Part shown: in pieces, positions 1-64,000 of the stretch
Layout of the letters: the number at the start of each line of letters is the position of its first letter
Numbering within the stretch: position 1 is the first letter of the stretch
DNA from: Luteolibacter sp. LG18
Lineage (GTDB): Bacteria > Verrucomicrobiota > Verrucomicrobiia > Verrucomicrobiales > Akkermansiaceae
Assembly (NCBI RefSeq): GCF_036322585.1
Contig: NZ_AP024600.1
Span: 4,712,001-4,776,000 of the forward strand
Length of the DNA stretch: 64,000 bases
Direction: 5' to 3'
Translations under genes and position numbers: made by a program
Notes under the pieces: generated by a model
What the model was told of the DNA's origin: nothing
Database searches by the model: none
Seen by the model: only the letters and a program-made list of their open reading frames with translations

Positions 1-505
1 GCTCTACTGGCTGGCCAAGATGCTGCACGCCGGCGAGGACCCGCGTTTCATCGCCCGCCGGCTGGTGATCTCCGCCAGCGAGGACATCGGCCTCGCCGAT
101 TCCGGGGCCCTGCGGGTGGCCGTGGATGCCCTTCAGGCGTTTGAATTCGTCGGCATGCCTGAGGGCCGCATCCCCCTCGCCCACGCCACCGTCTATCTCG
201 CCACCGCGCCGAAGTCGAACCGCGCCTACGAGGCCCTGGGCAAGGCGATGGCCGATGTCGAGCAGGGCCGCACGCTCGCCGTGCCGCCGCACCTGCGGAC
301 GAAGACACGGAAGAAGCTCGCCTCCGCCTCCGGGGAATCCGATGAGGCGTTGAAGTACCTCTACTCCCACGATTACCAGGGAGCCTACATCCCGCAGGCC
401 TACCTGCCCGAGGGCCGCACCTACTACACCCCCGGCGAAGAGGGCCTGGAGAAGCGCATCAAGGAACGCCTCGACCACTGGCGCCAACTACGGGACAAGC
501 AGTAG
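1..505 (+). CDS. rarA: RarA/MgsA replication-associated recombination ATPase, C-terminal part (5' truncated by window)
   Basis: Only the last 168 codons are present; the frame enters at base 2. RarA is a clamp-loader-like AAA+ ATPase that works with SSB at stalled replication forks in the cytoplasm. The visible part is the C-terminal tetramerisation region: the LYWLAKMLHAGEDP opening, the SEDIGLAD motif, the KSNRAYEAL motif and the closing YLPEGRTYYTP segment are typical of the family. The AAA+ core with its Walker motifs lies upstream of the window. The TAG stop (503-505) is part of the GTAG head of a REP palindrome, so the end of the protein is set by the repeat. The family call is firm. 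Confidence 0.93.
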   Translation, partial: LYWLAKMLHAGEDPRFIARRLVISASEDIGLADSGALRVAVDALQAFEFVGMPEGRIPLAHATVYLATAPKSNRAYEALGKAMADVEQGRTLAVPPHLRTKTRKKLASASGESDEALKYLYSHDYQGAYIPQAYLPEGRTYYTPGEEGLEKRIKERLDHWRQLRDKQ

Positions 506-634
506 CACAAGTTTTCAACTTGTGAGCGGGGACGGATCGATGCTCCGAAGACCGCCAAACGATCCGTCGGGACCGCTTGGGAGCGATCCAGGAAACGGAC
601 TTGGCACACCCACAAGCAGGAATGCTCGTGCTAC
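502..634. repeat. REP pair A (inverted GTAG palindromes) between convergent rarA and arsR-like gene
   Basis: Left REP (plus strand): GTAG at 502-505, then arms CACAAGTT (506-513) and AACTTGTG (517-524) around loop TTC. Right REP (minus strand): GTAG is the complement of 631-634, then arms CACGAGCA and TGCTTGTG (630 down to 611) around loop TTCC, with one G-T wobble. The two face each other over about 85 bases with no gene. Both flanking genes use the TAG within GTAG as their stop codon (503-505 and 633-631). A tetranucleotide head next to an imperfect palindrome is the published hallmark of REPs mobilised by RAYT transposases. Confidence 0.8.
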
Positions 635-933
635 CTCTCGTGCTTCAGCACCAGGTCCAGCAATCCCGGGAAGCGTTCCTCGAACTCGTCCTTCCGCACC
701 GAGCTCATGCAGCGGGTGCCTTCCACCCGCGTCGCCACCAGCCCGGCGTCCCGCAGGATCGCGAAGTGGTGCGAGCGCGTCGCCTTGGAAATATCGAGCG
801 GCACGCCGTTGCAGGCCAGCTCGCCGCCACCCAGCAGAGTCCGCACGATGGCGATGCGGCACGGATCGGAGAGCGCTTGCATCACCGTCGGCAGCGTCAC
901 TTCGTCGAGTGGCGGATGGCTGTATTCCTTCAT
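631..933 (-). CDS. ArsR-family winged-helix transcriptional regulator
   Basis: A 100-residue ArsR-type repressor with the usual small winged-helix layout: helix 1-2 with MQALSDPCRIAIV (residues 18-30), the recognition helix region ISKATRSHHFAILRDAGLV (48-66), then the wing with EGTRC (71-75). No classical metal site is obvious. Cysteines at 25, 41 and 75 could be redox or electrophile sensing, which is inference. It is divergent from the OYE/LLM flavin oxidoreductase pair with a 103-base gap holding two candidate dyads, so it most likely represses that pair and itself. The stop TAG comes from the right REP of pair A. Confidence 0.85.
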   Translation of the reverse strand: MKEYSHPPLDEVTLPTVMQALSDPCRIAIVRTLLGGGELACNGVPLDISKATRSHHFAILRDAGLVATRVEGTRCMSSVRKDEFEERFPGLLDLVLKHER

Positions 934-966
934 GGGACGCGGGAAGCTAGCACCGATCTAAAGTTC

Positions 967-986
967 GACAATGATCGAATTATCGT
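967..986. promoter_or_regulatory. Candidate operator dyad in the arsR/OYE divergent region
   Basis: CGACAAT (967-973) and ATTATCG (980-986) form an inverted repeat with one mismatch and a six-base spacer, 34 bases upstream of the regulator start. The position and size fit an ArsR-type operator, but this rests on pattern alone. Confidence 0.4.
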
Positions 987-1013
987 TTGACGGACGAAAA
1001 ATCCGGGGCAATT

Positions 1014-1032
1014 AGTTCGACGAAAGCCGAAC
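1014..1032. promoter_or_regulatory. Second candidate operator dyad just upstream of the OYE start
   Basis: GTTCG (1015-1019) and CGAAC (1028-1032) form an inverted repeat ending five bases before the ATG at 1037. The string AGTTCGAC at 1014-1021 repeats the AGTTCGAC at 963-970 beside the first dyad, so a shared half-site is possible. Binding here would block translation or promoter clearance of the reductase. Confidence 0.35.
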
Positions 1033-1036
1033 AATC

Positions 1037-2113
1037 ATGACCGCTCGCACCGAATCCGCCTCCGAATTGCTCAGCCCGGTCCGCATCGGGGCCTGGGACC
1101 TCGCCAACCGTCTCGTCATGGCCCCCCTCACCCGCTGCCGCGCCAGCGAGGGACGGGTGCCGAACGCGATGATGGCCGAATACTACCGCCAGCGCGCCTC
1201 CGCCGGCCTGATCCTCACCGAGGCCACCTCGATCAATCCCCTCGGCGTCGGCTACCCGGACACGCCCGGCATTTGGTCGCAGGAGCAGGTCGAAGGCTGG
1301 AAGCTCGTCACCGACGCCGTCCATGAGGCGGGTGGAAAGATCATCCTCCAGCTCTGGCACGTCGGCCGCATTTCCGATCCCGTTTACCTGGACGGCGAAC
1401 TCCCGGTGGCCCCGAGCGCGATCGCGCCGTCCGGCCACGTCAGCTTGATCCGTCCGATGAAGCCCTTCGTCACGCCGCGAGCGCTAACGATCGAGGAAAT
1501 CCACGGCATCATCGGCGACTACCGCCGCGCCGCGGAAAACGCCAAGGCCGCCGGTTTCGATGGCGTGGAAATCCACGGCGCGAACGGCTACCTGCCCGAT
1601 CAGTTCCTCCAGAGCGGCACCAACCACCGCACCGATGAATACGGTGGCTCGGTCGAAAACCGCGCCCGTTTCATGCTGGAGGCCGTCGATGCGGCGATCT
1701 CGGTGTGGGGAGCCGACCGCGTGGGCCTCCACCTCGCGCCGCAGGGCGATTCCCACGACATGCACGACGAGGATCCCGCCGCCACCTTCGGCTACGTCGC
1801 CCGCGAGGCGTCGAAGCGCGGGCTGGCCTTCCTCTTCATCCGCGAAGGCCTCGATGTCGCCAAGCCCGTCGGCCCCGTGATCCGCGAGGCCTTCACCGGC
1901 ACCTACATCGCGAACCAGCAGCTCACCCGCGAATCCGCGGAAGAAGCCCTCTCCAGCGGCCTCGCCGATGCCGTCTCCTTCGGCCGCGAGTTCATCGCCA
2001 ATCCCGACCTGCCGCGCCGCTTCGCCCTCGGAGCGCCGCTCAATGAGCAGCACCCGGAAACGTTCTACGCTCCCGGCCCGCAGGGCTACACCGACTACCC
2101 GGCCCTCGCCTGA
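1037..2113 (+). CDS. Old yellow enzyme family alkene/ene reductase (NemA-like)
   Basis: A 358-residue FMN-dependent TIM barrel of the OYE family, which reduces activated C=C bonds in enones, maleimides, nitroesters and similar electrophiles with NAD(P)H. The substrate-binding pair H180 and N183 with the catalytic Y185 sits in [11 protein letters not shown], followed by [14 protein letters not shown], the most conserved stretch of the family. The N-terminal FMN site [11 protein letters not shown] (27-37) and the QLWHVGR segment (105-111) are also present. Length is normal. It is followed after 20 bases by an LLM flavin oxidoreductase, probably in one transcript, and is divergent from an ArsR regulator. 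The physiological substrate is not visible; electrophile detoxification is the usual role. Confidence 0.92.
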
Positions 2114-2133
2114 TCCCGCGATCCCCGCGCTCC

Positions 2134-3123
2134 ATGAAACGCCTCGCCGACATTCCCCTGTCCGTGCTCGACCTCGCCCCGATCTGCGAGGACGGAACGA
2201 TCGCGGACAGCTTCCGGAACTCGCTCGACCTGGCACAGCACGTGGAGCGCTGGGGCTACAAGCGCTTCTGGCTCGCCGAGCACCACGGCATCCCTGGCGT
2301 GGCCAGCGCCGCCACTTCCGTGCTCATCGGCCACGTCGCGCAGGGCACCACCACGCTGCGGATCGGTTCCGGCGGCATCATGCTGCCGAACCACCCGCCG
2401 CTGGTCATTGCCGAGCAATTCGGCACTCTCGAAACGCTCTACCCCGGCCGCATCGATCTCGGCCTGGGCCGAGCCCCCGGATCGGACCGCGCCACCGCCC
2501 ATGCGCTCGGCCGCGATCCCACCACCGCCGACTCCTTCCCGGAGCACGTCCACGAACTCCGCACCCTGCTCGGCGATTCCACGTCCGACCACAAGGTGAA
2601 AGCCATCCCCGGTACCGGCACCCACGTGCCGATCTGGTTGCTCGGATCCAGCACCTTCAGTGCCCAGCTCGCCGCGGCGATGGGCCTACCCTTCGCCTTT
2701 GCCGCCCATTTCGCCCCGCGCCAGATGCAGGAGGCCCTGCACCTCTACCGCACCTATTTCCAACCCTCAAAGGATCTCGCGCAACCCTATGCCATGGTCG
2801 GCCTACCGGTGATCGCCGCGGACACCGATGCAGAGGCCGAACGTCTCGCCACCTCGGCCCTCCAAAGCGTGCTCGGCCTCATCCGCCACAAGCCCGTCCG
2901 TGTCCAGCCGCCAGTCGACCGCATGGACGGCCTCTGGGACGCATCCGAGAAAGCCGCCGTCGCCTCATTCTTCGGCGCTGCCATCATCGGTGGCCCGGAA
3001 ACCGTGAAGCAAAAGCTGGAGGAAACCCTGGCCGCCACCCAAGCGGACGAGTTCATCCTGAACTCCCAATTCTACCACCACACCGACCGCCTGCGGTCGT
3101 ATGAGATCGTGAGCCAGCTCTAA
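2134..3123 (+). CDS. LLM class flavin-dependent oxidoreductase (luciferase-like, MsnO8-type)
   Basis: A 329-residue bacterial-luciferase-like TIM barrel. The start [17 protein letters not shown], the [21 protein letters not shown] segment, [13 protein letters not shown], and [16 protein letters not shown] are signatures of the single-component LLM group that includes MsnO8. Such enzymes use reduced FMN and oxygen, but their substrates are mostly unknown. It lies 20 bases behind the OYE reductase, which suggests co-transcription under the ArsR regulator. It is about 49 kb from the LuxC/LuxE-like genes and nothing in the sequence ties them together. The true luciferase alpha/beta pair is absent, so luminescence should not be inferred. 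Confidence 0.9.
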
Positions 3124-3279
3124 CATTACTGCCCGAATAAGCATTGGGCCAACGGTTGCCTGATAACCCCAGGGCGATTTCGTGAATGCATCCGGGAGCC
3201 GCAGCCGAAAAAAGAGACGGGGCCGTAGAGAGCCTTGCATCCATCGGAGCAATCAAAGAAATCTTGCCGAATTCAAAAT

Positions 3280-4314
3280 ATGATATCGGTTGGAATCCAA
3301 GATGCCAATGAGCTGGTCCTGCTTCTGAAGCAAATCCAGTATGCTTGGTGCGCATTCGGGAAGGGGCACTCTTTCGTCGAGAACGATCAGGACAGGGAGT
3401 TCAATTGGAAATGCGGACTGAAGGACCTTCAGAAAAAGGTAGGCAGCCGGGATTTTAGCCCCATCCCCTACTTCTGTTTCTTCGAGGGCCGGTTTGATAT
3501 CGAGGGAATGGGTGAATCGATAGCGCTTCTGGATTTGCATCGTTGGCTCGACCTCTACTACGGAGGCAAGCTCGACCACTACAATTTCAATATGAGCTTG
3601 GCATTTGGCCAGGATGGCAACGATGCATCACATGCCGGGATCTGGTTCAGGGGGGCGAAGCATTCCGGACGAAACAATTGGCTGGAATCCCACGTTGGAG
3701 CAACGGCTACGTCCGATGCTTCGGCTTCTATTGTCGAAGCTGTCAAAGCGCTTGGTTATGATAAAGAGCTAGAGACTTACCTCGCTCAGAATCGTCGCGC
3801 CGCCCTCTTCTTCATAGCGTCGGGGGTGCCCAACGCTGCATTGTTACGCCCCACGCAGGAGCAAAAAGTAAGAGATGCTTTGGAGTTAATTGGGGAGGGC
3901 GCGAGAAATTCGGATATAGCATCGTGTAGCGTCTCGCTTTCCGTGCACGGTGTGGGGCATTTCCTGAATATGGAACCATCGGGCGATTTGCTGGAATATG
4001 ACGCTCAACAGAAAAAGCGTGCAACGTCCTTGGTCAGCTTGATTCTGAAAAACGATTTCAAACAGAAGTGGGATTTCTGGTTCAACACCGCCTCCGAGAA
4101 GGCGCTTACGGGCCCGCTTTGGAACAGGAGGGGCTCTGTCTTTGAGAAGGTTGATACCAAGGCGGTGCTCGGACACCTCAAAGCCGGGAAAGCAAAGTAC
4201 AAGGTGATTCTCAAATGGAAAAACTCCACCTACTACCTCGAGATCCAAGGCTTGGGCCTTGAGTCAAAGGAAGGCCAGATCATCGCCGGGTTTGGAATCG
4301 ATTTCGAACCATGA
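3280..4314 (+). CDS. Hypothetical protein, A/T-richer orphan next to a tRNA gene
   Basis: I do not recognise a family. The predicted soluble protein has 344 residues from the ATG at 3280; a TTG at 3235 would add 15 residues but has no better ribosome site. It is rich in W, H, Y and D (for example DLHRWLDLYYGGKLDHYNFN and AGIWFRGAKHSGRNNW), has no signal peptide and no transmembrane segment. Codon choice is clearly richer in A and T than in all neighbours. It fills the gap between the LLM gene and the 3' end of a tRNA gene, a common landing site for acquired DNA. No integrase or att repeat was seen. A genomic-island remnant is possible but not shown. Confidence 0.75.
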   Translation: MISVGIQDANELVLLLKQIQYAWCAFGKGHSFVENDQDREFNWKCGLKDLQKKVGSRDFSPIPYFCFFEGRFDIEGMGESIALLDLHRWLDLYYGGKLDHYNFNMSLAFGQDGNDASHAGIWFRGAKHSGRNNWLESHVGATATSDASASIVEAVKALGYDKELETYLAQNRRAALFFIASGVPNAALLRPTQEQKVRDALELIGEGARNSDIASCSVSLSVHGVGHFLNMEPSGDLLEYDAQQKKRATSLVSLILKNDFKQKWDFWFNTASEKALTGPLWNRRGSVFEKVDTKAVLGHLKAGKAKYKVILKWKNSTYYLEIQGLGLESKEGQIIAGFGIDFEP

Positions 4315-4363
4315 ACAATTCCCGATCCATTGAAATCATCCGGCCGGGTTTTCGACGAATGAA

Positions 4364-4436
<73 letters not shown>

Positions 4437-4580
4437 GTCGCGGATCGGAATATCAGCCGGGTTTGAACTTGGCAATGCCCGGAACGCCTTCCTTGAGAAA
4501 GACCGCAACTCCAGCGGCGGAGAGAGGGTTCGGGCTACCCCGCCAGTTGCGAAAAGGACGATTTGCCGCTAGATTCCCGC

Positions 4581-5906
4581 ATGATCGCGGTCCGGACGAT
4601 GGCTCCGGCGGAGGCGCTTCGTGAGCTCGGAAAACACGTCCTCCAGGACGGTTTCGGCATCGTGCTCGATCTGGAGAAAAGCCACGGCTGCCACGCGGTG
4701 GACGCCGCGGGCGGTCGCACGTTGCTCGATCTCTACGGCGGCTTTGGGTCGATGCAGATCGGCTTCAACCATCCGCGCTTCGATGAACCGGAGGTGCGTG
4801 AATCCCTTCTGGAAGCCGCCCGCACGAAGGCCGCGAACTCGGACGTCGCCACCGAAGCCTTCGCGGAGTTCACCGCCACCTTCACCCGGATCGCCGGGCT
4901 GCCACCGCTGGACCGCTACTTCTTCATCGAGGGCGGCGCGCTGGCGGTGGAAAACACCCTCAAGGCAGCCATGGATTGGAAGGTGCGTCGGAACCTCGCC
5001 GCGGGCCGAGGTGAACGCGGCACCGGCATCGTCCACTTCGAGCGCGCCTTTCATGGCCGCAGCGGCTACACCCTCAGTCTGACCAACACCGATCCGGTGA
5101 AGACAGCCTACTACGCCAAGTTCCCCTGGCCACGACTGCCCTCCCCCGCCCTCGATTTCACCCTCTCCGCGCACGAACGCCTCATCGACGTCGCCGCCCG
5201 CGAGGAGGATACCATCGCGCAACTGCAACACCTCTTGGAAACACAGGGCGACGATCTCGCCGCCATCATCATCGAGCCGATCCAAGGCGAGGGCGGCGAC
5301 CGTCATTTCCGCGGCGAGTGGCTGCGAACCCTCCGCCGGCTCTGCGATGAGCACGGCCTGCTGCTCATCTTCGACGAAGTCCAGTGCGGTGGCGGCACCA
5401 CGGGCAAGATGTGGTGCTGCGAGCACTTCGGCGTGTTGCCGGACCTGCTCGCCTTCGGGAAGAAGGCCCAGGCCTGCGGGGTAATGGCTGGCCCTCGCCT
5501 CGACGAGGTCCCGGAAAACGTCTTCCGCCTGCCGGGCCGCATCAACTCGACCTGGGGCGGCAACCTCGTGGATATGGTCCGCGCCACCCATTCGCTGCGG
5601 ATCGTGGAGGAGGAATCCCTTCTGGAAAACGCGAACCGCATCGGCCGCATGCTGGTGCGGGATCTGGAGGAGCTGGCCCAGCGCGAACCCCTCCTCAGCG
5701 CCGTGCGCGGACGCGGGCTGATGATCGCCTTCGACCTGCCCAACCGCGAGCTGCGCGATGCCTTCCACCGCGGGCTCTTCGAACTCGGCCTGCTCACACT
5801 GCGTTCCGGCGAACGCTCGATCCGTTTCCGCCCCGCGCTCGACCTCCCCGAGTCCGCCATCGACGAAGCCATCGGGCTGCTCTCCCACCAATGCCGGCGG
5901 ATGTGA
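4581..5906 (+). CDS. lat: L-lysine 6-transaminase (lysine epsilon-aminotransferase)
   Basis: A class III PLP aminotransferase that moves the epsilon amino group of L-lysine to 2-oxoglutarate, giving aminoadipate semialdehyde/piperideine-6-carboxylate. The match to actinobacterial Lat is close along the whole length: FIEGGALAVENTLKAAMDWK, AFHGRSGYTLSLTNT, EPIQGEGGDRHFR, IFDEVQCG, FGKKAQACGVMAG (carrying the PLP lysine) and INSTWGGNLVDMVRA. The start is uncertain. The ATG at 4581 gives 441 residues; an in-frame TTG at 4563 has a better spaced AGGA six bases upstream and would add six residues. The next gene begins 14 bases downstream and encodes the enzyme for the next step, so this is an operon. 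Confidence 0.93.
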   Translation: MIAVRTMAPAEALRELGKHVLQDGFGIVLDLEKSHGCHAVDAAGGRTLLDLYGGFGSMQIGFNHPRFDEPEVRESLLEAARTKAANSDVATEAFAEFTATFTRIAGLPPLDRYFFIEGGALAVENTLKAAMDWKVRRNLAAGRGERGTGIVHFERAFHGRSGYTLSLTNTDPVKTAYYAKFPWPRLPSPALDFTLSAHERLIDVAAREEDTIAQLQHLLETQGDDLAAIIIEPIQGEGGDRHFRGEWLRTLRRLCDEHGLLLIFDEVQCGGGTTGKMWCCEHFGVLPDLLAFGKKAQACGVMAGPRLDEVPENVFRLPGRINSTWGGNLVDMVRATHSLRIVEEESLLENANRIGRMLVRDLEELAQREPLLSAVRGRGLMIAFDLPNRELRDAFHRGLFELGLLTLRSGERSIRFRPALDLPESAIDEAIGLLSHQCRRM

Positions 5907-5920
5907 GTCCGCCCGAGATC

Positions 5921-7441
5921 ATGCTCACCTTCCTCCATTCCCTCGGCATCGAAGGCCACCATGCCGGTGTGTTCGATGGCACGTGGCATGGCAGCGGACC
6001 GGAGGTGGCATCCGTCTCTCCCATCGATGGCCGCGTCATCGCTCGCATCCAGCAAGCCACCGCCGGGGATTGCAAGGAAGCCCTCGCCCGCGCCCAGGAG
6101 GCCTTCCAAGCCTGGCGCGAGGTGCCCGCCCCGGTCCGCGGCAAAACCGTCCGACGCATCGGCAACGCGCTGCGGGCTGCAAAGGAAGATCTCGCCCGCC
6201 TGATCACGCTGGAAACCGGCAAGATCCTCGCGGAAGCGGAGGGCGAAGTGCAGGAGATGATCGACATCTGCGACTTCGCGACCGGCCTTTCCCGGCAACT
6301 CCACGGCCTCACCATTGCCTCGGAACGCCCCGCCCATCGCCTCATGGAGCAATGGCATCCGCTCGGCCCCATCGGCGTGATCACCGCGTTCAATTTCCCC
6401 ACCGCCGTCTGGTCGTGGAACGCCGCGCTGGCCGCCGTATGCGGCGATGCCGTGCTGTGGAAGCCGTCCCACCGGGCTCCGCTTTGCGCGATCGCCACCA
6501 CACGGTTGGTCGAACGCGTCTGCAAAGGCACGGGCGCGAATCCCGCCATCTTCACCCTGCTCTGCGGCTCCGGGGACATCGCGGGCGATGCCATCGTGAA
6601 GGATCCGCGCGTGCCGCTCGTCTCCGCCACCGGCTCGTGCACGATGGGTCGCCGGATCGCCGCCACCGTCCACGCCCGGCTCGGTCGCACGCTTCTCGAA
6701 CTCGGCGGCAACAATGCCGTGATCGTCACGCCTACCGCGGATCTCGATCTCGCCGTGCGCGCGATCTTCTTCGGCGCGATCGGCACCGCTGGCCAACGCT
6801 GCACCACCACCCGCCGCGTGATCGTCCACGAATCCATTGAAACCGCCCTCCGCGAACGCCTGCTGAAGGCTTACTCCTCTCTGCGCATCGGCAATCCCCT
6901 CGACCGCTCCACGGTGATGGGCCCGGTCATCCATCCGGATGCCGTGGCAGCGTTAATGCAGGCGAAACGCCGGATCATCGATGAAGGCGGAGAGATTCTC
7001 CACGGCGGCGAATCTCTTCCGCTGCTCGGTCCCTGCTATGTGTCCCCCTGCCTCGCCCGTTCCCACCCGGACATGCCGGTGGTGCGCGAGGAGGTCTTCG
7101 CTCCCCTGCTCCACCTCCTGTCCTATCGCGATTTCGAAGACGCCATCGCCTGCCAGAACGCGGTTCCCCAGGGATTGAGCTCTGCCATTTTCACCAACGA
7201 CTTCCGCGAGGCCGAGCGTTTCCTGAGCGCCCGCGGCAGCGATTGCGGCATCGCCAATGTGAACGCCGGCACCAGCGGAGCGGAGATCGGCGGAGCCTTC
7301 GGTGGCGAGAAGGACACCGGTGGCGGTCGCGAAAGCGGCAGCGATGCCTGGAAAAACTACATGCGGCGCCAGACCAGCACCCTCAACCACGGAACCACCC
7401 TGCCGCTGGCACAGGGCATCCAGTTCGGAGATCCATCATGA
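5921..7441 (+). CDS. amaB: L-aminoadipate-semialdehyde dehydrogenase (ALDH7/antiquitin type)
   Basis: A 506-residue NAD-dependent aldehyde dehydrogenase. The general base E260 is in LLELGGNNA, the nucleophile C294 in TAGQRCTT, and the oxyanion N158 in TAFNFP. The C-terminal block GAEIGGAFGGEKDTGGGRES and the following MRRQT segment are diagnostic of the ALDH7 (antiquitin/AASADH) branch, which oxidises aminoadipate semialdehyde to 2-aminoadipate. This is the step after lysine 6-transaminase encoded just upstream. The start ATG at 5921 was chosen; an ATG at 5891 lies inside the previous gene. The last codons overlap the next gene (ATGA at 7438-7441), showing translational coupling. The symbol is by function; naming varies (amaB, pcd). 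Confidence 0.92.
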   Translation: MLTFLHSLGIEGHHAGVFDGTWHGSGPEVASVSPIDGRVIARIQQATAGDCKEALARAQEAFQAWREVPAPVRGKTVRRIGNALRAAKEDLARLITLETGKILAEAEGEVQEMIDICDFATGLSRQLHGLTIASERPAHRLMEQWHPLGPIGVITAFNFPTAVWSWNAALAAVCGDAVLWKPSHRAPLCAIATTRLVERVCKGTGANPAIFTLLCGSGDIAGDAIVKDPRVPLVSATGSCTMGRRIAATVHARLGRTLLELGGNNAVIVTPTADLDLAVRAIFFGAIGTAGQRCTTTRRVIVHESIETALRERLLKAYSSLRIGNPLDRSTVMGPVIHPDAVAALMQAKRRIIDEGGEILHGGESLPLLGPCYVSPCLARSHPDMPVVREEVFAPLLHLLSYRDFEDAIACQNAVPQGLSSAIFTNDFREAERFLSARGSDCGIANVNAGTSGAEIGGAFGGEKDTGGGRESGSDAWKNYMRRQTSTLNHGTTLPLAQGIQFGDPS

Positions 7442-8790
7442 ATGCGGAACATCGTTTCGATTGGCCGGTCTGCGAGGAAGCGGAGGATTTCCTGCTTTCC
7501 CACCTCGGCGGCTTCCTCGCCCGGAACACCTTCGCGCGCACCTTGTCCGAACGCATGCGCGATGAAACCGGCACCCTCCTGATCGATTGGGTGGACCACC
7601 TGGTCATGGATGCCGGATGCGAAGGCGATCTCGAGCGGCTCGGTTTCCTCCTCGATCCCTCCGGGGAAACTCCCGATGGAGACCTCACCTGGCAACATCC
7701 CGAGGCGATGTTGCCGCGGGTGGTCCTCCGCCGTGGCTGCGGCCAAGCCGAGGAACTGGCCATCCATGTCGAATGCATCGTCGATTTCCTCGCCATCCAC
7801 GGCATTCCCCACCCGATCGAAGGCGATCCGCTGGGACGCTATCGGCGGGCGCTCGTCTCGGATGAACACGAGGCCCGTTTCCATGTCACCGAGCGGCGGG
7901 GTTACCGCGGATTCATCCCCGACACCCGCGCAAACGCCTCCGAACTACTACACGCATCGGAGTTGTGGCGCACACGCCGCCGGAGCTACGAGGACGTGGC
8001 AGAAGGTTTCCACGACGCCCTCACCCTCCTCGACCGATTGATTGCCATGGTCGGCCGCGACCTGGCCTGCCACGTCGTGTTCGATGGCGAGCGGAAGTTC
8101 TGGCAATCCCGCAACCGCGCCGCCCGCGTCCAGAAAGCCCGCCAGGATTCACTCGGACTCGGCTGGGCAAACCACGACCATCACACCTTCCGCAGCTCCC
8201 GCGAGGGATTCATCCACCTCATGGCGGTGATGGAGAGACTGGGCTTCGAGCGCCGCGAGCGCTTCTACGCGGGCGAACAAGCTGGCTGGGGCGCGCAGAT
8301 CATGGAGCAGCCGGTCGAGGGCATCGTGGTCTTCTGCGATGTCGACCTCACGCCGGAGGAAACACACATCGATTTCTCCCGCCAACCGCTCGCCCCGGCC
8401 GATTCCCTGCACACCGTGGGCCTGTGGATCGGCCTCCACGGAGAGAGTTTCCTCGACGCCGGCATGCACCATCTCGAGTGCCGTTTCGACTACGCCATGC
8501 TCCGCGAACAACTGGCCGGGGAAGGCGTGAACACCATGAAACCCTTCTCCGACTTCCCCTTCTTGAAACAGGCCTTCACCGAGGGCGAACACTGGCCGGT
8601 GGATCCCGGCCGCGCGCGGAAACTCCTCGATCTCGGCCTCATCGATGGCGAACGCTACCGCATCTTCCTCAACGAGGGCGCGATCGGCAGCCACCTGGAA
8701 AACCTCCAGCGCAAGGGAGGTTTCAAGGGCTTCAACCAGCAATCGGTGAGCGCCATCCTCGCCGCCACCGATCCGCGACTGGCGAGGTGA
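7438..8790 (+). CDS. Unrecognised third protein of the lysine catabolism operon (possible VOC-fold/DUF1338-like enzyme)
   Basis: A 450-residue soluble protein, translationally coupled to the semialdehyde dehydrogenase by an ATGA overlap. I do not firmly recognise the family. The C-terminal half has the feel of a metal-dependent VOC fold: NHDHHTFRSSREGFIHLMAVMERLGF (split about residues 240-265) resembles the first His-bearing strand and helix, WGAQIMEQPVEGIVVFCDVDL a later strand pair, and MHHLECRFDY may bring another ligand. The pathway suggests a role after 2-aminoadipate. In Pseudomonas 2-oxoadipate is converted to 2-hydroxyglutarate by HglS, a DUF1338 VOC-fold protein, and this protein could be a distant analogue. 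That is inference from context. Its stop abuts the convergent gene's stop with no gap (TGATCA). Confidence 0.6.
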   Translation: MNAEHRFDWPVCEEAEDFLLSHLGGFLARNTFARTLSERMRDETGTLLIDWVDHLVMDAGCEGDLERLGFLLDPSGETPDGDLTWQHPEAMLPRVVLRRGCGQAEELAIHVECIVDFLAIHGIPHPIEGDPLGRYRRALVSDEHEARFHVTERRGYRGFIPDTRANASELLHASELWRTRRRSYEDVAEGFHDALTLLDRLIAMVGRDLACHVVFDGERKFWQSRNRAARVQKARQDSLGLGWANHDHHTFRSSREGFIHLMAVMERLGFERRERFYAGEQAGWGAQIMEQPVEGIVVFCDVDLTPEETHIDFSRQPLAPADSLHTVGLWIGLHGESFLDAGMHHLECRFDYAMLREQLAGEGVNTMKPFSDFPFLKQAFTEGEHWPVDPGRARKLLDLGLIDGERYRIFLNEGAIGSHLENLQRKGGFKGFNQQSVSAILAATDPRLAR

Positions 8791-10359
8791 TCAGGCGTGC
8801 GTGAGCGCTTCCTCGAACGCCGCGCGGATCGTTTCGAACGACTCGATGCCGGTCGAGACGCGCAGCAGGTTCGCGGGCACGCCGCAGTCCTCCGTCCACT
8901 CCAGCTCGTGGTAGTGCGCGAGCAGCGTGTAGGGGCAGGCCAGCGTGAAGATCGTGCCGAAGCTCGGGCCCTTGCACACCTTGAGGTTGTCGAAGACCTT
9001 CGGCGTGCGCTTCTGGTTCTTCAGCACGAAGGAGAGCAGGCCGCCGTAGCCGCCGCCCTTGGCCTTCACCGCGTCGTAGTTCGTCGTGTCGCCCAGCGAG
9101 GGGTGCCACACCGTTTCCACGGCGGGATGTGCGGCCAGCCAAGCGGCCAGTTCCGCACCGTTGGCATTCACCGTCGCCATGCGCTCCTCGTAGCCCTTCA
9201 GGTTCGAAAGCAGCACCTCGGCATCGCCGATGTAAAGCGGAGCGGTCTCCGTGGACTCGATGGCGAGGAACTCGCGGAACGCATTCGCATGTGGGGAATC
9301 CGGACGCACGGTGGCCGCACCGGCCATCACGTCGCCCATGCCGGAAAGCCACTTGGTGAGGCTGCCCGTCACCACATCGGCGAAACGCAGGCCCTGAATG
9401 TTCGCAGGCCCGCCCGCGGAATCATCGATGATGAAGGGAGTGCCACCCTCCGCGCAAGCGGCGGCGAGGCGGGCGAGGTCCGCGGTATGCAGCAGCGGGT
9501 TGCTCGGAGCCTCCGTGAAAACGCCCGCGAACTCACCTTGGCGGATGCGCTGCAGCGCCTCGTCGAACGACTCGCCGGTGGCATCGTTGAGATACACCAC
9601 GCCGTTTCCGAAAAGCTCCTGGATCTTCAGGCAATCGACATACGGGAACTCCAGTTGCAGCGTCTTCTTGCCCTCCTTCACCCCCGGCAGCGCTCGCAGC
9701 ACCGCAGTCACCGCGGCCATGCCGCTGGAGAAGATGAAGGCATCCTCCGGCTCCGCCCCCGCCAGCTTGGCGATGCGGCGCGCGATGAGATGGGACTTCG
9801 AGCCCTCGCGGAGATTGTTCTCCAGGAAATCCTGAGCTTGGCGGCTGCTCACCACCTCGCCGGAAAAGCGCCAGTAGAGGTCGGCATCCTGCTTCGCCTT
9901 CTGCGGCACCACCAGCGCCTGCAGGCCGCTGAGACTGGCGATGCGGATCGCGGTCTCGGCGCGGCGTTCCACCCAACGCTGGGCGCGCTGCACCGCCCCG
10001 CGGGTCGGCAACACCACCACGTGCTCGTCTTCCAGCGCGATCTCGGCCCTCGCCGCGGCGAAGAGACGCTCGACCTGCGGGTGCTTGAAAAAGCGTGGGT
10101 ATCCGGCACGCATGCGGCGGGTCACCTTGTCGCGACCCTCCTCATAGCCGACGACCGCGTCCCACGTGGGCAGGCATACCGAGCAAGCATGCGCGGAGTC
10201 CGGCAACGGCACGCCCAGATCATCCTCGGTCCATGCCGGATCCGCCATCAGGTCGCGCGGCTCCCGGTCGTCATGGCTGGTCCCGGCGCGGTGCGCCAAG
10301 CGCACGCGTTCAGTCAGGGTCGAAACCGTGGTGGATACTTCTGAATCTCCGTCACTCAT
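8791..10359 (-). CDS. Cystathionine gamma-synthase-like PLP enzyme of the fungal (STR2/MET) type
   Basis: A 522-residue Cys/Met metabolism PLP-dependent enzyme. The PLP lysine is in VTGSLTKWLSGMGDVMAG and the cofactor site in FSSGMAAVTAVLRAL; TEAPSNPLL and IIDDS are further family motifs. The N-terminal 95 residues are unlike bacterial MetB but match the extension of fungal cystathionine gamma-synthases: a HAxSVxLPTW segment (57-66, here HACSVCLPTW), VVGYEEG and MRAGYPRFFKH. The reaction would be replacement of an activated homoserine's acyl or phosphate group by cysteine. An upstream in-frame start (10452) would add 31 unlike residues; ATG 10359 is preferred. The 350-base upstream leader holds strong hairpins. 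Possible interkingdom relationship is discussed under findings. Confidence 0.85.
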   Translation of the reverse strand: MSDGDSEVSTTVSTLTERVRLAHRAGTSHDDREPRDLMADPAWTEDDLGVPLPDSAHACSVCLPTWDAVVGYEEGRDKVTRRMRAGYPRFFKHPQVERLFAAARAEIALEDEHVVVLPTRGAVQRAQRWVERRAETAIRIASLSGLQALVVPQKAKQDADLYWRFSGEVVSSRQAQDFLENNLREGSKSHLIARRIAKLAGAEPEDAFIFSSGMAAVTAVLRALPGVKEGKKTLQLEFPYVDCLKIQELFGNGVVYLNDATGESFDEALQRIRQGEFAGVFTEAPSNPLLHTADLARLAAACAEGGTPFIIDDSAGGPANIQGLRFADVVTGSLTKWLSGMGDVMAGAATVRPDSPHANAFREFLAIESTETAPLYIGDAEVLLSNLKGYEERMATVNANGAELAAWLAAHPAVETVWHPSLGDTTNYDAVKAKGGGYGGLLSFVLKNQKRTPKVFDNLKVCKGPSFGTIFTLACPYTLLAHYHELEWTEDCGVPANLLRVSTGIESFETIRAAFEEALTHA

Positions 10360-10525
10360 GCAGGGCCTTTGGTCGGTCTGGAATCCGTTGTTGGGATAAG
10401 CTGGAAAGGGCGCGTGGTGCGCGGCTCGGGAAGCGGCCCGACCGCTTGCCATCCGCTCGAATCACCTGGGGTTCTCGACCTGATGGTTTTGCCAATTCGG
10501 CGGTAGTGGATGGCGAAATCGTCAA

Positions 10526-10620
10526 GGAGGAGCACCGGGAATGGTTCCCCGATCGGCCTCCTCCGGTGAATCCACCCGGTGGAGGGTGGCCGACGCGCGG
10601 ACTCTGACACGAGCCACCCC
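10526..10620 (-). promoter_or_regulatory. Structured leader upstream of the cystathionine gamma-synthase gene
   Basis: The 351 bases between 10360 and 10710 carry no convincing gene. Read on the minus strand they hold GGGTGGC (near 10619-10612), GCCACCC (10590-10584) and GGGTGG (10577-10572). The middle segment can pair with either neighbour, giving two mutually exclusive hairpins. Next comes a two-tier hairpin with outer arms GGAGGAG (10564-10558) and CTCCTCC (10532-10526) and inner arms GGGAA/TTCCC. This looks like a regulated leader for a methionine-pathway gene. It does not fit the SAM-I or SAM-II consensus I know, and is only vaguely like the SAM-IV core. Confidence 0.4.
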
Positions 10621-10710
10621 GGACGCAAGCCCCAATCCCTCCCGCCCCGGTGCGGAAATCCCCTAAATCGACTCTCCACGGCATTTGGGTATCCGGCTCG
10701 TCACGCATCT

Positions 10711-11118
10711 TCATTCCGGCGAGTTCCCCCACCCGGCCGGCCACCTGCGGAACCCCTTACCGCCCGACTTGGAAGGCAGTTCAAGGCCGCACTTCAAACC
10801 CTGTCCACGGGCGCACCGGGCCCGCAGCACCGCGATCAAACGCGGATCGGTGGCGCTCCCGTATGGCGCACCACAGGAACAGGAAGTGAAACCCTCGACC
10901 TTGCGTCGATAGCAAAGCGGGCACTCTTCAATCCGCCGGTCCCGCAGACGGTTGATCGCGGCAAGCGCCGACACCACCGCACGCCCGTCTCCAAACCACA
11001 TCCACCCGCTGCGCCGGGCACCCAACGACTCCGAAAGATCCTTCCTGAGCCGTATGTCCATCCAGACGAGGACCACCAAATGGGCCAGCAAAATGAGCAT
11101 GATCCAAAGATCACCCAT
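10711..11118 (-). CDS. Hypothetical membrane-anchored protein with a CxxC zinc-ribbon-like motif
   Basis: A 135-residue protein starting at the ATG 11118, with AAAGG a few bases upstream. The N-terminus is one transmembrane segment (about residues 4-22, LWIMLILLAHLVVLVWMDI), then a basic stretch. A compact cysteine cluster CPLC (96-99 region) and CSCG about 16 residues later could bind zinc. No family was recognised. It lies on the same strand as tRNA-Val, about 100 bases downstream. Coding status is supported by the signal-anchor and cysteine pairs but remains less certain than for its neighbours. Confidence 0.5.
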   Translation of the reverse strand: MGDLWIMLILLAHLVVLVWMDIRLRKDLSESLGARRSGWMWFGDGRAVVSALAAINRLRDRRIEECPLCYRRKVEGFTSCSCGAPYGSATDPRLIAVLRARCARGQGLKCGLELPSKSGGKGFRRWPAGWGNSPE

Positions 11119-11214
11119 AGCACCTTTCTATCATCCGGGACGGAGAGGAACCATTACAAACGCGGCTCCGTATTTGAAGAAACCCTTGAAATCAACCTGC
11201 CGGAAAGGGAGGGA

Positions 11215-11289
11215 TGGTGCGCGGTGCAGGGTTCGAACCTGCGACCCCATCGGTGTGAACGATGTGCTCTACCACTGAGCTAACCGCGC
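11215..11289 (-). tRNA. tRNA-Val(CAC)
   Basis: A complete cloverleaf on the minus strand with encoded CCA: acceptor GCGCGGT/ACCGCGC, D arm GCTC/GAGC, anticodon stem CATCG/CGATG with loop TTCACAC (anticodon CAC, reads GTG), T loop TTCGAAC. Discriminator A, then CCA at 11217-11215. Confidence 0.95.
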
Positions 11290-11356
11290 TTGCGGGTCGG
11301 GCGGATGATTAGGGTCCCCGACCCGGATTGGCAACGCTTTTCGCAACATTCTTGTT

Positions 11357-12757
11357 TCAAAATTCCACCCACTCCCCGAGCCGCGCCACCTCTACACTCC
11401 CGGAGTGCTTGGCCGCCAAAGCCTCGCGCAGGGCCGCGGCGTGATCGGGCTCGCCATGTACCAGCCAGGTTTTTTTCTTCGGTCCGCCCGTGCGATCAAA
11501 CCAATCGAGCAATTCCGAATGATCGGCGTGCCCGGAGAACGAATCGATGATCTCGATCCTCGCCCGCACCCGGTGCAGCTCACCGAAAATCGGCACCTCC
11601 TTCTCCCCGTCGCGGATGCGCCGTCCAAGCGTGTGGTCCGCGCAAAATCCCACGAACAGCACCGTCGTGCGCGGGTCCCCGATGTTGTTTTTCAGATGAT
11701 GGAGAATGCGGCCCGCCTCGCACATGCCGGACGCGGCAATGATGATCGCCCGCCCCTCGATTCCGTTCAGCTCCATCGATCCCTTCACCGATCGGACCAG
11801 CGTCAGGTTCTCGAAACCGAACGGATTCTGCTTTTCGAACAAGGTCGCATAAACCTCGTCATTGAAACATTCCGGATGCAGCCGGTAGATCTCCGTGGCG
11901 CTCACCGCCAGCGGGCTGTCCACATAAACCGGCATGTCCGGGATCCTCCCGTCCGTGAACAGTTCGTGCAGCATGAAGAGAAGCTGCTGGGTGCGCTCCA
12001 CCGCGAAGGCGGGGATCAGGATCTTTCCTCCCCGCGCCAGTGCCGCTTGGATGACTCCCGCCAAATGGTCGCCCGCTCCCGGCGGAGCCTCGTGCTCGCG
12101 ACCGCCGTAGGTGCTCTCCATGAGCACGAAATCGACGTCCGGCACCGGCACCGGATCCCGCAGGATCTCATTCCCTCCCCGCCCCACGTCTCCGGAGAAC
12201 AGGAACCGCTTCCGCTGGCCATCCGCCTCGTCGTCGATTTCCAGCAGCACCTGCGCGCTACCGAGGATGTGGCCGGCATCGATGAAGGTCACCGTCACCC
12301 CATCCGAAACCGGCAAGGGGCGATCGTAGCTCACCGTCACGAACTGCCGCAGGCACCGCTCCGCATCCTGCTGCGTGTAGAGGGGCTCCGCGGGTGCCAG
12401 CCCCTCACGCTTCCGATGCTTGTTCAGCCACTCGATGTCCCCCTCCTGGATGTGCGCGGAATCCGCCAGCATGATCTGGCACAGGTCGCGCGTGCCATCG
12501 GTGGCGTAGATGTTTCCGGTGAACCCCTTCCGGCACAGGTTCGGAAGGTTGCCCGAATGATCGATATGGGCGTGCGAAAGGATCACGCAATCGATCGACG
12601 CCGGATCGAAATACGGGAAGCAGCAGTTCACGTCGTAGGCGTGCTTCCGGCTGCCTTGGTACAAGCCGCAATCCAGAAGGATCCGCTTGCCATTGATTTC
12701 GAGAAGATGCTGGGAACCCGTGGTGGTGCCGGCCGCGCCGCAAAATCGGAGTTTCAT
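11357..12757 (-). CDS. MBL-fold beta-CASP ribonuclease/hydrolase (CPSF73/YSH1-like)
   Basis: A 466-residue metallo-beta-lactamase plus beta-CASP protein. Zinc ligands H62, H64, D66 and H67 are in SHAHIDHSGN; the next motifs are AGHILGSA, FSGDVGRGG and VLMESTYGGREH. In the beta-CASP part AASGMCEAGRILHHLKNNI and the C-terminal SFSGHADHSELLDW carry the remaining conserved acid and histidines. Proteins of this bacterial group are related to CPSF73 and are predicted RNA endonucleases or exonucleases; the physiological RNA is unknown. Length is as expected and no domain is missing. It has no evident operon partner. Upstream (12758-13039) I see no convincing gene. Confidence 0.9.
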   Translation of the reverse strand: MKLRFCGAAGTTTGSQHLLEINGKRILLDCGLYQGSRKHAYDVNCCFPYFDPASIDCVILSHAHIDHSGNLPNLCRKGFTGNIYATDGTRDLCQIMLADSAHIQEGDIEWLNKHRKREGLAPAEPLYTQQDAERCLRQFVTVSYDRPLPVSDGVTVTFIDAGHILGSAQVLLEIDDEADGQRKRFLFSGDVGRGGNEILRDPVPVPDVDFVLMESTYGGREHEAPPGAGDHLAGVIQAALARGGKILIPAFAVERTQQLLFMLHELFTDGRIPDMPVYVDSPLAVSATEIYRLHPECFNDEVYATLFEKQNPFGFENLTLVRSVKGSMELNGIEGRAIIIAASGMCEAGRILHHLKNNIGDPRTTVLFVGFCADHTLGRRIRDGEKEVPIFGELHRVRARIEIIDSFSGHADHSELLDWFDRTGGPKKKTWLVHGEPDHAAALREALAAKHSGSVEVARLGEWVEF

Positions 12758-13039
12758 CGGTTTGTTAGGATACGGTCATCCTTCCAAAAGGCGAACGATT
12801 TCGCCGCCCAACCCCTGCTGATGCCATGCTCGCAAACCGCCCATCAGCCGGGTCGCCCGGTTTCAGGAAGGCGATCTCGATGGGACGACCGCCCCGCAGA
12901 AGGAAATCCACGACTCCATGAAACGAAACCCGGAAAACACCATTCAGATAACAAATCGGCCAAATCAAAATAACAAAAAACCATTTGATGAACACATCAT
13001 CCCGCGTAAATCCACCATGCTGACATCAGCAACTATATC

Positions 13040-13474
13040 ATGAAAACAACTGCTATCGCCATTACCGCCCTACTTTCGCTTGCCGCCTCCGCATTCGCGG
13101 GTGTCGAGTCAATCTCCATCACCGGCGCCACCAGCGTCACAAGCTCGTTCGGCTCCACGGAATACGTTCAATTGGCCGGATTGGTGGTCAACGGCACCGG
13201 CTCCCCCTTCGTCGAACTGAGCTTCGACGGCGGCTCCACCTACGCATCGCCCTCCACCACCGCCTATCAGGGCCTATTCGCAGGCCCGTGTATCGTCCGG
13301 CTCCGTAGCACCAATGCGGCCGCTGGCACCAAGATGTATCTTCATCTCATCCGGGGCAGCAAATCGTCCTTCGCCGCCAATGACAGCCACCAGTCCACCC
13401 TTGATTCCAGAATGATGGCATCCTCGATCTACCGGACCTTCTCCGGAACTGCTGCGATCGTGGCCCGGAACTAA
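13040..13474 (+). CDS. Small secreted protein of unknown function
   Basis: A 144-residue protein with a clear Sec signal peptide (MKTTAIAITALLSLAASAFA, residues 1-20, cleavage after AFA). The mature part is Ser/Thr/Gly-rich and probably all-beta, e.g. ISITGATSVTSSFGSTEYVQLAG and VELSFDGGSTYASPS. No family was recognised. It is expressed alone, convergent with the type II secretion operon, with a bidirectional hairpin terminator between them. It could be a substrate of that system, but nothing beyond position says so. Confidence 0.75.
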   Translation: MKTTAIAITALLSLAASAFAGVESISITGATSVTSSFGSTEYVQLAGLVVNGTGSPFVELSFDGGSTYASPSTTAYQGLFAGPCIVRLRSTNAAAGTKMYLHLIRGSKSSFAANDSHQSTLDSRMMASSIYRTFSGTAAIVARN

Positions 13475-13526
13475 CCGCACGCCGCCCCGTAGCCAATCAC
13501 TGCTCCGAGCCCGACTAAAACAAAGA

Positions 13527-13560
13527 CCCATGCCCGGAACACCGGACATGGGCCTTTGAA
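13527..13560. terminator. Bidirectional hairpin terminator between the secreted protein gene and gspD
   Basis: CCCATG (13527-13532) and CATGGG (13547-13552) with inner CCGG/CCGG and loop AACA. On the minus strand the hairpin is followed by TCTTTGTTTTAG, a good U-rich tail; on the plus strand by CCTTTG, a weaker one. Located between two convergent genes. Confidence 0.75.
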
Positions 13561-13577
13561 AGGAATCGGAGGAACGA

Positions 13578-16178
13578 TCAGCGGCGGCCGAGGCGCGCGG
13601 GCTTCTTCGTTGCCTGGGCGTCGTAGTCCGCCGGGGCGTTGCTCTTCTTCGAAGCCGCCGGAGCGGGAGCCGCAGCCTTGTCGGACACCACCGGCACACC
13701 GTCCGGCGGAGCGATCGAGCCGGGGCCATCCCCGAAATTGCGGAGATCCGAAGCGATCTTGTAGCGGCGGTCCATGTCGTCCTGCACGGAGTCGAGCTGC
13801 TTGTCGGCGCGGACGATCGAGGGCTGCATGAAGATCAGCAACTCGGACTTCTCCTTGTCCTTGGTCGTGCTCGAGAAGAGTTTGCCGAGGCCCGGGATCT
13901 TGCTGAGGATCGGGATACCCGAAACGCTGTCGCGGTCGCGGGAGATGATCAGACCACCGAGCACCACCGTCTGGTTGTTCGGCACCGTCACCGTGGTGGT
14001 CATCTCGCGGGTGATGATCGTCGGCACGGTGAGGTCACCCACCGTCTGGTTCGCACCCACTTCATCGCTGATCAGCGCGATCTGGAGGGTGATCTCGTTC
14101 TCGGAGTTGATCAGCGGGATGACCTCCAGTTTCAGCACCACATCCTTGTACTCGATGTTGGTCTGCACGCCACCGGTGGTACCCGTGCTGCTGGCATTAT
14201 TGTAGGTGTTGGTCGGAACGGCGATCTGCTGACCGGAGGAGATGACGCCCTTCTTGTTGTTCGCCGTGTAGATGCTCGGGCGGGAGAGCACGGTGAAGTT
14301 GCCGGTCGCCTGCAGGGCGCTGAGATAGAGGCTGTAGGAGCGACCGATCGTGCCGTAGATGTTCAGACCGTTGCTGGCCGGGAAATTGGCCGGCGTCAAC
14401 AGGGCGGCCGGATTGATCGGCACCGACGGGGTGTCGGTGGTGGGGGTGCTGCCACCGGCGACACCGGTCTTCTTGTTGCCGAAGGTCTTCAGGAAATCGA
14501 CACCGTAGTCGAGGTTGTCGTTCACGGTGAGCTGGCCGAAGACGGTCGAGATCATCACCTGGTCGGCCTTCACGTCGACCTGGTTGAGGAGCTTCTCGAT
14601 GACTTCCACGCTGGCCGGCGGGCCCTGGACGATGATCGAGTTGGTGATGTTGTCCGCCACCAGCAGCGTGCGGCCGACGAGGATCGACTGCGGAGCCGTG
14701 GAAACGTTCGGATCGGAGAGGCCGGAGGAACCCAGCGAGCTGCCACCGCTGCCGGAGGAGCCCCCGAACCCACCGGAAGAACCGCTGCTGCCGAAGCCAC
14801 CCGAAGAGCTGCTGGAACCCGTCGCGCTGGTGCGGCTGCCGGTGCTCCCGCTGGTGCGACCACCCGAGGCACCACCGGTCGTGCGGCCACCGCCGCCACC
14901 GCCGAAGTTGGCGCCGGTCGAGCCCGCACCGCCGCCGCCACCGCTGCCGGTGCCAGTGCCCGTGAAGGCGCGGTTCAGGGCATTGCCCGCCACTTCGAGG
15001 AAATCGTTCGCCGCGAGGAAACGCAGGCGGCGGCGCAGGAAGTTGCGGTCGTCCGTCTTGGTGTCAAACTCATGGATCAAGGACTCCACGAACTTCAGGT
15101 CCACCGGACGGCCCATCGCGAAGATGCGGTTGGTGCGGGGATCGGGAACGATCTGGACCGGAGTGTCCTCACCCGCGGCGGTGGCCGTATTGCCACGGTT
15201 GCCGCCCTGCTGTCCCGGGACGCCCTGCGGAATGTTGTTCTCCGCACGCTGGATGCCAGCGGTGCGCTGGGCCTGCTGCTGCGTGCTGAGCAGCTCGTTG
15301 AGCGTCTGCGCCAACTCGGTCACGTCGGCATACTGGACCTTGATGAACAGCTTGCCGGACTCACCGGAGGGCTTGTCGATCTCTTCCTTGAGCTGGATCA
15401 GCTTCCGGATGACGGAGGTGTTCTCCGTGATCACGAGGGCCGAGGCATTCGCCACCGCGGCAATCGAGCCGTAGGCACCGCCCACCTGGCCGATCACCTG
15501 GTTGAAGACCTGGAGCGCCTGCTCCGGCTTCAGGTAGCGGAAAGTCATCACATAGGAGATGACGAGGTCGGAATCCGGCAGCACGTCCTCATCGCTGTAG
15601 ATCCCGGCCAATCCCTTCGGATTGTTCGCCGCGTTGCCGGCGAAAAGCAGGCGATCCACGCCTTCCTCGGCGGGCACGAACACGAAACCTTCCGTCAACG
15701 CCGACATCTTGAGAAGATCGGAGGCTTGCTTGTAGGTCAGCGGCTCCTTGACGCTCGCTTCCTGCACGAAGGAGAACTCGGCCTGCGCGGCTGCGGCGGA
15801 AACCACCACCCGGCGGCCGGTATACTTGTGATACAGGTCGGCGAGCTCATTGCCGGTGATCTTCTGCGCGTTGATCGTCTCGGTCACCTTGCGCTCGGCC
15901 AGCGGGCGGTCGTCCTGATTCGGCAGCACCTGCCCGGGCTGACCGGCCTGAGCGGCGGGACCACGGGGTGGACGGCCGCCTGGTGGAATGACTGGATTGC
16001 CCGGAATCGGATTGGCGGGTGCCGGTGCCGGCGTGGGATTGCCGGGATTGGCCGGGATGGCTGGAACAGCGGGAGGCAAGGGCGCCGCCGGGGCGGGCGC
16101 GGCCTCGTTGGCTTCCTGACCGAAGGCGCTGGAGAGCGCGATCAAGCCAACGGGGAGAATACGGCGAATGGCGTGCAT
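13578..16178 (-). CDS. gspD: Type II secretion system secretin GspD
   Basis: An 866-residue outer-membrane secretin, the gated channel of type II secretion. After a signal peptide and a Pro/Ala-rich linker (about 25-85) come the N0 domain (ITGNELADLYHKYTGRRVVV) and ring-building N domains (VMTFRYLKPEQALQVFNQVIG; LFIKVQYADVTELAQTLNELL). A long Gly/Ser/Thr-rich insert (about 430-505) interrupts the last N domain before QSILVGRTLLVADNITNSIIV. The secretin barrel follows with VVLGGLIISRDR and the family end motif GIPILSKIPGLGKLFSS. It closes the operon gspG-H-I-J-K-L-M-x-D. The low-complexity insert is longer than in enterobacterial GspD. Confidence 0.93.
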   Translation of the reverse strand: MHAIRRILPVGLIALSSAFGQEANEAAPAPAAPLPPAVPAIPANPGNPTPAPAPANPIPGNPVIPPGGRPPRGPAAQAGQPGQVLPNQDDRPLAERKVTETINAQKITGNELADLYHKYTGRRVVVSAAAAQAEFSFVQEASVKEPLTYKQASDLLKMSALTEGFVFVPAEEGVDRLLFAGNAANNPKGLAGIYSDEDVLPDSDLVISYVMTFRYLKPEQALQVFNQVIGQVGGAYGSIAAVANASALVITENTSVIRKLIQLKEEIDKPSGESGKLFIKVQYADVTELAQTLNELLSTQQQAQRTAGIQRAENNIPQGVPGQQGGNRGNTATAAGEDTPVQIVPDPRTNRIFAMGRPVDLKFVESLIHEFDTKTDDRNFLRRRLRFLAANDFLEVAGNALNRAFTGTGTGSGGGGGAGSTGANFGGGGGGRTTGGASGGRTSGSTGSRTSATGSSSSSGGFGSSGSSGGFGGSSGSGGSSLGSSGLSDPNVSTAPQSILVGRTLLVADNITNSIIVQGPPASVEVIEKLLNQVDVKADQVMISTVFGQLTVNDNLDYGVDFLKTFGNKKTGVAGGSTPTTDTPSVPINPAALLTPANFPASNGLNIYGTIGRSYSLYLSALQATGNFTVLSRPSIYTANNKKGVISSGQQIAVPTNTYNNASSTGTTGGVQTNIEYKDVVLKLEVIPLINSENEITLQIALISDEVGANQTVGDLTVPTIITREMTTTVTVPNNQTVVLGGLIISRDRDSVSGIPILSKIPGLGKLFSSTTKDKEKSELLIFMQPSIVRADKQLDSVQDDMDRRYKIASDLRNFGDGPGSIAPPDGVPVVSDKAAAPAPAASKKSNAPADYDAQATKKPARLGRR

Positions 16179-16217
16179 GAGAAACGAAAAGCGTGCGGGA
16201 TGAAAAACGGGATGAAA

Positions 16218-16931
16218 TCAGCGGTTGCCACCTTGGCTCGGAATGACCCGGGGGCGTGGAGGACGGACGTTGTTGTTATTGTTGTTTCCGCCGTCCCGTC
16301 CACCTCCGTGGTTGTTGTTGAAGCCCGCGGTGTTCGCACCACCGGCATTGCCCCCGTTGCCTCCACCGGCATTGGGCATCGGATTGCCAGCGGCCACCGG
16401 AGAGGCCTGGCCCGGCACTGGAACCGCGACAGGCATGTTGGGATTCCCCGGGTTGCCGGGGTTGCCCGGATTTCCGGGATTGCCCGGCATGCCGTTCTGG
16501 CCGGGCTGCCCCTTGGCGGGCGCCGCGGTCTTGATCACCAGCAGCTTCTCATCGAAGGCAACCACCCCGGTCTTGGAACCAGTGGAAAGCATAACGGTCA
16601 TGCTGCGTGGACCAGAATTGCCGGGCCGCACTTCCACCACCTTGTAGTCCGAAGGCTGGCCGGGGATGATCTTGATGCGCTCGTCCGGCTTCTTCTTGTT
16701 CTGAAGAACCACCATGTAGCCACCATCCACCGGCATCACCGCGCTCAGGGCGAGGTCGCCGAGGGGATTCTCTTCCGGGGGGCGAATCACTTCCGGCTTG
16801 GTCGTGAACGGGGATTGTTGCCACAGGCGGGAGTAGGTCGAATCAGGGACCTTCTTCACCACCTCGACGCCAAACGCGGCGGAGGAAGCGAAAATCGTCA
16901 GGATTGTCAGGAGAAATCGCGTCGTTTTCAT
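16218..16931 (-). CDS. Exported protein with collagen-like GNP repeats in the type II secretion operon
   Basis: A 237-residue exported protein with signal peptide MKTTRFLLTILTIFASSAAFG. Residues about 25-140 form a small folded domain (SAVMPVDGGYMVVLQNKKKPDERIKI broken into strands; KTGVVAFDEKLLVIKT). Then comes a collagen-like tract of GNPGNPGNPG type (about 148-165), and a Gly/Asn/Pro-rich tail with runs of N and NNNNNNVRPPRP. It sits between gspM and gspD, where GspC or PilP-like periplasmic linkers to the secretin occur in other systems. A GspC/PilP-like role is inference from place and topology only. Confidence 0.75.
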   Translation of the reverse strand: MKTTRFLLTILTIFASSAAFGVEVVKKVPDSTYSRLWQQSPFTTKPEVIRPPEENPLGDLALSAVMPVDGGYMVVLQNKKKPDERIKIIPGQPSDYKVVEVRPGNSGPRSMTVMLSTGSKTGVVAFDEKLLVIKTAAPAKGQPGQNGMPGNPGNPGNPGNPGNPNMPVAVPVPGQASPVAAGNPMPNAGGGNGGNAGGANTAGFNNNHGGGRDGGNNNNNNVRPPRPRVIPSQGGNR

Positions 16932-16935
16932 GACT

Positions 16936-17469
16936 TCAGGTGGTGGGGCTTTGCGGGACGAACCACTGCTCGATCGTCAACTTGGCGTCGATCTTGGTGT
17001 CGTCCTCGTGGTTCGGCTGGAGATGGATGAAGGTGACGGCCCGGAACTCGCTGGGCACCTGGAGACGACCGATCCACTTGTAGAGGGCGTCCTCGTTGCC
17101 GGTCACCGAGAATTCCACCTTCGCGCGGTGGTAATTGACCGGGGAAACATCGGTCGGCAGCAGCTTTTGCGTTTTGATCGTCAGGCCGCGGGAAGTCGCT
17201 TCCCGCTCGACAAGCTGCTGGAGCGCGGTCTGGGCGTCCTGATCTTCCTGGGGCTTCGGTTCGTGCTCGGCGATCCAGTCCATCTGGTCCGCGACCTGAT
17301 CCCGCTGGCTGAGGATCATTTTGGCCAGATCATACTCCTGCTGGGCTTTCAACTGCTCCCGCGCCACGTTCGTGCGGAGCTGGGAAAGCTTCATGAACAG
17401 GATCAAATTGAGCATGATGAATCCGCCGATGCCGAGCAACGTGAGCAGGCGTTTTTCATTGGAAGACAT
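16936..17469 (-). CDS. gspM: GspM/PilO-like inner-membrane assembly protein
   Basis: A 177-residue bitopic protein with a short cytoplasmic N-terminus (MSSNEKR), one transmembrane helix (about 9-28), a coiled-coil region (30-85) and a ferredoxin-like C-terminal domain (about 95-172). The last has the PilO/GspM pattern of KVEFSVTGNEDALYKWIGRLQ. It lies downstream of a GspL-like gene, as expected, and would pair with it in the inner-membrane platform. Named by topology and place; sequence identity to GspM is weak, as is usual in this family. Confidence 0.75.
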   Translation of the reverse strand: MSSNEKRLLTLLGIGGFIMLNLILFMKLSQLRTNVAREQLKAQQEYDLAKMILSQRDQVADQMDWIAEHEPKPQEDQDAQTALQQLVEREATSRGLTIKTQKLLPTDVSPVNYHRAKVEFSVTGNEDALYKWIGRLQVPSEFRAVTFIHLQPNHEDDTKIDAKLTIEQWFVPQSPTT

Positions 17470-17571
17470 GGAGTAATGTAGCGGAAAAGGGGGTGGAAAG
17501 GAATTCCGGGATCAGCCGGACGAGAGAAAAAAGCCGCCCGGGCGCGGAATTGTCGGTTGACGGAAAACAAA

Positions 17572-18828
17572 TCAGCGCCTTTGGGTCCCGGCTTGGGCCG
17601 TGCGGCCGGTGAACACGAAATCCCAACCCTTATTGGTTTGCGCCGGCTCTTGGTTTTCCCAAGTGAAAGCGGAAAGCTGGTCGCTCTTGTGAAGGGCCAG
17701 GTCGAATTGCTTGACGGGCCCCGGCTGCGGAGCTTGCCCCACCACCTTGATTTCATTGCCGTCGATGTCCGCGGACTTCAAGCGCACCCCGCCTGCGCCC
17801 CCGCCGGACGAAGGAATTGAACTCACCACCCGGTAGAGCAGCTCCACCGGGGATTTGCCGAGATCCACAACAGACTCGAGCTCATCCCACTTTGCAACGT
17901 GCTGCTGGTAAGCCATTCGCTGCGGAGCAACCTTCCCAGCCTCGGCTCGCAGTTGGGAAACCTTGCGATCCTTCATCCAGTAATCGTATCCAAACCAACC
18001 GAGGGTGCCCAAATACGCGATCCCGACGAGGGCCGCCGCGGCGATCATCTGGCGGCGACGCTGGGCGTGCTTGCGGGCCGCACGGACGTCATCCGGGAGC
18101 AGGTGGCTGCGCGGATCCGGGAGAACCGGCGCAGGTTTCGGGAAAATCTGGACCGGGATGCCGAAGGCGGTTTCCAGCGCCCCGACCGGCGGCTGAGCGG
18201 AGTCATAGACCACGACCCGCTCGGCGCGACAATCCAATCCCTGGAGGGACATCTGGATCAGGGCGAGACGCATTTCCCGGACCACCGCTCCATCCGGTGC
18301 CGGACCTTCGATACCGGTGGCCTGGCAATAGGCGAGCTTTCCACCCACCGAAACCGCGAACACCCAGCGACCGAACTCGCGCCAGAGCACGAGGGAATCC
18401 CCTTGGTACGGGACAGCGCGGGCGGAGAGGTCGAATTCCTTCGGCGTGCGGGCAGGCATTTCGCCGTCACCCGGCGTCCTAAGAACCACCGAGAGCAGGG
18501 TCGAGTTCTCGCCATCCTTCGCCACCACGAACTGGTCGGTGAGCTGGCCCGCCATCGGGTCGGGACGCAGGCCCTGGCGCTCCGCGTGCATCGCGGCGAG
18601 CTCCGGGAACAACGAGGCATCCTCGGTATTGACCTTCAGAGGCAGCGCCGTGAGGGCCCGGACCGGAAACAGCAGAATCACGTCGCCGGACGGCAAACCG
18701 GTGATCTCTCCCGCCCGGGCCGTGGGGGCCGTGGACAGCAAAGTAAACCCCGTGGCGGACGATCCCGACCAAATTTCCCACCCGGTCTCACCGGGAACCA
18801 GCATCAAATTGTCGGACGGTTTGCTCAC
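17572..18828 (-). CDS. gspL: GspL-like type II secretion inner-membrane platform protein
   Basis: A 418-residue protein with an actin-like N-terminal cytoplasmic domain (about 1-240), a single transmembrane helix (about 261-284, MIAAAALVGIAYLGTLGWFG) and a PilN-like periplasmic domain (GNEIKVVGQAPQPGPVKQFDLAL). That is the GspL/PilM-PilN layout. It recruits the GspE ATPase in known systems. The start ATG overlaps the gspK stop (TGA 18827-18825). The gap to gspM is about 100 bases, the largest within the operon apart from none being promoter-like that I can support. Confidence 0.78.
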   Translation of the reverse strand: MSKPSDNLMLVPGETGWEIWSGSSATGFTLLSTAPTARAGEITGLPSGDVILLFPVRALTALPLKVNTEDASLFPELAAMHAERQGLRPDPMAGQLTDQFVVAKDGENSTLLSVVLRTPGDGEMPARTPKEFDLSARAVPYQGDSLVLWREFGRWVFAVSVGGKLAYCQATGIEGPAPDGAVVREMRLALIQMSLQGLDCRAERVVVYDSAQPPVGALETAFGIPVQIFPKPAPVLPDPRSHLLPDDVRAARKHAQRRRQMIAAAALVGIAYLGTLGWFGYDYWMKDRKVSQLRAEAGKVAPQRMAYQQHVAKWDELESVVDLGKSPVELLYRVVSSIPSSGGGAGGVRLKSADIDGNEIKVVGQAPQPGPVKQFDLALHKSDQLSAFTWENQEPAQTNKGWDFVFTGRTAQAGTQRR

Positions 18829-19760
18829 GGAATCACTTCTTCGGTTCGTTCTAGGATGGCCGGACGGCCAGTGCGGTTGCGGAGAATCAGGGAAATCTTG
18901 CGGGTGGCCCCTTCGGCGTGGCCGACGCTTTCGATGCGCACGGTGGTGTCATTCGCCGCGAAACGCTGGGCGATGTCGGGACGACCGTTCGTGTCAACTC
19001 CTAGCAAGGAAAGCGCCTCGTTGACATTCTGGAAAGGAACATCGTCGTCGGTGTAACGGACCCCATCGGAACCCCGAACCTTTTCCACCACCTGATCGGC
19101 GGTTTCCACCGGCACCTCGGCGGCGGCGGCGATCAGCTCGGCGGAGGCTTCATTGACGTCCAGGGCCCCGGCGCTCCAGATGGTGAACCAGTTGCGCCAA
19201 TCCGGCTTCACCGCCTCCACCCGGTCCATGCCGCGCACCAGACGCATTTCGTCGAGGCTGTAAAACGGATGATTGAAAGGCTGATTGATACGCCCTTCCC
19301 TCTCATACCAATCCCGCTCCGCGCCATTCATAGCCACCTCGTCGTCGGAATCGATCCAGTCGCCCAGCGCATCGGTCACCTGCTGGGCCTCTTCCATTTC
19401 CAAGCCCCAGTCGGAGAACATCTTGCGCAGCAGCGGCTTGTCGTCACGCAGCAGGATCGCGTTGATATTGAAGCGTCCGCCCTCGGAAGCGATCTTGACG
19501 TCGTAACTGCCCCCCACTTCCTCATCGGTGTGATGGAGAAGCGGATCGCTCGGCTTCACGGCCGGATTGGAAGCGACCGCCACGCCCATTTCGGCGAGCT
19601 GCTTCGCCTCGAAGCCATGGATCTTGGCGGACGCCACCTTGGTGTCGAACGAAACCACCCGCAGCGTCGCCATGCAGGCGATGCCGAGAATGGCGACCAG
19701 CCAGATCACGGCCAGAAGGGCCATGCCGCGGCGGCGTTTGGAATGAATTCTGGAGATCAT
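18825..19760 (-). CDS. gspK: Type II secretion minor pseudopilin GspK
   Basis: A 311-residue pseudopilin starting at ATG 19760. The prepilin peptidase site is KRRRG followed by MALLAVIWLVAILGIACM; the +5 residue is not Glu, which is typical of GspK. The large C-terminal part has the SAM-like GspK domain, with DWIDSDDEVAMNGAERDWYE, the EMRLVRGMDRV motif and WSAGALDVNEASAELI. It caps the pseudopilus tip with GspI and GspJ. Start and stop overlap its neighbours by ATGA on both sides. A longer upstream reading to 19964 overlaps gspJ and is not used. Confidence 0.9.
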   Translation of the reverse strand: MISRIHSKRRRGMALLAVIWLVAILGIACMATLRVVSFDTKVASAKIHGFEAKQLAEMGVAVASNPAVKPSDPLLHHTDEEVGGSYDVKIASEGGRFNINAILLRDDKPLLRKMFSDWGLEMEEAQQVTDALGDWIDSDDEVAMNGAERDWYEREGRINQPFNHPFYSLDEMRLVRGMDRVEAVKPDWRNWFTIWSAGALDVNEASAELIAAAAEVPVETADQVVEKVRGSDGVRYTDDDVPFQNVNEALSLLGVDTNGRPDIAQRFAANDTTVRIESVGHAEGATRKISLILRNRTGRPAILERTEEVIP

Positions 19761-20467
19761 GGCGTCGGTTGCTGCCTCGGCTGCGACTGCCCGAGCTGGC
19801 GCATCAGCACCTCCGGATTCTGTTTCGGCGTCAGCCAGAAGATCTGGCGGATTTCCTGCCCCTGGGCACCGAAAGCCATCTTGAGCTCCAGCATCAGCGG
19901 GAGACGGCCTTGGATGTCCCAGTCGTATTGCCATTCCATGGTCCGGCCATCCATGACCTGCCATTCGAAATAGTTCACATCCTCCAGCAGCACGATCTCG
20001 GCGAACGGCTTGTTATCGATGCTCGAACTGGCCGGCTCATTCGCGGCCTGGGTCGAGCCCTCAAGGATTTCATTCTCGTAGTAGCGCAGGACGATGTTGA
20101 GATACCCGTCGCTGCGCCGCACCGTGGAAATCTGCACGGCCTTGGCAATGCGCTCGCCGCCGCCCCAGTTGAAGCTCAGCGGGACGTTCTGGAGCGTGAG
20201 ATCGGAGAGGATCTGCGTGCCCTCCTGATACTTGAGATCGAAGCGCGTGTTCCCCGGCAGCGAGGAGAACCGGCGGGAAAGAAGCTCGAAGAACGCCTGG
20301 TGGAGCATCTCCTCGTTCTGGGTCTTCACGACGGTGTTCCCGAGCGCCAGGGAGGCATGGGAGGTCGTGAACACCATCCCCATGAGCATGGCGAGCAGCA
20401 TGATGGCCAGCACCAGCTCCAGCATGGTGAAGCCCTTGCGCCTCGGTTTTGGAACGGAAATCTTCAC
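19757..20467 (-). CDS. gspJ: Type II secretion minor pseudopilin GspJ
   Basis: A 236-residue pseudopilin. The GTG at 20467 is chosen because it overlaps the gspI stop (GTGA) and gives a normal leader, VKISVPKPRRKG, before FTMLELVLAIMLLAMLMGM with Glu at +5. The body is long and beta-rich, with WGGGERIAKAVQISTV and EIVLLEDVNYFEWQVMDG typical of GspJ. Extending to 20536 would add residues that overlap gspI and lack a start reason. It forms the tip complex with GspI and GspK. Confidence 0.88.
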   Translation of the reverse strand: MKISVPKPRRKGFTMLELVLAIMLLAMLMGMVFTTSHASLALGNTVVKTQNEEMLHQAFFELLSRRFSSLPGNTRFDLKYQEGTQILSDLTLQNVPLSFNWGGGERIAKAVQISTVRRSDGYLNIVLRYYENEILEGSTQAANEPASSSIDNKPFAEIVLLEDVNYFEWQVMDGRTMEWQYDWDIQGRLPLMLELKMAFGAQGQEIRQIFWLTPKQNPEVLMRQLGQSQPRQQPTP

Positions 20468-20880
20468 GGTTGATACATGCGCGAGTAGCGCCAGACCCGG
20501 GCGCTTTGCTCCTGCTCCTGGTTGTTCTCGGTCCACCGGGCGATGACCGTGATGAGATACATTTCCTGCAGGGCCTGCCCGTCCTCGTTCTGGAGCTGGT
20601 CCTGCATGGCCTCCACCTTGGTGACCACCTCCGTGTCCGCTTCCGCCAGCACCGTGGTGGTGGTGCCCTCCTCCATGGTCGGAGCGGCGAGGGCCTCGTC
20701 GAGGGCGCTTTCCAAGATCCGGGTGATGCGCAGCTTGCTCTGGGCATACTGCGCGGTGGCGGACATCCGGCTGATGGCCACGACAAACGCCACCGCCGCC
20801 GTGCCGAAAATGGCCAAGGCGAGGACCACCTCAAGCATGAGGAAGCCTTTGCGGGCGCGTTTGTGGAGGCTGGAGATCAT
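20464..20880 (-). CDS. gspI: Type II secretion minor pseudopilin GspI
   Basis: A 138-residue pseudopilin with leader MISSLHKRARKG and then FLMLEVVLALAIFGTAAVAF (Glu at +5). It has the small size and the RITRILESALDEAL helix of GspI. The start overlaps the gspH stop (ATGA at 20880-20877) and the end overlaps gspJ. It initiates the pseudopilus tip in well-studied systems. Confidence 0.85.
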   Translation of the reverse strand: MISSLHKRARKGFLMLEVVLALAIFGTAAVAFVVAISRMSATAQYAQSKLRITRILESALDEALAAPTMEEGTTTTVLAEADTEVVTKVEAMQDQLQNEDGQALQEMYLITVIARWTENNQEQEQSARVWRYSRMYQP

Positions 20881-21491
20881 TTGAATTCGGTCGCGGAATC
20901 CCGGATCGAGGCAGTCAGGGGGTGGTATTCGTCTTCAATCCAGCCATCCTTGTAGGTCAGGCGGACGGAGATGGGTTCGCAGAGCCCCTCGGGATCGAAA
21001 CGCCAGACTTCCGGCCGGCGTTCATCCATCGGGACCCATTTGTCAGCGCCCCAGTGGCGGACCATCATCGAAAACTCCCCATCCAGGGCGATTTCGTCAT
21101 GGACCGGGGCCTGGGCCGCGGCGGAAGGCGAAACCTCTTCATCCGTGGGCGATTCCGCGGAATGGGAGGAACGCTGGGAACCGAGCGAGCGGGAGACATT
21201 CTGTTCCGTGCCGCTCATTTCGGCCAGCGGCATCAGGAGCACCTTTCCGGGCACGAACACGATGGCGTAGGGCTTCTGCTGCAGCAACGCGATCATCCGG
21301 GCACGCTTGGCCATGATCTCCACCTCACCGGAAACCCGGCGGAGCTCCCGCTCCGAGGTGTGATAGACCATCAAACCGACCGCCCCTCCGATCACGAGAG
21401 CCGCGATGGCCAACACCATGACGATTTCCATCAGGGTGAAGCCAGCGCGCGAAGCCCTGCGGCCCTTAGTCGTCCTGGCTGCTGAGGTCAT
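20877..21491 (-). CDS. gspH: Type II secretion pseudopilin GspH
   Basis: A 204-residue pseudopilin with leader ending RRASRAG and then FTLMEIVMVLAIAALVIGGA (Glu at +5). It is the length of GspH and has the expected KRARMIALLQQKPYAIVF region after the helix. The only sensible start is ATG 21491, which lies 26 bases inside the end of gspG in another frame. That overlap is longer than those of the other genes in this operon. A Ser-rich loop (SQRSSHSAESPTDEEVSPS) in mid-protein is a likely disordered insert. Confidence 0.83.
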   Translation of the reverse strand: MTSAARTTKGRRASRAGFTLMEIVMVLAIAALVIGGAVGLMVYHTSERELRRVSGEVEIMAKRARMIALLQQKPYAIVFVPGKVLLMPLAEMSGTEQNVSRSLGSQRSSHSAESPTDEEVSPSAAAQAPVHDEIALDGEFSMMVRHWGADKWVPMDERRPEVWRFDPEGLCEPISVRLTYKDGWIEDEYHPLTASIRDSATEFK

Positions 21492-21894
21492 CTTCCGTTC
21501 CTTCGATGCCGTCCGGGCCCTTGCTGATGATTTCGAACTCGGCCGGCTTCTTGCGGCCCGGGAACTTGTAACCATACTGATTCTTCCACGGGTCGGTCGG
21601 CACCGCGGTCATGGTCTGGGCCCACTTGCGGGCGCTGGCCGGACGGTGCACCAGGGCATCGAGGCCTTCCTGAGTCGTGGGATAGTTGCCGGCGTTGATC
21701 TTGTACATCTCCAGCGAGGAGCCGAGCGACTTCATGTCGGCGGTCGTCTGGGTGATTTTGGCCTGGTTGCCGATGCCCTTCATGGCGAAAATGGCCCCCC
21801 CGAGGATCATCGCGATGATCCCGAGAACGATGACCATTTCAAGGAGGGTGAAGCCTTTGCGGCGGATCTGGCGGTTGGGGCGGGTGGTTTTCAT
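21466..21894 (-). CDS. gspG: Type II secretion major pseudopilin GspG
   Basis: A 142-residue major pseudopilin: leader MKTTRPNRQIRRKG and FTLLEMVIVLGIIAMILGGA with Glu at +5. Its C-terminal half has the GspG signature: MYKINAGNYPTTQEGLDALV, DPWKNQYGYKFPG and the calcium-loop-like ISKGPDGIEGTEDDLSSQD. It is first in the operon; the promoter should lie in the 171 bases before 22066, divergent from the carboxynorspermidine dehydrogenase gene. gspE, gspF and gspC are not in the window. Confidence 0.95.
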   Translation of the reverse strand: MKTTRPNRQIRRKGFTLLEMVIVLGIIAMILGGAIFAMKGIGNQAKITQTTADMKSLGSSLEMYKINAGNYPTTQEGLDALVHRPASARKWAQTMTAVPTDPWKNQYGYKFPGRKKPAEFEIISKGPDGIEGTEDDLSSQDD

Positions 21895-22065
21895 TCTTTG
21901 AAAATGACTGGCTCTTGGCCGGGCGGCACAAGGCTTACAGGGATGAAAACGCCGGGCGATGGAAAAGTTGCCGGTAAAAGTTACATCCGGGGCAGGAAAG
22001 TTCCCGGGAAATCCTTGCCAGCCCGGCCGGATTTTCCCACCCCTGTGGCCCGCAAATCTCATCCC

Positions 22066-23289
22066 ATGAACAAGGTTCTCCTCATCGGCGCCGGGGGCGT
22101 CGGCAGCGTCGTCGCCCACAAATGCGCCATGGTTCCCTCCGTTTTCGGGGAAATCACCCTCGCCTCCCGCACCAAATCGAAGTGCGACGCCATCGCCGCC
22201 GAGGTCAAGAAGCGCACCGGCCGGGACATCGCCACCGCCCAGGTGGACGCCGATGATCCGAAGCAGACCGCCGAGCTGATCCGCAAGACCGGCGCCACCC
22301 TGGTGGTCAACGTCGCCCTGCCCTACCAGGACCTGACCATCATGGAAGCCTGCCTGGACGCCGGGGTGGACTACCTGGACACCGCCAACTACGAGCCGAA
22401 GGACGTCGCGAAATTCGAATACTCTTGGCAATGGGCGCTCCAGGACAAGTGGCTCTCCGCCGGTCGCTCCGCTCTGCTCGGCTCCGGTTTCGACCCGGGC
22501 GTGACCAACGTTTTCACCGCCTGGGCGCTGAAGCACCACTTCGACGAGATCCACACCCTCGACATCATCGATGTGAACGGCGGCAACCACGGCAAGGCCT
22601 TCGCCACCAACTTCAATCCGGAGATCAACATCCGCGAGGTGACCGCCGAGTGCCGCCACTGGGAGAACGGCCAGTTCGTCGAAACCCCGCCGATGTCGAA
22701 GCACCAGGCCTTCACCTGCCCGCAGGGCGTCGGCACCTATGAGATCTACCGCATGTACCACGAGGAACTGGAGTCCCTCGTGAAGCACATCCCCACGATC
22801 AAGCGCGCGCAGTTCTGGATGTCGTTCTCGCCGAACTACCTGAAGCACCTCGAAGTGCTCCAGAACGTCGGCATGACCCGCATCGACCCCGTCGTTTACC
22901 AAGGCGTGGAGATCATCCCGCTCCAGTTCCTCAAGGCGGTCCTGCCGGACCCGGGCGAACTCGGCCAGACCACCAAGGGCAAGACCTGCATCGGCAATGT
23001 CATCACCGGCGTGAAGGACGGCCAGCCGAAGGCGATCTACATCTACAACATCTGCGACCACGAGGCGTGCTTCGCCGAAGTCGGCTCCCAGGCGATCTCC
23101 TACACCACCGGCGTCCCGGCGATGATCGGCGCGAAGCAGATGCTGGAAGGCAACTGGCGCAAGCCGGGCGTCTGGAACATGGAGCAGTACGATCCGGACG
23201 CGTTCATGGCCGACCTGAACGAGCACGGCCTGCCGTGGCAGTTCATCGAGCTGACCCAGGAACAGGCGGCGGCGTTCCAGGTGGCATAA
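22066..23289 (+). CDS. Carboxynorspermidine/carboxyspermidine dehydrogenase (saccharopine-dehydrogenase family)
   Basis: A 407-residue NAD(P)H-dependent reductase. It joins aspartate semialdehyde to a diamine (putrescine or 1,3-diaminopropane) to form carboxyspermidine or carboxynorspermidine. The Rossmann motif is VLLIGAGGVGSVVAHKCA (4-21), followed by LASRTKSKCDAIA, DTANYEPKD, SGFDPGVTNVF and DVNGGNHGKAFATNF, all typical of the bacterial CANSDH branch of the saccharopine dehydrogenase family. The decarboxylase for its product is the next gene, after a terminator. With speA nearby this forms a spermidine route independent of S-adenosylmethionine. Divergent from the type II secretion operon. 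Confidence 0.93.
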   Translation: MNKVLLIGAGGVGSVVAHKCAMVPSVFGEITLASRTKSKCDAIAAEVKKRTGRDIATAQVDADDPKQTAELIRKTGATLVVNVALPYQDLTIMEACLDAGVDYLDTANYEPKDVAKFEYSWQWALQDKWLSAGRSALLGSGFDPGVTNVFTAWALKHHFDEIHTLDIIDVNGGNHGKAFATNFNPEINIREVTAECRHWENGQFVETPPMSKHQAFTCPQGVGTYEIYRMYHEELESLVKHIPTIKRAQFWMSFSPNYLKHLEVLQNVGMTRIDPVVYQGVEIIPLQFLKAVLPDPGELGQTTKGKTCIGNVITGVKDGQPKAIYIYNICDHEACFAEVGSQAISYTTGVPAMIGAKQMLEGNWRKPGVWNMEQYDPDAFMADLNEHGLPWQFIELTQEQAAAFQVA

Positions 23290-23314
23290 CCGACACTTCC
23301 CGAAGGCTTCAAAG

Positions 23315-23350
23315 GCGCGGCTCCCTCACGGGGCCGCGCTTTTCCTTTTA
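23315..23350 (+). terminator. Intrinsic terminator after the carboxynorspermidine dehydrogenase gene
   Basis: A ten-pair stem GCGCGGCTCC (23315-23324) and GGGGCCGCGC (23330-23339) with loop CTCAC, followed by TTTTCCTTTT. It stands between two genes of one pathway, so the decarboxylase downstream either has its own promoter or depends on read-through. Confidence 0.85.
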
Positions 23351-23380
23351 CGGGGTGCGGAGCGCGTCTAACGTGCGCGC

Positions 23381-24613
23381 GTGTCCGCCGCCTACGTCGT
23401 CTCCCTCGCCGCGCTCGAGCGCAATGCCCGCATCCTCCGCGAAACCGCCGATGCCGCGGGCTGCAAGCTGGTGCTCGCCCTGAAGGGCTTTTCCTGCTGG
23501 AAGGCCTTCGACACGATCCGCCCGTATCTCGACGGCTGCTGCGCCTCGGGCCTGTGGGAGGGCCTGCTGGCCCGCGATTACTTCGGAAAACATGTGGTGA
23601 CCTATTCCCCCGGCTATACCGAGGAGGACATCCGCGAGTTGTGCGAGTTCACGCACCATCTCGATTTCAATTCGCTCTCCCAGTGGTTCCGGTTCCGCGG
23701 GATCGTGATGACCCACCCGCGCTTCAAGAGCGGCGAGCTGCTCTGCGGCCTGCGCGTGAACCCCCAGTGCTCCACCGGCAGCACCCCACTCTACGATCCC
23801 TGTGTGGCGGGTTCGCGGCTCGGCATCACCGCGGATCAATTGGAAGGCGTGGACCTCACCGGCTTGTCCGGCCTGCACTTCCACACGCTCTGCGAACAGA
23901 ATTCCGACGACCTCGAGAAGACGCTCGTCGCGGTGGAAGAAAAGTTCGGCCACCTGCTGCGCTCGGAGCAATTCACCTATCTCAACATGGGCGGTGGCCA
24001 CTGGATCACCAAGCCATTCTACGACCGCGCCCTGCTGGCGCGACTGGTGCAGGAAACCAAGGCCAAATACGGCGTCGAGGTCTGGCTGGAACCCGGCGAG
24101 GCCGCGGCGATCCACACCGGCGTGCTGCGCTCGACCGTGCTCGATGTCTTCGAATCCGCGGGCCACAAGCTCGTCATCCTCGACATCTCCGCCACCGCCC
24201 ACATGCCGGATGTGCTGGAAATGCCCTACCGCCCGGACGTGTTCCTGGTGGACCGGCATGAGCCGCCGGTGGAGCAGGAATCGCTTCCGGCCGTCACGTT
24301 CCCGGGCGAGTTCTATCACCCCGCCGGTGATCCTTCGTCCAATCCCGCGCTGCGCGATCCCGAAGCGGCGTTCATCTACCGGATCGGCGGCCCGACCTGC
24401 CTCGCGGGCGACGTCACCGGCGATTTCGCGTTCCACCGTCCGCTGGAGGTAGGCGATGTGATCGTGTTCGACGACATGGCGCACTACACCATGGTGAAGA
24501 CCACGACCTTCAACGGCGTGAAGCATCCGGCGATCGTGCTGCAGCGGCCCGATGGCACGCTGGAGACGATCCGGGAGTTCGGCTACGCGGACTTCCGGGA
24601 CCGACTGGCGTAA
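23381..24613 (+). CDS. nspC: Carboxynorspermidine/carboxyspermidine decarboxylase
   Basis: A 410-residue fold III PLP decarboxylase, starting at GTG 23381. The PLP lysine K35 is in LVLALKGFSCW; other family motifs are SGLWEGLLARDYFGK, GLRVNPQCS, LHFHTLCEQN, NMGGGHWITKPFYD and EPGEAAA. The C-terminal GGPTCLAGDVTGDFAF carries the active-site cysteine of the partner subunit. It removes CO2 from carboxy(nor)spermidine to give (nor)spermidine. It follows the dehydrogenase after 91 bases, which include a terminator. The stop is followed at once by REP element B. Confidence 0.95.
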   Translation: MSAAYVVSLAALERNARILRETADAAGCKLVLALKGFSCWKAFDTIRPYLDGCCASGLWEGLLARDYFGKHVVTYSPGYTEEDIRELCEFTHHLDFNSLSQWFRFRGIVMTHPRFKSGELLCGLRVNPQCSTGSTPLYDPCVAGSRLGITADQLEGVDLTGLSGLHFHTLCEQNSDDLEKTLVAVEEKFGHLLRSEQFTYLNMGGGHWITKPFYDRALLARLVQETKAKYGVEVWLEPGEAAAIHTGVLRSTVLDVFESAGHKLVILDISATAHMPDVLEMPYRPDVFLVDRHEPPVEQESLPAVTFPGEFYHPAGDPSSNPALRDPEAAFIYRIGGPTCLAGDVTGDFAFHRPLEVGDVIVFDDMAHYTMVKTTTFNGVKHPAIVLQRPDGTLETIREFGYADFRDRLA

Positions 24614-24722
24614 TTGCACAATCATTGCTGCTTGTGGGTGGGGATGGCGGACCGTTGTTAGAACGTCCGGACCTCCGGAAGCAGTCCGCTCCACCCATGC
24701 GCAAATTGGAAACTTACGCTAC
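24612..24722. repeat. REP pair B (inverted, left copy degenerate) between convergent nspC and SPFH gene
   Basis: Left copy (plus): arms CACAATCA (24617-24624) and TGCTTGTG (24629-24636), one mismatch, with the head decayed to ATTG. Right copy (minus): GTAG is the complement of 24719-24722, then arms CGTAAGTT and AATTTGCG around TCC, ending at 24700, with two wobble pairs. GTAG directly follows the TAG stop of the SPFH gene. The inner flank GGATGGCGGACCGTT (from 24642) recurs in shortened form beside REP D at 55711. No gene lies in the interval. Confidence 0.7.
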
Positions 24723-25580
24723 CTAGCCCACATTCCCCGTCGCCAGCACCGGCTGCATGTGGGATTCGGACACGAGCGAGATCATGAGGTTGTTCACCAT
24801 CGTCGCCTTCTGGGCTTCGTTGAGGTGGACGATGCCATCCTCCTCCAGCTTCTTCAGGGCCACCTCGACCATCCCGACCGCGCCGTCCACAATCAGCTGG
24901 CGGGCGGCGATCACGGCGGCGGCCTGCTGGCGGCGGAGCATCGCCTGGGCGATTTCCGGGCTGTAGGCGAGGTGGGAAAGCTGGGCCTCAATGATCTCGA
25001 TGCCCGCGGCACCCACCCGGTCCTGGAGTTCCCTCTGCATGGTGGTTCCCACCTGCTCCGGAGATCCGCGGAGGGACAGCTCGCCGGTCTGGTGCGGCTC
25101 ATACGGGTAATGGCTGGCCAGGTGACGCAGCGCGGTTTCGCACTGGATGTTGATGAACGACTGGTAGTTTTCCACGTCGAAGAAAGCCTTGGCCGTGTCC
25201 ACCACCCGCCAGACGATCACGCAGGCGATCTCGATCGGATTGCCCTGGGCGTCGTTCACCTTGAGCTGCGGGCTCTGGAAATTGCTCACCTTGAGCGAGA
25301 TGGGGCTCTTGCTGGCGAAGGGATTGGCGAACCAGAAACCGGGTTCGCGGACGGTGCCGGTGTATTTTCCGAAGAAGGTCAGCACCTTCCCCTCGTTCGG
25401 GGACACGATGAAAAGCCCCTTCAGCCACAGGATCAGGACGGGCACGATCAGGACCAACAGGAACGGGGCTTCCTGCAGGATCACCAGGTGCTTGCCGGTC
25501 GCCACGGTACCTCCAACAGCCGCGATCAGGAGCAGGAAGGGCAGCAAGCCCTGGACGCAAATGGCCTTTCGTTCGGTCAT
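24723..25580 (-). CDS. SPFH/band 7 domain membrane protein
   Basis: A 285-residue protein with two N-terminal hydrophobic segments (about 10-28 and 38-55) and an SPFH domain (about 56-215; VSPNEGKVLTFFGKYTGTV, NPIEIACVIVWRVVDTAKAF). The coiled helical part has AQAMLRRQQAAAVIAARQLI. SPFH proteins form large oligomers on the membrane and help organise membrane proteases or lipid domains. No NfeD partner is next to it. It stands alone between nspC and speA on the opposite strand and has no evident polyamine function. Confidence 0.88.
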   Translation of the reverse strand: MTERKAICVQGLLPFLLLIAAVGGTVATGKHLVILQEAPFLLVLIVPVLILWLKGLFIVSPNEGKVLTFFGKYTGTVREPGFWFANPFASKSPISLKVSNFQSPQLKVNDAQGNPIEIACVIVWRVVDTAKAFFDVENYQSFINIQCETALRHLASHYPYEPHQTGELSLRGSPEQVGTTMQRELQDRVGAAGIEIIEAQLSHLAYSPEIAQAMLRRQQAAAVIAARQLIVDGAVGMVEVALKKLEEDGIVHLNEAQKATMVNNLMISLVSESHMQPVLATGNVG

Positions 25581-25668
25581 GCCTCCTTTTCAGCGAAAAA
25601 TCCCTGCTGCGGCAAGCCCTCGGTGAAAATCCCGCCTCATCGCGAGTTCCCCTTTATTTTCCCGGGAA

Positions 25669-27633
25669 ATGACGTTTTCCTCCCGCATGGTTCCTCCGAC
25701 CGACACCGCCGAGAAAACCGCCAAGCGCAAGGCCCACAAGGACTGGTCCCCCGCCAAGTCCGCCGAGCTCTATGGCATCGACAACTGGGGACACGGATTC
25801 TTCGGTGTCAACAAGCACGGCGACGTGACGGTCAACCTGGCCGATGACAACGGCACCGCTGGTGTTTCGCTGCACGAGGTGATCGAAGGCCTGCGCGACC
25901 GCGGCACCCATCTGCCCGTCCTTCTCCGTTTCCGTGATCTGCTGCACAACCGCATCGCCGAGATCAACACCTCCTTCCGCAAGGCGATCAAGGACGTGGG
26001 CTTCAAGGGCAGCTACCGCGGCGTCTATCCGATCAAGGTCAACCAGCAGCGCCAGGTCATCGAGGAGATCACCGAATTCGGGAAGCAGTTCCACTACGGC
26101 CTGGAAGCCGGTTCGAAGCCCGAGCTGATCGCCGCGCTGGCCCACATGCACGACCCGGAAGCCTATCTGGTCTGCAACGGCTACAAGGACGAGGAGTTCA
26201 TCGACCTCGCGCTCAACGCCCAGAAGATGGGTCTGCGCGTGATGCTGGTGCTCGAGATGCCGTCCGAGCTCGATCTCATCCTCGAACGCTCCCGCAAGCT
26301 CGGCATCCTGCCGAACCTCGGCGTGCGCGTGCGCCTCTCCACCCGCGGCTCCGGCCACTGGAGCGAGAGCGCCGGCGACAAGTCCGTGTTCGGCCTCAGC
26401 GCCGCTCAGGTCATCGAGGCCGTGGACCGCCTGAAGGATTCCGGCTACCTCGGCTGCCTGAAGATGCTGCACTACCACCAGGGCAGCCAGATCCCGAACA
26501 TCGCGGCGATCCGCGAAGGCGCCACCGAGGCGACCCGCATGTACTGCGACCTGATCAAGGAGGGCGCTCCGATGGGCGTGCTCGACATCGGCGGCGGCAT
26601 GGCGGTCGATTACGACGGCTCCCACACCAATTTCCACTCCTCCTGCAACTACTCGGTGCAGGAATACTGCGCGGACGTCGTCGAGACGATCGCCCAGATT
26701 TGCGACAAGGCCGGCGTGGCCCACCCGAACCTGATCTCGGAATCCGGCCGCGCGGTGGTGTCCTACTACTCGGTGCTCGTTTTCAACATCCTGGACGTCA
26801 CCAGCGCCCAGACCACCGACAAGGCTCCCGCCGTGCCGGACAACGCGCCGCAGAACCTCCTGAACATCATCGAGGTCAACAAGGTCATCAGCAAAAAGAA
26901 TCTCCAGGAGTGCTTCAACGACGCGATCTACTACCGCGACCAAATGCGCGCCCAGTTCTTCTACGGCAGCGCCACCCTGCGTGAGCGCGGCCTGGCCGAG
27001 GCCTGGTTCTGGCACATTCTCACCAAGATCTCGAAGCTCCTCAACGACCTCGACGAGGTGCCGGAGGACCTCCGCGAGCTGTCCTCGACGCTGGTCGATT
27101 ACTACTACGGCAACTTCAGCCTCTTCCAATCGCTGCCGGACTCCTGGGCGATCGAGCAGATCTTCCCGGTGATGCCCATCCACCGCCTCGACGAGCGCCC
27201 GCTGCACCGCGCGGTGCTGGCGGACATCACCTGCGACTGCGATGGCAAGATCGACCGCTTCATCGACAAGGAGGACGTCGCCAAGATCCTGCCGCTGCAC
27301 GACTTCAAGCCGGACGAACCCTACTACGTCGCCGTCTTCCTCGTCGGCGCGTATCAGGAAACCCTCGGTGACCTCCACAACCTGCTCGGCGACACCAACG
27401 TGGTCGGCGTGCACCTGGAGAACGGCAAGCCGGTCTACACCCACGAGGTGGAAGGCGACACCGTGGCCGACGTGCTGACCTACGTGGAATACGATCCGAA
27501 GGAGCTGGTGACGAAGTTCCGCAACTTCGCCGAGAAGGCGGTCGTCGAAGGCCGCATCTCACCGAAGGAACGCCGCGAGATCCTGGACATCTACCGCACC
27601 GGCCTCGGCGGATACACCTACTTCGAGAGCTGA
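25669..27633 (+). CDS. speA: Biosynthetic arginine decarboxylase
   Basis: A 654-residue PLP enzyme converting arginine to agmatine, the first step towards putrescine. The PLP lysine K123 is in VYPIKVNQQRQV; GLEAGSKPEL, CNGYKDEEFIDLAL, LDIGGGMAVDYDG, ISESGRAVVSYYSVL and CDCDGKIDRF are typical of SpeA. Length is normal. Starts at 25669 and 25687 are both possible. The putrescine made through agmatine could feed the carboxyspermidine route encoded by the two genes at 22-24.6 kb. The stop overlaps the next start (TGATG at 27631-27635). Confidence 0.95.
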   Translation: MTFSSRMVPPTDTAEKTAKRKAHKDWSPAKSAELYGIDNWGHGFFGVNKHGDVTVNLADDNGTAGVSLHEVIEGLRDRGTHLPVLLRFRDLLHNRIAEINTSFRKAIKDVGFKGSYRGVYPIKVNQQRQVIEEITEFGKQFHYGLEAGSKPELIAALAHMHDPEAYLVCNGYKDEEFIDLALNAQKMGLRVMLVLEMPSELDLILERSRKLGILPNLGVRVRLSTRGSGHWSESAGDKSVFGLSAAQVIEAVDRLKDSGYLGCLKMLHYHQGSQIPNIAAIREGATEATRMYCDLIKEGAPMGVLDIGGGMAVDYDGSHTNFHSSCNYSVQEYCADVVETIAQICDKAGVAHPNLISESGRAVVSYYSVLVFNILDVTSAQTTDKAPAVPDNAPQNLLNIIEVNKVISKKNLQECFNDAIYYRDQMRAQFFYGSATLRERGLAEAWFWHILTKISKLLNDLDEVPEDLRELSSTLVDYYYGNFSLFQSLPDSWAIEQIFPVMPIHRLDERPLHRAVLADITCDCDGKIDRFIDKEDVAKILPLHDFKPDEPYYVAVFLVGAYQETLGDLHNLLGDTNVVGVHLENGKPVYTHEVEGDTVADVLTYVEYDPKELVTKFRNFAEKAVVEGRISPKERREILDIYRTGLGGYTYFES

Positions 27634-28028
27634 TGCGGATCGCCTCGCTCGACCACCTCGTGCTCACCGTGCGCGATATCCCGCGCACGGTGGCGTTTTA
27701 TGAGCAGGTCATGGGCATGGAACCGCGGACCTTTGGAGCCGGCCGCGTCGCGCTCCATTTCGGCACGCAGAAGGTCAACCTGCATGACGCCGCGGCACCG
27801 GTGGAACCCCACGCCGCCGCGCCGACACCCGGCTCCTCGGACCTCTGTTTCCTGACAGAGCGCCCGATCGACGAGGTGGTGTGCCAGCTTCTGGATCACG
27901 GGGTGCCGATCCTCGAAGGACCGGTCCCGCGCACCGGAGCGCAGGGGCCCATCCTGTCGGTCTATTTCCGCGATCCGGATGGAAACCTGATCGAGGTGGG
28001 CGAGCCGTTGCAGACCGACAGGAGGTGA
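27633..28028 (+). CDS. VOC family (glyoxalase-like) protein
   Basis: A 131-residue single VOC protein: DHLVLTVRDIPRTVAFYEQVMGM (metal ligand H at residue 7) at the start, VALHFGTQKVNLHD, and GPILSVYFRDPDGNLIEVGEP with the C-terminal Glu ligand. It resembles the virulence-protein-type/bleomycin-resistance-like VOC group rather than glyoxalase I proper. Function is unknown. It is translationally coupled to speA (start inside the stop codon). Confidence 0.88.
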   Translation: MRIASLDHLVLTVRDIPRTVAFYEQVMGMEPRTFGAGRVALHFGTQKVNLHDAAAPVEPHAAAPTPGSSDLCFLTERPIDEVVCQLLDHGVPILEGPVPRTGAQGPILSVYFRDPDGNLIEVGEPLQTDRR

Positions 28029-28041
28029 GCGGAGCGGCCGC

Positions 28042-28482
28042 CTATTTCTTCGCGTTGGCGGGGTCGAGGTAGTTGGCGCTGTAGGCCTTGCCCATCAACT
28101 TCTGGTCCTTGTCGTAGACCTCCACGCCCCAGCCGACGTATTCGTTGCCCGACTTGTCATCGCCGAATTTCTGCGGGGAGGTCGTGACGGTCGCATCTCC
28201 GTGGGTAAATTTCGCGGTCAGGGTTTCCTGGGGCCCGGTCGAGACGTTCTTGGTTTTCGAGTTCCGGAGGAAGAAGGTGCAGCGCACCTCCATGTCGCCG
28301 GGGACCTGCTGGACGATGCTGGCGATGCGGACTTCCAGTTGCTTGGTCTGGACGTTGCCATCCTTCTTGCTGGCGACGATTCTGCCTTGGACTTTCAAGG
28401 GCAGGGATTCCAATCCAGCGGAGGCCACGGACACGAGACCGCAAGCGAGAAGCAGCGGCAATACAATGGAGCGTATGAACAT
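28042..28482 (-). CDS. Secreted protein of unknown function, paralogue of the gene upstream
   Basis: A 146-residue exported protein with signal peptide MFIRSIVLPLLLACGLVSVASA. It is a paralogue of the protein at 28556-29080. Both begin the mature part with LPLKVxGxIV, have a strand VRCTFFLRN (VTCIFYARD in the other), and end with GNEYVGWGVEVYD...LMGKAYSANYLDP. No known family was recognised. The two form a tandem pair in one orientation with 73 bases between them. Confidence 0.8.
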   Translation of the reverse strand: MFIRSIVLPLLLACGLVSVASAGLESLPLKVQGRIVASKKDGNVQTKQLEVRIASIVQQVPGDMEVRCTFFLRNSKTKNVSTGPQETLTAKFTHGDATVTTSPQKFGDDKSGNEYVGWGVEVYDKDQKLMGKAYSANYLDPANAKK

Positions 28483-28555
28483 CCCTACTCAGGCGCAAAA
28501 ACGGCCCGATAGGTCAACAATTGTTTTAAGGTGAGTGGTTTAGGCTACATACCAC

Positions 28556-29080
28556 TCATTGCTTGCTGTTCTCCGGATCGAGGTGGTCGGCGCTGTAAGC
28601 CTTGCCGATGAGAACGTGGTTCTGGCCATAGACCCGGATCCCCCACCCCGCGTATTCGTGGCCGCTGGCCTCCACTTTCTTGACGTTGGTCTTCGGCTTG
28701 CCGTTGGGCTTGGTGCCGCCGCCCAGATAGTGCTGCTGGTTGGATTTGAACTCCTCCACCGGTGTTTCAAGGCTGGCGCGCCCTCCGGACAGGGTCGCGG
28801 CGAGGTTCAGCTCCTTTTCCACGACCACCTTGTCGCTCTTGAGATCGCGGGCGTAAAAGATGCAGGTGACTTGGAGAGGCCCCGGGTCCTTTGAAGAAAG
28901 AGTGGTCAGCTCGATCCGGAGCTTCTTTTCCTGCACCTGCTTCTCCTTCTTGCCACCGGTCTCAAGGCCGGTGCCGACGATCTTGCCCTCCACCTTGAGC
29001 GGCAGCGGGGCGAGATCGGCCGAGGCAGGCACGACACCGAGCCAGCCCACCGCGGCCATCGAAAGCAGTTTCCGGATCAT
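28556..29080 (-). CDS. Secreted protein of unknown function, paralogue of the gene downstream
   Basis: A 174-residue exported protein from ATG 29080 (signal peptide MIRKLLSMAAVGWLGVVPASA). It shares the plan of the 28042-28482 protein but has an extra loop with HYLGGGTKPNGKPKTNV before HEYAGWGIRVYGQN. Lys-rich inserts (KKEKQVQEKK) are present. The pair probably arose by tandem duplication. Function unknown; the conserved C-terminal strand pair suggests a compact beta domain. Confidence 0.8.
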   Translation of the reverse strand: MIRKLLSMAAVGWLGVVPASADLAPLPLKVEGKIVGTGLETGGKKEKQVQEKKLRIELTTLSSKDPGPLQVTCIFYARDLKSDKVVVEKELNLAATLSGGRASLETPVEEFKSNQQHYLGGGTKPNGKPKTNVKKVEASGHEYAGWGIRVYGQNHVLIGKAYSADHLDPENSKQ

Positions 29081-29129
29081 AGTGATGCAACCTCGCCACC
29101 GCGGCAAAGTTGCGATCCCTTCGCGACGG

Positions 29130-29936
29130 TCACACCGAGGCGGAATCCACCGCGTGGAGGCGCTCCGCCGCGCGGCGGGCGTCCATGTCCTGCGGGATGC
29201 ACTCCGCGCCGAGCGGAAGCGGCAAGCCGAGCTCGCGGACCACCTTGAAGACCTCGCCGTAGTTCACCTCGCCGGTCGAGGGTTCGTGGCGATCCGGGCT
29301 GTCGGCGAACTGGACGTAGCCGATCCATTTCACGCCCTTGCGCAGGTTGTCGATCAGGTTGCCCTCGGTGCGCTGCATGTGGAAAAGGTCCCAGTTCAGC
29401 TTCACGTGCTCCGACCCGATCGCCTCGCAGAGTGCGATACCATCGGCGCTGCCGTAGAGGCAGTGGTCGGGGTGGTTGTAGGGGTTCATCGGCTCCAGGA
29501 TCACGGTCTTGCCATGGCGTTCCAGCACCGGCACGGCGGCCTTGAGCTTGTCCACGACCGAGGCGTGCATCTGCTCCTTGGTGAGACCGGGGACGTTGTC
29601 GCCGCAGACCACCGTCATCAGGTCGCAGCCCGGGAGGATCTTCGAGGCCTCGCAGGACGCCTCGATCTCGGCCACGAATTTCTCCACCGGAAACGCGGGG
29701 TCGTTGATCTCCTTGCCGAAACCCCAGGCGGTGAACTGGGTGGCGGTCATGCCGTGGCGGCGTAGTGCCTCGGCCCCGGCGGTGAGGTCCTTGTCCTTCC
29801 ACGTCCAGAGCTCGATGGCCGGAAATCCGAGGGCGGCGGATTGTTCGATGCGGGAAACGAAGTCGCCCTCGAACCACATTTCGATGTTCACGGCGATCGG
29901 GGTGTTGGGCGTGCGGCCAGGCAATGGAGCGGACAT
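29130..29936 (-). CDS. Hydroxypyruvate isomerase-like TIM-barrel protein
   Basis: A 268-residue sugar-phosphate isomerase/epimerase-type TIM barrel of the Hyi group. Family motifs: VNIEMWF at the N-terminus, FPAIELWTWKDKDL, VILEPMNPYNHPDHCLYG with a likely metal-binding Glu, LNWDLFHMQRTEGNLIDNLR, and VQFADSPDRHEPSTGEVNYG. It probably isomerises or epimerises a small hydroxy-keto acid or sugar; the substrate cannot be told. The start 29936 (MSAPLPG) is used; an ATG at 29960 adds eight residues. It is divergent from the LysR pair, which may control it. Confidence 0.85.
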   Translation of the reverse strand: MSAPLPGRTPNTPIAVNIEMWFEGDFVSRIEQSAALGFPAIELWTWKDKDLTAGAEALRRHGMTATQFTAWGFGKEINDPAFPVEKFVAEIEASCEASKILPGCDLMTVVCGDNVPGLTKEQMHASVVDKLKAAVPVLERHGKTVILEPMNPYNHPDHCLYGSADGIALCEAIGSEHVKLNWDLFHMQRTEGNLIDNLRKGVKWIGYVQFADSPDRHEPSTGEVNYGEVFKVVRELGLPLPLGAECIPQDMDARRAAERLHAVDSASV

Positions 29937-30090
29937 GCGCGGAGATTGCGCAAGAACCATTGGCGGAGCCAGCGAGAAGGGGCTAGAACGGAAAAGTCGT
30001 TCTCAAGAGACGGCCCCCGGTTGACTCGACTTCGAGAGGCTCCATAACTTTCCCAAAACCCCACGCCTCTCCCCGGCGGTCACCCCCAAC

Positions 30091-30963
30091 ATGGATCAAT
30101 ACCATCTGTTACCCCGCATCACCTTCCGCCAGTTGGAGGTGCTGAGGGCCGTTTACCGCGAGCGGTCATTCGCGAACGCGGCGCTGGACCTGCACAGCAC
30201 GCGTGGCAACGTGAAACGGATGTGCGCCGAACTGGAGCAGATCCTCGGCGGGAAGCTGTTCGAGAACGAGGCCACCCACACGCTCCAACCGACTCCATTC
30301 GCGGAGGCGATGGTCGCCCAGATGGGACCGCTGGTCCGCAGCGTGCGGAAACTGGAGGAGGCCGTGGCGATGATGCACGAGACCGGCCGGGTGCTGCGCC
30401 TGGCGGCCACACCGGAATTGTTCGACAGCGGCTGGTTCACCGGGTTCCTGCGGAGGTTCCGCACCCACTGCCCGTTCCGGGTCTGCTGTGTGATGATGGA
30501 CGACCGGCGATTCCGCACAGCACTGCTGAACGCCGAGTGCGACGTGTTCCTCGGCTGCGGAATGACCCCGACAGACAAGCTCGACACCGTGGATCTGGGC
30601 TCGGTCCCCTGGCGGCTGATCGGCCCCGAAGGCGAGATCCAAATGCCCTTGCCTTCGAACCTAAAGGAGACCTCGTGGAAGTTGGAGGACAACGGCGATC
30701 CGGAAGCCATGGAACGCCTGCTGGAGTCCCTGCAACAGGCCGGAGCCGGACGGGGCGAATTGCTCGCACCTTCCGTATCACGGACCTGGCAGGAGAAACC
30801 GAAATCCATCCCGGCGGGAAGCGTGCTGCTGGTGCCGGACACCCACAGCGACCACCACGGTTCGCACGTCTGGCCGTCCCACCACTACGCGGCCTTCGTC
30901 CGACGGAATCATCCGTATTCCGAACTGAAACCCCTTCTCGAATCCGCCGCGCATGGAATTTGA
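30091..30963 (+). CDS. LysR-like regulator with divergent effector domain
   Basis: A 290-residue protein with a LysR-type helix-turn-helix at about 10-68: ITFRQLEVLRAVYRERSFANAALDLHSTRGNVKRMCAELEQ in two parts. The usual Ala-Ala-x-x-L-x-x-S-Q-P signature is altered (SFANAALDLHSTRGNV). The rest looks like a shortened, poorly conserved effector domain ending in a His/Ser-rich tail. The end overlaps the next LysR gene by 11 bases, so the two are co-translated. Divergent from the isomerase gene. Confidence 0.75.
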   Translation: MDQYHLLPRITFRQLEVLRAVYRERSFANAALDLHSTRGNVKRMCAELEQILGGKLFENEATHTLQPTPFAEAMVAQMGPLVRSVRKLEEAVAMMHETGRVLRLAATPELFDSGWFTGFLRRFRTHCPFRVCCVMMDDRRFRTALLNAECDVFLGCGMTPTDKLDTVDLGSVPWRLIGPEGEIQMPLPSNLKETSWKLEDNGDPEAMERLLESLQQAGAGRGELLAPSVSRTWQEKPKSIPAGSVLLVPDTHSDHHGSHVWPSHHYAAFVRRNHPYSELKPLLESAAHGI

Positions 30964-31888
30964 ACTCCGCAGCCTGCTCGTCTTCCGACACCTCGCCGGA
31001 TGCGGCAGCTTCAGCGAAACCGCCAAGCACTGGGGCATCTCCCAGCCGGCGGTGAGCCTGACCATTTCGAAGCTGGAGAGCGCGGTGGGTCTGGTGCTCT
31101 TCGAGCGCTCCCCCACGGGCGCGAAACTCACCACTGACGGCCACGCCTTCATGCCACGGGCCGATGAGGTCTGCCAGTGCTACGCCGGTCTGATCGACGG
31201 GCTGCGGACCTGGAACCGGCGGGAAACGCGGGAGGTCCTGTTGGCCTGTGACGGCACCTCGATCGGCCGGACCTTGATCGAGGATCTGGCCGCGAACAAG
31301 GTGCCGAATCTGACCACCAAGGTGGTGACCTGCGATCTCCACGACCGCTGGGGCGCGGGACTGGAAACGAACCGCTTCGACCTCGCGCTGTCCGGCCGCT
31401 TCCTGCGGGCGGGCCTTGATTCGAACATCCAGGAAGCCGTGCTGCTGCGGGAACGCGGGATCACGGTGGCGTGGAATCCGGTGTTCCATTCGTTCGATAC
31501 CCAGCAGTTCAGTTTCCCGGAGATCCTGAAGTCCACCGTGCTGCTGCCCACCGTGAAGGTGGTGGCGGGCTTCGACGAGTTCTTCGCCCGCTGGTGCCAC
31601 GAGGCCTATGGAACCCAGCCCGCGCACGTGATGTCCTTCGACACCGAGGCCGCGGCGGCCGCGGCCTGCAAGGCGGGCCTGGGCGTGATGCTCGCGCCCG
31701 GCGATCTGATGCCGCGGCTGGGAACGGAGTCGAAGCACTACGAGAGTGTCCGCACCTTCGAGTTCCTGCTGCCCCAGGCCTTCACCTACGGCATCTACTG
31801 CCGGGCCGAGGAAACGTCCAAGGACGTGCTTTCCACGGCTGCCGCGATCTCCAGCCACCTCTCGAAACGCGGCCTGCTGGCCCGCTAG
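30953..31888 (+). CDS. LysR-family transcriptional regulator
   Basis: A 311-residue LysR regulator. The HTH is clear: SLLVFRHLAGCGSFSETAKHWGISQPAVSLTISKLE (residues 6-41, split), followed by GLVLFERSPTGAKLTTDG. A standard type 2 periplasmic-binding-like effector domain follows, with LACDGTSIGRTLIEDL and the DLALSGRF segment. It overlaps the preceding LysR-like gene by 11 bases. Two co-translated LysR proteins are unusual and may act together. Confidence 0.88.
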   Translation: MEFELRSLLVFRHLAGCGSFSETAKHWGISQPAVSLTISKLESAVGLVLFERSPTGAKLTTDGHAFMPRADEVCQCYAGLIDGLRTWNRRETREVLLACDGTSIGRTLIEDLAANKVPNLTTKVVTCDLHDRWGAGLETNRFDLALSGRFLRAGLDSNIQEAVLLRERGITVAWNPVFHSFDTQQFSFPEILKSTVLLPTVKVVAGFDEFFARWCHEAYGTQPAHVMSFDTEAAAAAACKAGLGVMLAPGDLMPRLGTESKHYESVRTFEFLLPQAFTYGIYCRAEETSKDVLSTAAAISSHLSKRGLLAR

Positions 31889-32053
31889 GAGGGCCCGGTT
31901 ATAGGTGTATAACGGGAATATCTCCGGCGTCTCTCGTCGGGCATATGGCCCTGCGGCATATTGGTTCTGCTGTCCCGCACGTCGTTATTTCACCCCAAAA
32001 GGAAGGAATAACACGAACCCAGCCAGCCCTTGCCGGCCGTTCGTGACGACAGA

Positions 32054-32085
32054 GCCGGCAGCCGCATTTCCCCACGGCTGCCGGC
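32054..32085. terminator. Strong hairpin between convergent LysR and metal-efflux genes
   Basis: Perfect 11-base arms GCCGGCAGCCG (32054-32064) and CGGCTGCCGGC (32075-32085) with a ten-base loop CATTTCCCCA. There is no U tract on either side, so it may be a rho-assisted or RNA-stability element. The 208-base interval also holds the small dyad GTTATA/TATAAC near 31900-31915 and no gene. Confidence 0.5.
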
Positions 32086-32096
32086 CATGTGCCGGA

Positions 32097-32543
32097 TCAC
32101 TCGGCGTGATCGCAGGTGCAGGCGTATTCCGGGTGCTTGCACTCGCCGCAGGTGGCGAGGTTCGCGCCGAATTTCTCGGTCACGGTCTTGCCGTCGGCGG
32201 TGGCCTTGATCTGGATCACCACGGGCAGGTTGTTTCCTTCCGGCAGCGGCTTGTCCGAGACGTAGGAGTCGCCGTCCTTGGTGAACGTGAGCTTGGTGGG
32301 GTTCGCTCGGTCGCCACCGGTCAGGGTGATCTGCGCGTTTTCCTGGGTCATGGGCTTGTCCTCGGCATTGAGGAAGGTGATGCGGACCTTCTTGTCGGGG
32401 GTGACGAAGAACTCGGCATGGGGTTCGCCCTTCTTCAGGATACGGCCGCCGTTTGGACCGGCCTTGCCGACGGAACCGTGGGCGTGGACGGGAGAAGCGA
32501 GGAACGCGGCCACCAGGCCGGTGAGGATCAGGATGTGTTTCAT
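32097..32543 (-). CDS. Exported Cys/His-tailed protein of the metal efflux operon
   Basis: A 148-residue exported protein with signal peptide MKHILILTGLVAAFLASPVHA. The mature part begins AHGSVGKAGPNGG and ends in a cysteine/histidine cluster, CGECKHPEYACTCDHAE, that could bind a soft or divalent metal. The middle is a predicted beta domain (AEFFVTPDKKVRITFLNAED). It is last in the efflux operon, 30 bases after the RND pump gene. A role as a periplasmic metal carrier is inferred from motif and place. Confidence 0.75.
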   Translation of the reverse strand: MKHILILTGLVAAFLASPVHAHGSVGKAGPNGGRILKKGEPHAEFFVTPDKKVRITFLNAEDKPMTQENAQITLTGGDRANPTKLTFTKDGDSYVSDKPLPEGNNLPVVIQIKATADGKTVTEKFGANLATCGECKHPEYACTCDHAE

Positions 32544-32573
32544 GTTTGGTTTTGGATTACAGGGTTTGGGATT

Positions 32574-35500
32574 CTAACGGGCCGCGGGTGCATCGAGCGC
32601 GAGGGCACGGCGGGAGGCCTTGCGGCCGAAGAGCAGGAAGACGGCGGGCGTGATGGCCATGTCGAGGAGCGTGGAGGACACCAGGCCACCCGTGATGACG
32701 ACCGCCACCGGGTGCAGGATCTCCTTGCCCGGTTGATCGGCGGCGAGCACCAGCGGGATCAAGCCGATGCCGGCGGAAAGCGCGGTCATGAAGACCGGCA
32801 CCATCCGCTCGAGCGTGCCGCGCTCGATCATCTGCCGCGTGAACTCCTCTCCCTCATGGCGCATGAGGTGGAGGTAGTGGGAGATCATCATGATCCCGTT
32901 GCGCGCGGCCACGCCGCCCACGGCGATGAAGCCGACCAGCGTGGCGATGCTGATGTTGTCGATCTTGTACCAGGTGAAGACCAGCCCCCCCATCAACGCC
33001 AGCGGGATATTCAACATCACCTGGAGCGCCAGCGGGAAGCTGCGGAAGTAGCCGAACAGCAGGAACACGACGACGACCAGCACCACCGCCGAGAGGATGG
33101 CGATGCGCTGGGACGCCTCGCGCTGGGCCACGAACTCGCCCTCGATGCTCATGAAGTAGCCCTCCGGCAGCTTCAGCTCCCCGGCGATCTTCTGCTGGAG
33201 CGTGCCCACCACCGTGCCGACGTCCCGCACGGTCGGCTTGATCGCGACCACGAAACGGCGCTGGTTCTTCTCCCGCTGGATCACGTTCGGCCCCTTCGCC
33301 TCCTGCACGTGGGCGACGAGCCCGAGCGGCACGCGCATCCCGCCCGCGGTTTCCACCGGCAAGGCGGCGAGCTTCTCCGGTTTGTCGCGGAGGCCTTCGG
33401 GAAGGCGCACGACGAGATCGACGGCGCGCTGGCCATCTCGGAGCTCCGCCACCTGCTCGCCGCCCAGATAGGTGGCGAGCTGGTCGTTGAGATCGCCAGG
33501 GGTGATCGAGTAGGCAAAGGCGCGGTCGCGGTCCGGCTCAATGCGGATCTGCGGGATGGTCGACTGGGCATCCAGCTTCGCATCCTCGAAGCCCGGGATG
33601 GTCTTCGCGATGGACTGCACCTGCGTGCCGATGCGGCGCAGCTCATCGAGGTCAGGTCCGTAGATCTTCACGGCCACCGGCGCGGAGACGCCGCTGAGCA
33701 TATGGCCGATGCGGTCGGCCAGCGGCCCGGTGAGCACGCTGAAGGTGCCCGGCACGGTGCGGATCGTCTTGCGGATATCCTCCAGGATCTCCGCGCGGCT
33801 GCGGCCCGTGGTGCCGGAGCGGAAGTCGATGTCGAACTCCGCCGTGGAGACAGGCACCACGTGGTCGCCCCTCTCCGCGCGGCCGACGCGGCGCCCCACC
33901 TTGGACACCTCGGGAATGGCGGTGAGCTTCCGCTCGATCACGTCCGCCACCTGGTTCATCTGCTCCAGCGAGGTGCCGGGAGCGGTGGTGGTGGAGACCA
34001 GCGCGGTCTCCTCCTTGAAGGAGGGCAGGAAGTCCTTCCCCATCATCGGATAGAGCATGAACGACGCCGCCATCAGCAAGGCGGTGATCGCGATCAGTAT
34101 CCACGGCTGGTCGAGTGCGAACTTGAGCAGCGTCTTCTTCAGCAGCCACTTCATGCCGCGTGTGACGTGGCCATCCTCGTGGGCCTTGCCTTCCTTCGGT
34201 TTCAGCAGGAACGACGCCAGCACCGGAATCACGGTGAGCGAAACCACGAACGACGCGGCCATGCTGACGATGGTGGCAATGGCGATCGGCGAGAACAAGC
34301 GGCCCTCCACCCCGCTCAGGCCGAGCAGCGGCAGGAACACCAGCACGATCAGCACGGTGGCGTAGAAGATGCTGTTCCGGACCTCGCCGGAGGCCTTCGC
34401 GATCACGCCGATGCGGGGCAGAGGCTCGAAGCGTGCGGCGTTTTCCTTCAGCCGCCGGAAGACGTTTTCCACGTCCACGATGGCATCGTCCACCACCATG
34501 CCGATGGCCACGGCGAGACCGCCGAGGGTCATGCTGTTCACACTGACGTCCGCGACCTTGAACACCAGGAAGGTGATCGCGAACGACAGCGGCATCGCCA
34601 TCAGCGTGATGAAGGTCGTGCGGAAGTTCAGGAGGAACAGGAACAGCACGATGACGACCATGACGGCCCCCTCCATGATGGCGCTCTTCAGGTTATCCAT
34701 CGCATGGTCGATGAAATTCGCCTGCCGGAACAGCGGCTCCGCCTCCACGCCCTTCGGCATCGCGGGCCTCAGCTCCTCCAGCGCCTTCTCGATTTCCGCG
34801 GTCAGCTTGATGGTGTCGAAGCCCGGCGATTTCGTGATGCTCATGATCACGCCGCGGGTGTTGTTGATGCTGGCATCGCCGCGCATCGGCTCGATGTCCC
34901 AGGCCACGTCCGCCACGTCACGGATGCTCACGGGGCGGTCGTTGACGCGCTTGATGACGGTCGCGCCGATGGCATCGGGATCGATGGTCATGGCGAGGTT
35001 CCGGATCAGGATCTCCCGCGAACCGGAGTTCACGAAGCCGCCGGTGGTGTTGCCCGCGGCTTTTTCAGAGGCGGCTTTCAACTCCTCCAGCGTCACGCCG
35101 TGGGCCTGCATCTTCGCCGGGTCCGGCTGGACCTGGAGCTGCTGGATGCCACCGCCCATGTTCAACACCTCGGCCACGCCGGGGATGCCCTGGATGCGCT
35201 TCTTGATGGTCCAATCCGCCAGCGTGCGAACGTCACGCGGCGCGAGGTAACCCTCCTTGCCTTCCTCGATGGTCGAGCGGACCCCGACCAGCAGGATCTC
35301 CCCCATCAACGAAGCGACAGGAGTGAGGAAGGGTTCGCTGTCCTTCGGCAGGGTCGCGCGGACACCTTGCAACCGCTCCTGCACCAGCGTGCGGGCGCGG
35401 TAGATATCGGTTCCCCAGGCGAACTCGGCATACACCAGCGAAAGCGAGACGTCGGAATTCGAGCGCAGGCGGGTGATGCCGCCCACGCCGGAAAGCGCGG

Positions 35501-35711
35501 ACTCGATCGGCTGGGTGACACGGGATTCCACCTCCTCCGGCGCGAGGCCCGGCGACTCGGTGAGGATGACGACGGTGGGCTTCGTGAGGTCCGGCAGGAC
35601 CTCCACCGGAAGTTGCTGGAAGGTCCGAATACCGAAGACCATCACCAGCAACGCCAGCCCGAGAATGATCGCCCGGTTCGCGAGCGAAAATCGGATCAGT
35701 TTGTCGAGCAT
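32574..35711 (-). CDS. Heavy-metal efflux RND transporter (CzcA/CusA family)
   Basis: A 1045-residue inner-membrane proton/metal antiporter with 12 transmembrane helices and two large periplasmic loops. The HME-RND start (MLDKLIRFSLANRAIILGLAL in part), QLPVEVLPDLTKPTV, and the TM4 signature GMVVDDAIVDVENVFRRL are present. That TM4 motif is closest to the HME3-type (divalent cation) pattern in the Nies classification and differs from the Cu/Ag CusA motif. The metal is therefore not settled. Length is normal. It forms an operon with the adaptor (4 bases away) and outer-membrane component. Confidence 0.93.
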   Translation of the reverse strand: MLDKLIRFSLANRAIILGLALLVMVFGIRTFQQLPVEVLPDLTKPTVVILTESPGLAPEEVESRVTQPIESALSGVGGITRLRSNSDVSLSLVYAEFAWGTDIYRARTLVQERLQGVRATLPKDSEPFLTPVASLMGEILLVGVRSTIEEGKEGYLAPRDVRTLADWTIKKRIQGIPGVAEVLNMGGGIQQLQVQPDPAKMQAHGVTLEELKAASEKAAGNTTGGFVNSGSREILIRNLAMTIDPDAIGATVIKRVNDRPVSIRDVADVAWDIEPMRGDASINNTRGVIMSITKSPGFDTIKLTAEIEKALEELRPAMPKGVEAEPLFRQANFIDHAMDNLKSAIMEGAVMVVIVLFLFLLNFRTTFITLMAMPLSFAITFLVFKVADVSVNSMTLGGLAVAIGMVVDDAIVDVENVFRRLKENAARFEPLPRIGVIAKASGEVRNSIFYATVLIVLVFLPLLGLSGVEGRLFSPIAIATIVSMAASFVVSLTVIPVLASFLLKPKEGKAHEDGHVTRGMKWLLKKTLLKFALDQPWILIAITALLMAASFMLYPMMGKDFLPSFKEETALVSTTTAPGTSLEQMNQVADVIERKLTAIPEVSKVGRRVGRAERGDHVVPVSTAEFDIDFRSGTTGRSRAEILEDIRKTIRTVPGTFSVLTGPLADRIGHMLSGVSAPVAVKIYGPDLDELRRIGTQVQSIAKTIPGFEDAKLDAQSTIPQIRIEPDRDRAFAYSITPGDLNDQLATYLGGEQVAELRDGQRAVDLVVRLPEGLRDKPEKLAALPVETAGGMRVPLGLVAHVQEAKGPNVIQREKNQRRFVVAIKPTVRDVGTVVGTLQQKIAGELKLPEGYFMSIEGEFVAQREASQRIAILSAVVLVVVVFLLFGYFRSFPLALQVMLNIPLALMGGLVFTWYKIDNISIATLVGFIAVGGVAARNGIMMISHYLHLMRHEGEEFTRQMIERGTLERMVPVFMTALSAGIGLIPLVLAADQPGKEILHPVAVVITGGLVSSTLLDMAITPAVFLLFGRKASRRALALDAPAAR

Positions 35712-35714
35712 GGC

Positions 35715-36836
35715 TCAGGTGGTTTCCGGAGTTTCGGGTTGCGCGGGACGGAGCTTCGCCATCGACACGATCACCAGCAGCACGAACAGGATCGCGGTGG
35801 AGGCCATGAAGAAGCGCGTCAGCAGCGGCGATGGCGCGGCATGGTCGTGGTCTTCGCCTTTTCCAGCAGCTTTCGCGGCCTTCTGCGCGGCGGATATTTC
35901 CGATCCATCCGCATTGTGCTCGTGGCCGTGGGCGGCATCGAGTGCCTCCTTCAGCGACGGCCCGGAGCCGCCGGCAAACCCGAGGGCGTAGGAGCCGGTG
36001 GTTACCACCTCGTCCGCAGGCAGCAGGCCACCGAGGATCTCGACGAAGCGATCGTTCATCTGGCCGATGCGCACGGGCACCTTGCGGAAGGCATTCGGAA
36101 GATCGAAGTCCTTCACATACACCACGCGGCTGGCGGGATCGCCCTGCAGGGCGATACGCGGCACGCTCAGCACGTTCTCCCGCTTCGAAAGCACGACGGA
36201 GAACTCGGTGCGCATGCCGGGGCGCATGCGGAGACCAGGATTCGGCACCCGGAAAATCGCGTCGATGGTGCCGCTCTCGCGGTCGGCGGAGGTGCCGAAC
36301 CGCAGCAGCGTGCCATCGAGCGCCTCGCCGCCGAGCGCGGCCACGCGGATGTGGGCCTGCGTGGTGCCGGGCTTGAGCTTGCCCGCGATGTGTTCGGGCA
36401 CTCGCGCCACGGCCAGCACTTCTGTTAGATCGGAGATGTCGAGCAGCTCCTTCTCGGGCTCGACCGGTTCACCGAGGCGGACGTGCGCGGAGCTGACGAG
36501 GCCGCCGATGGGCGACTTCAGCTCCACCGACGGCGGTGGGTCGCCGGGCTGGCGGCTCTCGACTTTGACGAGCGGTTGCCCGGCGGTCACGACGTCGCCT
36601 TCGAAGACCTTCATCTCGAGGATGCGGCCGGCGATACGGCTGCTGAGCACGGCGTGGTTGCTGGGGATCTCCTCGATGCGACCGAGCGCGAAGGCGGTCT
36701 CCTCGAAGGTGGTTTCGGCGGCCTCGACGGTTTCGATGCCGAGGTTCTTCACGCCCGCCTCGTCGAGGATGACGGGCGGGGCATCCACGGCGAGCGCCGG
36801 AAGGGTGAGCAAAAGGGAAAAGAGAAATGGTTTCAT
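35715..36836 (-). CDS. RND efflux periplasmic adaptor with His-rich tail and C-terminal membrane anchor
   Basis: A 373-residue membrane-fusion protein of the CzcB/CusB type with a signal peptide (MKPFLFSLLLTLPALA). The lipoyl/barrel-sandwich halves are recognisable (VLSSRIAGRILEMKVFEGDVVTAGQPLVKVESR in part), followed by the beta-barrel (VRIGQMNDRFVEILGGLLPADEVVTTGSY). It has an uncommon end: HGHEHNADG and EDHDH histidine clusters (about 305-335) and a transmembrane helix (about 340-362, FFMASTAILFVLLVIVSM). Most adaptors are anchored at the N-terminus or lipidated. It lies between the RND and TolC genes. Confidence 0.9.
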   Translation of the reverse strand: MKPFLFSLLLTLPALAVDAPPVILDEAGVKNLGIETVEAAETTFEETAFALGRIEEIPSNHAVLSSRIAGRILEMKVFEGDVVTAGQPLVKVESRQPGDPPPSVELKSPIGGLVSSAHVRLGEPVEPEKELLDISDLTEVLAVARVPEHIAGKLKPGTTQAHIRVAALGGEALDGTLLRFGTSADRESGTIDAIFRVPNPGLRMRPGMRTEFSVVLSKRENVLSVPRIALQGDPASRVVYVKDFDLPNAFRKVPVRIGQMNDRFVEILGGLLPADEVVTTGSYALGFAGGSGPSLKEALDAAHGHEHNADGSEISAAQKAAKAAGKGEDHDHAAPSPLLTRFFMASTAILFVLLVIVSMAKLRPAQPETPETT

Positions 36837-36839
36837 GGA

Positions 36840-38072
36840 TCAGCGTTGGTTGATCGCGGCTTCGTAGCGCACGCGCGCGAGGTGGAAGTCACGGAGGGCG
36901 TCGAGACGGGACGACGCGAGTTGGAGGCGTTGTTCGCGGGCCTTGAGGACGACCTGGAGTTCGCCCTGGCCATTGCGCCACGTTTGTTCGGCGAGCTCGG
37001 CCTGGCGGTCGGCGAGCGGGAGCAGCTCGGCACGGACCTCGCGTTCCAGCTTCGCCCACTGCTCCATTTCCGCGCGCGCGGCCTCGGCCTCGTTGCGGAT
37101 GTTGCGGTCGAGCGCGGTGATTTCGAGCTGCTTGCGCTTCAGCTTCGCCTGGGCGGCCTCGACGTTGCCGGAATTGTCGTTCCACAGCGGCAGCGGGATG
37201 CTGAGCTGGAAGCCGACCATCCCCTCGCTGCTCACGCCATCCGGGGCATCCATGCGGCGTCCGGCGGTGCCGAACACGCCAACCTCGATGTCATCGTACT
37301 TCTTGGTCTGCTCGAGGTTCACCTCCATGGCGACAGCCTCCGCTTCCACCCGGGCAACCTGCATGTCGGGGCGGCGCGACGATCCCGCGCCCGCTTCCGG
37401 GACGCGGATCGGCGGCAATTCGCCGCTCGGCAGCACGGTGGCCGACGGGCTCATGCCCAGCAGCGGCTTCAATGCGCCGGTGGCGGCGACCTCCGCGGCA
37501 TCGAGCTGGCGGATCTCGGTGGCCAGCTTCGCGGCCTCCAGTTTCGCCTGCCCGGCATCGAGACGCGAGCCCTCGCCCTTTTCCGCAGCCTTGTCGATGA
37601 ACTCGGCGAGTTTTTTGGAAACGTCGGCTTGCTCCCGCAACAGCTCGCGCTGGCGGCGGATGGCGAGGATCTTCACCAGCTCCTCGCGGCCTTCGGCGAC
37701 GAGCTTGCGCTCGACATCGCGGACCTCGGCCTCGGCGGCCTTCAGCTCCTGCACCGAGATCTCCTTTTCGAACCGGAGGCGATCGGTGACCGGAAAACTC
37801 TGGGTGAAGCCGATTTTCACGCTGCCCTCGCTGGACTTCGTGTTGTGCTCGACCTCGGTTTCGAGGCGCGGGTTCTCACGGCGACCCGACTGCTTCATGC
37901 GGCCGAGCGCCTCGCCGATCCGCAGCCTCGCCGCGGCGAGGTCCGGATTCTGGGTCCGCACGCGGTCCGCCACCGAAGCGAGCGTAACCACCAATCCGCC
38001 GGATTCGGCGGCCATCGATCGGACCGGCCACGACAAGGCCAGCGCGATCGCCAACAGGTATTTGAAACTCAT
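36840..38072 (-). CDS. TolC-family outer-membrane efflux channel (CzcC/CusC type)
   Basis: A 410-residue outer-membrane factor with a signal peptide (residues 1-22). Long alpha-helical hairpins contain the usual repeats: DLAAARLRIGEALGRMKQSGRRENPRLETEVEH in part, LRFEKEISVQELKAAEAEV, and in the second half GMVGFQLSIPLPLWNDNSGNVEAAQAKLKRKQLE in part. It starts the three-component efflux operon; the adaptor follows after 4 bases. A His-rich small gene precedes it by about 165 bases, in which I see no other gene. Confidence 0.9.
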   Translation of the reverse strand: MSFKYLLAIALALSWPVRSMAAESGGLVVTLASVADRVRTQNPDLAAARLRIGEALGRMKQSGRRENPRLETEVEHNTKSSEGSVKIGFTQSFPVTDRLRFEKEISVQELKAAEAEVRDVERKLVAEGREELVKILAIRRQRELLREQADVSKKLAEFIDKAAEKGEGSRLDAGQAKLEAAKLATEIRQLDAAEVAATGALKPLLGMSPSATVLPSGELPPIRVPEAGAGSSRRPDMQVARVEAEAVAMEVNLEQTKKYDDIEVGVFGTAGRRMDAPDGVSSEGMVGFQLSIPLPLWNDNSGNVEAAQAKLKRKQLEITALDRNIRNEAEAARAEMEQWAKLEREVRAELLPLADRQAELAEQTWRNGQGELQVVLKAREQRLQLASSRLDALRDFHLARVRYEAAINQR

Positions 38073-38236
38073 GGTTTATAGAAATGGATCTCCAAAACTC
38101 CGCCCGATCCGGACGGAAGGATGCCGCTCATGCGGCTTCGGAAACGCGACGGTCCCGGGGACGCATCACGGGGAAAACAAAGCGGCCGGTCAGGACGACG
38201 ACGGGCCACCGCTCCGGCAGGCGGAGCGTTTCCGGA

Positions 38237-38590
38237 TCAGATCAAAGGGGGCTTGTCGAGGGACAGCACCGGGCCATCCGGCGCGCTCTCGTTGGCACCG
38301 CGGAGGCTTGCTGAAAGCACCATCGGCGGGAAAAGGGACGCCGCACCGGCATCGATGGAGAACCACACCGGCGCGTGGCAGCACTCGCCGTGGTGGTGTT
38401 CGTGGTCATGGTGATAGGGCGGGCAGTCCTTGGAATGCTCCGTCTCGGCATGCGGACCGTGGTCCGTTTTCTCACCACATCCGGCCTTGTGCTCGACCGG
38501 CACGCAATTGTCGAAATGCGCCCCGGACGCACGCAGACCCAGACCGGCGAAAAGGCCGATCAGGAGAATTGCGCGGAGCCAAAGGAACAT
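38237..38590 (-). CDS. Small exported His/Cys-rich protein upstream of the metal efflux operon
   Basis: A 117-residue protein from ATG 38590 with a hydrophobic leader (MFLWLRAILLIGLFAGLGLRASG). An ATG at 38638 would add 16 residues. The mature part is dominated by a metal-binding-like stretch: CVPVEHKAGC, HGPHAETEHSKDC and PPYHHDHEHHHGECCHAP. It could be a metal sensor or buffer for the Czc/Cus-like system; similar small His-rich proteins precede czc operons elsewhere. The function is inferred from composition and place. Confidence 0.7.
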   Translation of the reverse strand: MFLWLRAILLIGLFAGLGLRASGAHFDNCVPVEHKAGCGEKTDHGPHAETEHSKDCPPYHHDHEHHHGECCHAPVWFSIDAGAASLFPPMVLSASLRGANESAPDGPVLSLDKPPLI

Positions 38591-38748
38591 CGAGCGGAAC
38601 CAAGCACCCAATGCCACCGCTGACAAGCAAAAGCGCATCCCCGGAATAGCCCCGACTCATGCTTCCCGGGAAAACGATTCATCCCTCCCCCGTTTGTTGG
38701 AGTCATTCTAACCTTGGCCAGCCGCCCGCCGCCACCCACACTCCCCGC

Positions 38749-39273
38749 ATGCCATCTCCGGATGCCCTCCGCGCCGCCGTGCGGGACGTCGTCGACTTCC
38801 CGAAGCCCGGCATCGTTTTCAAGGACATCACCCCGATCCTCGCCAACGGCTCCCTGTTCCGGGACGCCATCACGCTGCTTTGCGAGCACGCCGCGGATCA
38901 GAAGATCGACAAGGTCGTGGGCATCGACGCGCGTGGTTTCATCTTCGCCGCCGCCGTGGCCGACCGCCTGGGCGTGGGCTTCGTGCCAGTCCGGAAAAAG
39001 GGCAAGCTGCCGTGGAAAACCCGCCAGACGTCCTATTCCCTGGAATACGGCGAATCGGTGGTGGAGCTCCACGAGGACGCCGTGGCTCCGGGCGAGCGCG
39101 TGCTGCTGGTCGATGACCTCCTCGCCACCGGAGGCACGGCCGCCGCGGCCCTCCAGCTCCTCGGCGAACTCGGTGCCGAGGTCGTCTCCGTTTCCTTCCT
39201 GATCGAGCTCTCGTTCCTCAACGGCCGCGACAAGCTCGCGCCCCATCCCATCCGCTCCCTCATCTCCTACTAA
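38749..39273 (+). CDS. apt: Adenine phosphoribosyltransferase
   Basis: A 174-residue type I phosphoribosyltransferase forming AMP from adenine and PRPP. Motifs: VVDFPKPGIVFKDITPIL at the N-terminus, KVVGIDARGFIFAAAVA, the RKKGKLPWKT flexible loop, and the PRPP site VLLVDDLLATGGTAAAA. Length is normal. An upstream frame extension to 38659 has no family match. It is 21 bases ahead of pgi, so they are likely co-transcribed. Confidence 0.95.
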   Translation: MPSPDALRAAVRDVVDFPKPGIVFKDITPILANGSLFRDAITLLCEHAADQKIDKVVGIDARGFIFAAAVADRLGVGFVPVRKKGKLPWKTRQTSYSLEYGESVVELHEDAVAPGERVLLVDDLLATGGTAAAALQLLGELGAEVVSVSFLIELSFLNGRDKLAPHPIRSLISY

Positions 39274-39294
39274 CCACCTTTCCCTCATCCCACC

Positions 39295-40848
39295 ATGTCC
39301 TGGACACGCTACTGCCAATCCGTCATCCGCTATCCGCAATTCGGCTTCTCCATCGACCTGTCCCGCATGGACGTCGATGACGCTTTCCTTTCGGCCATGC
39401 AGCCGAAGATCGCGAAGGCCTTCACCGACATCGCCGCGCTCGAGGCCGGTGAGATCGTGAACCCGGACGAACAGCGCATGGTGGGCCACTACTGGCTCCG
39501 CAACGCCGACCTCGCCCCGACCGACGCGCTCCGCAAGGCGATCACCGAGCCGCTTTCCGACCTCAAGGATTTCGCCGAGAAGGTCCACACCGGCCAGGTC
39601 AGCCCTCCCTGCGGCGGCGTCTTCAAGCAGATCCTGCTCATCGGCATCGGCGGCTCCGCCCTGGGCCCGCAGCTCGTGAACGACGCCATCGGTCACGGTG
39701 CCAAGGTGCCGATCTTCTTCTTCGACAACACCGATCCGGCTGGCATCGACCGCGTGATCTCCGACCTCAAGGAAGTCGGCCTGAACCGCACGCTGGTGCT
39801 CGTCATCTCGAAGTCCGGCGGCACCGCCGAGACCCGCAACGGCATGCTCGAGGCCAAGGCCGCCTATGAGGCCGCCGGCCTGAACTTCGGCCGCCACACC
39901 GTGGCCGTGACCGGCCTGGGCTCGAAGCTCGACCAGTACGCGATCGACCAGAAGTTCCTCGCCCGCTTCCCGATGGAAGACTGGGTCGGCGGCCGCACCT
40001 CGGTGATGTCCACCGTGGGCCTTGTGCCCGCCGCCCTCCAGGGCATCGACATCGACTCCTTCCTCGCCGGCGCCGCCGCGATGGACGTGGAAACCCGCAA
40101 GACCGACGCGAAGACGAACGCCTCGATGCAGCTCGCGCTCGCCTGGTACCACGCCGGCAACGGCAAGGGCGAAAAGGACATGGTCGTGCTCCCCTACAAG
40201 GACTCGCTCGTCCTGTTCTCGAAGTATCTCCAGCAGCTCGTCATGGAGTCGCTCGGCAAGGAACTCGACCTCGACGGCAAGAAGGTGAACCAGGGCATCG
40301 CCGTCTACGGCAACAAGGGTTCCACCGACCAGCACGCCTACGTCCAGCAGCTCCGCGACGGGGTCCACAATTTCTTCACCACCTTCATCGAGGTCCGCAA
40401 GGGCCGCAACGGCGAGGGCATCGAGGTCGAACCGTCCACCAGCTCCGCCGACTACCTGCAGGGCTTCCTGCGCGGCACCCGCAAGGCGCTGTATGAGTCC
40501 GGCCGCAAATCCGTGACGATCTCCATCCCGGAGGTCACCCCGTTCCAGCTCGGCATCCTCATCGGCCTCTTCGAGCGCGCGGTGTCGTTCTACGCCTCGC
40601 TGGTCAACATCAACGCCTACCACCAGCCTGGCGTGGAAGCCGGCAAGAAGGCCGCCACGACCTTCCTGGAACTGCTCAACACCGTCCGCGGCCGCCTCGT
40701 GGCGGACGCCCGCACCGCCGACGAAATTGCCGCCCAGTGCGACGCCGATCCGGAGGACGTTTACCACTGCCTGACGCACCTGTCCGCCAACGGCGAGGTC
40801 CAGATCGCGATCGGCAAGGATCCGTCCGGCGACACGTTCTCGCTGTAA
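39295..40848 (+). CDS. pgi: Glucose-6-phosphate isomerase
   Basis: A 517-residue phosphoglucose isomerase (glycolysis, glucose 6-phosphate to fructose 6-phosphate). The SIS-fold sugar-phosphate site is visible in [19 protein letters not shown] and [31 protein letters not shown] is the conserved signature carrying the catalytic region, and [15 protein letters not shown] the C-terminal one with the catalytic Lys. It follows apt and ends at a strong intrinsic terminator. Confidence 0.95.
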
Positions 40849-40867
40849 GGGATTCCGATTTGATCCA

Positions 40868-40901
40868 AGGAGGCGTTCCTGCGGGAGCGCCTCCTTTTTT
40901 G
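40868..40901 (+). terminator. Intrinsic terminator after pgi
   Basis: Twelve-base arms AGGAGGCGTTCC (40868-40879) and GGAGCGCCTCCT (40884-40895), one G-T pair, loop TGCG, followed by six T at 40895-40900. Confidence 0.9.
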
Positions 40902-40954
40902 TTTGGGTATCCAGCGGGGTTTACCAAATCCATTTCCAGCGCTAGGATGACGGC

Positions 40955-41170
40955 ATGGAAGGACAGGAAGCCATCGTCATCGACCCGGAGATCCTGGGCG
41001 GCACTCCGGTGTTCGCAGGTACCCGCGTCCCCGTGCAGGCACTCTTCGATTACATCGAGCGGGATTACACTCTCGCGGAATTCATCGAGTGTTTCCCGTC
41101 CGTCACCCGAGAAATGGCCTGCCGGGTGCTTGACCAATCGGAGTCAGCTCTGGTGTCCCTCGCGTCATGA
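40955..41170 (+). CDS. DUF433 antitoxin
   Basis: A 71-residue DUF433 protein. The family pattern is clear: IVIDPEILGGTPVFAGTRVPVQALFDYIE with LAEFIECFPSVTREM after it. DUF433 proteins are antitoxins with a winged-helix-like fold, paired with PIN-like toxins. The next gene encodes such a toxin and its start overlaps this stop (ATGA at 41167-41170). Together they make a type II toxin-antitoxin module of the VapBC-like DUF433/DUF5615 kind, normally autoregulated. Confidence 0.92.
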   Translation: MEGQEAIVIDPEILGGTPVFAGTRVPVQALFDYIERDYTLAEFIECFPSVTREMACRVLDQSESALVSLAS

Positions 41171-41484
41171 GGATCCTGCTGGATGAATGCGTGCCTTGGC
41201 CGGTTCGCAAACTTCTCCCGGACCACGATTGCCACACGGCTTGGTATCAGGGCTGGGGCGGAACGAAAAACGGTGAACTGCTATCTCTCGCGGACAAGGA
41301 GTTCGACTTATTCATCACCGCGGACCGTAATCTCCGCTACCAGCAAAACCTGGCGGCACGAACCATCGCCATCTTGGAACTCTCCACGAACGATCTTCGG
41401 AGAATCCAGGCCGCCGCGGTATCGTTGCAAGCGGTTGTGGAATCCATGACCGCAGGTGAATACCGGATTTTGGAAATCCCTTGA
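41167..41484 (+). CDS. DUF5615 PIN-like toxin
   Basis: A 105-residue PIN-like protein of the DUF5615 family: MRILLDECVPWPVRKLL with the first acidic residue (LLDEC), a middle with LSLADKEFDLFITADRNL giving the conserved D and the TxD motif. Predicted RNase toxin. Translationally coupled to the DUF433 antitoxin upstream. Followed by the tandem REP element C. Confidence 0.9.
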   Translation: MRILLDECVPWPVRKLLPDHDCHTAWYQGWGGTKNGELLSLADKEFDLFITADRNLRYQQNLAARTIAILELSTNDLRRIQAAAVSLQAVVESMTAGEYRILEIP

Positions 41485-41554
41485 GCCGCGTCCGGCGTAT
41501 TCGAAAGCTTCAGTTGGCGGTGGCTTGTCAGGCCGAACGACGCCCCCCCACAGA

Positions 41555-41603
41555 GGGAAAGCAGAGCTTCCCCCTACATCCTGAAAGCGGAGCTTTCAGC
41601 TAC
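41555..41603 (-). repeat. Tandem REP element C, two GTAG palindromes in the same orientation
   Basis: Read on the minus strand. First copy: GTAG (41603-41600), arms CTGAAAGC and GCTTTCAG (41599-41581), loop TCC, perfect. Second copy: GTAG (41577-41574), arms GGGGAAGC and GCTTTCCC (41573-41555), loop TCT, one wobble pair. Heads are 26 bases apart. The TAG of the first GTAG (41602-41600) is the stop codon of fmt. Confidence 0.8.
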
Positions 41604-42520
41604 AGCACCCGCTCCGGCTTCCGGCCGCGGAGGTAGTCGGCAGCGCTCATGCGGCGCGCGCCTTCGGGCTGCACTTCGAGAAGTTTCAGCGCGCCTTGGC
41701 CACAGCCGATGACGAGGGATCCGGTGGAAAGGTCGATCTCTCCGGCTCCGGGCCCGTTCTCGATCACCTCGGTTTGCGGGAACACCTTCAAGCGGCGCTC
41801 CTTGCCGTCCTCGCTTACCGTGAGGTAGGTGCCGGGCCACGGATCGTAGGCGCGGATGCGGCGCTCCAACTCGATCGCGCTCAGAGCGAAATCCAATCGT
41901 CCGTCCTCGCGCTCCAGCTTCGGAATGTAGGACACGAGGGCCTCGTCCTGCGGGACGCGTGGAGCGGTGCCGGACGCGAGCGGCTCCAAGGCCTCCGCCA
42001 TCGCCTCGGCCGCAACATCGGCGAGACGGTCGTGCAATTGGCCGCCCGTTTCACCGGGCAGGATCGGAATCGATTTCGCGAGGATGATGTCGCCCGCATC
42101 GAGCTGCTTCACCACATGCATCACGGTGATGCCGGTTTCGGAGTCCCCGGCATCGATCGCGGCCTGGATGCAGGCGGCACCGCGGTAGCGCGGCAGCAGC
42201 GAGGCGTGGAGATTGATGCAGGCGAGCCGCGGCAGCTTGATGAGCTTCAGCGGCAGGATCTGGCCGTAGGCCATCACCACCATCAGGTCGATGTCGTAAC
42301 CGGCCAGTTCCTCGAGCGCATCGCGCACCTTTTCCGGCTGGAGCACCGGGATGCCCGCCTCCAGCGCCACCGTCTTGATGGCCGGTGGCGTGAGCGTGTG
42401 ATGGCGACCCACCGGTTTGTCCGGCTGGGTCACGAGCAACACGGGCTTTGGCCCGGCTTCGATCAAACGACGGAAGGCCGGGATGGCGATCTCTCCTGTT
42501 CCGAAAAAGGCAACGCGCAT
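41600..42520 (-). CDS. fmt: Methionyl-tRNA formyltransferase
   Basis: A 306-residue enzyme that formylates initiator Met-tRNA with 10-formyltetrahydrofolate. The N-terminal Rossmann-like formyltransferase domain has RVAFFGTGEIAIPAFRRLI, INLHASLLPRYRGAACIQ with the catalytic Asn/His, and VVKQLDAGDIILAKSIPI. The C-terminal OB-like tRNA-binding domain starts near residue 205. Its stop TAG belongs to the GTAG of REP C. It is not next to def here; adk follows on the same strand upstream. Confidence 0.94.
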   Translation of the reverse strand: MRVAFFGTGEIAIPAFRRLIEAGPKPVLLVTQPDKPVGRHHTLTPPAIKTVALEAGIPVLQPEKVRDALEELAGYDIDLMVVMAYGQILPLKLIKLPRLACINLHASLLPRYRGAACIQAAIDAGDSETGITVMHVVKQLDAGDIILAKSIPILPGETGGQLHDRLADVAAEAMAEALEPLASGTAPRVPQDEALVSYIPKLEREDGRLDFALSAIELERRIRAYDPWPGTYLTVSEDGKERRLKVFPQTEVIENGPGAGEIDLSTGSLVIGCGQGALKLLEVQPEGARRMSAADYLRGRKPERVL

Positions 42521-42531
42521 GACAAAGGGTC

Positions 42532-43164
42532 TCAGGCCGGCCGCTTCAGCGATGCCTGATAGATGGGCAGCTTGGTGATGTGGTCCACGATGTCACGCAG
42601 AACCTTCACGGGGGCCTGGGTGGCATCGATGTCCAGCACCCGCTCGGCGGAGTAGTATTCGAGGATCGGTTTGGTCTCGGCCTCGTAGGTGGCGATGCGC
42701 TGCTGGATCACGCGATCGCTGGCGTCGTCCAGGCGGTTCTCCTTGAGCGCCCGCTTCCGCATGCGGCGGGCGAGTTCCTCACGGTCCGGGCAGGACAGGT
42801 GGAAGACCTGGTGGACCTCCACGTGCTCGGCGAGGAACTCGGCCTGGCGGACGTTGCGCGGAATGCCGTCGAGGACGAGGAAGTCGATGTCGGGCTTGTA
42901 GATGTGGGTCTCGCTCCAGTTCAGGATCTGGGCGTGCCACAGCTCGATGGTCAACTCGTCCGGCACCAACTCGCCGCGGCTGGAGTAGTGGACGAACTTC
43001 TGGCCGAGGGCGGTGCGGGTGTCGAGGGAGCGGAAGACATCGCCACAGGCGCAGTGGAAGAAGCGCGGGACGCTGCCAAGGATCTTGCCCTGGGTGCCCT
43101 TGCCGGAACCCGGCGCGCCGAGAAACAGGAAGGCCGGAAGTTTGAAATCGAGTTGCTTCGACAT
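42532..43164 (-). CDS. adk: Adenylate kinase
   Basis: A 210-residue nucleoside monophosphate kinase (AMP + ATP to 2 ADP). The P-loop GAPGSGKGT is at residues 16-24, the AMP site at CGDVFRS, and the IDFLVLDGIPRNVRQAEFL motif in the middle. The LID is the short form (RRMRKRALKENRLDDASDRVIQQRI). There is no zinc-binding Cys set. The start MSKQLDF at 43164 is used. Its place 11 bases before fmt suggests an operon. Confidence 0.9.
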   Translation of the reverse strand: MSKQLDFKLPAFLFLGAPGSGKGTQGKILGSVPRFFHCACGDVFRSLDTRTALGQKFVHYSSRGELVPDELTIELWHAQILNWSETHIYKPDIDFLVLDGIPRNVRQAEFLAEHVEVHQVFHLSCPDREELARRMRKRALKENRLDDASDRVIQQRIATYEAETKPILEYYSAERVLDIDATQAPVKVLRDIVDHITKLPIYQASLKRPA

Positions 43165-43214
43165 AAGGAAAGCCGCGGACCGTACCGGCCGCATGCCCCT
43201 GCCGCAAGCACGGA

Positions 43215-44117
43215 TCAGGCGGTTAGATGCGTCGGCAAGACCACGAAAATGGCCACCGGCACGAGGAATACCGCATCCACCAGCACGCGCAGCACGGAAT
43301 TGGACATCAGGTGGCGGCAGCGGTTCAGGATGTAGAGGAGGGCCGCGGAAATGAAAACCGAGTAGTAATAGGGCCGGATCAAGCCCTCGGTGTCCGGCCT
43401 ACTATTTCGCTCCATGACTGCAAAGACGAGACACGCCACGGATAGCGCCAGCAAAAGAAGGGTCAGTGTGAGGTCCGCCGTGGCCCGCTCCTCCTCGTTT
43501 CCCTGGTCAACTTTTTCCCAGAGATCAATGGCGCTGATATTCGCGATGCACAAAACACCGAAGCAGATGACCTCCGGAGCGAGCAAAAGGTCGAGGCAGC
43601 GGAAGCCGCTCCAGCCGTCCATGGCGGGCAAGTAGACGTGCGCGGCCACCGCCGTGCCGTAAGCGAAGGCCATCCCCGCCATCACGTTCTTGGTGTAGGG
43701 AATCTGGCCGAGGCGGTGGTTCGTGAAGATGTTCAGCGCGAAAAACCCGAGCACCAGCACGCCTCCGAACAGCGCGTAGTTCAGGATGTCCACGGGCAAC
43801 GCGGCCAGGGTGGTGATCAGCGCCCCGAGCCCGGCAAGCACGCCACCGATGGCAAACCACTTCCGGTGCTTCAGATGGAACCGGTGGCGTTCTTCCAGGA
43901 GCTCCGGCGTCCCGGTCCGCATCGCGGCATCCAGGAGGCGGTCGAACACGTAGATCGCCCACACGACCAAGCCGAGGACCACATAAGCACTCACCGGCAG
44001 GTAGTTCGCCCGCCACGTTTTCCCGAACACCCACAGCCACGCGACCGCCACCAGCGGAGCATCAAGGCTCAGCAGGTTCGGAAGCAACCAGAAGGGTGTG
44101 CGGCGATCGGAGACCAC
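43215..44117 (-). CDS. UbiA-like integral membrane protein
   Basis: A 300-residue protein with about eight transmembrane helices. The segment VWAIYVFDRLLDAAMR (about 52-67) resembles the first Asp-rich motif of UbiA prenyltransferases (DxxxD), and IANISAIDLWEKVDQGNEEE has a candidate second acidic motif. Together they suggest a member, or relative, of the UbiA superfamily. The substrate is unknown and the motif match is imperfect. It stands alone between adk and the M48 peptidase gene, in the same orientation. Confidence 0.6.
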   Translation of the reverse strand: MVSDRRTPFWLLPNLLSLDAPLVAVAWLWVFGKTWRANYLPVSAYVVLGLVVWAIYVFDRLLDAAMRTGTPELLEERHRFHLKHRKWFAIGGVLAGLGALITTLAALPVDILNYALFGGVLVLGFFALNIFTNHRLGQIPYTKNVMAGMAFAYGTAVAAHVYLPAMDGWSGFRCLDLLLAPEVICFGVLCIANISAIDLWEKVDQGNEEERATADLTLTLLLLALSVACLVFAVMERNSRPDTEGLIRPYYYSVFISAALLYILNRCRHLMSNSVLRVLVDAVFLVPVAIFVVLPTHLTA

Positions 44118-44187
44118 GGGCGCCGGAACTTCCCCGACGTCACCGGTCCATGCAAGCGCCCATTTGCACTCGAAGCCTTCCAGATGG

Positions 44188-45936
44188 CTAGCGGGCGAGC
44201 ATCGAGGGCGGCAATGGCAGCCCGGTGGCCGCAGCCACGGCCCGCATCACCCCCAGCTCCCGGTCGCCGATCTGACCGTCGCTTTCGACGGCGAGCCGAC
44301 ACAAACGCATCAACTGGGATTTGACCATCGGCGTCGCGCCCCAGAACGCCCTCAGCGCCCCGGCCACACCGTCAGGCGTCAAATCCGCCGCCGGAGCCGC
44401 CTCGAAAGGGACGCCGGTGTGCTGGAAATACTCCGGCACGACCGCGCCAAGGGCCATGCCATCGCCGGAGGCCGAATCGAGGGCGGTGAGGATCAATGCG
44501 GCTTCACGGTAGAGGGTTTCCAGACCGCGATGGACCGTCTGCGGAGGCGACATCATGCCCGCGTGCATGGCGATCCTCCGTTCGACCAGTTGCTGGGCCA
44601 GAAGCAATTCCCAGGACAGATTTCCCTCCGCGAACCTCACCCGGGCGGCCTCGACCAATTGCACCAGTTCCCGCTTCGGGAGCGATTTGAGCGGCAGCAC
44701 GGTGCCCTCGATCACAGCCAGCCGGGAGCTCTCCTCCAAAGCCCCCAGTGCCTCCGTTACCGGTGCCACCCGCGGATCATTCCCCCCTCCGGCCACGGCC
44801 AGCAGCACCAACCGGGCCTCCCTGGGAGTTTGAAGCGAAGGAGCCTTCCGCCAACGCGCGGCCAACCCGTCCGCATCGAGGTCAGCTTCGACCTCCGGCG
44901 GCTGAGATCCGCCACGGACCAGAAGGGGCCGCTCGGCATGCAAGTGCACCTTGATGAACTCCCCGTTCCAATTCGGCTCCAGCGCCCGGATGCGTTTCTT
45001 GAGATCCGGATGGGTCTTCAGGCCGGTGAGATCGCTCGGCATGAAAAACACATGGCGGGCTTCCATCGCCCGGAGGCTGAGCAACATGCCCTGACGCCAC
45101 GTGCCGCCGACCTTCTTCAGCGCCCGCGCCATCGCCTCCGGATTGCGGGTGAACTGGATCGAAGCCGCATCCGCCAGCAACTCGCGCTGCCGGGAAACCG
45201 AGCATTGCAGCAGCCGGGCGAAGAACACACCAATGGAGCCGACCACCCAGATGATGCCCCCCAGCGCGAACGCGGCGAGCGTCCACCCGCCCGCGCCCCG
45301 GATGTGCTCGGCGATACGGATGACGCCCCGGCCGGTGAGCGAAATGACCACCAGACCAAACACCAGGCCCATGAGACGGTGGTTCAGGATGATGTCACCA
45401 TTGACGATGTGGCTGAACTCGTGCCCCACCACGGCCTGGAGTTCATCGCGGTCGAGGTGATCGAGCGCACCACGAGTCACGACCACCACCGCCTGATGTG
45501 CGTCCCGACCAGCGGCGAAGGCATTGATCCCCTTCTCCTCTCCCATCACCCAGGCTTCGGGCACCGGAATGCCAGCGGCCAGGGCCATTTCCTCCACGAT
45601 ATTGAGAAACCTCCGCTCGGCTTCGTTTTCGGTCGATGCCGGAACCGGCCGCGCTCCGAGTCGTGCCGCGACCACCGCACCGCCACCCCGTAGGGAGGCG
45701 ATCCGCCAGATCGCACCTCCGACAATCAGGGCGACCACCGGCACGGCCACAGCCAACCCCGTTTCCGGATCCCACCACCGGAACAGCGGACCGGGACGAT
45801 GCTGGTCGAAGAATGGCCGCACCAGGATGGCGATCCCGTAGAGGGCGGCGATCACGCCGAACAAGCACAGCACGAAACCGGGCACCAGCATCCGGGCCCG
45901 GGACCGCGCCTGCCTTTGGGCTTCGAAGAAGTCCAC
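44188..45936 (-). CDS. M48-family (HtpX-like) membrane metallopeptidase
   Basis: A 582-residue zinc protease. Two transmembrane helices (about 18-40 and 62-80) precede the M48 catalytic domain, where HEFSH at 172-176 gives H172, E173 and H176 and a downstream Glu lies in RELLADAASIQFTRNP. Two more helices follow the zinc motif (MGLVFGLVVISLTG; LAAFALGGIIWVVGSIGVFF). The C-terminal half (about 310-582) is an extra domain not in HtpX. The LemA gene lies upstream in the same operon, a pairing widespread in bacteria. Probably acts in membrane protein quality control. Confidence 0.88.
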   Translation of the reverse strand: MDFFEAQRQARSRARMLVPGFVLCLFGVIAALYGIAILVRPFFDQHRPGPLFRWWDPETGLAVAVPVVALIVGGAIWRIASLRGGGAVVAARLGARPVPASTENEAERRFLNIVEEMALAAGIPVPEAWVMGEEKGINAFAAGRDAHQAVVVVTRGALDHLDRDELQAVVGHEFSHIVNGDIILNHRLMGLVFGLVVISLTGRGVIRIAEHIRGAGGWTLAAFALGGIIWVVGSIGVFFARLLQCSVSRQRELLADAASIQFTRNPEAMARALKKVGGTWRQGMLLSLRAMEARHVFFMPSDLTGLKTHPDLKKRIRALEPNWNGEFIKVHLHAERPLLVRGGSQPPEVEADLDADGLAARWRKAPSLQTPREARLVLLAVAGGGNDPRVAPVTEALGALEESSRLAVIEGTVLPLKSLPKRELVQLVEAARVRFAEGNLSWELLLAQQLVERRIAMHAGMMSPPQTVHRGLETLYREAALILTALDSASGDGMALGAVVPEYFQHTGVPFEAAPAADLTPDGVAGALRAFWGATPMVKSQLMRLCRLAVESDGQIGDRELGVMRAVAAATGLPLPPSMLAR

Positions 45937-45956
45937 GAGCGGGGGGGTCCGGGTTG

Positions 45957-46559
45957 TTAGAAGCGCACCACCGGAGCTTCCCGCTCCGCGGACTTGTCGA
46001 TCTCGAACAAGGAGGCCACCGGGAAATGGAAGGTGCCGGCGATGAAGTTCGCCGGGAAGATTTCACGACGGATGTTATAGCCCATCACGGCGTCATTGTA
46101 GGCCTGGCGGGCGAAAGACACCTTGTTCTCGGTGCTGGTCAGCTCTTCCATGAGCCGGGCGATGGTCGCGTTCGCCTTGAGATCCGGATAGGCCTCCATC
46201 ACCGCGAACAGGCGGCCGAGCGAGCCTCCCAGCGCGCCTTCCGCGGCGGCGAGTTTCTGCATCTCCACGCGGGCACCCGGCGTGGCAGCGGCCTCGGTGC
46301 GGGCGGTCTCCGCCGCGTGGCGGGCGGCCACCACCGCCTCAAGCGTCCCGCGCTCATGGTTGAGATAGGTCTTGGCGGCCTCGACGAGATTCGGGATGAG
46401 GTCGTGGCGGCGTTTCAACTGCACGTCGATCTGGGCGAAGGCATTGCCGAAGACATTCCGCATGCGGACCAGGCCGTTGTAGGTCGCGATGATGTACCAG
46501 AGGATGACCACCACCAGCACTGCCACAGCGGTCCCCAGAATCCCAACGGTCGTATACAT
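45957..46559 (-). CDS. lemA: LemA family protein
   Basis: A 200-residue LemA protein with one N-terminal transmembrane helix (about 3-26) and the long three-helix bundle of the family: YNGLVRMRNVFGNAFAQIDVQLKRRHDLIPNLVEAAKTY in part, VMEAYPDLKANATIARLMEEL in part, and YNDAVMGYNIRREIFPANFIAG. ATG 46559 is the proper start. It is first in a two-gene operon with the M48 peptidase. Exact function is unsettled; the pair is thought to act together. Confidence 0.93.
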   Translation of the reverse strand: MYTTVGILGTAVAVLVVVILWYIIATYNGLVRMRNVFGNAFAQIDVQLKRRHDLIPNLVEAAKTYLNHERGTLEAVVAARHAAETARTEAAATPGARVEMQKLAAAEGALGGSLGRLFAVMEAYPDLKANATIARLMEELTSTENKVSFARQAYNDAVMGYNIRREIFPANFIAGTFHFPVASLFEIDKSAEREAPVVRF

Positions 46560-46659
46560 GTGGCGACCATGACTCCCTGCTGGCCTTCCGGCGACTCCAA
46601 AACCCACGGCCGTTTCAACCGGGCTTGAGCCGCCGGTCATCACGCGGCAAGCTCGCGGC

Positions 46660-47262
46660 GTGCCGCTTATCCGCGACTGCCGTTTCACCGCCATCGACTT
46701 CGAATCCGCCGGAGCCGCGCGCGGGCGCACCGACGCGCCGGTGCAGATCGGGCTCGCAGGATGGTCTCATGCCGAGGGCCATGGCGGGACGTTCATGTCC
46801 TACTTGAAAACCGACCAACCGGTGACGTGGTCGGCCCGGAAGGTGCATGGCATCGGCCCCGAACACCTCGTGAACGCCCCTTCCCTGCTCTCGCTATGGC
46901 CGGAGCTGAAGACCCGGCTCGCCGGAGCGGTGGTGGTGGCCCATGGCAAGGGCACGGAAAAGCGTTTCCTGCGGGCATTCCCCGGCCACGGCTTCGGCCC
47001 GTGGATCGACACCCTGCTGCTGGCCCGCGCGGCGTGGCCGGAACTGCCGGACCATTCGCTGGGCGCGCTTTCTGAAAGCCGGGGGCTGACAGCCGCCATC
47101 ACCGCGCTGGTACCGGACCGCAAGTGGCACGACGCGCTCTACGACGCGGTGGCCTCGCTGGTGCTGCTGGAGGATCTGATCACCTCCTGCGGATTGGAAG
47201 ATCTGCCGATGGATGGCCTGGTTTCCCCTGACACCTCCACCTGGCACCGCCTGAGGCGTTGA
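46660..47262 (+). CDS. DEDDh 3'-5' exonuclease (DnaQ-like)
   Basis: A 200-residue exonuclease, GTG start at 46660. The DEDDh residues are visible: D13 and E15 in AIDFESAG, the Exo II aspartate position replaced near VVAHGKGTEKRF, and HDALYDAVASLVLLE at the end with the catalytic His and Asp. The Exo II motif has AHGKGTEK where AHNxxFD is usual, so the second acidic residue is uncertain. It is not a polymerase subunit by itself. Divergent from lemA, convergent with the acyltransferase gene. Confidence 0.78.
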   Translation: MPLIRDCRFTAIDFESAGAARGRTDAPVQIGLAGWSHAEGHGGTFMSYLKTDQPVTWSARKVHGIGPEHLVNAPSLLSLWPELKTRLAGAVVVAHGKGTEKRFLRAFPGHGFGPWIDTLLLARAAWPELPDHSLGALSESRGLTAAITALVPDRKWHDALYDAVASLVLLEDLITSCGLEDLPMDGLVSPDTSTWHRLRR

Positions 47263-47274
47263 ACTCCCCGCGGC

Positions 47275-47883
47275 TTACAACGCCGCAATGGCGTCCATGA
47301 TCCGCTTCGAGATTGCCTGGTAACCTTCCTTGCCGTGGGAGGCCTTGATTTCCTCCGCCGTGAGGCGGATCGGATCGCCGACGGTCACCGAGATCCGGGC
47401 GAAACGGATGCGACCGGAACCACGCGGCAAAGCCTCACGGGCTCCGCGGATGCGCACCGGCTGGATCACCGCGCCGGATTTGACCGCCACCAGGCCGATG
47501 CCGGGCTGGACCTCGCCGAGATTGCCATCAAGCGTGCGCTCGCCTTCCGGGAACACCAGCACGCGCTCGCCTTCCTTGAGGAGTTTGATCACGGTTTTCA
47601 GGCTGCCCATGTCCGGACGATCCTGGTCGACCGGGATCGCGTTCCAACGCGGGTACAGCCAAGCGCCAAAACCGCGGAAAAGCGTCTTCCGGGCGAGATA
47701 CCACATCTCGGTGCGGTAGAGATTCCCGATCAAAGGCGGATCGAGGAAGCTCTCATGGTTCGAGGCCACCAGCACCGCTCCTTCGGTGACGAGCTTCTCC
47801 GCGCCGATGACCCGCATGCCAAACAGCGAGCGAAACGCCGCGCCGAGGGTCATCCAGCCGCACCAGTAAATCCAACGCATCAT
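47275..47883 (-). CDS. plsC: 1-acylglycerol-3-phosphate acyltransferase-like (PlsC family)
   Basis: A 202-residue membrane-associated lysophospholipid acyltransferase. The HX4D motif is in ASNHESFLDPPLI, the FPEG motif in VLVFPEGERTLDG, and KSGAVIQPVRIRGA is the third block. It makes phosphatidic acid or acylates a related lipid. It lies five bases downstream of cmk, a common arrangement in bacteria (cmk-plsC). Confidence 0.88.
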   Translation of the reverse strand: MMRWIYWCGWMTLGAAFRSLFGMRVIGAEKLVTEGAVLVASNHESFLDPPLIGNLYRTEMWYLARKTLFRGFGAWLYPRWNAIPVDQDRPDMGSLKTVIKLLKEGERVLVFPEGERTLDGNLGEVQPGIGLVAVKSGAVIQPVRIRGAREALPRGSGRIRFARISVTVGDPIRLTAEEIKASHGKEGYQAISKRIMDAIAAL

Positions 47884-47888
47884 GCGGT

Positions 47889-48557
47889 TCAGAGCAGTTT
47901 GAGTCCTTGCTTCTCGAGGATCTCAATCGCCGCGGCGACGCCGGACTCGATCGTGTGGTCGGAGGTGTCCAGCACGGTCGCACCGTTCGCCACGATCAGC
48001 GGCGCGGTCGCCCGGCGGCTGTCGGCGGCATCGCGCTTCGACACCGCGTCGAGTTCGCCCGCATCGCGGCGGCGCGCGGCGCGGACCTCCTCGTCCGCAT
48101 CGACGTAGATCTTGTAGGGCGTGTCCGGGAAGACGACGGACCCGATGTCCCGGCCTTCCATCACCACGCTGGCGCGCTTGAGATACTCGCGTTGCAAGGC
48201 CACCAGGGCATCACGCACCTCCGGCACGGCGGAGACGGCGGAGACGTTGGAGTTCACCGCCTCGCCGCGGAGCTCGTCGCCCGGATCGATGCCATCAACC
48301 TTGATCGTCGAATAGCGGCCGTCGTCGCCGCACTCCAGTGTCGTGCGGTGAAGAACCGCGATCACCGCGGCGGCGTCGTGCGGGTCCACGCCCTCGCGCA
48401 GCACCTTCCACGTCACGGCGCGGTACATCGCGCCGGAATTGACCATCACCAGCCCGAGTTGCTCCGCGAGGATGCGGGCCAGGGTGCTCTTTCCCGAAGC
48501 CGCCGGGCCGTCGATGGCGATGGCGACATTTCCGGAATCCGGTGAGATCGAGGTCAT
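47889..48557 (-). CDS. cmk: Cytidylate kinase
   Basis: A 222-residue (d)CMP kinase. P-loop GPAASGKST at 17-25, then LVMVNSGAMYRAVTWKVL, EGRDIGSVVFPD and the ARRRDAGE loop. ATG 48557 overlaps the aroA stop (ATGA), so the pair is translationally coupled in the order tyrA-aroA-cmk-plsC. Confidence 0.94.
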   Translation of the reverse strand: MTSISPDSGNVAIAIDGPAASGKSTLARILAEQLGLVMVNSGAMYRAVTWKVLREGVDPHDAAAVIAVLHRTTLECGDDGRYSTIKVDGIDPGDELRGEAVNSNVSAVSAVPEVRDALVALQREYLKRASVVMEGRDIGSVVFPDTPYKIYVDADEEVRAARRRDAGELDAVSKRDAADSRRATAPLIVANGATVLDTSDHTIESGVAAAIEILEKQGLKLL

Positions 48558-49906
48558 GCTCGGACGAGGGTTTTCTGTTCGTAGTCGGCGGGGTTGGTCC
48601 GCTCGTGGCGGACAGCATCGAGATGCTTCGAGAACCCGGGATACGAGGTGTTCACGCACTCGGTGTTCTTCACCACGGTCTCACCCGCGGCGAAGAGGCC
48701 GGCGATGGCGAAGGCCATGGCGATACGATGGTCGCCGTAGGAATCGAGGGTGGTGCCGATCAGCGGCTTGCCGCCGTGGATCTCCATGCCGTCCTCGAAC
48801 TCGGTGATGTCCCCGCCCATCAGGCGCAGGTTCTCGACCACCGTGGCGATGCGGTCGGTTTCCTTCACGCGCAGCTCGCGGGCATTGCGGATGCTGGTGG
48901 TGCCTTCCGCCAGGGCGGCGGCCACGGCGATCACCGGGATCTCGTCGATGAGGTTCGGAATTTCCTCCGGCAGCAGCGAGGTGCCCTTCAACTGCGCGCC
49001 ATGGACCTCGATGTTGCCGATTGCCTCGCCTTCGGTCTGGTGCTCGGCCACGATGATGTGGGCACCCATGCGGACGAGGACGTTGATGATCGCCGTGCGG
49101 GTCGGATTGAGGCCCACGTTCTTGATCATCAGGCGGGAGCCGGGCATGGCGGCGGCGGCTACCAGCCAGAAGGCGGCGCTGGAGATATCGCCGGGCACCA
49201 CGAAATCGCAGGCCTCGGGCATCTGGTCGCCGTAGATGGTGATCGCGTTGCCATCGCGGATCGTGCGGACGCGGAAGGACTCCAGCATGCGCTCGGTGTG
49301 GTCGCGGGTTTCCGCGGGCTGGGTGACGGTGGTACGGCCTTCCGTGAAGAGACCGGCGAGCAGCACGGCGCTCTTCACCTGGGCACTGGCCATCGGCATC
49401 TCGTAGCGGATCGGCGTGAGCTTGCCGCCGGTGATGCGGAGCGGCGCGCAGCCCGGCTTTTCACCGAGGGTCTCGATCTTCGCGCCCATCTCCTCGAGTG
49501 GCTTGGTGATGCGGCCCATCGGACGAGAGGAAAGCGAGGCATCGCCGAAAAGTTCCGACGTGAACGGCTGGGCGGCCAGCAGGCCCGCGAGCAAGCGCAT
49601 GCCGGTGCCGGAATTGCCACAGTCGATCGGCTCGACGGGGGCCTGGAGCTTCATCGAGCGGCCGGTGATCTTCATCGCGACCGGGCCGTAGCCTTCCAGT
49701 TCCTCCAGCACCTCGACCTCGGCGCCGAGCGCCTGCATGGCCTTCAGCGTGTTCAGGCAGTCCTCGCTGGGCAGGAAATTGGTGATGGTGCAGGTGCCGT
49801 TGGAAAGACCGGCCAGCATCGCGGCGCGGTGGGACATGCTCTTGTCACCCGGCACGCTGAACTCGGCGTGAAGGGTTTCGATCGATTTGACTCGGAATTC
49901 CGACAT
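48554..49906 (-). CDS. aroA: 3-phosphoshikimate 1-carboxyvinyltransferase (EPSP synthase)
   Basis: A 450-residue EPSP synthase of the shikimate pathway. Motifs: VPGDKSMSHRAAMLAGLSNG, the signature NSGTGMRLLAGLLAAQP, PMGRITKPLEEMGAKIE, and the C-terminal RVKETDRIATVVENLRLMG and DSYGDHRIAMAFAIAG. The GTGMR stretch is the variant seen in class II enzymes (no Ala as in E. coli NAGTAMRP). ATG 49906 is the start; a longer frame to 50137 overlaps tyrA. Confidence 0.95.
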   Translation of the reverse strand: MSEFRVKSIETLHAEFSVPGDKSMSHRAAMLAGLSNGTCTITNFLPSEDCLNTLKAMQALGAEVEVLEELEGYGPVAMKITGRSMKLQAPVEPIDCGNSGTGMRLLAGLLAAQPFTSELFGDASLSSRPMGRITKPLEEMGAKIETLGEKPGCAPLRITGGKLTPIRYEMPMASAQVKSAVLLAGLFTEGRTTVTQPAETRDHTERMLESFRVRTIRDGNAITIYGDQMPEACDFVVPGDISSAAFWLVAAAAMPGSRLMIKNVGLNPTRTAIINVLVRMGAHIIVAEHQTEGEAIGNIEVHGAQLKGTSLLPEEIPNLIDEIPVIAVAAALAEGTTSIRNARELRVKETDRIATVVENLRLMGGDITEFEDGMEIHGGKPLIGTTLDSYGDHRIAMAFAIAGLFAAGETVVKNTECVNTSYPGFSKHLDAVRHERTNPADYEQKTLVRA

Positions 49907-49916
49907 GATGAAAAAC

Positions 49917-50780
49917 TTAGCGGTTGAGGGGCAGAGCGTCCCGGCGGGTCTTGGCGGTGGCCAGCAGCCGATGGACGGTTTCATGGTCGCCCGCCTCCAG
50001 CGAGGCAAGCATTTCACGAAGCCCGGCGATGGTCTCGCGCAGGGGCGCGGCCAGCGCCTCCCGGTTTTCCATGAGGATCTCGGTCCACATGGCGGGGTCG
50101 CCGCCGGCCACCCGGGTGGTGTCGCGGAGGCCGCCACCGCCGAAGCGGCCGTCGCCGGGGTCCCGCAGGGCCACCGTCGCCCCCGCCGCGGCGATCACGT
50201 GCGGGAGATGGGAAATCCGCGCAACCAGCTCATCATGAACCGCGGAAAGCATCCACGAGGTGCGGCATCCGACGGACTGCCAGAAGCGCTCCAACTTCCC
50301 CCGCAGCTCGACCGGCGAACGCTGGTCATCGGTGAGCAAGCAGGCGGCGGACTCGAAAAGGGTGGCCTTCGCGGCCTCGATGCCGCCGTGTTCGGAACCG
50401 GCCATCGGGTGGCTGCCAATGAAAGGAATGCCGCTGCCCGCGAGCACCGGCGGCAGAGTGGCGTGCACCACGCCCTTCACGCTGCCGACATCCGTGACCA
50501 CCGCACCCGCGGCGAGACCGGCAGCCAAGGCCTTCTTCACCAGGTCCGGCATCGCTCCCACCGGTACGGCGAGCACCACCAGATCCGCGCCTGCCACGGC
50601 GGCGGGCAATTCCGAGGTGGCTCCAGCGATGCCGAGCGATCGGGCGGTGGCCGCCGTTTCCTCGCGGCGGGCCCACAGGCTCACACCCAGATCGGGAAAT
50701 TTCTTCGTCAGGGCAAGCGCGAGCGATCCTCCGAGCAATCCGCCCCCGAGCACCGCCACCTTTTGGAAATCCATGGTCAT
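49917..50780 (-). CDS. tyrA: Prephenate dehydrogenase
   Basis: A 287-residue prephenate (or arogenate) dehydrogenase. The Rossmann motif VAVLGGGLLGGSLALAL is at 8-24; TDVGSVKG, FIGSHPMAGSEHGGIEAA and the SHLPHVIAAA segment are typical. There is no chorismate mutase or ACT domain. It starts the operon tyrA-aroA-cmk-plsC for aromatic amino acid and nucleotide/lipid genes. Confidence 0.94.
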   Translation of the reverse strand: MTMDFQKVAVLGGGLLGGSLALALTKKFPDLGVSLWARREETAATARSLGIAGATSELPAAVAGADLVVLAVPVGAMPDLVKKALAAGLAAGAVVTDVGSVKGVVHATLPPVLAGSGIPFIGSHPMAGSEHGGIEAAKATLFESAACLLTDDQRSPVELRGKLERFWQSVGCRTSWMLSAVHDELVARISHLPHVIAAAGATVALRDPGDGRFGGGGLRDTTRVAGGDPAMWTEILMENREALAAPLRETIAGLREMLASLEAGDHETVHRLLATAKTRRDALPLNR

Positions 50781-50843
50781 TGGAAATGAAACGGCCGGGT
50801 CCGCGGAACGAACCCGGCCGGCTCGAAAAACTCTGGAGAGGAA

Positions 50844-51290
50844 TCAGGGAACGCGGAAGTACTTCTTCTCGCCGCTCTGATAGGTCGGGTCCTGGACCAG
50901 GGTGCCGCTCGGGATGTCCCGCACGTCCACCATCTTGTTGTTATACGGGCTGAAGACGAAGCCTTCCTTGCCGGGCACCGGATTGGCGAAAGGATAGTCC
51001 TTCTTGTTCTCCTGCTTCGGCTTCGGCTGGGTCGGCTCGGTGGTGCCGCCTTCCGGCTTGCTGAGGTTTTCGGCCGTCTTGTTGGCCTCCTCTTCCTTCT
51101 TCTTGAGCTCTTCCTCCTTCTTTTTCAGCTCGTCCCGCTTCTTCTGCAGTTCCTGCTGCTCCGGGCTCAGGACGGTCTGCTGCGGCTGCTGGCCCTTCTT
51201 GCCGGGACCGCCGTGCTCCGGGTAAACCGTGCAGGACACGAGCAGCGATCCGCTCAGCGCGGCGACACCAAGGAGAAGACGGGAGGACAT
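50844..51290 (-). CDS. Putative lipoprotein with Lys/Glu-rich coiled coil
   Basis: A 148-residue exported protein with a lipobox (LLVSC at residues 16-20, Cys20), so it is probably lipidated. Residues about 43-75 form a charged helix of KKRDELKKKEEELKKKEEE type, followed by a Pro/Thr/Lys-rich linker. The C-terminal end has NPVPGKEGFVFSPYNNKMVDVRDIPSGTLVQDPTY, which recurs in short proteins of Verrucomicrobia as I recall; I give it no family name. It lies 63 bases upstream of tyrA. Confidence 0.78.
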   Translation of the reverse strand: MSSRLLLGVAALSGSLLVSCTVYPEHGGPGKKGQQPQQTVLSPEQQELQKKRDELKKKEEELKKKEEEANKTAENLSKPEGGTTEPTQPKPKQENKKDYPFANPVPGKEGFVFSPYNNKMVDVRDIPSGTLVQDPTYQSGEKKYFRVP

Positions 51291-51456
51291 GACTGGGAAA
51301 TAATTGGGGTTATGGGACCGGATATTGCGTCAACCAGGGCGGGCTTGCAACACCGGGATCATTGGACCAACCCGCGCTCGCGTCAAGCCGTCGCGTCATC
51401 CGCCACTGATCGCTTCCCATCCGCCCGCCAAGCCTCTAAGGCCATGGGCAGGCCTG

Positions 51457-52494
51457 ATGGAATCCCCGCGCACACCACTGTTGGATTGGATGAACGGACG
51501 AGGAACCGTTCCATCCTTCGATGACCTGGCGCTCGCCGTGTTCCGGCACCAGTTCCAGCTCAACGAGCCCTACCGGCGCTATGCCATGGCTCGCGGCCGC
51601 ACGCCGGAGACGGTGGCGCGCTGGCAGGAGATCCCGGCGGTGCCGACCGATGCCTTCAAGCTGACCCGCCACCCGCTGCGTTGTTTCCCGGCCTCCGAAA
51701 CGCGGGCCATTTTCCGCACCTCCGGCACCACCCGGGACATCCGCGGCGAACACGCCTTCGACGACCTCACGCTCTACGAAACCTCGATTCTGCAAGGCTG
51801 GCGGCATGCCGGACTACCGGTGCCGGAGAATCCGTGGTTCGTCTTCCAAGCCCCCACCAACGCCCCGGATTCCTCGCTCGGCCACATGTTTGGCACGCTC
51901 CAACAGGCTCATGCGCCGGACGCCGCCGACCGCTGGCTGATCGACGCCACCGGTCGGCTCAATCCCGCCCCTCTCGCCCGCGCCGCGGCGGAGGGCCGCC
52001 CGATCGCCCTTTTCGCGACCGCGCTAGGACTACTGCGAATGATCGAGGCGGACCAGCACGTGACGCTGCCCGCGGGCTCGTGGATGTTCGAAACCGGCGG
52101 CTACAAGGGCGTGAAGGTCGAGCTGGAGCCCGCCGCCTTCCGCGCGCTGGTGGCGGAGCGTTTCGCGATCGAACCGTCCCACCTGCTCAACGAGTACGGC
52201 ATGACCGAGCTCAGCTCGCCCTTCTACGCGTGGAACGGCGAGGCCTCCCACCGCGGCAGTCCCTGGACCCGCATCCGGGTGGTCGATCCCGAAACCGGCG
52301 AAACCGCCGCAGAGGGCCAGCCCGGTTACCTGGAAATCCTCGACCTCGCCAACCTCGGCTCGGTCGCCGCGATCCGCACCCAGGACCTCGCCATCGCCAC
52401 CGGTGACACCACCTTCACCCTGCTCGGACGCGATCCCGCCGCCCTGCCCCGCGGCTGCTCCCGTCGCACCGACGACCTCCTCACTTCACCATGA
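51457..52494 (+). CDS. LuxE-like acyl-protein synthetase
   Basis: A 345-residue adenylate-forming enzyme of the LuxE family. In the lux system LuxE activates a fatty acid with ATP and hands it to the LuxC reductase. Motifs: AIFRTSGTTRDIRGEHAFDD (phosphate-binding loop TSGTT), FATALGLLRMIE, SWMFETGGYKGVKVELE and LLNEYGMTELSSPFY. ATG 51457 is chosen; the upstream extension to 51304 is Pro/Arg-rich and unlike the family. It overlaps the LuxC-like gene by ATGA. LuxD and LuxAB are absent. Confidence 0.88.
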   Translation: MESPRTPLLDWMNGRGTVPSFDDLALAVFRHQFQLNEPYRRYAMARGRTPETVARWQEIPAVPTDAFKLTRHPLRCFPASETRAIFRTSGTTRDIRGEHAFDDLTLYETSILQGWRHAGLPVPENPWFVFQAPTNAPDSSLGHMFGTLQQAHAPDAADRWLIDATGRLNPAPLARAAAEGRPIALFATALGLLRMIEADQHVTLPAGSWMFETGGYKGVKVELEPAAFRALVAERFAIEPSHLLNEYGMTELSSPFYAWNGEASHRGSPWTRIRVVDPETGETAAEGQPGYLEILDLANLGSVAAIRTQDLAIATGDTTFTLLGRDPAALPRGCSRRTDDLLTSP

Positions 52495-53570
52495 CCGCCA
52501 CCCGCCAACGCCTCGAGGCCCTGCTGGCCCAGCGCGACGCCCTCACGCCATGGGTCGGGGAGTTCGACGAAGCCGCCCTGACCGGCCTGCTGGAAACCCA
52601 GCTCGGCTCCGCGGACGCGCTCGATGCCTGGGTTCCGCGTGGCGATACCCGTGGGAGAGCCGTGCCCTATTCGCCGCTGCTCCATGTGGTGAGCGGCAAC
52701 ACCCCGCACGCCGCCTTTCAATCCGTGTTCCGCGGACTCCTCGTAGGTAGCCACAACCGGGTCAAGCTCCCCTCCTCCGGCCTCCCGGAGTTCGAGGCCT
52801 GGGTCCCCACCCTACCGCCGGTGCTGCGTGATCTCATCGAGATCCGCCACGACCTGCCGGACGAGTGGCTCGCCAGTGAAGCCGCCGTGGTCTTCGGCAG
52901 CGCCTCCACCCTGGCCACCTTCCGCGAACTGCTGTCGTCCGGCACACCGCTGATCGATCACGGCCCGAAATTGAGCATCGGCGTGGTGTTCGAACCGGAC
53001 CGGGAAGCCGCCGATCTCGCGGCGCGTGACATCCTCGCTTACGAGCAACGCGGCTGCCTCTCCATCCAAGCCCTCTACGTCGCCGGAGGACCGATCGCGG
53101 CGGGACGTTTTGCCGCCGAACTGGCAGGGGCCATGGCGCGCCACCGTGAAGCGCACGGGCGGGAGTCACTCAGCCTCTCGGAAAGCGGAGCCATTTCGAA
53201 CAGCCGCGAACTGCTGCGTTTCCGCTTCGCCAATGGCGACGACGTGGCGCTGTGGGAAAGCGAGGGCGACACGAGCTGGACGGTGGTCTATCAGGCCGAT
53301 CCGACGCTCGCGCCCGGTCCGCTCAATGGCTTCGTCACCGTGCACCCCCTGCCTCCGGCCGGACGCTTGCACGAGGCGCTGGGCCCGGAAACCGCCCACC
53401 TTTCCACGGTGGCGATCCACCCCTACACCGACGCGCTGGCCGACCGGTTGGAACCGCTCTCGGCCCCACGCGTCTGCCCGCTCGGCCAATCCCAGCAACC
53501 GCCCTTCTTCTGGCACCACGACGGCCGCATGCCACTGGCCGATCTGGTCCGCTGGCGCGACCGCGCCTAA
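52491..53570 (+). CDS. LuxC-like acyl-CoA/acyl-protein reductase
   Basis: A 359-residue aldehyde-dehydrogenase-fold reductase of the LuxC family that reduces activated acyl groups to aldehydes with NADPH. C189 in YEQRGCLSIQALYV is the likely acyl-thioester nucleophile; VVSGNTPHAAFQSVFRGLLV and VVFGSASTLATF are family segments. The start overlaps the LuxE-like gene (ATGA at 52491). With LuxE it could make a fatty aldehyde for a product other than light, as in many non-luminous bacteria. Fourteen bases on, an IF-1-like gene begins. Confidence 0.87.
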   Translation: MTATRQRLEALLAQRDALTPWVGEFDEAALTGLLETQLGSADALDAWVPRGDTRGRAVPYSPLLHVVSGNTPHAAFQSVFRGLLVGSHNRVKLPSSGLPEFEAWVPTLPPVLRDLIEIRHDLPDEWLASEAAVVFGSASTLATFRELLSSGTPLIDHGPKLSIGVVFEPDREAADLAARDILAYEQRGCLSIQALYVAGGPIAAGRFAAELAGAMARHREAHGRESLSLSESGAISNSRELLRFRFANGDDVALWESEGDTSWTVVYQADPTLAPGPLNGFVTVHPLPPAGRLHEALGPETAHLSTVAIHPYTDALADRLEPLSAPRVCPLGQSQQPPFFWHHDGRMPLADLVRWRDRA

Positions 53571-53584
53571 TCCCCTTTCCCATC

Positions 53585-53800
53585 ATGTTCGACGATCCAC
53601 CGGTCCGCACCACCGCCACCATCGAGAAACCGCTCGATTCCAACCTCTACCACGCGGCGCTTCCCAACGGGAAGATCGTCATCGCCCACCTTTCGAAGGC
53701 GTTGCTTGAAGCCCACGCCGTGTTCGAAGCGGGCCAGCAGGTCCATCTGGAACTGACTCCCTACGATTTCGACACCGCCCGCATCATGGGCCTCGCCTGA
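53585..53800 (+). CDS. Translation initiation factor IF-1-like protein
   Basis: A 71-residue S1/OB-fold protein close to IF-1 in length and plan: LPNGKIVIAHLS, EAGQQVHLELTPYDFDTARI correspond to the IF-1 strands with the LxPYD signature. The basic loop that in IF-1 (GKMRMNFIRI) reaches the 16S decoding site is replaced by SKALLEAHAVF, and the C-terminal basic tail is absent. It follows luxC by 14 bases. It could be the cell's only infA or a paralogue with another role; the altered loop makes the second more likely. No gene symbol is given. Confidence 0.75.
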   Translation: MFDDPPVRTTATIEKPLDSNLYHAALPNGKIVIAHLSKALLEAHAVFEAGQQVHLELTPYDFDTARIMGLA

Positions 53801-53806
53801 GGCTCC

Positions 53807-53917
53807 GGGCCGCTCCTCGTAAAAATGAAGCGGCCCGACCGATCCTCCCCGGGAAAAACCCAAAAACCCAAGGGATCCTCAGTCGGGCCGCCTGCTTTTG
53901 TCGCGACGCGCGCGTCG
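53807..53917. terminator. Nested hairpins in the 251-base gap between convergent genes
   Basis: GGGCCGCT (53807-53814) pairs perfectly with AGCGGCCC (53829-53836). The same AGCGGCCC plus GACCGATCC can instead pair with GGATCC...GTCGGGCCG downstream (about 53874-53890). A 14-base perfect palindrome CGACGCGCGCGTCG lies at 53904-53917, flanked by TTTTG and CAAAA. This fits a compound, bidirectional terminator for the luxE-luxC-IF1 operon and the opposing gene. No gene is seen in 53801-54051. Confidence 0.5.
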
Positions 53918-54051
53918 TAAGCAAAACCCTCGATTTCGGTCAAGACTTTCCGGTGACTTTTTTCATTTTCTGAAGTCAGCCACCTCAGCCCCTCACCTAA
54001 GGAACGGTTCCCGGCAGGATTCTTGTCTGAAAAACGCCCGCTTCCCGGGAA

Positions 54052-55662
54052 TCAGTTCCGCTCGCGGATCGCCTTCATGGAGCGCTCCATGATCACCTTC
54101 AGCTCGGGATCGGCGGTTTCCGCCAAGGCCGCGATCGGCGCGAGCGACTTGGACGTTCCCACCCGCCCGAGCAAGCGCACGGCGGATTGACGCTGCGAGG
54201 GCTTTGCCTCGGGGAGGCGCTTGAGGATCAGGGGCTCGATGTCAGGCCCGAGGTCACCATAGAGCGATTCCCAGGCGGTGGCATCGTTCACCCACAATTC
54301 GTCGACCACGGGCGCGATCGACACCACCTTCCGGGACACGAGGAAAGCCACCAGCTCACGTGACGGCTCGACGCGCGCGGCATGCACCCGCTTCAGTCCG
54401 GCCTCCATCACCTCGGTCGCCTTCGACTGCCCGGGCGGGGACCAGACCGACAAGGCTCGGGCCAAATTGCCGAGCAACGCGGCGTCCGCGTCCTTGCCAT
54501 GCTGGACGAGCAAACGGGTGATGTCCTCGCGGTAAACCTTCGGCTCCGCCTCGGCGAGGCGCTTCACCGCCTTGGAAACCCGGTCCGGATCGATGCTCTC
54601 CATCTCGCGGCGGTTGAGATCGTAGAACGCGGGATCGTTCTTGTCCTGGAGCTTCTCCAACGGACCGGAAACGAACAGGGCGTTGTCCACGTTCACCTGG
54701 ACCACATTGAGATCGCTCATGATGCGGGTGGCGTCACCATCGCGGCCCAGCCTGCCCACGACCTCCGCCACCTTCTCGACGGGACCGGTCAGCGGGGACA
54801 GCACCATGAGCCATTCGTCGGTGCCACGGGCGTACATCGTGGAACGGGCGATATCGGCGCCGGTTCCACGCACCAGGTAATCACGCACCAGCATCTGGTT
54901 GCTTTCGCGCAAGTTCCGCAACCACACGCCGATGGCCCGGGTCCCATTGCCCGCGGCGGCCAGCCTGGCGTTTTCCTCGACAAGCGGCGTGAGTTCGATG
55001 CGGGCGGTCGACTCGGGAGTCTTCGGGTCCGCCCCCTTCGCGGAATCGACCTTCGCCACCGGCGAGGACGGATTGCCGCCGAGGGGCGCGGAGGCCTCGT
55101 CAAAAACAAACGGCAGAGCCAGCAACCCGGCCAGAAACAGAAGCGACACCCCGATGGCCTTCTTGCGGCCACGGGGATTGGCATACACCAGCAGTGCGCC
55201 ACCCGCGAGACCGGCGAAGGCGGCGAGTGCGAGGCGGTTGCCGGTCGCGACTCCGTCCAACAACCCGCCATGGCGCGCTCCAAGAGCCAGAACCAAGGCG
55301 ATCGAGATCATTCCGACGACCGCAACGATGCCGGTCATCGTCCGCAGCGGGGACGGCGGCTCGAAAGAAGCATGGGACGGCTCCGGTGCATAGGCCGCCC
55401 GCTGGATCGTGGGCTCGACCGGCGGCGCGTGCGGCACCCGGGCAAACATGTCGAGGCGCGGGTCCCGCTTTTCGCCGGGATAGAACTTCTTCGCACGGAG
55501 AATGGTGTCATCATCAATGCGGAAACGGTGCTCGCACGATCCGCACTCCACGGTGCGGTCCCGCAGCTCGGCTCCGACCTTGAACCGCTGGCCACACGAG
55601 GGGCATCGGATCTGCAGGCTGTCCGGTTGTTCGTGTGGAGGAAGCATGTGTGTCATCAACAT
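54052..55662 (-). CDS. Zinc-ribbon, multi-helix membrane and HEAT-like repeat protein of unknown function
   Basis: A 536-residue protein. The start ATG 55662 has GGAG eight bases upstream; ATGs at 55656 and 55647 are alternatives. Residues about 15-50 form a zinc ribbon (CPSCGQRFKV and ECGSCEHRF) like that of the MJ0042 group. Three or so transmembrane helices follow (about 110-130, 145-165, 172-190). The C-terminal 300 residues are helical with HEAT-like repeats, ending LPEAKPSQRQSAVRLLGRVG and SLAPIAALAETADPELKVI. It probably scaffolds other proteins at the membrane. No partner is evident. Confidence 0.75.
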   Translation of the reverse strand: MLMTHMLPPHEQPDSLQIRCPSCGQRFKVGAELRDRTVECGSCEHRFRIDDDTILRAKKFYPGEKRDPRLDMFARVPHAPPVEPTIQRAAYAPEPSHASFEPPSPLRTMTGIVAVVGMISIALVLALGARHGGLLDGVATGNRLALAAFAGLAGGALLVYANPRGRKKAIGVSLLFLAGLLALPFVFDEASAPLGGNPSSPVAKVDSAKGADPKTPESTARIELTPLVEENARLAAAGNGTRAIGVWLRNLRESNQMLVRDYLVRGTGADIARSTMYARGTDEWLMVLSPLTGPVEKVAEVVGRLGRDGDATRIMSDLNVVQVNVDNALFVSGPLEKLQDKNDPAFYDLNRREMESIDPDRVSKAVKRLAEAEPKVYREDITRLLVQHGKDADAALLGNLARALSVWSPPGQSKATEVMEAGLKRVHAARVEPSRELVAFLVSRKVVSIAPVVDELWVNDATAWESLYGDLGPDIEPLILKRLPEAKPSQRQSAVRLLGRVGTSKSLAPIAALAETADPELKVIMERSMKAIRERN

Positions 55663-55685
55663 CCCCGCAACTCCGCCACTTGGCA

Positions 55686-55706
55686 ATAGCAAGCATCATT
55701 GCTTGC
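55686..55706 (+). repeat. REP-like palindrome D (variant ATAG head)
   Basis: ATAG (55686-55689), then arms GCAAGCA (55689-55695) and TGCTTGC (55700-55706) with loop TCAT. The head has A for G. It lies in the short divergent gap between the zinc-ribbon/HEAT gene and the COG1579 gene. The flank ATGGCGG..GGACCGTT (from 55711) resembles the flank of REP B. Confidence 0.5.
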
Positions 55707-55737
55707 CCGCATGGCGGCGGACCGTTAGGCATCGGGC

Positions 55738-56439
55738 ATGCTCGATGAAATCCGCGACCTGCTGGTGCTCCAGGACCGTGACAAACGCCTCCAGACCATC
55801 CAGAAGGACTTGGACAAGCTCCCGCAGGAAGAGACCCGCGCGAAGACCAAGCTTTCCGGCGACCAGGCGGCGGTGGACAAGGCGACCGAGGCGCTCCGCG
55901 CCTGCGAACTGGAGGTCAAGAAGGTGGAGCTGGATGCCGAGACACGCCGCACCACCATCAAGCGGCTGAAACTCCAACAGTTCGAAACCCGCAAGAACGA
56001 CGAATACCAGGCGCTGGGACACGAGGTGATACGCTACGAGAAGGACCTCGATGGACTGGAAACCCGCGAGTTGGAGCTGATGGAGGAAACCGACGGCCTG
56101 CGCACGGCGCTGGCCGAGGCAAACGCGGCTCTGGCGAAGACCCGCGGACTGGTCGACGCCGACCTGGCCTCCATCGCGGAACGCAAGGCCAACCTGCTGG
56201 CCGCGCGGGACGAGGTGAAGGCCGAGCGCGACCGCCTCGCGGCCGCGGGTCCGGCCAACGTGATGCCCCTCTACGAACGCCTCCTGAAGACCAAGGGCGG
56301 AGTCGCGATCGCGCCGATGCACGAGGGCCGCTGCGGCGGCTGCCACATGAAGCTGATCGCCGGCACCGTGATCAAGGTGCAGGCCGCCAAGGAAATCGCC
56401 CAGTGCGAGGACTGCGGACGCATCCTCTACGCGGATTGA
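55738..56439 (+). CDS. COG1579 coiled-coil zinc-ribbon protein
   Basis: A 233-residue protein of the COG1579 (CT398-like) family: a long N-terminal coiled coil (about 10-175) followed by a C-terminal zinc ribbon with CGGCHMKL and CEDCGRILY. Members bind nucleic acids or act near flagellar/secretion or RNA polymerase machinery in some lineages; no fixed function can be assigned. ATG 55738 is the natural start. The gene ends 13 bases before REP element E. Confidence 0.88.
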   Translation: MLDEIRDLLVLQDRDKRLQTIQKDLDKLPQEETRAKTKLSGDQAAVDKATEALRACELEVKKVELDAETRRTTIKRLKLQQFETRKNDEYQALGHEVIRYEKDLDGLETRELELMEETDGLRTALAEANAALAKTRGLVDADLASIAERKANLLAARDEVKAERDRLAAAGPANVMPLYERLLKTKGGVAIAPMHEGRCGGCHMKLIAGTVIKVQAAKEIAQCEDCGRILYAD

Positions 56440-56451
56440 GCCGCTTTGAAG

Positions 56452-56537
56452 CAAGGAGCAGGGACATTCCTGTCCCGTTCTACCTGAATCCGCACACCTG
56501 ATCGCAAAGAACGGGACAGGAATGTCCCTGCTCCTTG
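56452..56537. repeat. REP pair E: perfect 30-base inverted repeat, GGAG type
   Basis: Bases 56452-56481 are repeated exactly, in inverse, at 56508-56537, with a 26-base spacer. Each copy is itself a REP: head GGAG (56455-56458; complement of 56531-56534) followed by GGGACA-TTCC-TGTCCC. GGAG is the second head sequence known for RAYT-associated REPs. Located between convergent genes. The perfect identity of the arms suggests a recent event. Confidence 0.85.
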
Positions 56538-56543
56538 TTCCGT

Positions 56544-58562
56544 TCAATAGAACTCCTTGCGGCGCTCCTCGATCATCACCAGCCAGTTCATCATCGTCAC
56601 CGGCGGCAGGTTCGCAGGATCGGTGATGGGCTTGAGGTTCACGGTGATCTTGTCCGCGGTCAGCACGGCGCCGCTGCTCGCCTTCATGTCCAGCGGGCGG
56701 ATCGGGGTGTCCTTGTCATCCGCCGCGAGGCTGCCGACCTGACCGCCGAGCTCGATCTTCCATGGATCGACGTCGGTGCCGTAGCGACGCTCCGGGGCAT
56801 ACATCGAGGCGGCGGGAAAGTCCGTGGAGCCGCTCTTGGCGACGATGTTGAAGTCGTCCCCGATATAGAGACGCATGTTCGTCACGATGGAGAACCCCTT
56901 CGTGAAGGTGGTGAGATCGCCGCAGTTGGTGAGCACCACGCCGATGTCGTTGTCGAGACATGGGTAAGCGGGCTTCCGCACCTTCGTGCTCACGGTGTAA
57001 TCGGCGTTCACCACGATCGAATTGTTCACCGCCAGGCTATCGCCACCGAGCTTGGTGACGACGTAAGCGTTCATGAGCTGGGGCTTGATCTCCACGCAGG
57101 GCCGCGAGCCGGCCACGGTGGTGAAGGCGAAGGGAATGGTGAGGTCCGCCGCGAGCTCCGCCGCGGTGAAGGTCTTCACCACGTCGAGCCCGCTCTTCTT
57201 GTAGGTGAAGCGGAGGTTGGTGGGCGCCTGGTTGCCACCGGAGCCGGTGACACCGGTGGTGCCGAGCACCTCGGTGACGTCCAGCTTCATGGCGCACTGG
57301 AGCGCGCCGACGGAGTACTGGTTCCACGTGGTTTTCGAGATCGTGTTGGCCTCGGTGGCCAGCGCGAAGCGGTCGAAGAACTCGGTACCGCGGTTGATCG
57401 GCACGAACACGGCGCGACCGCTCTCGGACGGGAGCGAAACGGGGTAGAACTCGCCGGTGGTGCTGTTGTCCACTTCATACTGCTCGCGCAAGCCGGGGGT
57501 GAACGGGCTGTTTCCGCCGAACGACTTGCCACCGATCACCGAGTCCGAGGAAAGGGTCATCGCCCGGCGGCTGGCCAGCGCATCGAGGGTGGTGGAGCCC
57601 TCCACCTGCGCCTTGCCGGCGTAAACGCGCCCCAGGATGGACACGTTTTGCCAAGCTTCCCCGGAAGCATACTTGCCGATCGCGGTGAAGGCGTTGGCCG
57701 AGATCGAAAGCTGGGACGGGATCTCGTAGATCGAGACCACGAAGTCGCGCTCCTGGTCGATGCGGGTGCCGAAATCGTTCTGATAAAGCGTGAGCGAGAA
57801 GCCCCACCAGTTCCGCTTCGCCACGAACCAGTCACCCGGCTTGGCGTAGCCGAAGTTGATGCGCGGGTACTTGAGCTTCACGAACTGGTTGCTGGCCGCG
57901 GTGATGGAGACGTCCGCGTAGCCGTTGGCATAGGTGCCGTAGTATTTCTTCGAGGAGATGATCGGATAGAGCATGTCCCCCATCTGGGTGCTGATGTCCG
58001 AGGACGTGCCGGTGCCGGTGTCATCGGTGTTCAGCGGGGCCGGGAAACCGGTGCCGAGGCTGTGGTTCATGCCGGAGGCGGCGTAGCGGGTGATGCTCGA
58101 GGACATCCCGCTGATGGAGTAATTGTCGTCCGCCTGGATCGGGTCGAACATCGCGCCGATGTTCGTGAGCGTGGAGTCGCCGTTGTTCCCCTTGTAGGTG
58201 GTGGTGAGGTTCAGGTTCGTCGCCACGGTGGTGGCGATGGAATTGCGAGCGTTCGCCTGATCGAGCGCGTCGTTGAAAATCGTGCCCCACTGCAAGGGGG
58301 TCGAAGTGGCCGTGCTGGCCTCGTTGCCGCTCTGCATGCAGCGGATCGCACGGTTCGGCACGATGGCGACCACCGAGCGCAGGATGGCGTCCTCCTTGCT
58401 CTGGAAGTCGGTGCGGACCTGGATGTCCTTCTGGATGTCGAGCGCGCGCCCCGAGTTGCGGTAGGCGGCGGTGAGGAGCAGCGTGAGCAGCAGCCCGAAG
58501 GACAACACCACCACGTAGGAGATGTAACCGGCCGGCCGCCGGCGGATGACGGTCGTTTTCAT
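56544..58562 (-). CDS. Large prepilin-cassette protein with N-terminal hydrophobic helix (unrecognised)
   Basis: A 672-residue protein. A basic leader (MKTTVIRRRPAG) precedes a hydrophobic helix (YISYVVVLSFGLLLTLLLTAAY), like a PilX/TadE-type or atypical prepilin with no Glu at +5. A helix with DIQKDIQVRTDFQSKEDAILRSVVAI follows, and the rest is a large Gly/Thr/Asn-rich beta domain with DIGVVLTNCGDLTTFTKGF and RRYGTDVDPWKIELGGQ. No family is recognised; I compared it mentally with the Verru_Chthon cassette A and cannot confirm it. Its start overlaps the upstream prepilin gene (ATGA). Probably a large cell-surface or pseudopilus tip protein. Confidence 0.72.
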   Translation of the reverse strand: MKTTVIRRRPAGYISYVVVLSFGLLLTLLLTAAYRNSGRALDIQKDIQVRTDFQSKEDAILRSVVAIVPNRAIRCMQSGNEASTATSTPLQWGTIFNDALDQANARNSIATTVATNLNLTTTYKGNNGDSTLTNIGAMFDPIQADDNYSISGMSSSITRYAASGMNHSLGTGFPAPLNTDDTGTGTSSDISTQMGDMLYPIISSKKYYGTYANGYADVSITAASNQFVKLKYPRINFGYAKPGDWFVAKRNWWGFSLTLYQNDFGTRIDQERDFVVSIYEIPSQLSISANAFTAIGKYASGEAWQNVSILGRVYAGKAQVEGSTTLDALASRRAMTLSSDSVIGGKSFGGNSPFTPGLREQYEVDNSTTGEFYPVSLPSESGRAVFVPINRGTEFFDRFALATEANTISKTTWNQYSVGALQCAMKLDVTEVLGTTGVTGSGGNQAPTNLRFTYKKSGLDVVKTFTAAELAADLTIPFAFTTVAGSRPCVEIKPQLMNAYVVTKLGGDSLAVNNSIVVNADYTVSTKVRKPAYPCLDNDIGVVLTNCGDLTTFTKGFSIVTNMRLYIGDDFNIVAKSGSTDFPAASMYAPERRYGTDVDPWKIELGGQVGSLAADDKDTPIRPLDMKASSGAVLTADKITVNLKPITDPANLPPVTMMNWLVMIEERRKEFY

Positions 58563-59089
58563 TGCTGCATGGCTCCGGAATAGGTGAGCACCTCATCGGC
58601 AGGCCCGGTGATCCTCGTCCGGAGGATGCCGTTTTCGACGGAGAATTTCACGTCCTTGGGCCGCTTCGTGAGCGCCCATTCCGGCGTGCCGAGGATGCCG
58701 TTGGCCGGCACCACGTAGTAGTAAAGCGCGTTGCCGCTGCCGAGGTTCTGGAACGCCAGGATGCCGGCGCGGGCCGTGCCATCGGGTTGCTGGTAATTGA
58801 GCACCAGCACCGAGGCATTGGTGAGCACGGAGTTGGTGCCCGCCTTGGCGTCGGTGAGATTGTTGTGGAGGCGGTAGCGCTCGGCCTGGCCGATGATCTT
58901 GTTCATGTAGGCGCTGAGCACCGGGGCCTCCTCCACGAGGAAGCTCTGCGCGTTGTAGATCCGGAGGAAGGCGAACTGCTGGTTGGCCAGCGACAGCACC
59001 ATCGCGCCGACCGCCAGGCCGATCATCATCGCCAGCGACAACTCCATGAGCGTGTAGCCCCTTTTCCGGTCTGGACGCGGTGTCTTCAT
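58559..59089 (-). CDS. Prepilin-type cassette protein 2
   Basis: A 176-residue type IV prepilin-like protein: leader MKTPRPDRKRG, then YTLMELSLAMMIGLAVGAMVL with Glu at +5, the standard prepilin peptidase site. Downstream a helix SLANQQFAFLRIYNAQSFLVEEAPVLSAYMNKI in part and a beta C-terminal domain. Coupled on both sides by ATGA overlaps with its neighbours. It is not one of the GspG-K set in this window. Confidence 0.83.
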   Translation of the reverse strand: MKTPRPDRKRGYTLMELSLAMMIGLAVGAMVLSLANQQFAFLRIYNAQSFLVEEAPVLSAYMNKIIGQAERYRLHNNLTDAKAGTNSVLTNASVLVLNYQQPDGTARAGILAFQNLGSGNALYYYVVPANGILGTPEWALTKRPKDVKFSVENGILRTRITGPADEVLTYSGAMQQ

Positions 59090-59589
59090 TGGGCGCGGAC
59101 CACGGTGCGGGATTTCACATAGGTGTGGCCGCCGATGTTGTAGGTGAGAACGCTCTGGAGCTTCCAGACCTTCATCAAGGCCGGGTTGGTGGCCGTGGTG
59201 CCGCCTCCACCATCCGTGGAGAAGTTGTTACTATCCGGAACACGCGTGCGGTAGACCGTGCCGGTAACCGACTTGCCACCCGGAGTTTTGCCGATCTCGA
59301 CGGTGGACGAGGAGAACTGCGGCTGGGCGGGCCAGGGCGAGCTCACCGAGGTGAGCGTCTCGAAGGGCACGCGCTGGGCGTAGGCCTTCTCGTAGGTCAT
59401 GTAGGCGTCGGAAATCGTCTGCTGCATCGTCCACTGCCGCGGGGTCAGCACATTGAGGCCGAGCTTCAGCAACAGCAGGCCGAGGACGCCGAGCGTTGAA
59501 ATCGCCATCGTCGCGTCAATCAACGCCAATCCGCGCCTTCCCCGCTTGCGCCGGGCGGCCGGAATGGAGACACTGCGCGGGTGTTCCAC
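59086..59589 (-). CDS. Prepilin-type cassette protein 1 (atypical leader)
   Basis: A 167-residue protein from GTG 59589 with leader ending RRKRGRRG and helix LALIDATMAISTLGVLGLLLLKL, with Asp where prepilins usually have Glu at +5. A polar helix with WTMQQTISDAYMTYEKAYAQRV and a beta domain follow. The GTG start overlaps the GTG start of the opposite-strand gene at 59581 by nine bases. The frame is open to 60024 but there it runs antisense to that gene. Coupled to the next gene by ATGA. Confidence 0.75.
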   Translation of the reverse strand: MEHPRSVSIPAARRKRGRRGLALIDATMAISTLGVLGLLLLKLGLNVLTPRQWTMQQTISDAYMTYEKAYAQRVPFETLTSVSSPWPAQPQFSSSTVEIGKTPGGKSVTGTVYRTRVPDSNNFSTDGGGGTTATNPALMKVWKLQSVLTYNIGGHTYVKSRTVVRAQ

Positions 59590-60192
59590 CGCGTTCTCAC
59601 CCTGTTCGCCACCGTCTGGCTGCTTGCCACGGGAACCGTCCGGGCACAGGCCATCCTCGAGCCCCCCTACGGCTTGAAATGGGGAGACTCTCCGGAGAAA
59701 CTGATTTCCTGGGCTTCCCGACATTCCCTGGACGTTACCATTTCGGTGCCTGGAGATCAACCGGCATTGCGGGTGGTCAAGATCCAGGCGCGAAAGGGCT
59801 TCCTGCCCGGCACCAGCGACGCCGCGGTGGAGGGACGCTTCTTCGGCGGCCGGATGTTCGAGCTGACGGTTCATTATATCGACCCGGAGGCCTCGGCGGA
59901 TCTGATGGAAACGCGGTTCCAGCAATTGAAACAGAAACTGTCGTCGGAGCTCGGCACGCTCGTCGCCGACCAGCAGCAGCGGTCGACGGCGGATCAGTTC
60001 ACGACTCGGACCCAGGCGTATCATCGGGAGCCGGTGAAGGGATTGTTCCTGATGCTGGCATTCACCGAGATCGAGGATCTACTGAGGAAGACGAAGGATG
60101 CCCGCTACTCGGTGATCTATCGGAACGACAATCTCAGGCAGGAGCTGGAGAAACTGATGCGGGCACCGGCCGCCCCGCAGGATGGCCGGTGA
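59581..60192 (+). CDS. Secreted protein of unknown function inside the prepilin cassette
   Basis: A 203-residue exported protein from GTG 59581: signal peptide MFHRVLTLFATVWLLATGTVRA, then PPYGLKWGDSPEKLISWASRHSL, FGGRMFELTVHYIDPEASADLMETRFQQLKQ in part, ending with a charged helix. It stands on the strand opposite to the six cassette genes, dividing them into two groups of three. Its start overlaps that of the prepilin gene. The family was not recognised. Confidence 0.75.
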   Translation: MFHRVLTLFATVWLLATGTVRAQAILEPPYGLKWGDSPEKLISWASRHSLDVTISVPGDQPALRVVKIQARKGFLPGTSDAAVEGRFFGGRMFELTVHYIDPEASADLMETRFQQLKQKLSSELGTLVADQQQRSTADQFTTRTQAYHREPVKGLFLMLAFTEIEDLLRKTKDARYSVIYRNDNLRQELEKLMRAPAAPQDGR

Positions 60193-60199
60193 GGCGGAA

Positions 60200-61225
60200 T
60201 CACTCGATGGTGTTGACGTTGCCATTGACCTGGATCGTGCGGTCCAGGTTGAAGGTGACATAGGCGAGACGCTCGACGCCGAAGGGCGTGGAGGTCACGA
60301 GCTCCAAGGTCCACTTGCCGTCCGCGTCGAAGATCTTGTCCCAGTTCGTGAGCGTGAGCACCCGACTCTGGGGGATGGTTTCATTCACCACCAGCGAGGA
60401 GCCCGGCACCACGGTCCCAACCTTCCCCAGCACCGCCGCGCCCTCGTAAACTTGGGCGTAGGTGGTGGAGCTGGGATAGAGGTCGTTCAGGGTGAGCGTG
60501 ACGGTGGGCAGCGCGAAGCGGATGAGCTGGTTGCTGGTGATGCCGGCGATCGAGCCATCCGCCACCGGCCAGATCTGGATGAACTGGGATGCGAGCTGGG
60601 CGGCGGGCGCCTGGTAGTCGTCCAGCGAATAGATCGAATAACGCTCCTCGCCGCGCACCTTGGTCTGGGGTGTGGCGGTGAGCGACGTCATCGAGTACGT
60701 CAACGTCTGCGAACCGTTCACGGCGATCGAGGAGGTGCTGATCAAGGTCGCCTGGGTACGGTCGATCCCGACGCCTGTTCCCGAGGCGCCGTAGGACTGT
60801 TTGTGGCGCAGGAAGTTCACGCTCTTGGAAGCCACCGGATCACTCGCGCCGGACAGCAGGCCGGAAACCGTGATGTCGACATAGAACGGACGGTCGGCAC
60901 GGGTGCGGGGAATCGTGGTGTAGGGATCCTCCGAGCGGATCGACACCGTGGCCATCGGCACGTAGGAGCCCACATACTTGCTATCGAGCAGGTAGCTGGT
61001 CAGCGGCGAGGATTTCACCGTCCACAGTTCGAACCGTGCGCCACCGGGATTGATCGCCAGATCGGATTGCTGGCTACCGGTCGATGAAAGGTTCGCCGAT
61101 TGCTTGGTGGTGCCGGACGGGAGCTGGTACTGGATGATGTAATTGGTGAAAGAGGAACCGCTTTGCGCGGCGGCCCCCATGATCCCCATGGCGGAAAGAA
61201 AGAGAATGGAGCGGAAGGTTTTCAT
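60200..61225 (-). CDS. Secreted beta-rich protein of the prepilin cassette (unrecognised)
   Basis: A 341-residue exported protein: signal peptide MKTFRSILFLSAMGIMGAAAQ, then Ser/Thr-rich beta repeats (FYVDITVSGLLSGASDPVASKSVNF in part; TLISTSSIAVNGSQTLTYSMTSL in part). It ends with FGVERLAYVTFNLDRTIQVNG. The start overlaps the preceding stop by TGATG. It is co-oriented with the two other secreted genes upstream. No known family. Confidence 0.75.
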   Translation of the reverse strand: MKTFRSILFLSAMGIMGAAAQSGSSFTNYIIQYQLPSGTTKQSANLSSTGSQQSDLAINPGGARFELWTVKSSPLTSYLLDSKYVGSYVPMATVSIRSEDPYTTIPRTRADRPFYVDITVSGLLSGASDPVASKSVNFLRHKQSYGASGTGVGIDRTQATLISTSSIAVNGSQTLTYSMTSLTATPQTKVRGEERYSIYSLDDYQAPAAQLASQFIQIWPVADGSIAGITSNQLIRFALPTVTLTLNDLYPSSTTYAQVYEGAAVLGKVGTVVPGSSLVVNETIPQSRVLTLTNWDKIFDADGKWTLELVTSTPFGVERLAYVTFNLDRTIQVNGNVNTIE

Positions 61226-61779
61226 CAGGGTTTCCCGGTGACGGGGGTGGCGGCGGTCGGAGCCGGGGCGGTTTTCAATGGCAACACCGAGATCGGATCG
61301 CCATGAAAGGTGGCAACCACGATGTAGGGACTTTTCGCGAGGCTCTTCTGGACGTCATCCGGCAGGGCTTCGCGCCCTTCGGCCTGCGGGCGGCTCACCT
61401 CCTGGGTGATAATCCAACCGCGGTTGTCGGACAGGAATTCGGACCAGGATTGGAAGTTCGAACCCTCTTTGAAACCGAGCCGGGAGGCATAGGCCGCGGG
61501 TGTATGGAGAATGGCGCGCTTCGGCACGAGAGTAGCCCGGCCAGCGAAACAAAAGATGTCCGAGCGGGTCAGAATATCGCCGGGACGGTTCGCCACGGAA
61601 GGATCCACAGCCAACTCGACGGGTTTCATTTCCACCGTGGGGGGCTGGGTCCGCTGCTGCTGCGCACGGCGCGTCAACTCCTCCGCGGTGACCGCGTCAC
61701 GCATGGTGGGCTTTGCCGCGGTTTCTGCGGCACATGGCAGAACAAGAAGAGCGGCGCTGAACGACAGGAAGGTTTTCAT
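61225..61779 (-). CDS. Secreted protein of the prepilin cassette (unrecognised)
   Basis: A 184-residue exported protein from ATG 61779 (signal MKTFLSFSAALLVLPCAAE). Features: a helix TAEELTRRAQQQRTQPP, PGDILTRSDIFCFAGRATLVPKRAIL, and FLSDNRGWIITQEVSR, with a Pro/Ala-rich end. The ATG overlaps the upstream stop (ATGA at 61779-61776) and its stop overlaps the downstream start. No known family. Confidence 0.75.
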   Translation of the reverse strand: MKTFLSFSAALLVLPCAAETAAKPTMRDAVTAEELTRRAQQQRTQPPTVEMKPVELAVDPSVANRPGDILTRSDIFCFAGRATLVPKRAILHTPAAYASRLGFKEGSNFQSWSEFLSDNRGWIITQEVSRPQAEGREALPDDVQKSLAKSPYIVVATFHGDPISVLPLKTAPAPTAATPVTGKP

Positions 61780-62474
61780 GACTTGCGGAAGGTCACCAGC
61801 AGGCAAAGGTCCTGGATGTCGAAACCCGAGTTCGAGGTGTCGGTATGGGTGAGCTCGAAGAGATAAATCACGTCCATCGGCCCGATCTTGATCTTGCCGG
61901 TGCTGTCAAGATAGGGCTTCAGGAAGCTCTCGATCGTCGGCTGGTTGTAGTCCGGCAGGGTGCTGGGCGGCGTGTCGCCGTTGACCAGCGCCACCACCTG
62001 TTTCGAGCCGGTTTGGGTGGTGTTGTAGAAGGTCGACCAAGCGTTGTTGTAGTAGTAGCGGCCGCCGAAGTTGAGCGGCTTGTTCTTCGCCGCCAGGCGC
62101 GTGTAGACGATGTTGGCGGGTTTCACGTTCGTCTGCTTGTCGTAGAAGATACGGGTCCAGGAACCGGTGTCGTACTTCACCTGGGCCTCCACCGGGAAGT
62201 AGGCGGTGTTCGTGGCCACGGAGGCTCCGAGCACGCGGACATCGATGTAGATGTCCTGCTTCGGCGTGAGGGTCCCCGGCGGCGTGATGGTCACCACGTC
62301 CTGCACAATGCTTGGGTAGGTGATGTTCCAGGTCAGCGTGGGATGGGTGCCGGACTGGACGACGGTGGGATAGGCGGTCAACGAGCCGACCGGGATGGCC
62401 GGATCGTTGGTTTGGGCCGCCGCGTGGGCGGCGAGGCAAAGGACGGCGAGAGCACTGGGGACAAGGGCTTTCAT
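61776..62474 (-). CDS. Secreted beta-sandwich-like protein of the prepilin cassette (unrecognised)
   Basis: A 232-residue exported protein from ATG 62474 (signal MKALVPSALAVLCLAAHAAA). The start of the mature part, SLTAYPTVVQSGTHPTLTWNITYP, has the sequence of an Ig-like strand pair; later KPLNFGGRYYYNNAWSTFYNT is a candidate beta-rich carbohydrate or peptide surface. First of the co-transcribed group. The 284 bases upstream (62475-62758) hold no gene I can support. Confidence 0.75.
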   Translation of the reverse strand: MKALVPSALAVLCLAAHAAAQTNDPAIPVGSLTAYPTVVQSGTHPTLTWNITYPSIVQDVVTITPPGTLTPKQDIYIDVRVLGASVATNTAYFPVEAQVKYDTGSWTRIFYDKQTNVKPANIVYTRLAAKNKPLNFGGRYYYNNAWSTFYNTTQTGSKQVVALVNGDTPPSTLPDYNQPTIESFLKPYLDSTGKIKIGPMDVIYLFELTHTDTSNSGFDIQDLCLLVTFRKS

Positions 62475-62758
62475 GGCGGGCGTAAGGGTGAAAGATGGAA
62501 CTGAATCCGCCGCCATGGCAGCACGGTGGAACCGTGATGGGAGCGGTGCGCGCGGATCGGACACAGGCACGGATGGACCTCATGCAAGGTCAGGCCATGC
62601 CCGCTCGGGACAGATGTCCGTTCGCGGCCACCTCGGGCTGCCGGCAAGGGATTCGGCAAGCCATCGGTCGGATTCGGAAACTCAGGAAGGGAACGATTTC
62701 TGGATCGTCGGGATCAGGGTTGGGTGTTGAACAGCAATTGTCGGGTGGGTGAATGAGG

Positions 62759-63562
62759 TCATCGGACAGGTGCGAGGGGGGCGTCCGACCACGATCTCCA
62801 AGGGCCGCGAGGCACATCGCGGTCATGGGTGAAGCGCCATTCGACCTGCTCGCCGCTGCGGAGTCCGAGGAAATCGCGGACGGCGGGGCTCAGGTCGATG
62901 CCTGCGCTGGAATTCCGGTTAGGACGGGGATCTTCCTTGCCGAAAACGTACTGCCAGTGGTCGGTCACGAAGGGCCCCACATCCTCCCACTGGGCGTAGC
63001 AGACGCGGCCCTTGTGGTGGATGGCGACCCAGCGGTCCTTGCACACGGAAATCCCGTCGCCACGATAATCTTCCCAGAACCATGGGATAACCTCGGGGGC
63101 CTCGGGACGATGCCTGCCATCGCGACCGATGTCATTGTAAGGCAGGGCGATGTAAAAGGGATTGAGCGCGGGGGTGAAGTCCGCCGGGAAGTAACCCTTT
63201 CGGCGCTCGGGATGATCGTAACCGCCGAAGTTCTCCTGCCAGTTCTGGTCCCAGGCGCTGGCGCGGTTCGGGGTCGGATTGTTCTGCGACGGCTGCTCGC
63301 CCACCCAGAAGACGGTCGAGACCACATTGCGGTGCCAGGAATCCGGACCGCGGAAACGCTCGCGCGGATTCTCGATGACGACGCTCGCCGCGGGCGGCAC
63401 GCCGTAGGGATCGCTGAGCGTCGGGATCACGTCCCGGCGGTTGTCCAACAGGCGCTCATGGGCCGCCTCTAACCGGTCTTCCAAGGCCGCATTCGCCAGA
63501 GCCGGAGCAAGAAGCGCCGCGGCAAACAGGGAGAAACGAACTGGAAGCTCTGGGTTACCCAT
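62759..63562 (-). CDS. Exported protein with double-psi beta-barrel-like end
   Basis: A 267-residue exported protein with signal peptide (residues about 1-25, FSLFAAALLAPALANA). The C-terminal half has GRVCYAQWEDVGPFVTDHW and AGIDLSPAVRDFLGL, recalling the GPF and IDLS motifs of RlpA/expansin-type double-psi beta barrels. The middle is rich in W, H and aromatic residues (WDQNWQENFGGYDHPERRKGYF in part). It may act on or bind cell-wall glycan. The fold is inferred from motifs. Confidence 0.65.
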   Translation of the reverse strand: MGNPELPVRFSLFAAALLAPALANAALEDRLEAAHERLLDNRRDVIPTLSDPYGVPPAASVVIENPRERFRGPDSWHRNVVSTVFWVGEQPSQNNPTPNRASAWDQNWQENFGGYDHPERRKGYFPADFTPALNPFYIALPYNDIGRDGRHRPEAPEVIPWFWEDYRGDGISVCKDRWVAIHHKGRVCYAQWEDVGPFVTDHWQYVFGKEDPRPNRNSSAGIDLSPAVRDFLGLRSGEQVEWRFTHDRDVPRGPWRSWSDAPLAPVR

Positions 63563-63774
63563 CGTTCGGACCTACGCGATCACGGGTGTTGCCTCGACCC
63601 TAAATAATCAGGGGTTTCTTACAAGAATATTCAGATTATTTTTGAACGCTTCGGACGTTCAGGTGTCGTGCACAACTCGCTCAAAGATCACGCTCGCCTA
63701 TAAGCCAAAAATTTGAACGAGTTACAATAAAATTTTGGAACTACGTAATACACCGATTACGCGATGGTCCGGGA
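63563..63774. other. A/T-rich non-coding interval upstream of the DPBB-like gene, downstream of mutL
   Basis: About 210 bases without a supported gene. The part 63600-63760 is much richer in A and T than the rest of the window. It includes a hairpin TGAACG (63643-63648)/CGTTCA (63656-63661) and runs such as AATTTTGG and ATTATTTTT. It could hold the promoter of the minus-strand DPBB-like gene and the mutL terminator; I cannot define either. Confidence 0.4.
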
Positions 63775-64000
63775 TCAGGCGTTGCCGCGGTCCAGCCCGA
63801 AGCGCTTTTCGAGTTCGCGGATCGAGAACTCGGTGAGCGTCGGGCGACCGTCCGGGGCGCAGTACGGCAGCTCGCATTCGAACAGCCCATCGAGCAAAGC
63901 GCTCGTTTCAATCATCCTCACCGGCAGCCCCGCGGCCATGCGCCGGGCCATCAGCCGGGCCACGCGCTCGAAGGCGAAACGCGGCCCGGGAGTGGATTCG
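63775..64000 (-). CDS. mutL: DNA mismatch repair protein MutL, C-terminal part (5' truncated by window)
   Basis: The last 75 codons of MutL. The C-terminal dimerisation domain motifs are present: FERVARLMARRMAAG, LLDGLFECELPYCAPDGRPT (the CPHGRP-type metal/regulatory motif as CAPDGRP) and the end FSIRELEKRFGLDR. The ATPase N-terminus lies outside the window. The altered CxPDGRP and the lack of sight of the DQHAxxERxxYE motif leave endonuclease activity undecided. Confidence 0.85.
   Translation of the reverse strand, partial: ESTPGPRFAFERVARLMARRMAAGLPVRMIETSALLDGLFECELPYCAPDGRPTLTEFSIRELEKRFGLDRGNA

Follow-up and report, generated by a model that had tools for sequence, protein, structure and literature searches.

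The window analysed in the current study, a 64,000-nucleotide stretch from Luteolibacter sp. LG18 (a genome consisting of a single contig of 5.8 Mb), contains three closely spaced genes on the plus strand. The first is a luxE-like gene (51457..52494; 345 aa), predicted to encode an ATP-dependent acyl-protein synthetase with a C-terminal RGCSR motif that includes an invariant cysteine, C334. It is followed by a luxC-like gene (52491..53570; 359 aa) for a predicted acyl-protein/acyl-CoA reductase, which has an invariant cysteine, C189, in the motif QRGCLS. The third gene, here called IF1L (53585..53800), encodes a diverged paralogue of the initiation factor IF-1, a protein of 71 aa with a predicted OB fold and a net charge of -4 (K+R minus D+E). 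The stop codon of luxE (52492-52494) overlaps the ATG of luxC (beginning at 52491) by four bases, and 14 bases separate the end of the luxC stop codon (53570) from the ATG of IF1L (53585). This is the arrangement described in the original prediction, and all three reading frames were found in their places.

The three genes are presumably transcribed together as an operon. A spacer of 166 nt (51291..51456), in which the promoter of the operon presumably lies, is shared with a divergent gene for a lipoprotein-like protein (50844-51290, minus strand). A scan for consensus promoters identified none for the luxE-luxC-IF1L operon; a sigma-70-like match on the minus strand (51386-51358) points toward the lipoprotein-like gene. 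Directly 3' of IF1L, a G+C-rich stem-loop (53830..53891) with a 10-bp stem at its base is a candidate for the end of the transcript. It was not listed by the consensus terminator scan of the plus strand, and its z score was -2.83, with one of 200 shuffled sequences folding equally well.

The lipoprotein-like protein has a low-complexity middle part rich in lysine and glutamate and a conserved C-terminus, and its gene faces the operon in many relatives. In an alignment of the spacer from loci with and without lux genes, a TTGACG promoter-like box on the lipoprotein strand looked conserved. Elsewhere in the window (55738-56439, plus strand), a coiled-coil zinc-ribbon protein of the CT398 type (PF24481, PF02591) is encoded, which reached 78.9 bits against the CdsZ model, below the cut-off of 275.

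Both lux-type proteins scored over the cut-offs of their Pfam families (LuxE-like: PF04443, 51.9 bits, cut-off 24.9; LuxC-like: PF05893, 148.7 bits, cut-off 21). Their closest solved relatives were LuxE and LuxC of PDB 7xc6, with phmmer E-values of 1.2e-9 and 1.7e-14, respectively. In an alignment of 13 homologues, C189 of the LuxC-like protein did not vary, and in 7xc6 it is matched by the cysteine of DQQACFS. In ten aligned LuxE proteins the motifs TSGTT, ETGG-KG, NEY-MTEL and the C-terminal RGCSR were invariant or nearly so, and RGCSR with its cysteine was found in all ten rows; the alignment to 7xc6 ended short of this cysteine. C189 is taken to be the catalytic cysteine that accepts the acyl group, and the C-terminal cysteine of LuxE is presumably acyl-accepting, a role known for LuxE of Vibrio harveyi. 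From its family membership the pair is predicted to activate an acid and to reduce it to an aldehyde. The acid may be a fatty acid, although relatives of these enzymes in other bacteria work in glycan islands, and the production of a fatty aldehyde for a lipid, suggested in the original prediction, is plausible.

The aldehyde would presumably serve a purpose other than light. The absence of luxD, part of the original prediction, holds for the whole genome, in which PF02273 had no match. The claim that luciferase is also absent stands for the gene cluster itself, but the genome does encode one protein of the luciferase-like family PF00296, located in the same window (~2134-3123, plus strand) 48 kb from the trio. 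A full lux bioluminescence operon, with luxA and luxB accompanied by luxC, luxD and luxE, is not present here. The presence of the PF00296 protein would allow the lux pair to feed bioluminescence, but this is extremely unlikely, as the protein is a single flavin oxidoreductase of the MsnO8/YhbW type (TIGR03558, 430 bits), is not scored as LuxA or LuxB and has no LuxA-LuxB partner arrangement, and its family also occurred in 10 of 14 control genomes. Moreover, the LuxC-like and LuxE-like proteins both failed the equivalog models of the luminous type (NF052251, 61.3 bits, cut-off 750; NF052244, 44.9 bits, cut-off 550).

The trio was followed through 61 named GTDB loci, which had been retrieved with an alignment of LuxC and close LuxC patterns; near relatives of the query are over-represented in this sample. 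By their titles all 61 belonged to the Verrucomicrobiota, and the nearest named relatives were Verrucomicrobiaceae and Akkermansiaceae, including Luteolibacter pohnpeiensis. Of these loci, 57 had at least 300 nt after LuxC and were evaluable for IF-1 (L130, L141, L151 and L153 were dropped). An IF-1-family ORF lay 3' of LuxC on the same strand in 49 of the 57, within 150 nt in 48; in L122, the only locus where LuxC and IF-1 stand apart on one fragment, the distance was 1862 nt. No IF-1 gene was found after LuxC in the other eight (L117, L135, L136, L137, L143, L144, L145 and L148, with L117 and L143 being short). Clustering of the LuxC proteins at 60% identity gave 18 evaluable clusters, of which 14 were linked to IF-1, one had it near and three did not have it. 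LuxE was found upstream of LuxC in 49 of 58 loci, and within 60 nt in 40 of them, three loci with too little upstream DNA being dropped. The order luxE-luxC-IF1 thus recurs in other genera and orders, which places this chain of genes beyond chance and bears out the association of the lux pair with an IF-1-family gene elsewhere. A trio restricted to the window was considered and rejected, since the arrangement recurs both in the named loci and in the phylum sample described below.

Among 59 relatives, PF05893 matched in 16, namely 13 of the genus (the own genome included), G042, G057 and, weakly, G056, whose match of 22.8 bits was not counted as LuxC. All 13 LuxC genes of the genus lay directly 5' of IF1L at a distance of 10-14 nt (window included), and in G057, which belongs to another family, the gap was 23 nt; the IF-1-like ORF after LuxC in G042 scored 26.2 bits. 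Extremely diverged IF-1-like proteins (26-27 bits) were observed directly after LuxC in L072 (G042, 7127-7342, minus strand) and L185 (G491, 2108-2323, minus strand). In four loci (L059, L060, L061 and L066) two genes are inserted between luxE and luxC while luxC-IF1L is intact, and by eye the insert resembles a VapBC-type toxin-antitoxin pair.

The survey of neighbours in the 61 named loci revealed no conserved aldehyde-consuming gene adjoining the trio, and a conserved aldehyde-using enzyme beside it was therefore rejected. The recurrent neighbours were tyrA, aroA, cmk, a plsC-like gene and the lipoprotein-like gene, which make up the common upstream region of Akkermansiaceae-type loci and represent no lipid pathway.

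The best sequence and fold matches of IF1L were bacterial IF-1 proteins. AlphaFold2 modelled it with high confidence as an OB barrel (pLDDT 93.2), and the top PDB matches of the model were all IF-1, with TM values of 0.86-0.88 for the best three, supporting an OB fold of the IF-1 type. With 29.4 bits, IF1L scored just below the Pfam cut-off for eIF-1a/IF-1 (PF01176, 30.2), and it failed the infA equivalog TIGR00008 (25.3 bits, cut-off 61.15). The same genome contains a canonical infA at C1:2911163, which scored 73.8 bits in a search that gave 28.2 bits for the window copy. The suggestion that the third gene is this genome's infA was rejected on these grounds. Neither of the two findings that would have overturned the original prediction, a lack of association with lux genes elsewhere and identity with infA, was therefore borne out. 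A reading of the third gene as plain infA is very improbable. Membership of the IF-1 family by profile and fold would fit such a reading, as would the canonical-type residues of lux-linked copies in Chthoniobacterales-type genomes and two draft genomes (G447 and G450) in which the lux-linked copy was the only IF-1 gene found, but the window copy lies below the TIGR00008 cut-off and lacks most of the residues that contact the 30S subunit.

The loss of these residues was followed across copies. Seven basic positions of E. coli IF-1 were all retained in 12 lux-linked sequences of the canonical type and in 11 infA sequences, whereas IF1L sequences retained on average 2.0 of 7 when lux-linked (36 sequences) and 2.1 of 7 when orphan (15 sequences). 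The predicted pI of IF1L is 5.3; the IF-1 domain of the infA product in the same genome has a predicted pI of 9.7. According to PMC10913371, residues K39, R41 and R46 of IF-1 (counted with the initial Met) contact the 530 loop and A1492/A1493, and H35, Y60, R64 and R66 (likewise Met-counted) face S12. The former three correspond to K38, R40 and R45 in the mature E. coli numbering, and these positions were basic in only 8, 5 and 2 of the 36 lux-linked IF1L copies from Verrucomicrobiales, versus 12 of 12 each in the lux-linked copies of the canonical type. On the S12-facing side, the histidine was found in 35 of 36 copies, the tyrosine in 26 (the rest having phenylalanine) and R66 (Met-counted) in all 36. 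Because the basic helix touching the 530 loop and A1492/A1493 has been lost, IF1L is probably no longer an initiation factor and more likely acts as a separate accessory protein that associates with RNA or the ribosome. Values of dN/dS for close pairs, from which loci known as duplicates of genus genomes were dropped, were between 0.02 and 0.46 in 44 of the 45 pairs listed and 0.61 in one, with linked and orphan copies behaving alike, indicating that IF1L is a maintained protein under purifying selection.

The linkage has clear limits. In an even draw of 387 genomes of the phylum, LuxC was detected in 19; LuxE adjoined LuxC in 18 of these, and IF-1 in only 5. In a draw of 141 genomes of the order, 14 had a LuxC match, 11 of them above 100 bits. 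Among these 11, IF-1 lay within 150 nt in seven (G000, G028, G042, G057, G405, G429 and G491) and at 1.9-3 kb in two (G483 and G518), while in two others (G514 and G538) IF1L was located elsewhere. Together, both draws suggest that LuxE-LuxC is the older and wider unit, which IF-1 joined in some lineages. At least two IF-1-family matches, which were not each classed as IF1L, were present in 126 of the 141 genomes of the order, with one match in 14 and none in 1. In the genus (G000-G036), 34 of the 37 genomes carried IF1L, counted at an E-value of 1e-11 or better, whereas LuxC was confined to 13; G015 and G034 had an infA-type match only, and G020, which is 59% complete, had no IF-1 match. This weakens the idea of an IF-1-like protein in the service of the lux pair, since in most relatives IF1L persists where lux genes are absent.

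Two kinds of IF-1 are linked to the lux pair. In loci of Chthoniobacter, Chthoniobacterales and Spartobacteria, and in some without an order name, the linked IF-1 is canonical in type (12 full copies), and in Verrucomicrobiales it is the diverged IF1L. In most Chthoniobacterales-type genomes (L123-L154) two to three IF-1 genes were observed, including a KGRI-type in which K41 is lost and KARI-types, one of them lux-linked. A tree of IF-1 sequences (~70 residues, midpoint-rooted) did not join the canonical-type linked copies with IF1L, so that the linkage may have arisen independently in the two groups. L120 and L129 (undetermined residues) and L130 (cut) were dropped from both the tree and the residue table, as were the lux-linked L167, L170, L173 and L174, which were already included under other identifiers.

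Within IF1L, the orphan sequences nest among the lux-linked ones in the tree. Where lux genes are present, the lipoprotein gene faces luxE; in 11 loci lacking them, the immediate divergent neighbour of this lipoprotein gene is IF1L, and the spacers are of similar length (167-223 nt without and 158-168 nt with lux genes). The same lipoprotein gene also lies next to luxE in G057 (another family) and in G538 (another genus). In L191 (G472), a weak LuxC fragment of 33 bits (501-902, plus strand) located 48 nt before IF1L looks like a remnant, possibly of a decaying luxC. The nested orphans, the lipoprotein-facing orphan IF1L genes with their similar spacers and the putative LuxC remnant in G472 suggest that luxE-luxC was lost repeatedly while IF1L was kept, with insertion being the alternative direction.

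What the link means is the point on which plain operon inheritance and functional coupling compete, and both fit inside the explanation favoured below. The chances are about even that in some ancestor luxE-luxC came to lie 5' of an additional copy of infA, that the proteins are unrelated in function and that the order has persisted because a break in the operon would silence IF1L. Such hitch-hiking agrees with the 21 of 34 IF1L-bearing genomes of the genus that have no lux genes, with further lineages in which an orphan IF1L follows some other gene (e.g. L033, L050, L068 and L070) and with the restriction of the linkage to certain lineages (5 of 19 in the phylum sample). It is less easily reconciled with the persistence of LuxC-IF1 adjacency (48/57), which has outlasted both LuxE within 60 nt (40/58) and the tyrA neighbour (23/61), and with the fact that an inserted gene pair splits LuxE from LuxC in several loci, whereas LuxC and IF1 stand apart on a single fragment in L122 alone.

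A tight, co-directional and repeated linkage of this kind would be expected if IF1L, or the extra IF-1, influenced the lux pair, either by binding RNA and regulating the operon or by joining a LuxC-LuxE complex as a subunit, tying acid reduction to translation or the cold response. According to a review (PMC3017892), IF1 of E. coli acts as an RNA chaperone and in transcription antitermination and can replace cold-shock proteins. This functional coupling is possible but rather doubtful, since IF1L occurs without lux genes in most genomes of the genus, many LuxE-LuxC pairs across the phylum have no IF-1 beside them, and the acidic character of IF1L and the loss of most of its basic residues speak against strong RNA binding.

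Our favoured explanation, held with moderate confidence, is that luxE-luxC-IF1 is an old operon of Verrucomicrobiota which makes an aldehyde for purposes other than light and carries a co-transcribed, neofunctionalised IF-1 paralogue with a role independent of the lux genes. LuxE would convert a carboxylic acid to acyl-AMP, a long-chain fatty acid being the most likely substrate; the acyl group would then move onto the C-terminal cysteine of LuxE and from there to the cysteine of LuxC, which would reduce it to the aldehyde. The third gene would have begun as an extra copy of IF-1, still canonical in Chthoniobacterales-type genomes, which in Verrucomicrobiales diverged into IF1L, losing the basic helix for the 530 loop and A1492/A1493 and retaining its OB barrel together with the positions that face S12 (H34, Y/F59 and R65). 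Being co-transcribed with luxE-luxC and yet useful on its own, IF1L would have stayed when the luxE-luxC part was repeatedly lost. A more specific version is speculative and improbable: IF1L would be a neofunctionalised family found nearly throughout the Verrucomicrobiales, which has lost binding to the 30S A site, has kept the S12 side and, in strains with the lux genes, ties ribosome state or cold stress to a membrane component derived from fatty aldehyde through LuxE-LuxC. If true, a paralogue of a translation factor would act as a regulator of lipid chemistry.

LuxC-LuxE pairs are widespread in non-luminous bacteria, and their product is known in only a minority of cases. A conserved neighbour that is paralogous to an essential translation factor offers a concrete handle on these pairs, and several of the named loci come from culturable strains (Luteolibacter pohnpeiensis, Persicirhabdus sediminis and Rubritalea marina) that permit knock-outs and lipidomics. 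IF1L also represents a natural experiment on what IF-1 becomes after losing its 30S contacts. The families themselves are already known; no description of the luxE-luxC-IF-1 trio or of the diverged IF-1 paralogue was found in searches of an open-access library.

The locus shares with the lux operon of luminous bacteria (PDB 7xc6) the same two families, the catalytic cysteine of LuxC, the C-terminal cysteine motif of LuxE and the adjacency of the genes. It differs in the order luxE-luxC and in lacking luxD, luxA and luxB; the LuxC of the window is ~120 residues shorter at the N-terminus, the alignment beginning at residue 98-107 of the 477-residue 7xc6 chain, and both proteins are far below the NCBIfam cut-offs for the luminous type. 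Use of these families without luciferase is shared with other non-luminous bacteria: LuxE/LuxC-like genes of Aeromonas are located in flagellin glycosylation islands (PMC7874193), and LuxE is discussed for Riemerella AS87_03730 and for RfbN and the O-antigen of Vibrio cholerae (PMC4772473). Unlike the trio, those genes lie in glycan islands or are reported singly, and the available portions of these papers mention no IF-1 paralogue. IF1L has in common with IF-1 (infA) the 71-residue OB fold, but most copies have lost K38, R40, K41, R45 and R69. As a small OB-fold protein it also resembles the cold-shock-type RNA chaperones, so that an RNA-chaperone role is possible, but it differs from them in being acidic and, by sequence, a paralogue of IF-1.

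What the first reader, a model, noticed from the sequence alone, without database searches (positions are those of the whole stretch)
56544..62474. Six-gene cassette of prepilin-like and secreted proteins, split by an opposite-strand gene
Minus strand: three secreted proteins (62474-60200), then two prepilin-like proteins and a 672-residue hydrophobic-leader protein (59589-56544). Almost every junction is a 4-base overlap. None of the proteins was recognised and none duplicates the GspG-K set. It resembles in spirit the Verru_Chthon cassettes and may be a separate export or surface-fibre system using the shared prepilin peptidase.
Basis: partly seen in the sequence, partly recalled or inferred. 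Interest (0 to 1): 0.8.

Follow-up and report, generated by a model that had tools for sequence, protein, structure and literature searches.

The report
Tip module of unknown bacterial pilus
Six genes of unknown function in an aquatic Verrucomicrobia-type bacterium are conserved together across two families, and occur almost only in genomes that also carry an undescribed, motor-driven pilus machine, so they most likely build the working tip of that pilus.

Summary
Six minus-strand genes (62474-56544) encode three Sec-type secreted proteins (g1-g3) and three prepilin-like proteins (g4-g6), split by an opposite-strand gene. None matches Pfam or NCBIfam beyond a sub-threshold prepilin motif in g5, and none fits the Verru_Chthon models.

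The unit is real. g6 is in 70 and g3 in 71 of 145 family genomes, 68 shared. In relatives the genes run contiguously without the opposite-strand gene.

The new result lies outside the window. In 14 relatives' loci a divergent PilT-family ATPase ("PilTx") sits 1.8-3.1 kb downstream of g6; in a second family it directly abuts g6. It leads a cluster with pilins, PilB-like, PilC-like, secretin, GspM-like and ABC-transporter genes. Every PilTx-positive family genome (65/65) has g3, and 63 have g6. In a 376-genome phylum sample the g3 and PilTx sets are the same 17 genomes. The host carries this machine 1.07 Mb away.

Best reading: the cassette is the GspI/J/K-like tip (giant tip pilin g6 plus partners g1-g3) of an undescribed type IV pilus-like machine, distinct from Verru_Chthon and from the known Akkermansia MUL2 pilus. 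The tip role of g1-g3, the ligand and retraction are inferred.

The parts
61776..62474 (-). g1: secreted protein, 232 aa, signal peptide; N-terminal PVGxL...P.LTW region and conserved C-terminal EL.HT...G(F/Y)D.QD...LVTF
   Evidence: family alignment A3, 29 sequences; no Pfam/NCBIfam hit of note
61225..61779 (-). g2: secreted protein, 184 aa; conserved LVPKxAILxxP...W.DF...NRGW core; 4-base overlap with g1
   Evidence: alignment A4, 30 sequences
60200..61225 (-). g3: secreted all-beta protein, 341 aa, predicted Ig-like/beta-sandwich domains; 1-base overlap with g2
   Evidence: alignment A2; AlphaFold2 pLDDT 88.7; Foldseek matches to Ig-like folds including adhesins, TM <= 0.31
59581..60192 (+). 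gP: opposite-strand secreted protein, 203 aa (PPFGLxWGD...); syntenic in Akkermansiaceae, absent from the second family and from the G014 copies at L061, L063, L064 and L065; probably not a core part
59086..59589 (-). g4: prepilin-like, GspI-type position, leader G|LALID (Glu at +5 in 35 of 37 sequences, Asp here)
   Evidence: (A6)
58559..59089 (-). g5: prepilin-like, GspJ-type position, leader G|YTLMELS; 4-base overlap with g4
   Evidence: A5; N_methyl 19.3 bits; TIGR02532 hit by 33 of 39 sequences
56544..58562 (-). g6: giant prepilin-like protein, 672 aa, GspK/PilX-type leader without Glu5; long N-terminal helix 13-75 then a beta-rich body; conserved last strand NWLVxIEE
   Evidence: A1; AlphaFold2 pLDDT 85, pTM 0.86; Foldseek best hit ComZ giant pilin, E 1.2e-5 but TM 0.12
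62759..63562 (-). nUp: conserved upstream neighbour, secreted 267 aa; same strand, about 285 bases before g1; part of the conserved neighbourhood in Akkermansiaceae only

Best explanation
The six genes are the tip module of a dedicated, undescribed type IV pilus-like machine of Verrucomicrobiales. g4, g5 and g6 play the parts of GspI, GspJ and GspK (PilV, PilW, PilX): after cleavage by the genome's single prepilin peptidase they assemble in the inner membrane as a priming complex, and the 672-residue g6 caps the filament with its large beta-rich body. g1, g2 and g3 are exported by Sec as a set and most likely bind g6 as the replaceable, PilY1-like adhesive head. The filament is built from the tandem pilins of the linked cluster by its PilB-like and PilC-like proteins, leaves through its secretin, and may be pulled back by PilTx. 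In this genome the machine lies at C1:3.683-3.7005 Mb and the cassette at 4.769-4.775 Mb. Shown: the gene set, prepilin leaders, co-conservation, physical linkage to the machine in relatives, near-perfect co-distribution. Inferred: that g1-g3 sit at the tip, that the role is attachment, and that PilTx retracts the fibre.
For: Co-conservation: g6 in 70/145, g3 in 71/145, 68 shared. Contiguous g2-g3-g4-g5-g6 in a second family, and contiguous g1-g6 without gP in the relatives L061, L063 and L064. PilTx, a divergent PilT-family ATPase (TIGR01420 E 5e-74), directly follows g6 in that second family and lies 1.8-3.1 kb downstream of g6 in 14 further loci. It is followed there by pilins, a GspL/PilM-position protein and a PilO/GspM-position protein. 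The host's orthologous cluster holds T2SSF (PilC-like), T2SSE (PilB-like), secretin, four tandem pilins, a GspM-like protein and an ABC ATPase. Co-distribution: 65/65 PilTx-positive family genomes have g3, 63/65 have g6; in a 376-genome phylum sample g3 and PilTx occur in the same 17 genomes. Leader chemistry fits I/J/K: Glu5 in g4/g5, none in g6, like M. xanthus PilX (PMC7541494). A second unit g1-g2-g3-g6 without g4-g5 (L088, L105) couples the secreted triad directly to g6. Foldseek's only hit below E 0.001 for g6 is the tip pilin ComZ.
Against: No sequence match of g4 or g6 to GspI/PilV or GspK/PilX families; the ComZ hit has TM 0.12, so the fold link is weak. No experiment places any of these proteins on a filament. 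In the host the cassette is 1.07 Mb from the machine, and in several finished genomes the gap is hundreds of kb or more. The host also has a T2SS and other type IV pilus genes that could use these pilins. Orphan g1-g2-g3 triads occur away from any g4-g6, so the triad may have a role of its own. Eight genomes with g6 or g3 lack a PilTx match, not all of them clearly incomplete. Co-distribution is partly shared ancestry: the cassette genomes also nest largely inside the GspK-positive genomes.
Confidence: 0.72

Rival explanations
1. A secretion system rather than a pilus: g4-g6 cap a short pseudopilus and g1-g3 are the substrates pushed out through the linked secretin (T2SS-like export of a three-protein set).
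For: g1-g3 have Sec-type signal peptides and are encoded as a set; extra triads elsewhere in the genome look like extra clients of one apparatus; the linked secretin scores best to GspD and one linked protein to GspM, both below cut-off.
Against: A PilT-family ATPase is tightly linked and co-distributed; T2SS do not normally carry a retraction-type ATPase (general knowledge). g6 duplicates with the triad without g4-g5, which suits a tip partner better than a passing substrate.
Confidence: 0.2
2. A DNA-uptake (competence) pilus: g6 is a ComZ-like DNA-binding tip pilin and the PilT-like motor pulls DNA in.
For: ComZ is the only Foldseek hit below E 0.001; ComZ is a giant tip pilin that binds DNA (PMC6561018).
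Against: TM 0.12 only; ComZ's body is a beta-solenoid, which was not shown for g6; nothing in the cassette explains three secreted proteins; no competence genes were seen beside it.
Confidence: 0.12
3. An alternative tip for the window's own T2SS (13.6-23.2 kb) or another resident type IV pilus; the PilTx link reflects old gene order only.
For: Cassette genomes are mostly GspK-positive, 66 of 70; single prepilin peptidase; the cassette lies in the same 64-kb window as the T2SS.
Against: Many GspK-positive genomes lack g6 (45 of 111), whereas all PilTx-positive ones have g3.
Confidence: 0.1
4. A divergent Verru_Chthon cassette.
For: Same phylum; same idea of small prepilins plus one giant prepilin.
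Against: No TIGR02596/98/99/600 match reaches cut-off, and the few weak hits (best E 0.0069) are far below it; no profile similarity of g6 to the genome's TIGR02600-like proteins; different gene content.
Confidence: 0.03

Closest known systems
Type IVa pilus minor-pilin/PilY1 tip complex (M. xanthus FimU-PilV-PilW-PilX-PilY1 clusters; PMC7541494)
   Same: Small gene cluster of minor pilins, one (PilX) lacking Glu5, encoded with a secreted partner; several clusters serve one pilus machine
   Different: Three pilins instead of four; g6 is a giant; no PilY1 or PilX domain found; three unrelated secreted proteins take the place of PilY1
GspI-GspJ-GspK tip of the T2SS pseudopilus
   Same: Order I-J-K, Glu5 in the first two, none in the last, largest protein last
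   Different: No GspK domain in g6; linked to a PilT-family ATPase; the window's true GspG-K set is separate
Thermus ComZ/PilA2 competence pilus tip (PMC6561018)
   Same: Giant GspK-like tip pilin; best Foldseek hit of g6
   Different: TM 0.12; no sequence similarity found; no secreted triad
Verru_Chthon cassettes (TIGR02596/02598/02599/02600)
   Same: Verrucomicrobial prepilin cassettes with one giant member
   Different: No model match, no profile similarity, different partners
MUL2 / Amuc_1098-1102 pilus of Akkermansiaceae (PMC13174399)
   Same: Type IV-like pilus locus of the same family proposed for attachment to glycans
   Different: PilTx-cluster secretin scores 52 bits against a 750-bit Amuc_1098 cut-off; PilTx, g3 and g6 not found in the sampled genus g3, which I take to be Akkermansia
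M. xanthus pil cluster with the PilGHI ABC transporter (PMC6060248)
   Same: ABC-transporter genes inside a type IV pilus cluster
   Different: Homology of the two trios was not tested; only the ATPase was recognised here

Membership tests
Verru_Chthon cassette | Members match TIGR02596/02598/02599/02600 above curated cut-off | tested here: not met
   weak hits only for TIGR02596 (7 of 39 g5 sequences, best E 0.0069) and TIGR02599 (3 in all); none for TIGR02600
Verru_Chthon cassette | Giant member homologous to TIGR02600-like proteins | tested here: not met
   hhalign probability 3.4%
Type IV pilin-like (class III leader) proteins | G|x cleavage site with hydrophobic N-terminal helix, Glu5 except in K/X-type | tested here: met
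   g5 N_methyl 19.3 bits, just below the 21.2 cut-off
GspI/J/K or PilV/W/X minor pilins | Recognisable GspI, GspJ, GspK or PilX domains | tested here: not met
   similarity limited to the N-terminal helix; the direct g6-GspK comparison was not completed
GspK/ComZ-type tip pilin fold | Pilin fold with large inserted domain | tested here: inconclusive
   long N-terminal helix predicted; ComZ E 1.2e-5 but TM 0.12
PilY1 tip adhesin | vWFA and C-terminal PilY1 domains | tested here: not met
   no such Pfam match in any cassette protein at E <= 10
Type IV pilus-like machine (linked PilTx cluster) | PilT-family ATPase, PilB-like ATPase, PilC-like protein, secretin and pilins in one cluster | tested here: met
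   Pfam T2SSE, T2SSF and Secretin pass cut-off, but the NCBIfam PilT-, PilB-, PilC- and secretin-type scores are below the curated cut-offs
MUL2 / Amuc_1098 pilus | Amuc_1098-family secretin | tested here: not met
   52 bits against cut-off 750
Type IV pilus | Visible, retractable surface filament | not testable with these tools
   needs microscopy and mutants

The most novel reading that the evidence does not exclude
A distinct Verrucomicrobiales class of type IV filament with its own PilT-like motor and ABC-transporter genes, crowned by a tip with no known parts: a giant pilin with a body of about 600 residues plus an exchangeable three-protein head, so that one machine can be fitted with alternative triads encoded elsewhere in the genome.
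Probability: 0.4. Interest if true: 0.75.

Novelty: new variant of a known kind. Interest (0 to 1): 0.62.

Why it matters
Aquatic Verrucomicrobia are important polysaccharide degraders that live on particles, and how they hold on is largely unknown. Published work on the family points to one pilus, MUL2. This work indicates a second, undescribed pilus machine in nearly half of the sampled Akkermansiaceae and in a second family that appears to be Verrucomicrobiaceae, and supplies its probable tip proteins, motor and pilins. That gives named genes for a direct knockout and pull-down test, and a candidate for a tip that works without PilY1.

Tried and rejected
Verru_Chthon membership: rejected. 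Direct sequence match to GspI/J: only the N-terminal helix; a g6-GspK comparison failed on a frame error and was not repeated. Homology between g1 and g3: none. PDB sequence searches with g6, g3 and nUp profiles: no hit; with g1, g2 and gP: none significant. Genome-collection scan with g5 alone found nothing. Opposite-strand gene as a system part: rejected, absent from the second family and from L061, L063, L064 and L065. T2SS as the partner machine: considered; GspK co-occurs with the cassette, but PilTx is the tighter partner. A paper search for the Verru_Chthon model name found none.
Full report
What is there. Six ORFs lie on the minus strand at 62474-56544: g1 (232 aa), g2 (184), g3 (341), then after a 610-base gap g4 (167), g5 (176), g6 (672). 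Three of the four within-cassette junctions are 4-base ATGA overlaps; g2/g3 overlaps by one base. The gap holds a plus-strand gene, gP (59581-60192). g1-g3 begin with signal peptides (read by eye from the sequence; no predictor was available). g4, g5 and g6 begin with prepilin-type leaders. None of the six passes a Pfam or NCBIfam cut-off; g5 falls just short of the prepilin motif models.

Is it one system? The host is a 5.80 Mb genome in one contig. g6 is found in 70 of 145 genomes of the family and g3 in 71; 68 are shared. At least one mismatch is an assembly artefact: in G120 the contig ends just after g4, cutting g5. Gene order in 40 fetched loci shows the triad g1-g2-g3 and the trio g4-g5-g6 usually close together, sometimes in swapped order or with the triad inverted, with tandem trios in L054, L060 and L079. 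In three loci of one genome (L061, L063, L064) all six run without gP. In four genomes of a second family of the order (L192-L195) the order is secreted protein-g2-g3-g4-g5-g6, again without gP (order read gene by gene in L192 and L195). The gene before g2 there is not detectably related to g1. gP is therefore a lineage-specific insertion. The named records hit (Luteolibacter, Haloferula, Roseibacillus, Prosthecobacter MAGs and others) suggest that the two families are Akkermansiaceae and Verrucomicrobiaceae.

Which machine? In the second-family loci, g6 is followed immediately by a divergent PilT-family ATPase, here called PilTx (TIGR01420 E 5e-74, 250 bits, below the 319-bit cut-off). In 14 further loci from the genome collection PilTx lies 1.8-3.1 kb downstream of g6. 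In loci read through, the space holds an ABC-type ATPase, a permease-like and a third membrane-type protein, and PilTx is followed by one or more pilins, a ~600-aa protein in the GspL/PilM position and a PilO/GspM-position protein. The host's PilTx is at C1:3.697 Mb. Its cluster holds an ABC ATPase, four tandem pilins, a GspM-like protein, a secretin, a PilB-like ATPase and a PilC-like protein. The NCBIfam scores of the ATPases, the PilC-like protein and the secretin are all below the curated cut-offs, and the secretin is not of the Amuc_1098 family. In 15 of 22 genomes checked where both lie on one contig they are 11-52 kb apart; in the other seven, the host included, the gap is 0.3-2.7 Mb.

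Co-distribution. PilTx is found in 65 of 145 family genomes. All 65 have g3 and 63 have g6; of the two exceptions, G120 is cut at a contig end and G020 is 84% complete. Eight genomes have g6 or g3 without a PilTx match. In the phylum sample of 376 genomes, g3 and PilTx are found in the same 17 genomes, 13 of one family and 4 of another; g6 is in these 17 and one more genome of a slightly larger sample. Shared ancestry contributes to these counts, but two families, and presence and absence within single genera, make coincidence unlikely.

How it probably works. g4-g5-g6 correspond by order, leader chemistry and size to GspI-J-K / PilV-W-X, which form a tip and priming complex; M. xanthus encodes such sets with PilY1 in three clusters serving one machine, and its PilX also lacks Glu5 (PMC7541494). 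The g6 model (pLDDT 85) has one long N-terminal helix and a large beta-rich body. Its only Foldseek hit with E below 0.001 is ComZ, the giant tip pilin of Thermus (E 1.2e-5, TM 0.12; PMC6561018): suggestive, not proof. g3 is predicted all-beta and matches Ig-like folds that include bacterial adhesins, with low TM. In L088 and L105 a second unit g1-g2-g3-g6 lacks g4-g5, which ties the triad to g6, and the host carries further triads at C1:4.052 Mb and 0.137 Mb. This fits an exchangeable head on a giant tip pilin. Attachment is the likeliest use, because the family lives on particles and is proposed to use another pilus for glycan attachment (PMC13174399), but this is inference.

Known systems. 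It is not a Verru_Chthon cassette, the linked machine is not MUL2, and the cassette has no PilY1 domain. It looks like a minor-pilin tip complex and belongs with a type IV pilus-like machine, but its proteins are members of no described family in the libraries used. The machine itself also appears undescribed in the held literature, with the limit that only open-access papers were searched.

Limits. No complex prediction was available, nor any library of predicted cellular structures. Gene calls in relatives used a simple ORF caller and start sites are approximate. The names PilO-, GspL- and PilM-like in the linked cluster rest on position, except the GspM match (28 bits, below cut-off).

Noticed in passing
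G000:C1 (loci L179-L191), e.g. L180:4364-7792: The genome has 14 TIGR02600-like giant prepilins (1095-1275 aa); in the loci read, several sit next to one secreted protein of about 230-280 aa, and no B/C/D-type prepilins were noticed beside them.
   Followed up: partly
window 62759-63562, minus strand: nUp, the upstream neighbour, is very strongly conserved (over 50 invariant columns in 21 sequences) yet matches nothing in Pfam, NCBIfam or PDB; the AQWEDVGPF...AGIDxSPAVRDYLG stretch looks RlpA/double-psi-barrel-like by eye only.
   Followed up: partly
L197:8437-10786 and L198:8554-11011 (G000 C1 4.05 Mb and 0.137 Mb): Two further g1-g2-g3-type secreted triads in the host with no prepilin trio beside them (the second has a divergent first gene).
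   Followed up: partly
L237:11619-13563 (G000 C1): Four tandem, similar pilin genes beside PilTx; copy number varies between relatives.
   Followed up: no
window 13578-23226, minus strand: A T2SS-like locus with secretin, GspM-, GspL-, GspK-, GspJ-, GspI-, GspH- and GspG-like genes; the H-type pseudopilin has a sub-threshold Expansin_C match.
   Followed up: partly
L088:10906-15467 and L105:6525-11187: Second unit g1b-g2b-g3b-g6b without g4/g5 directly upstream of the PilTx cluster.
   Followed up: yes
G000:C1:4944109-4944771: Only one prepilin peptidase (Peptidase_A24) gene was found in the genome, so all its pilin systems probably share it.
   Followed up: yes
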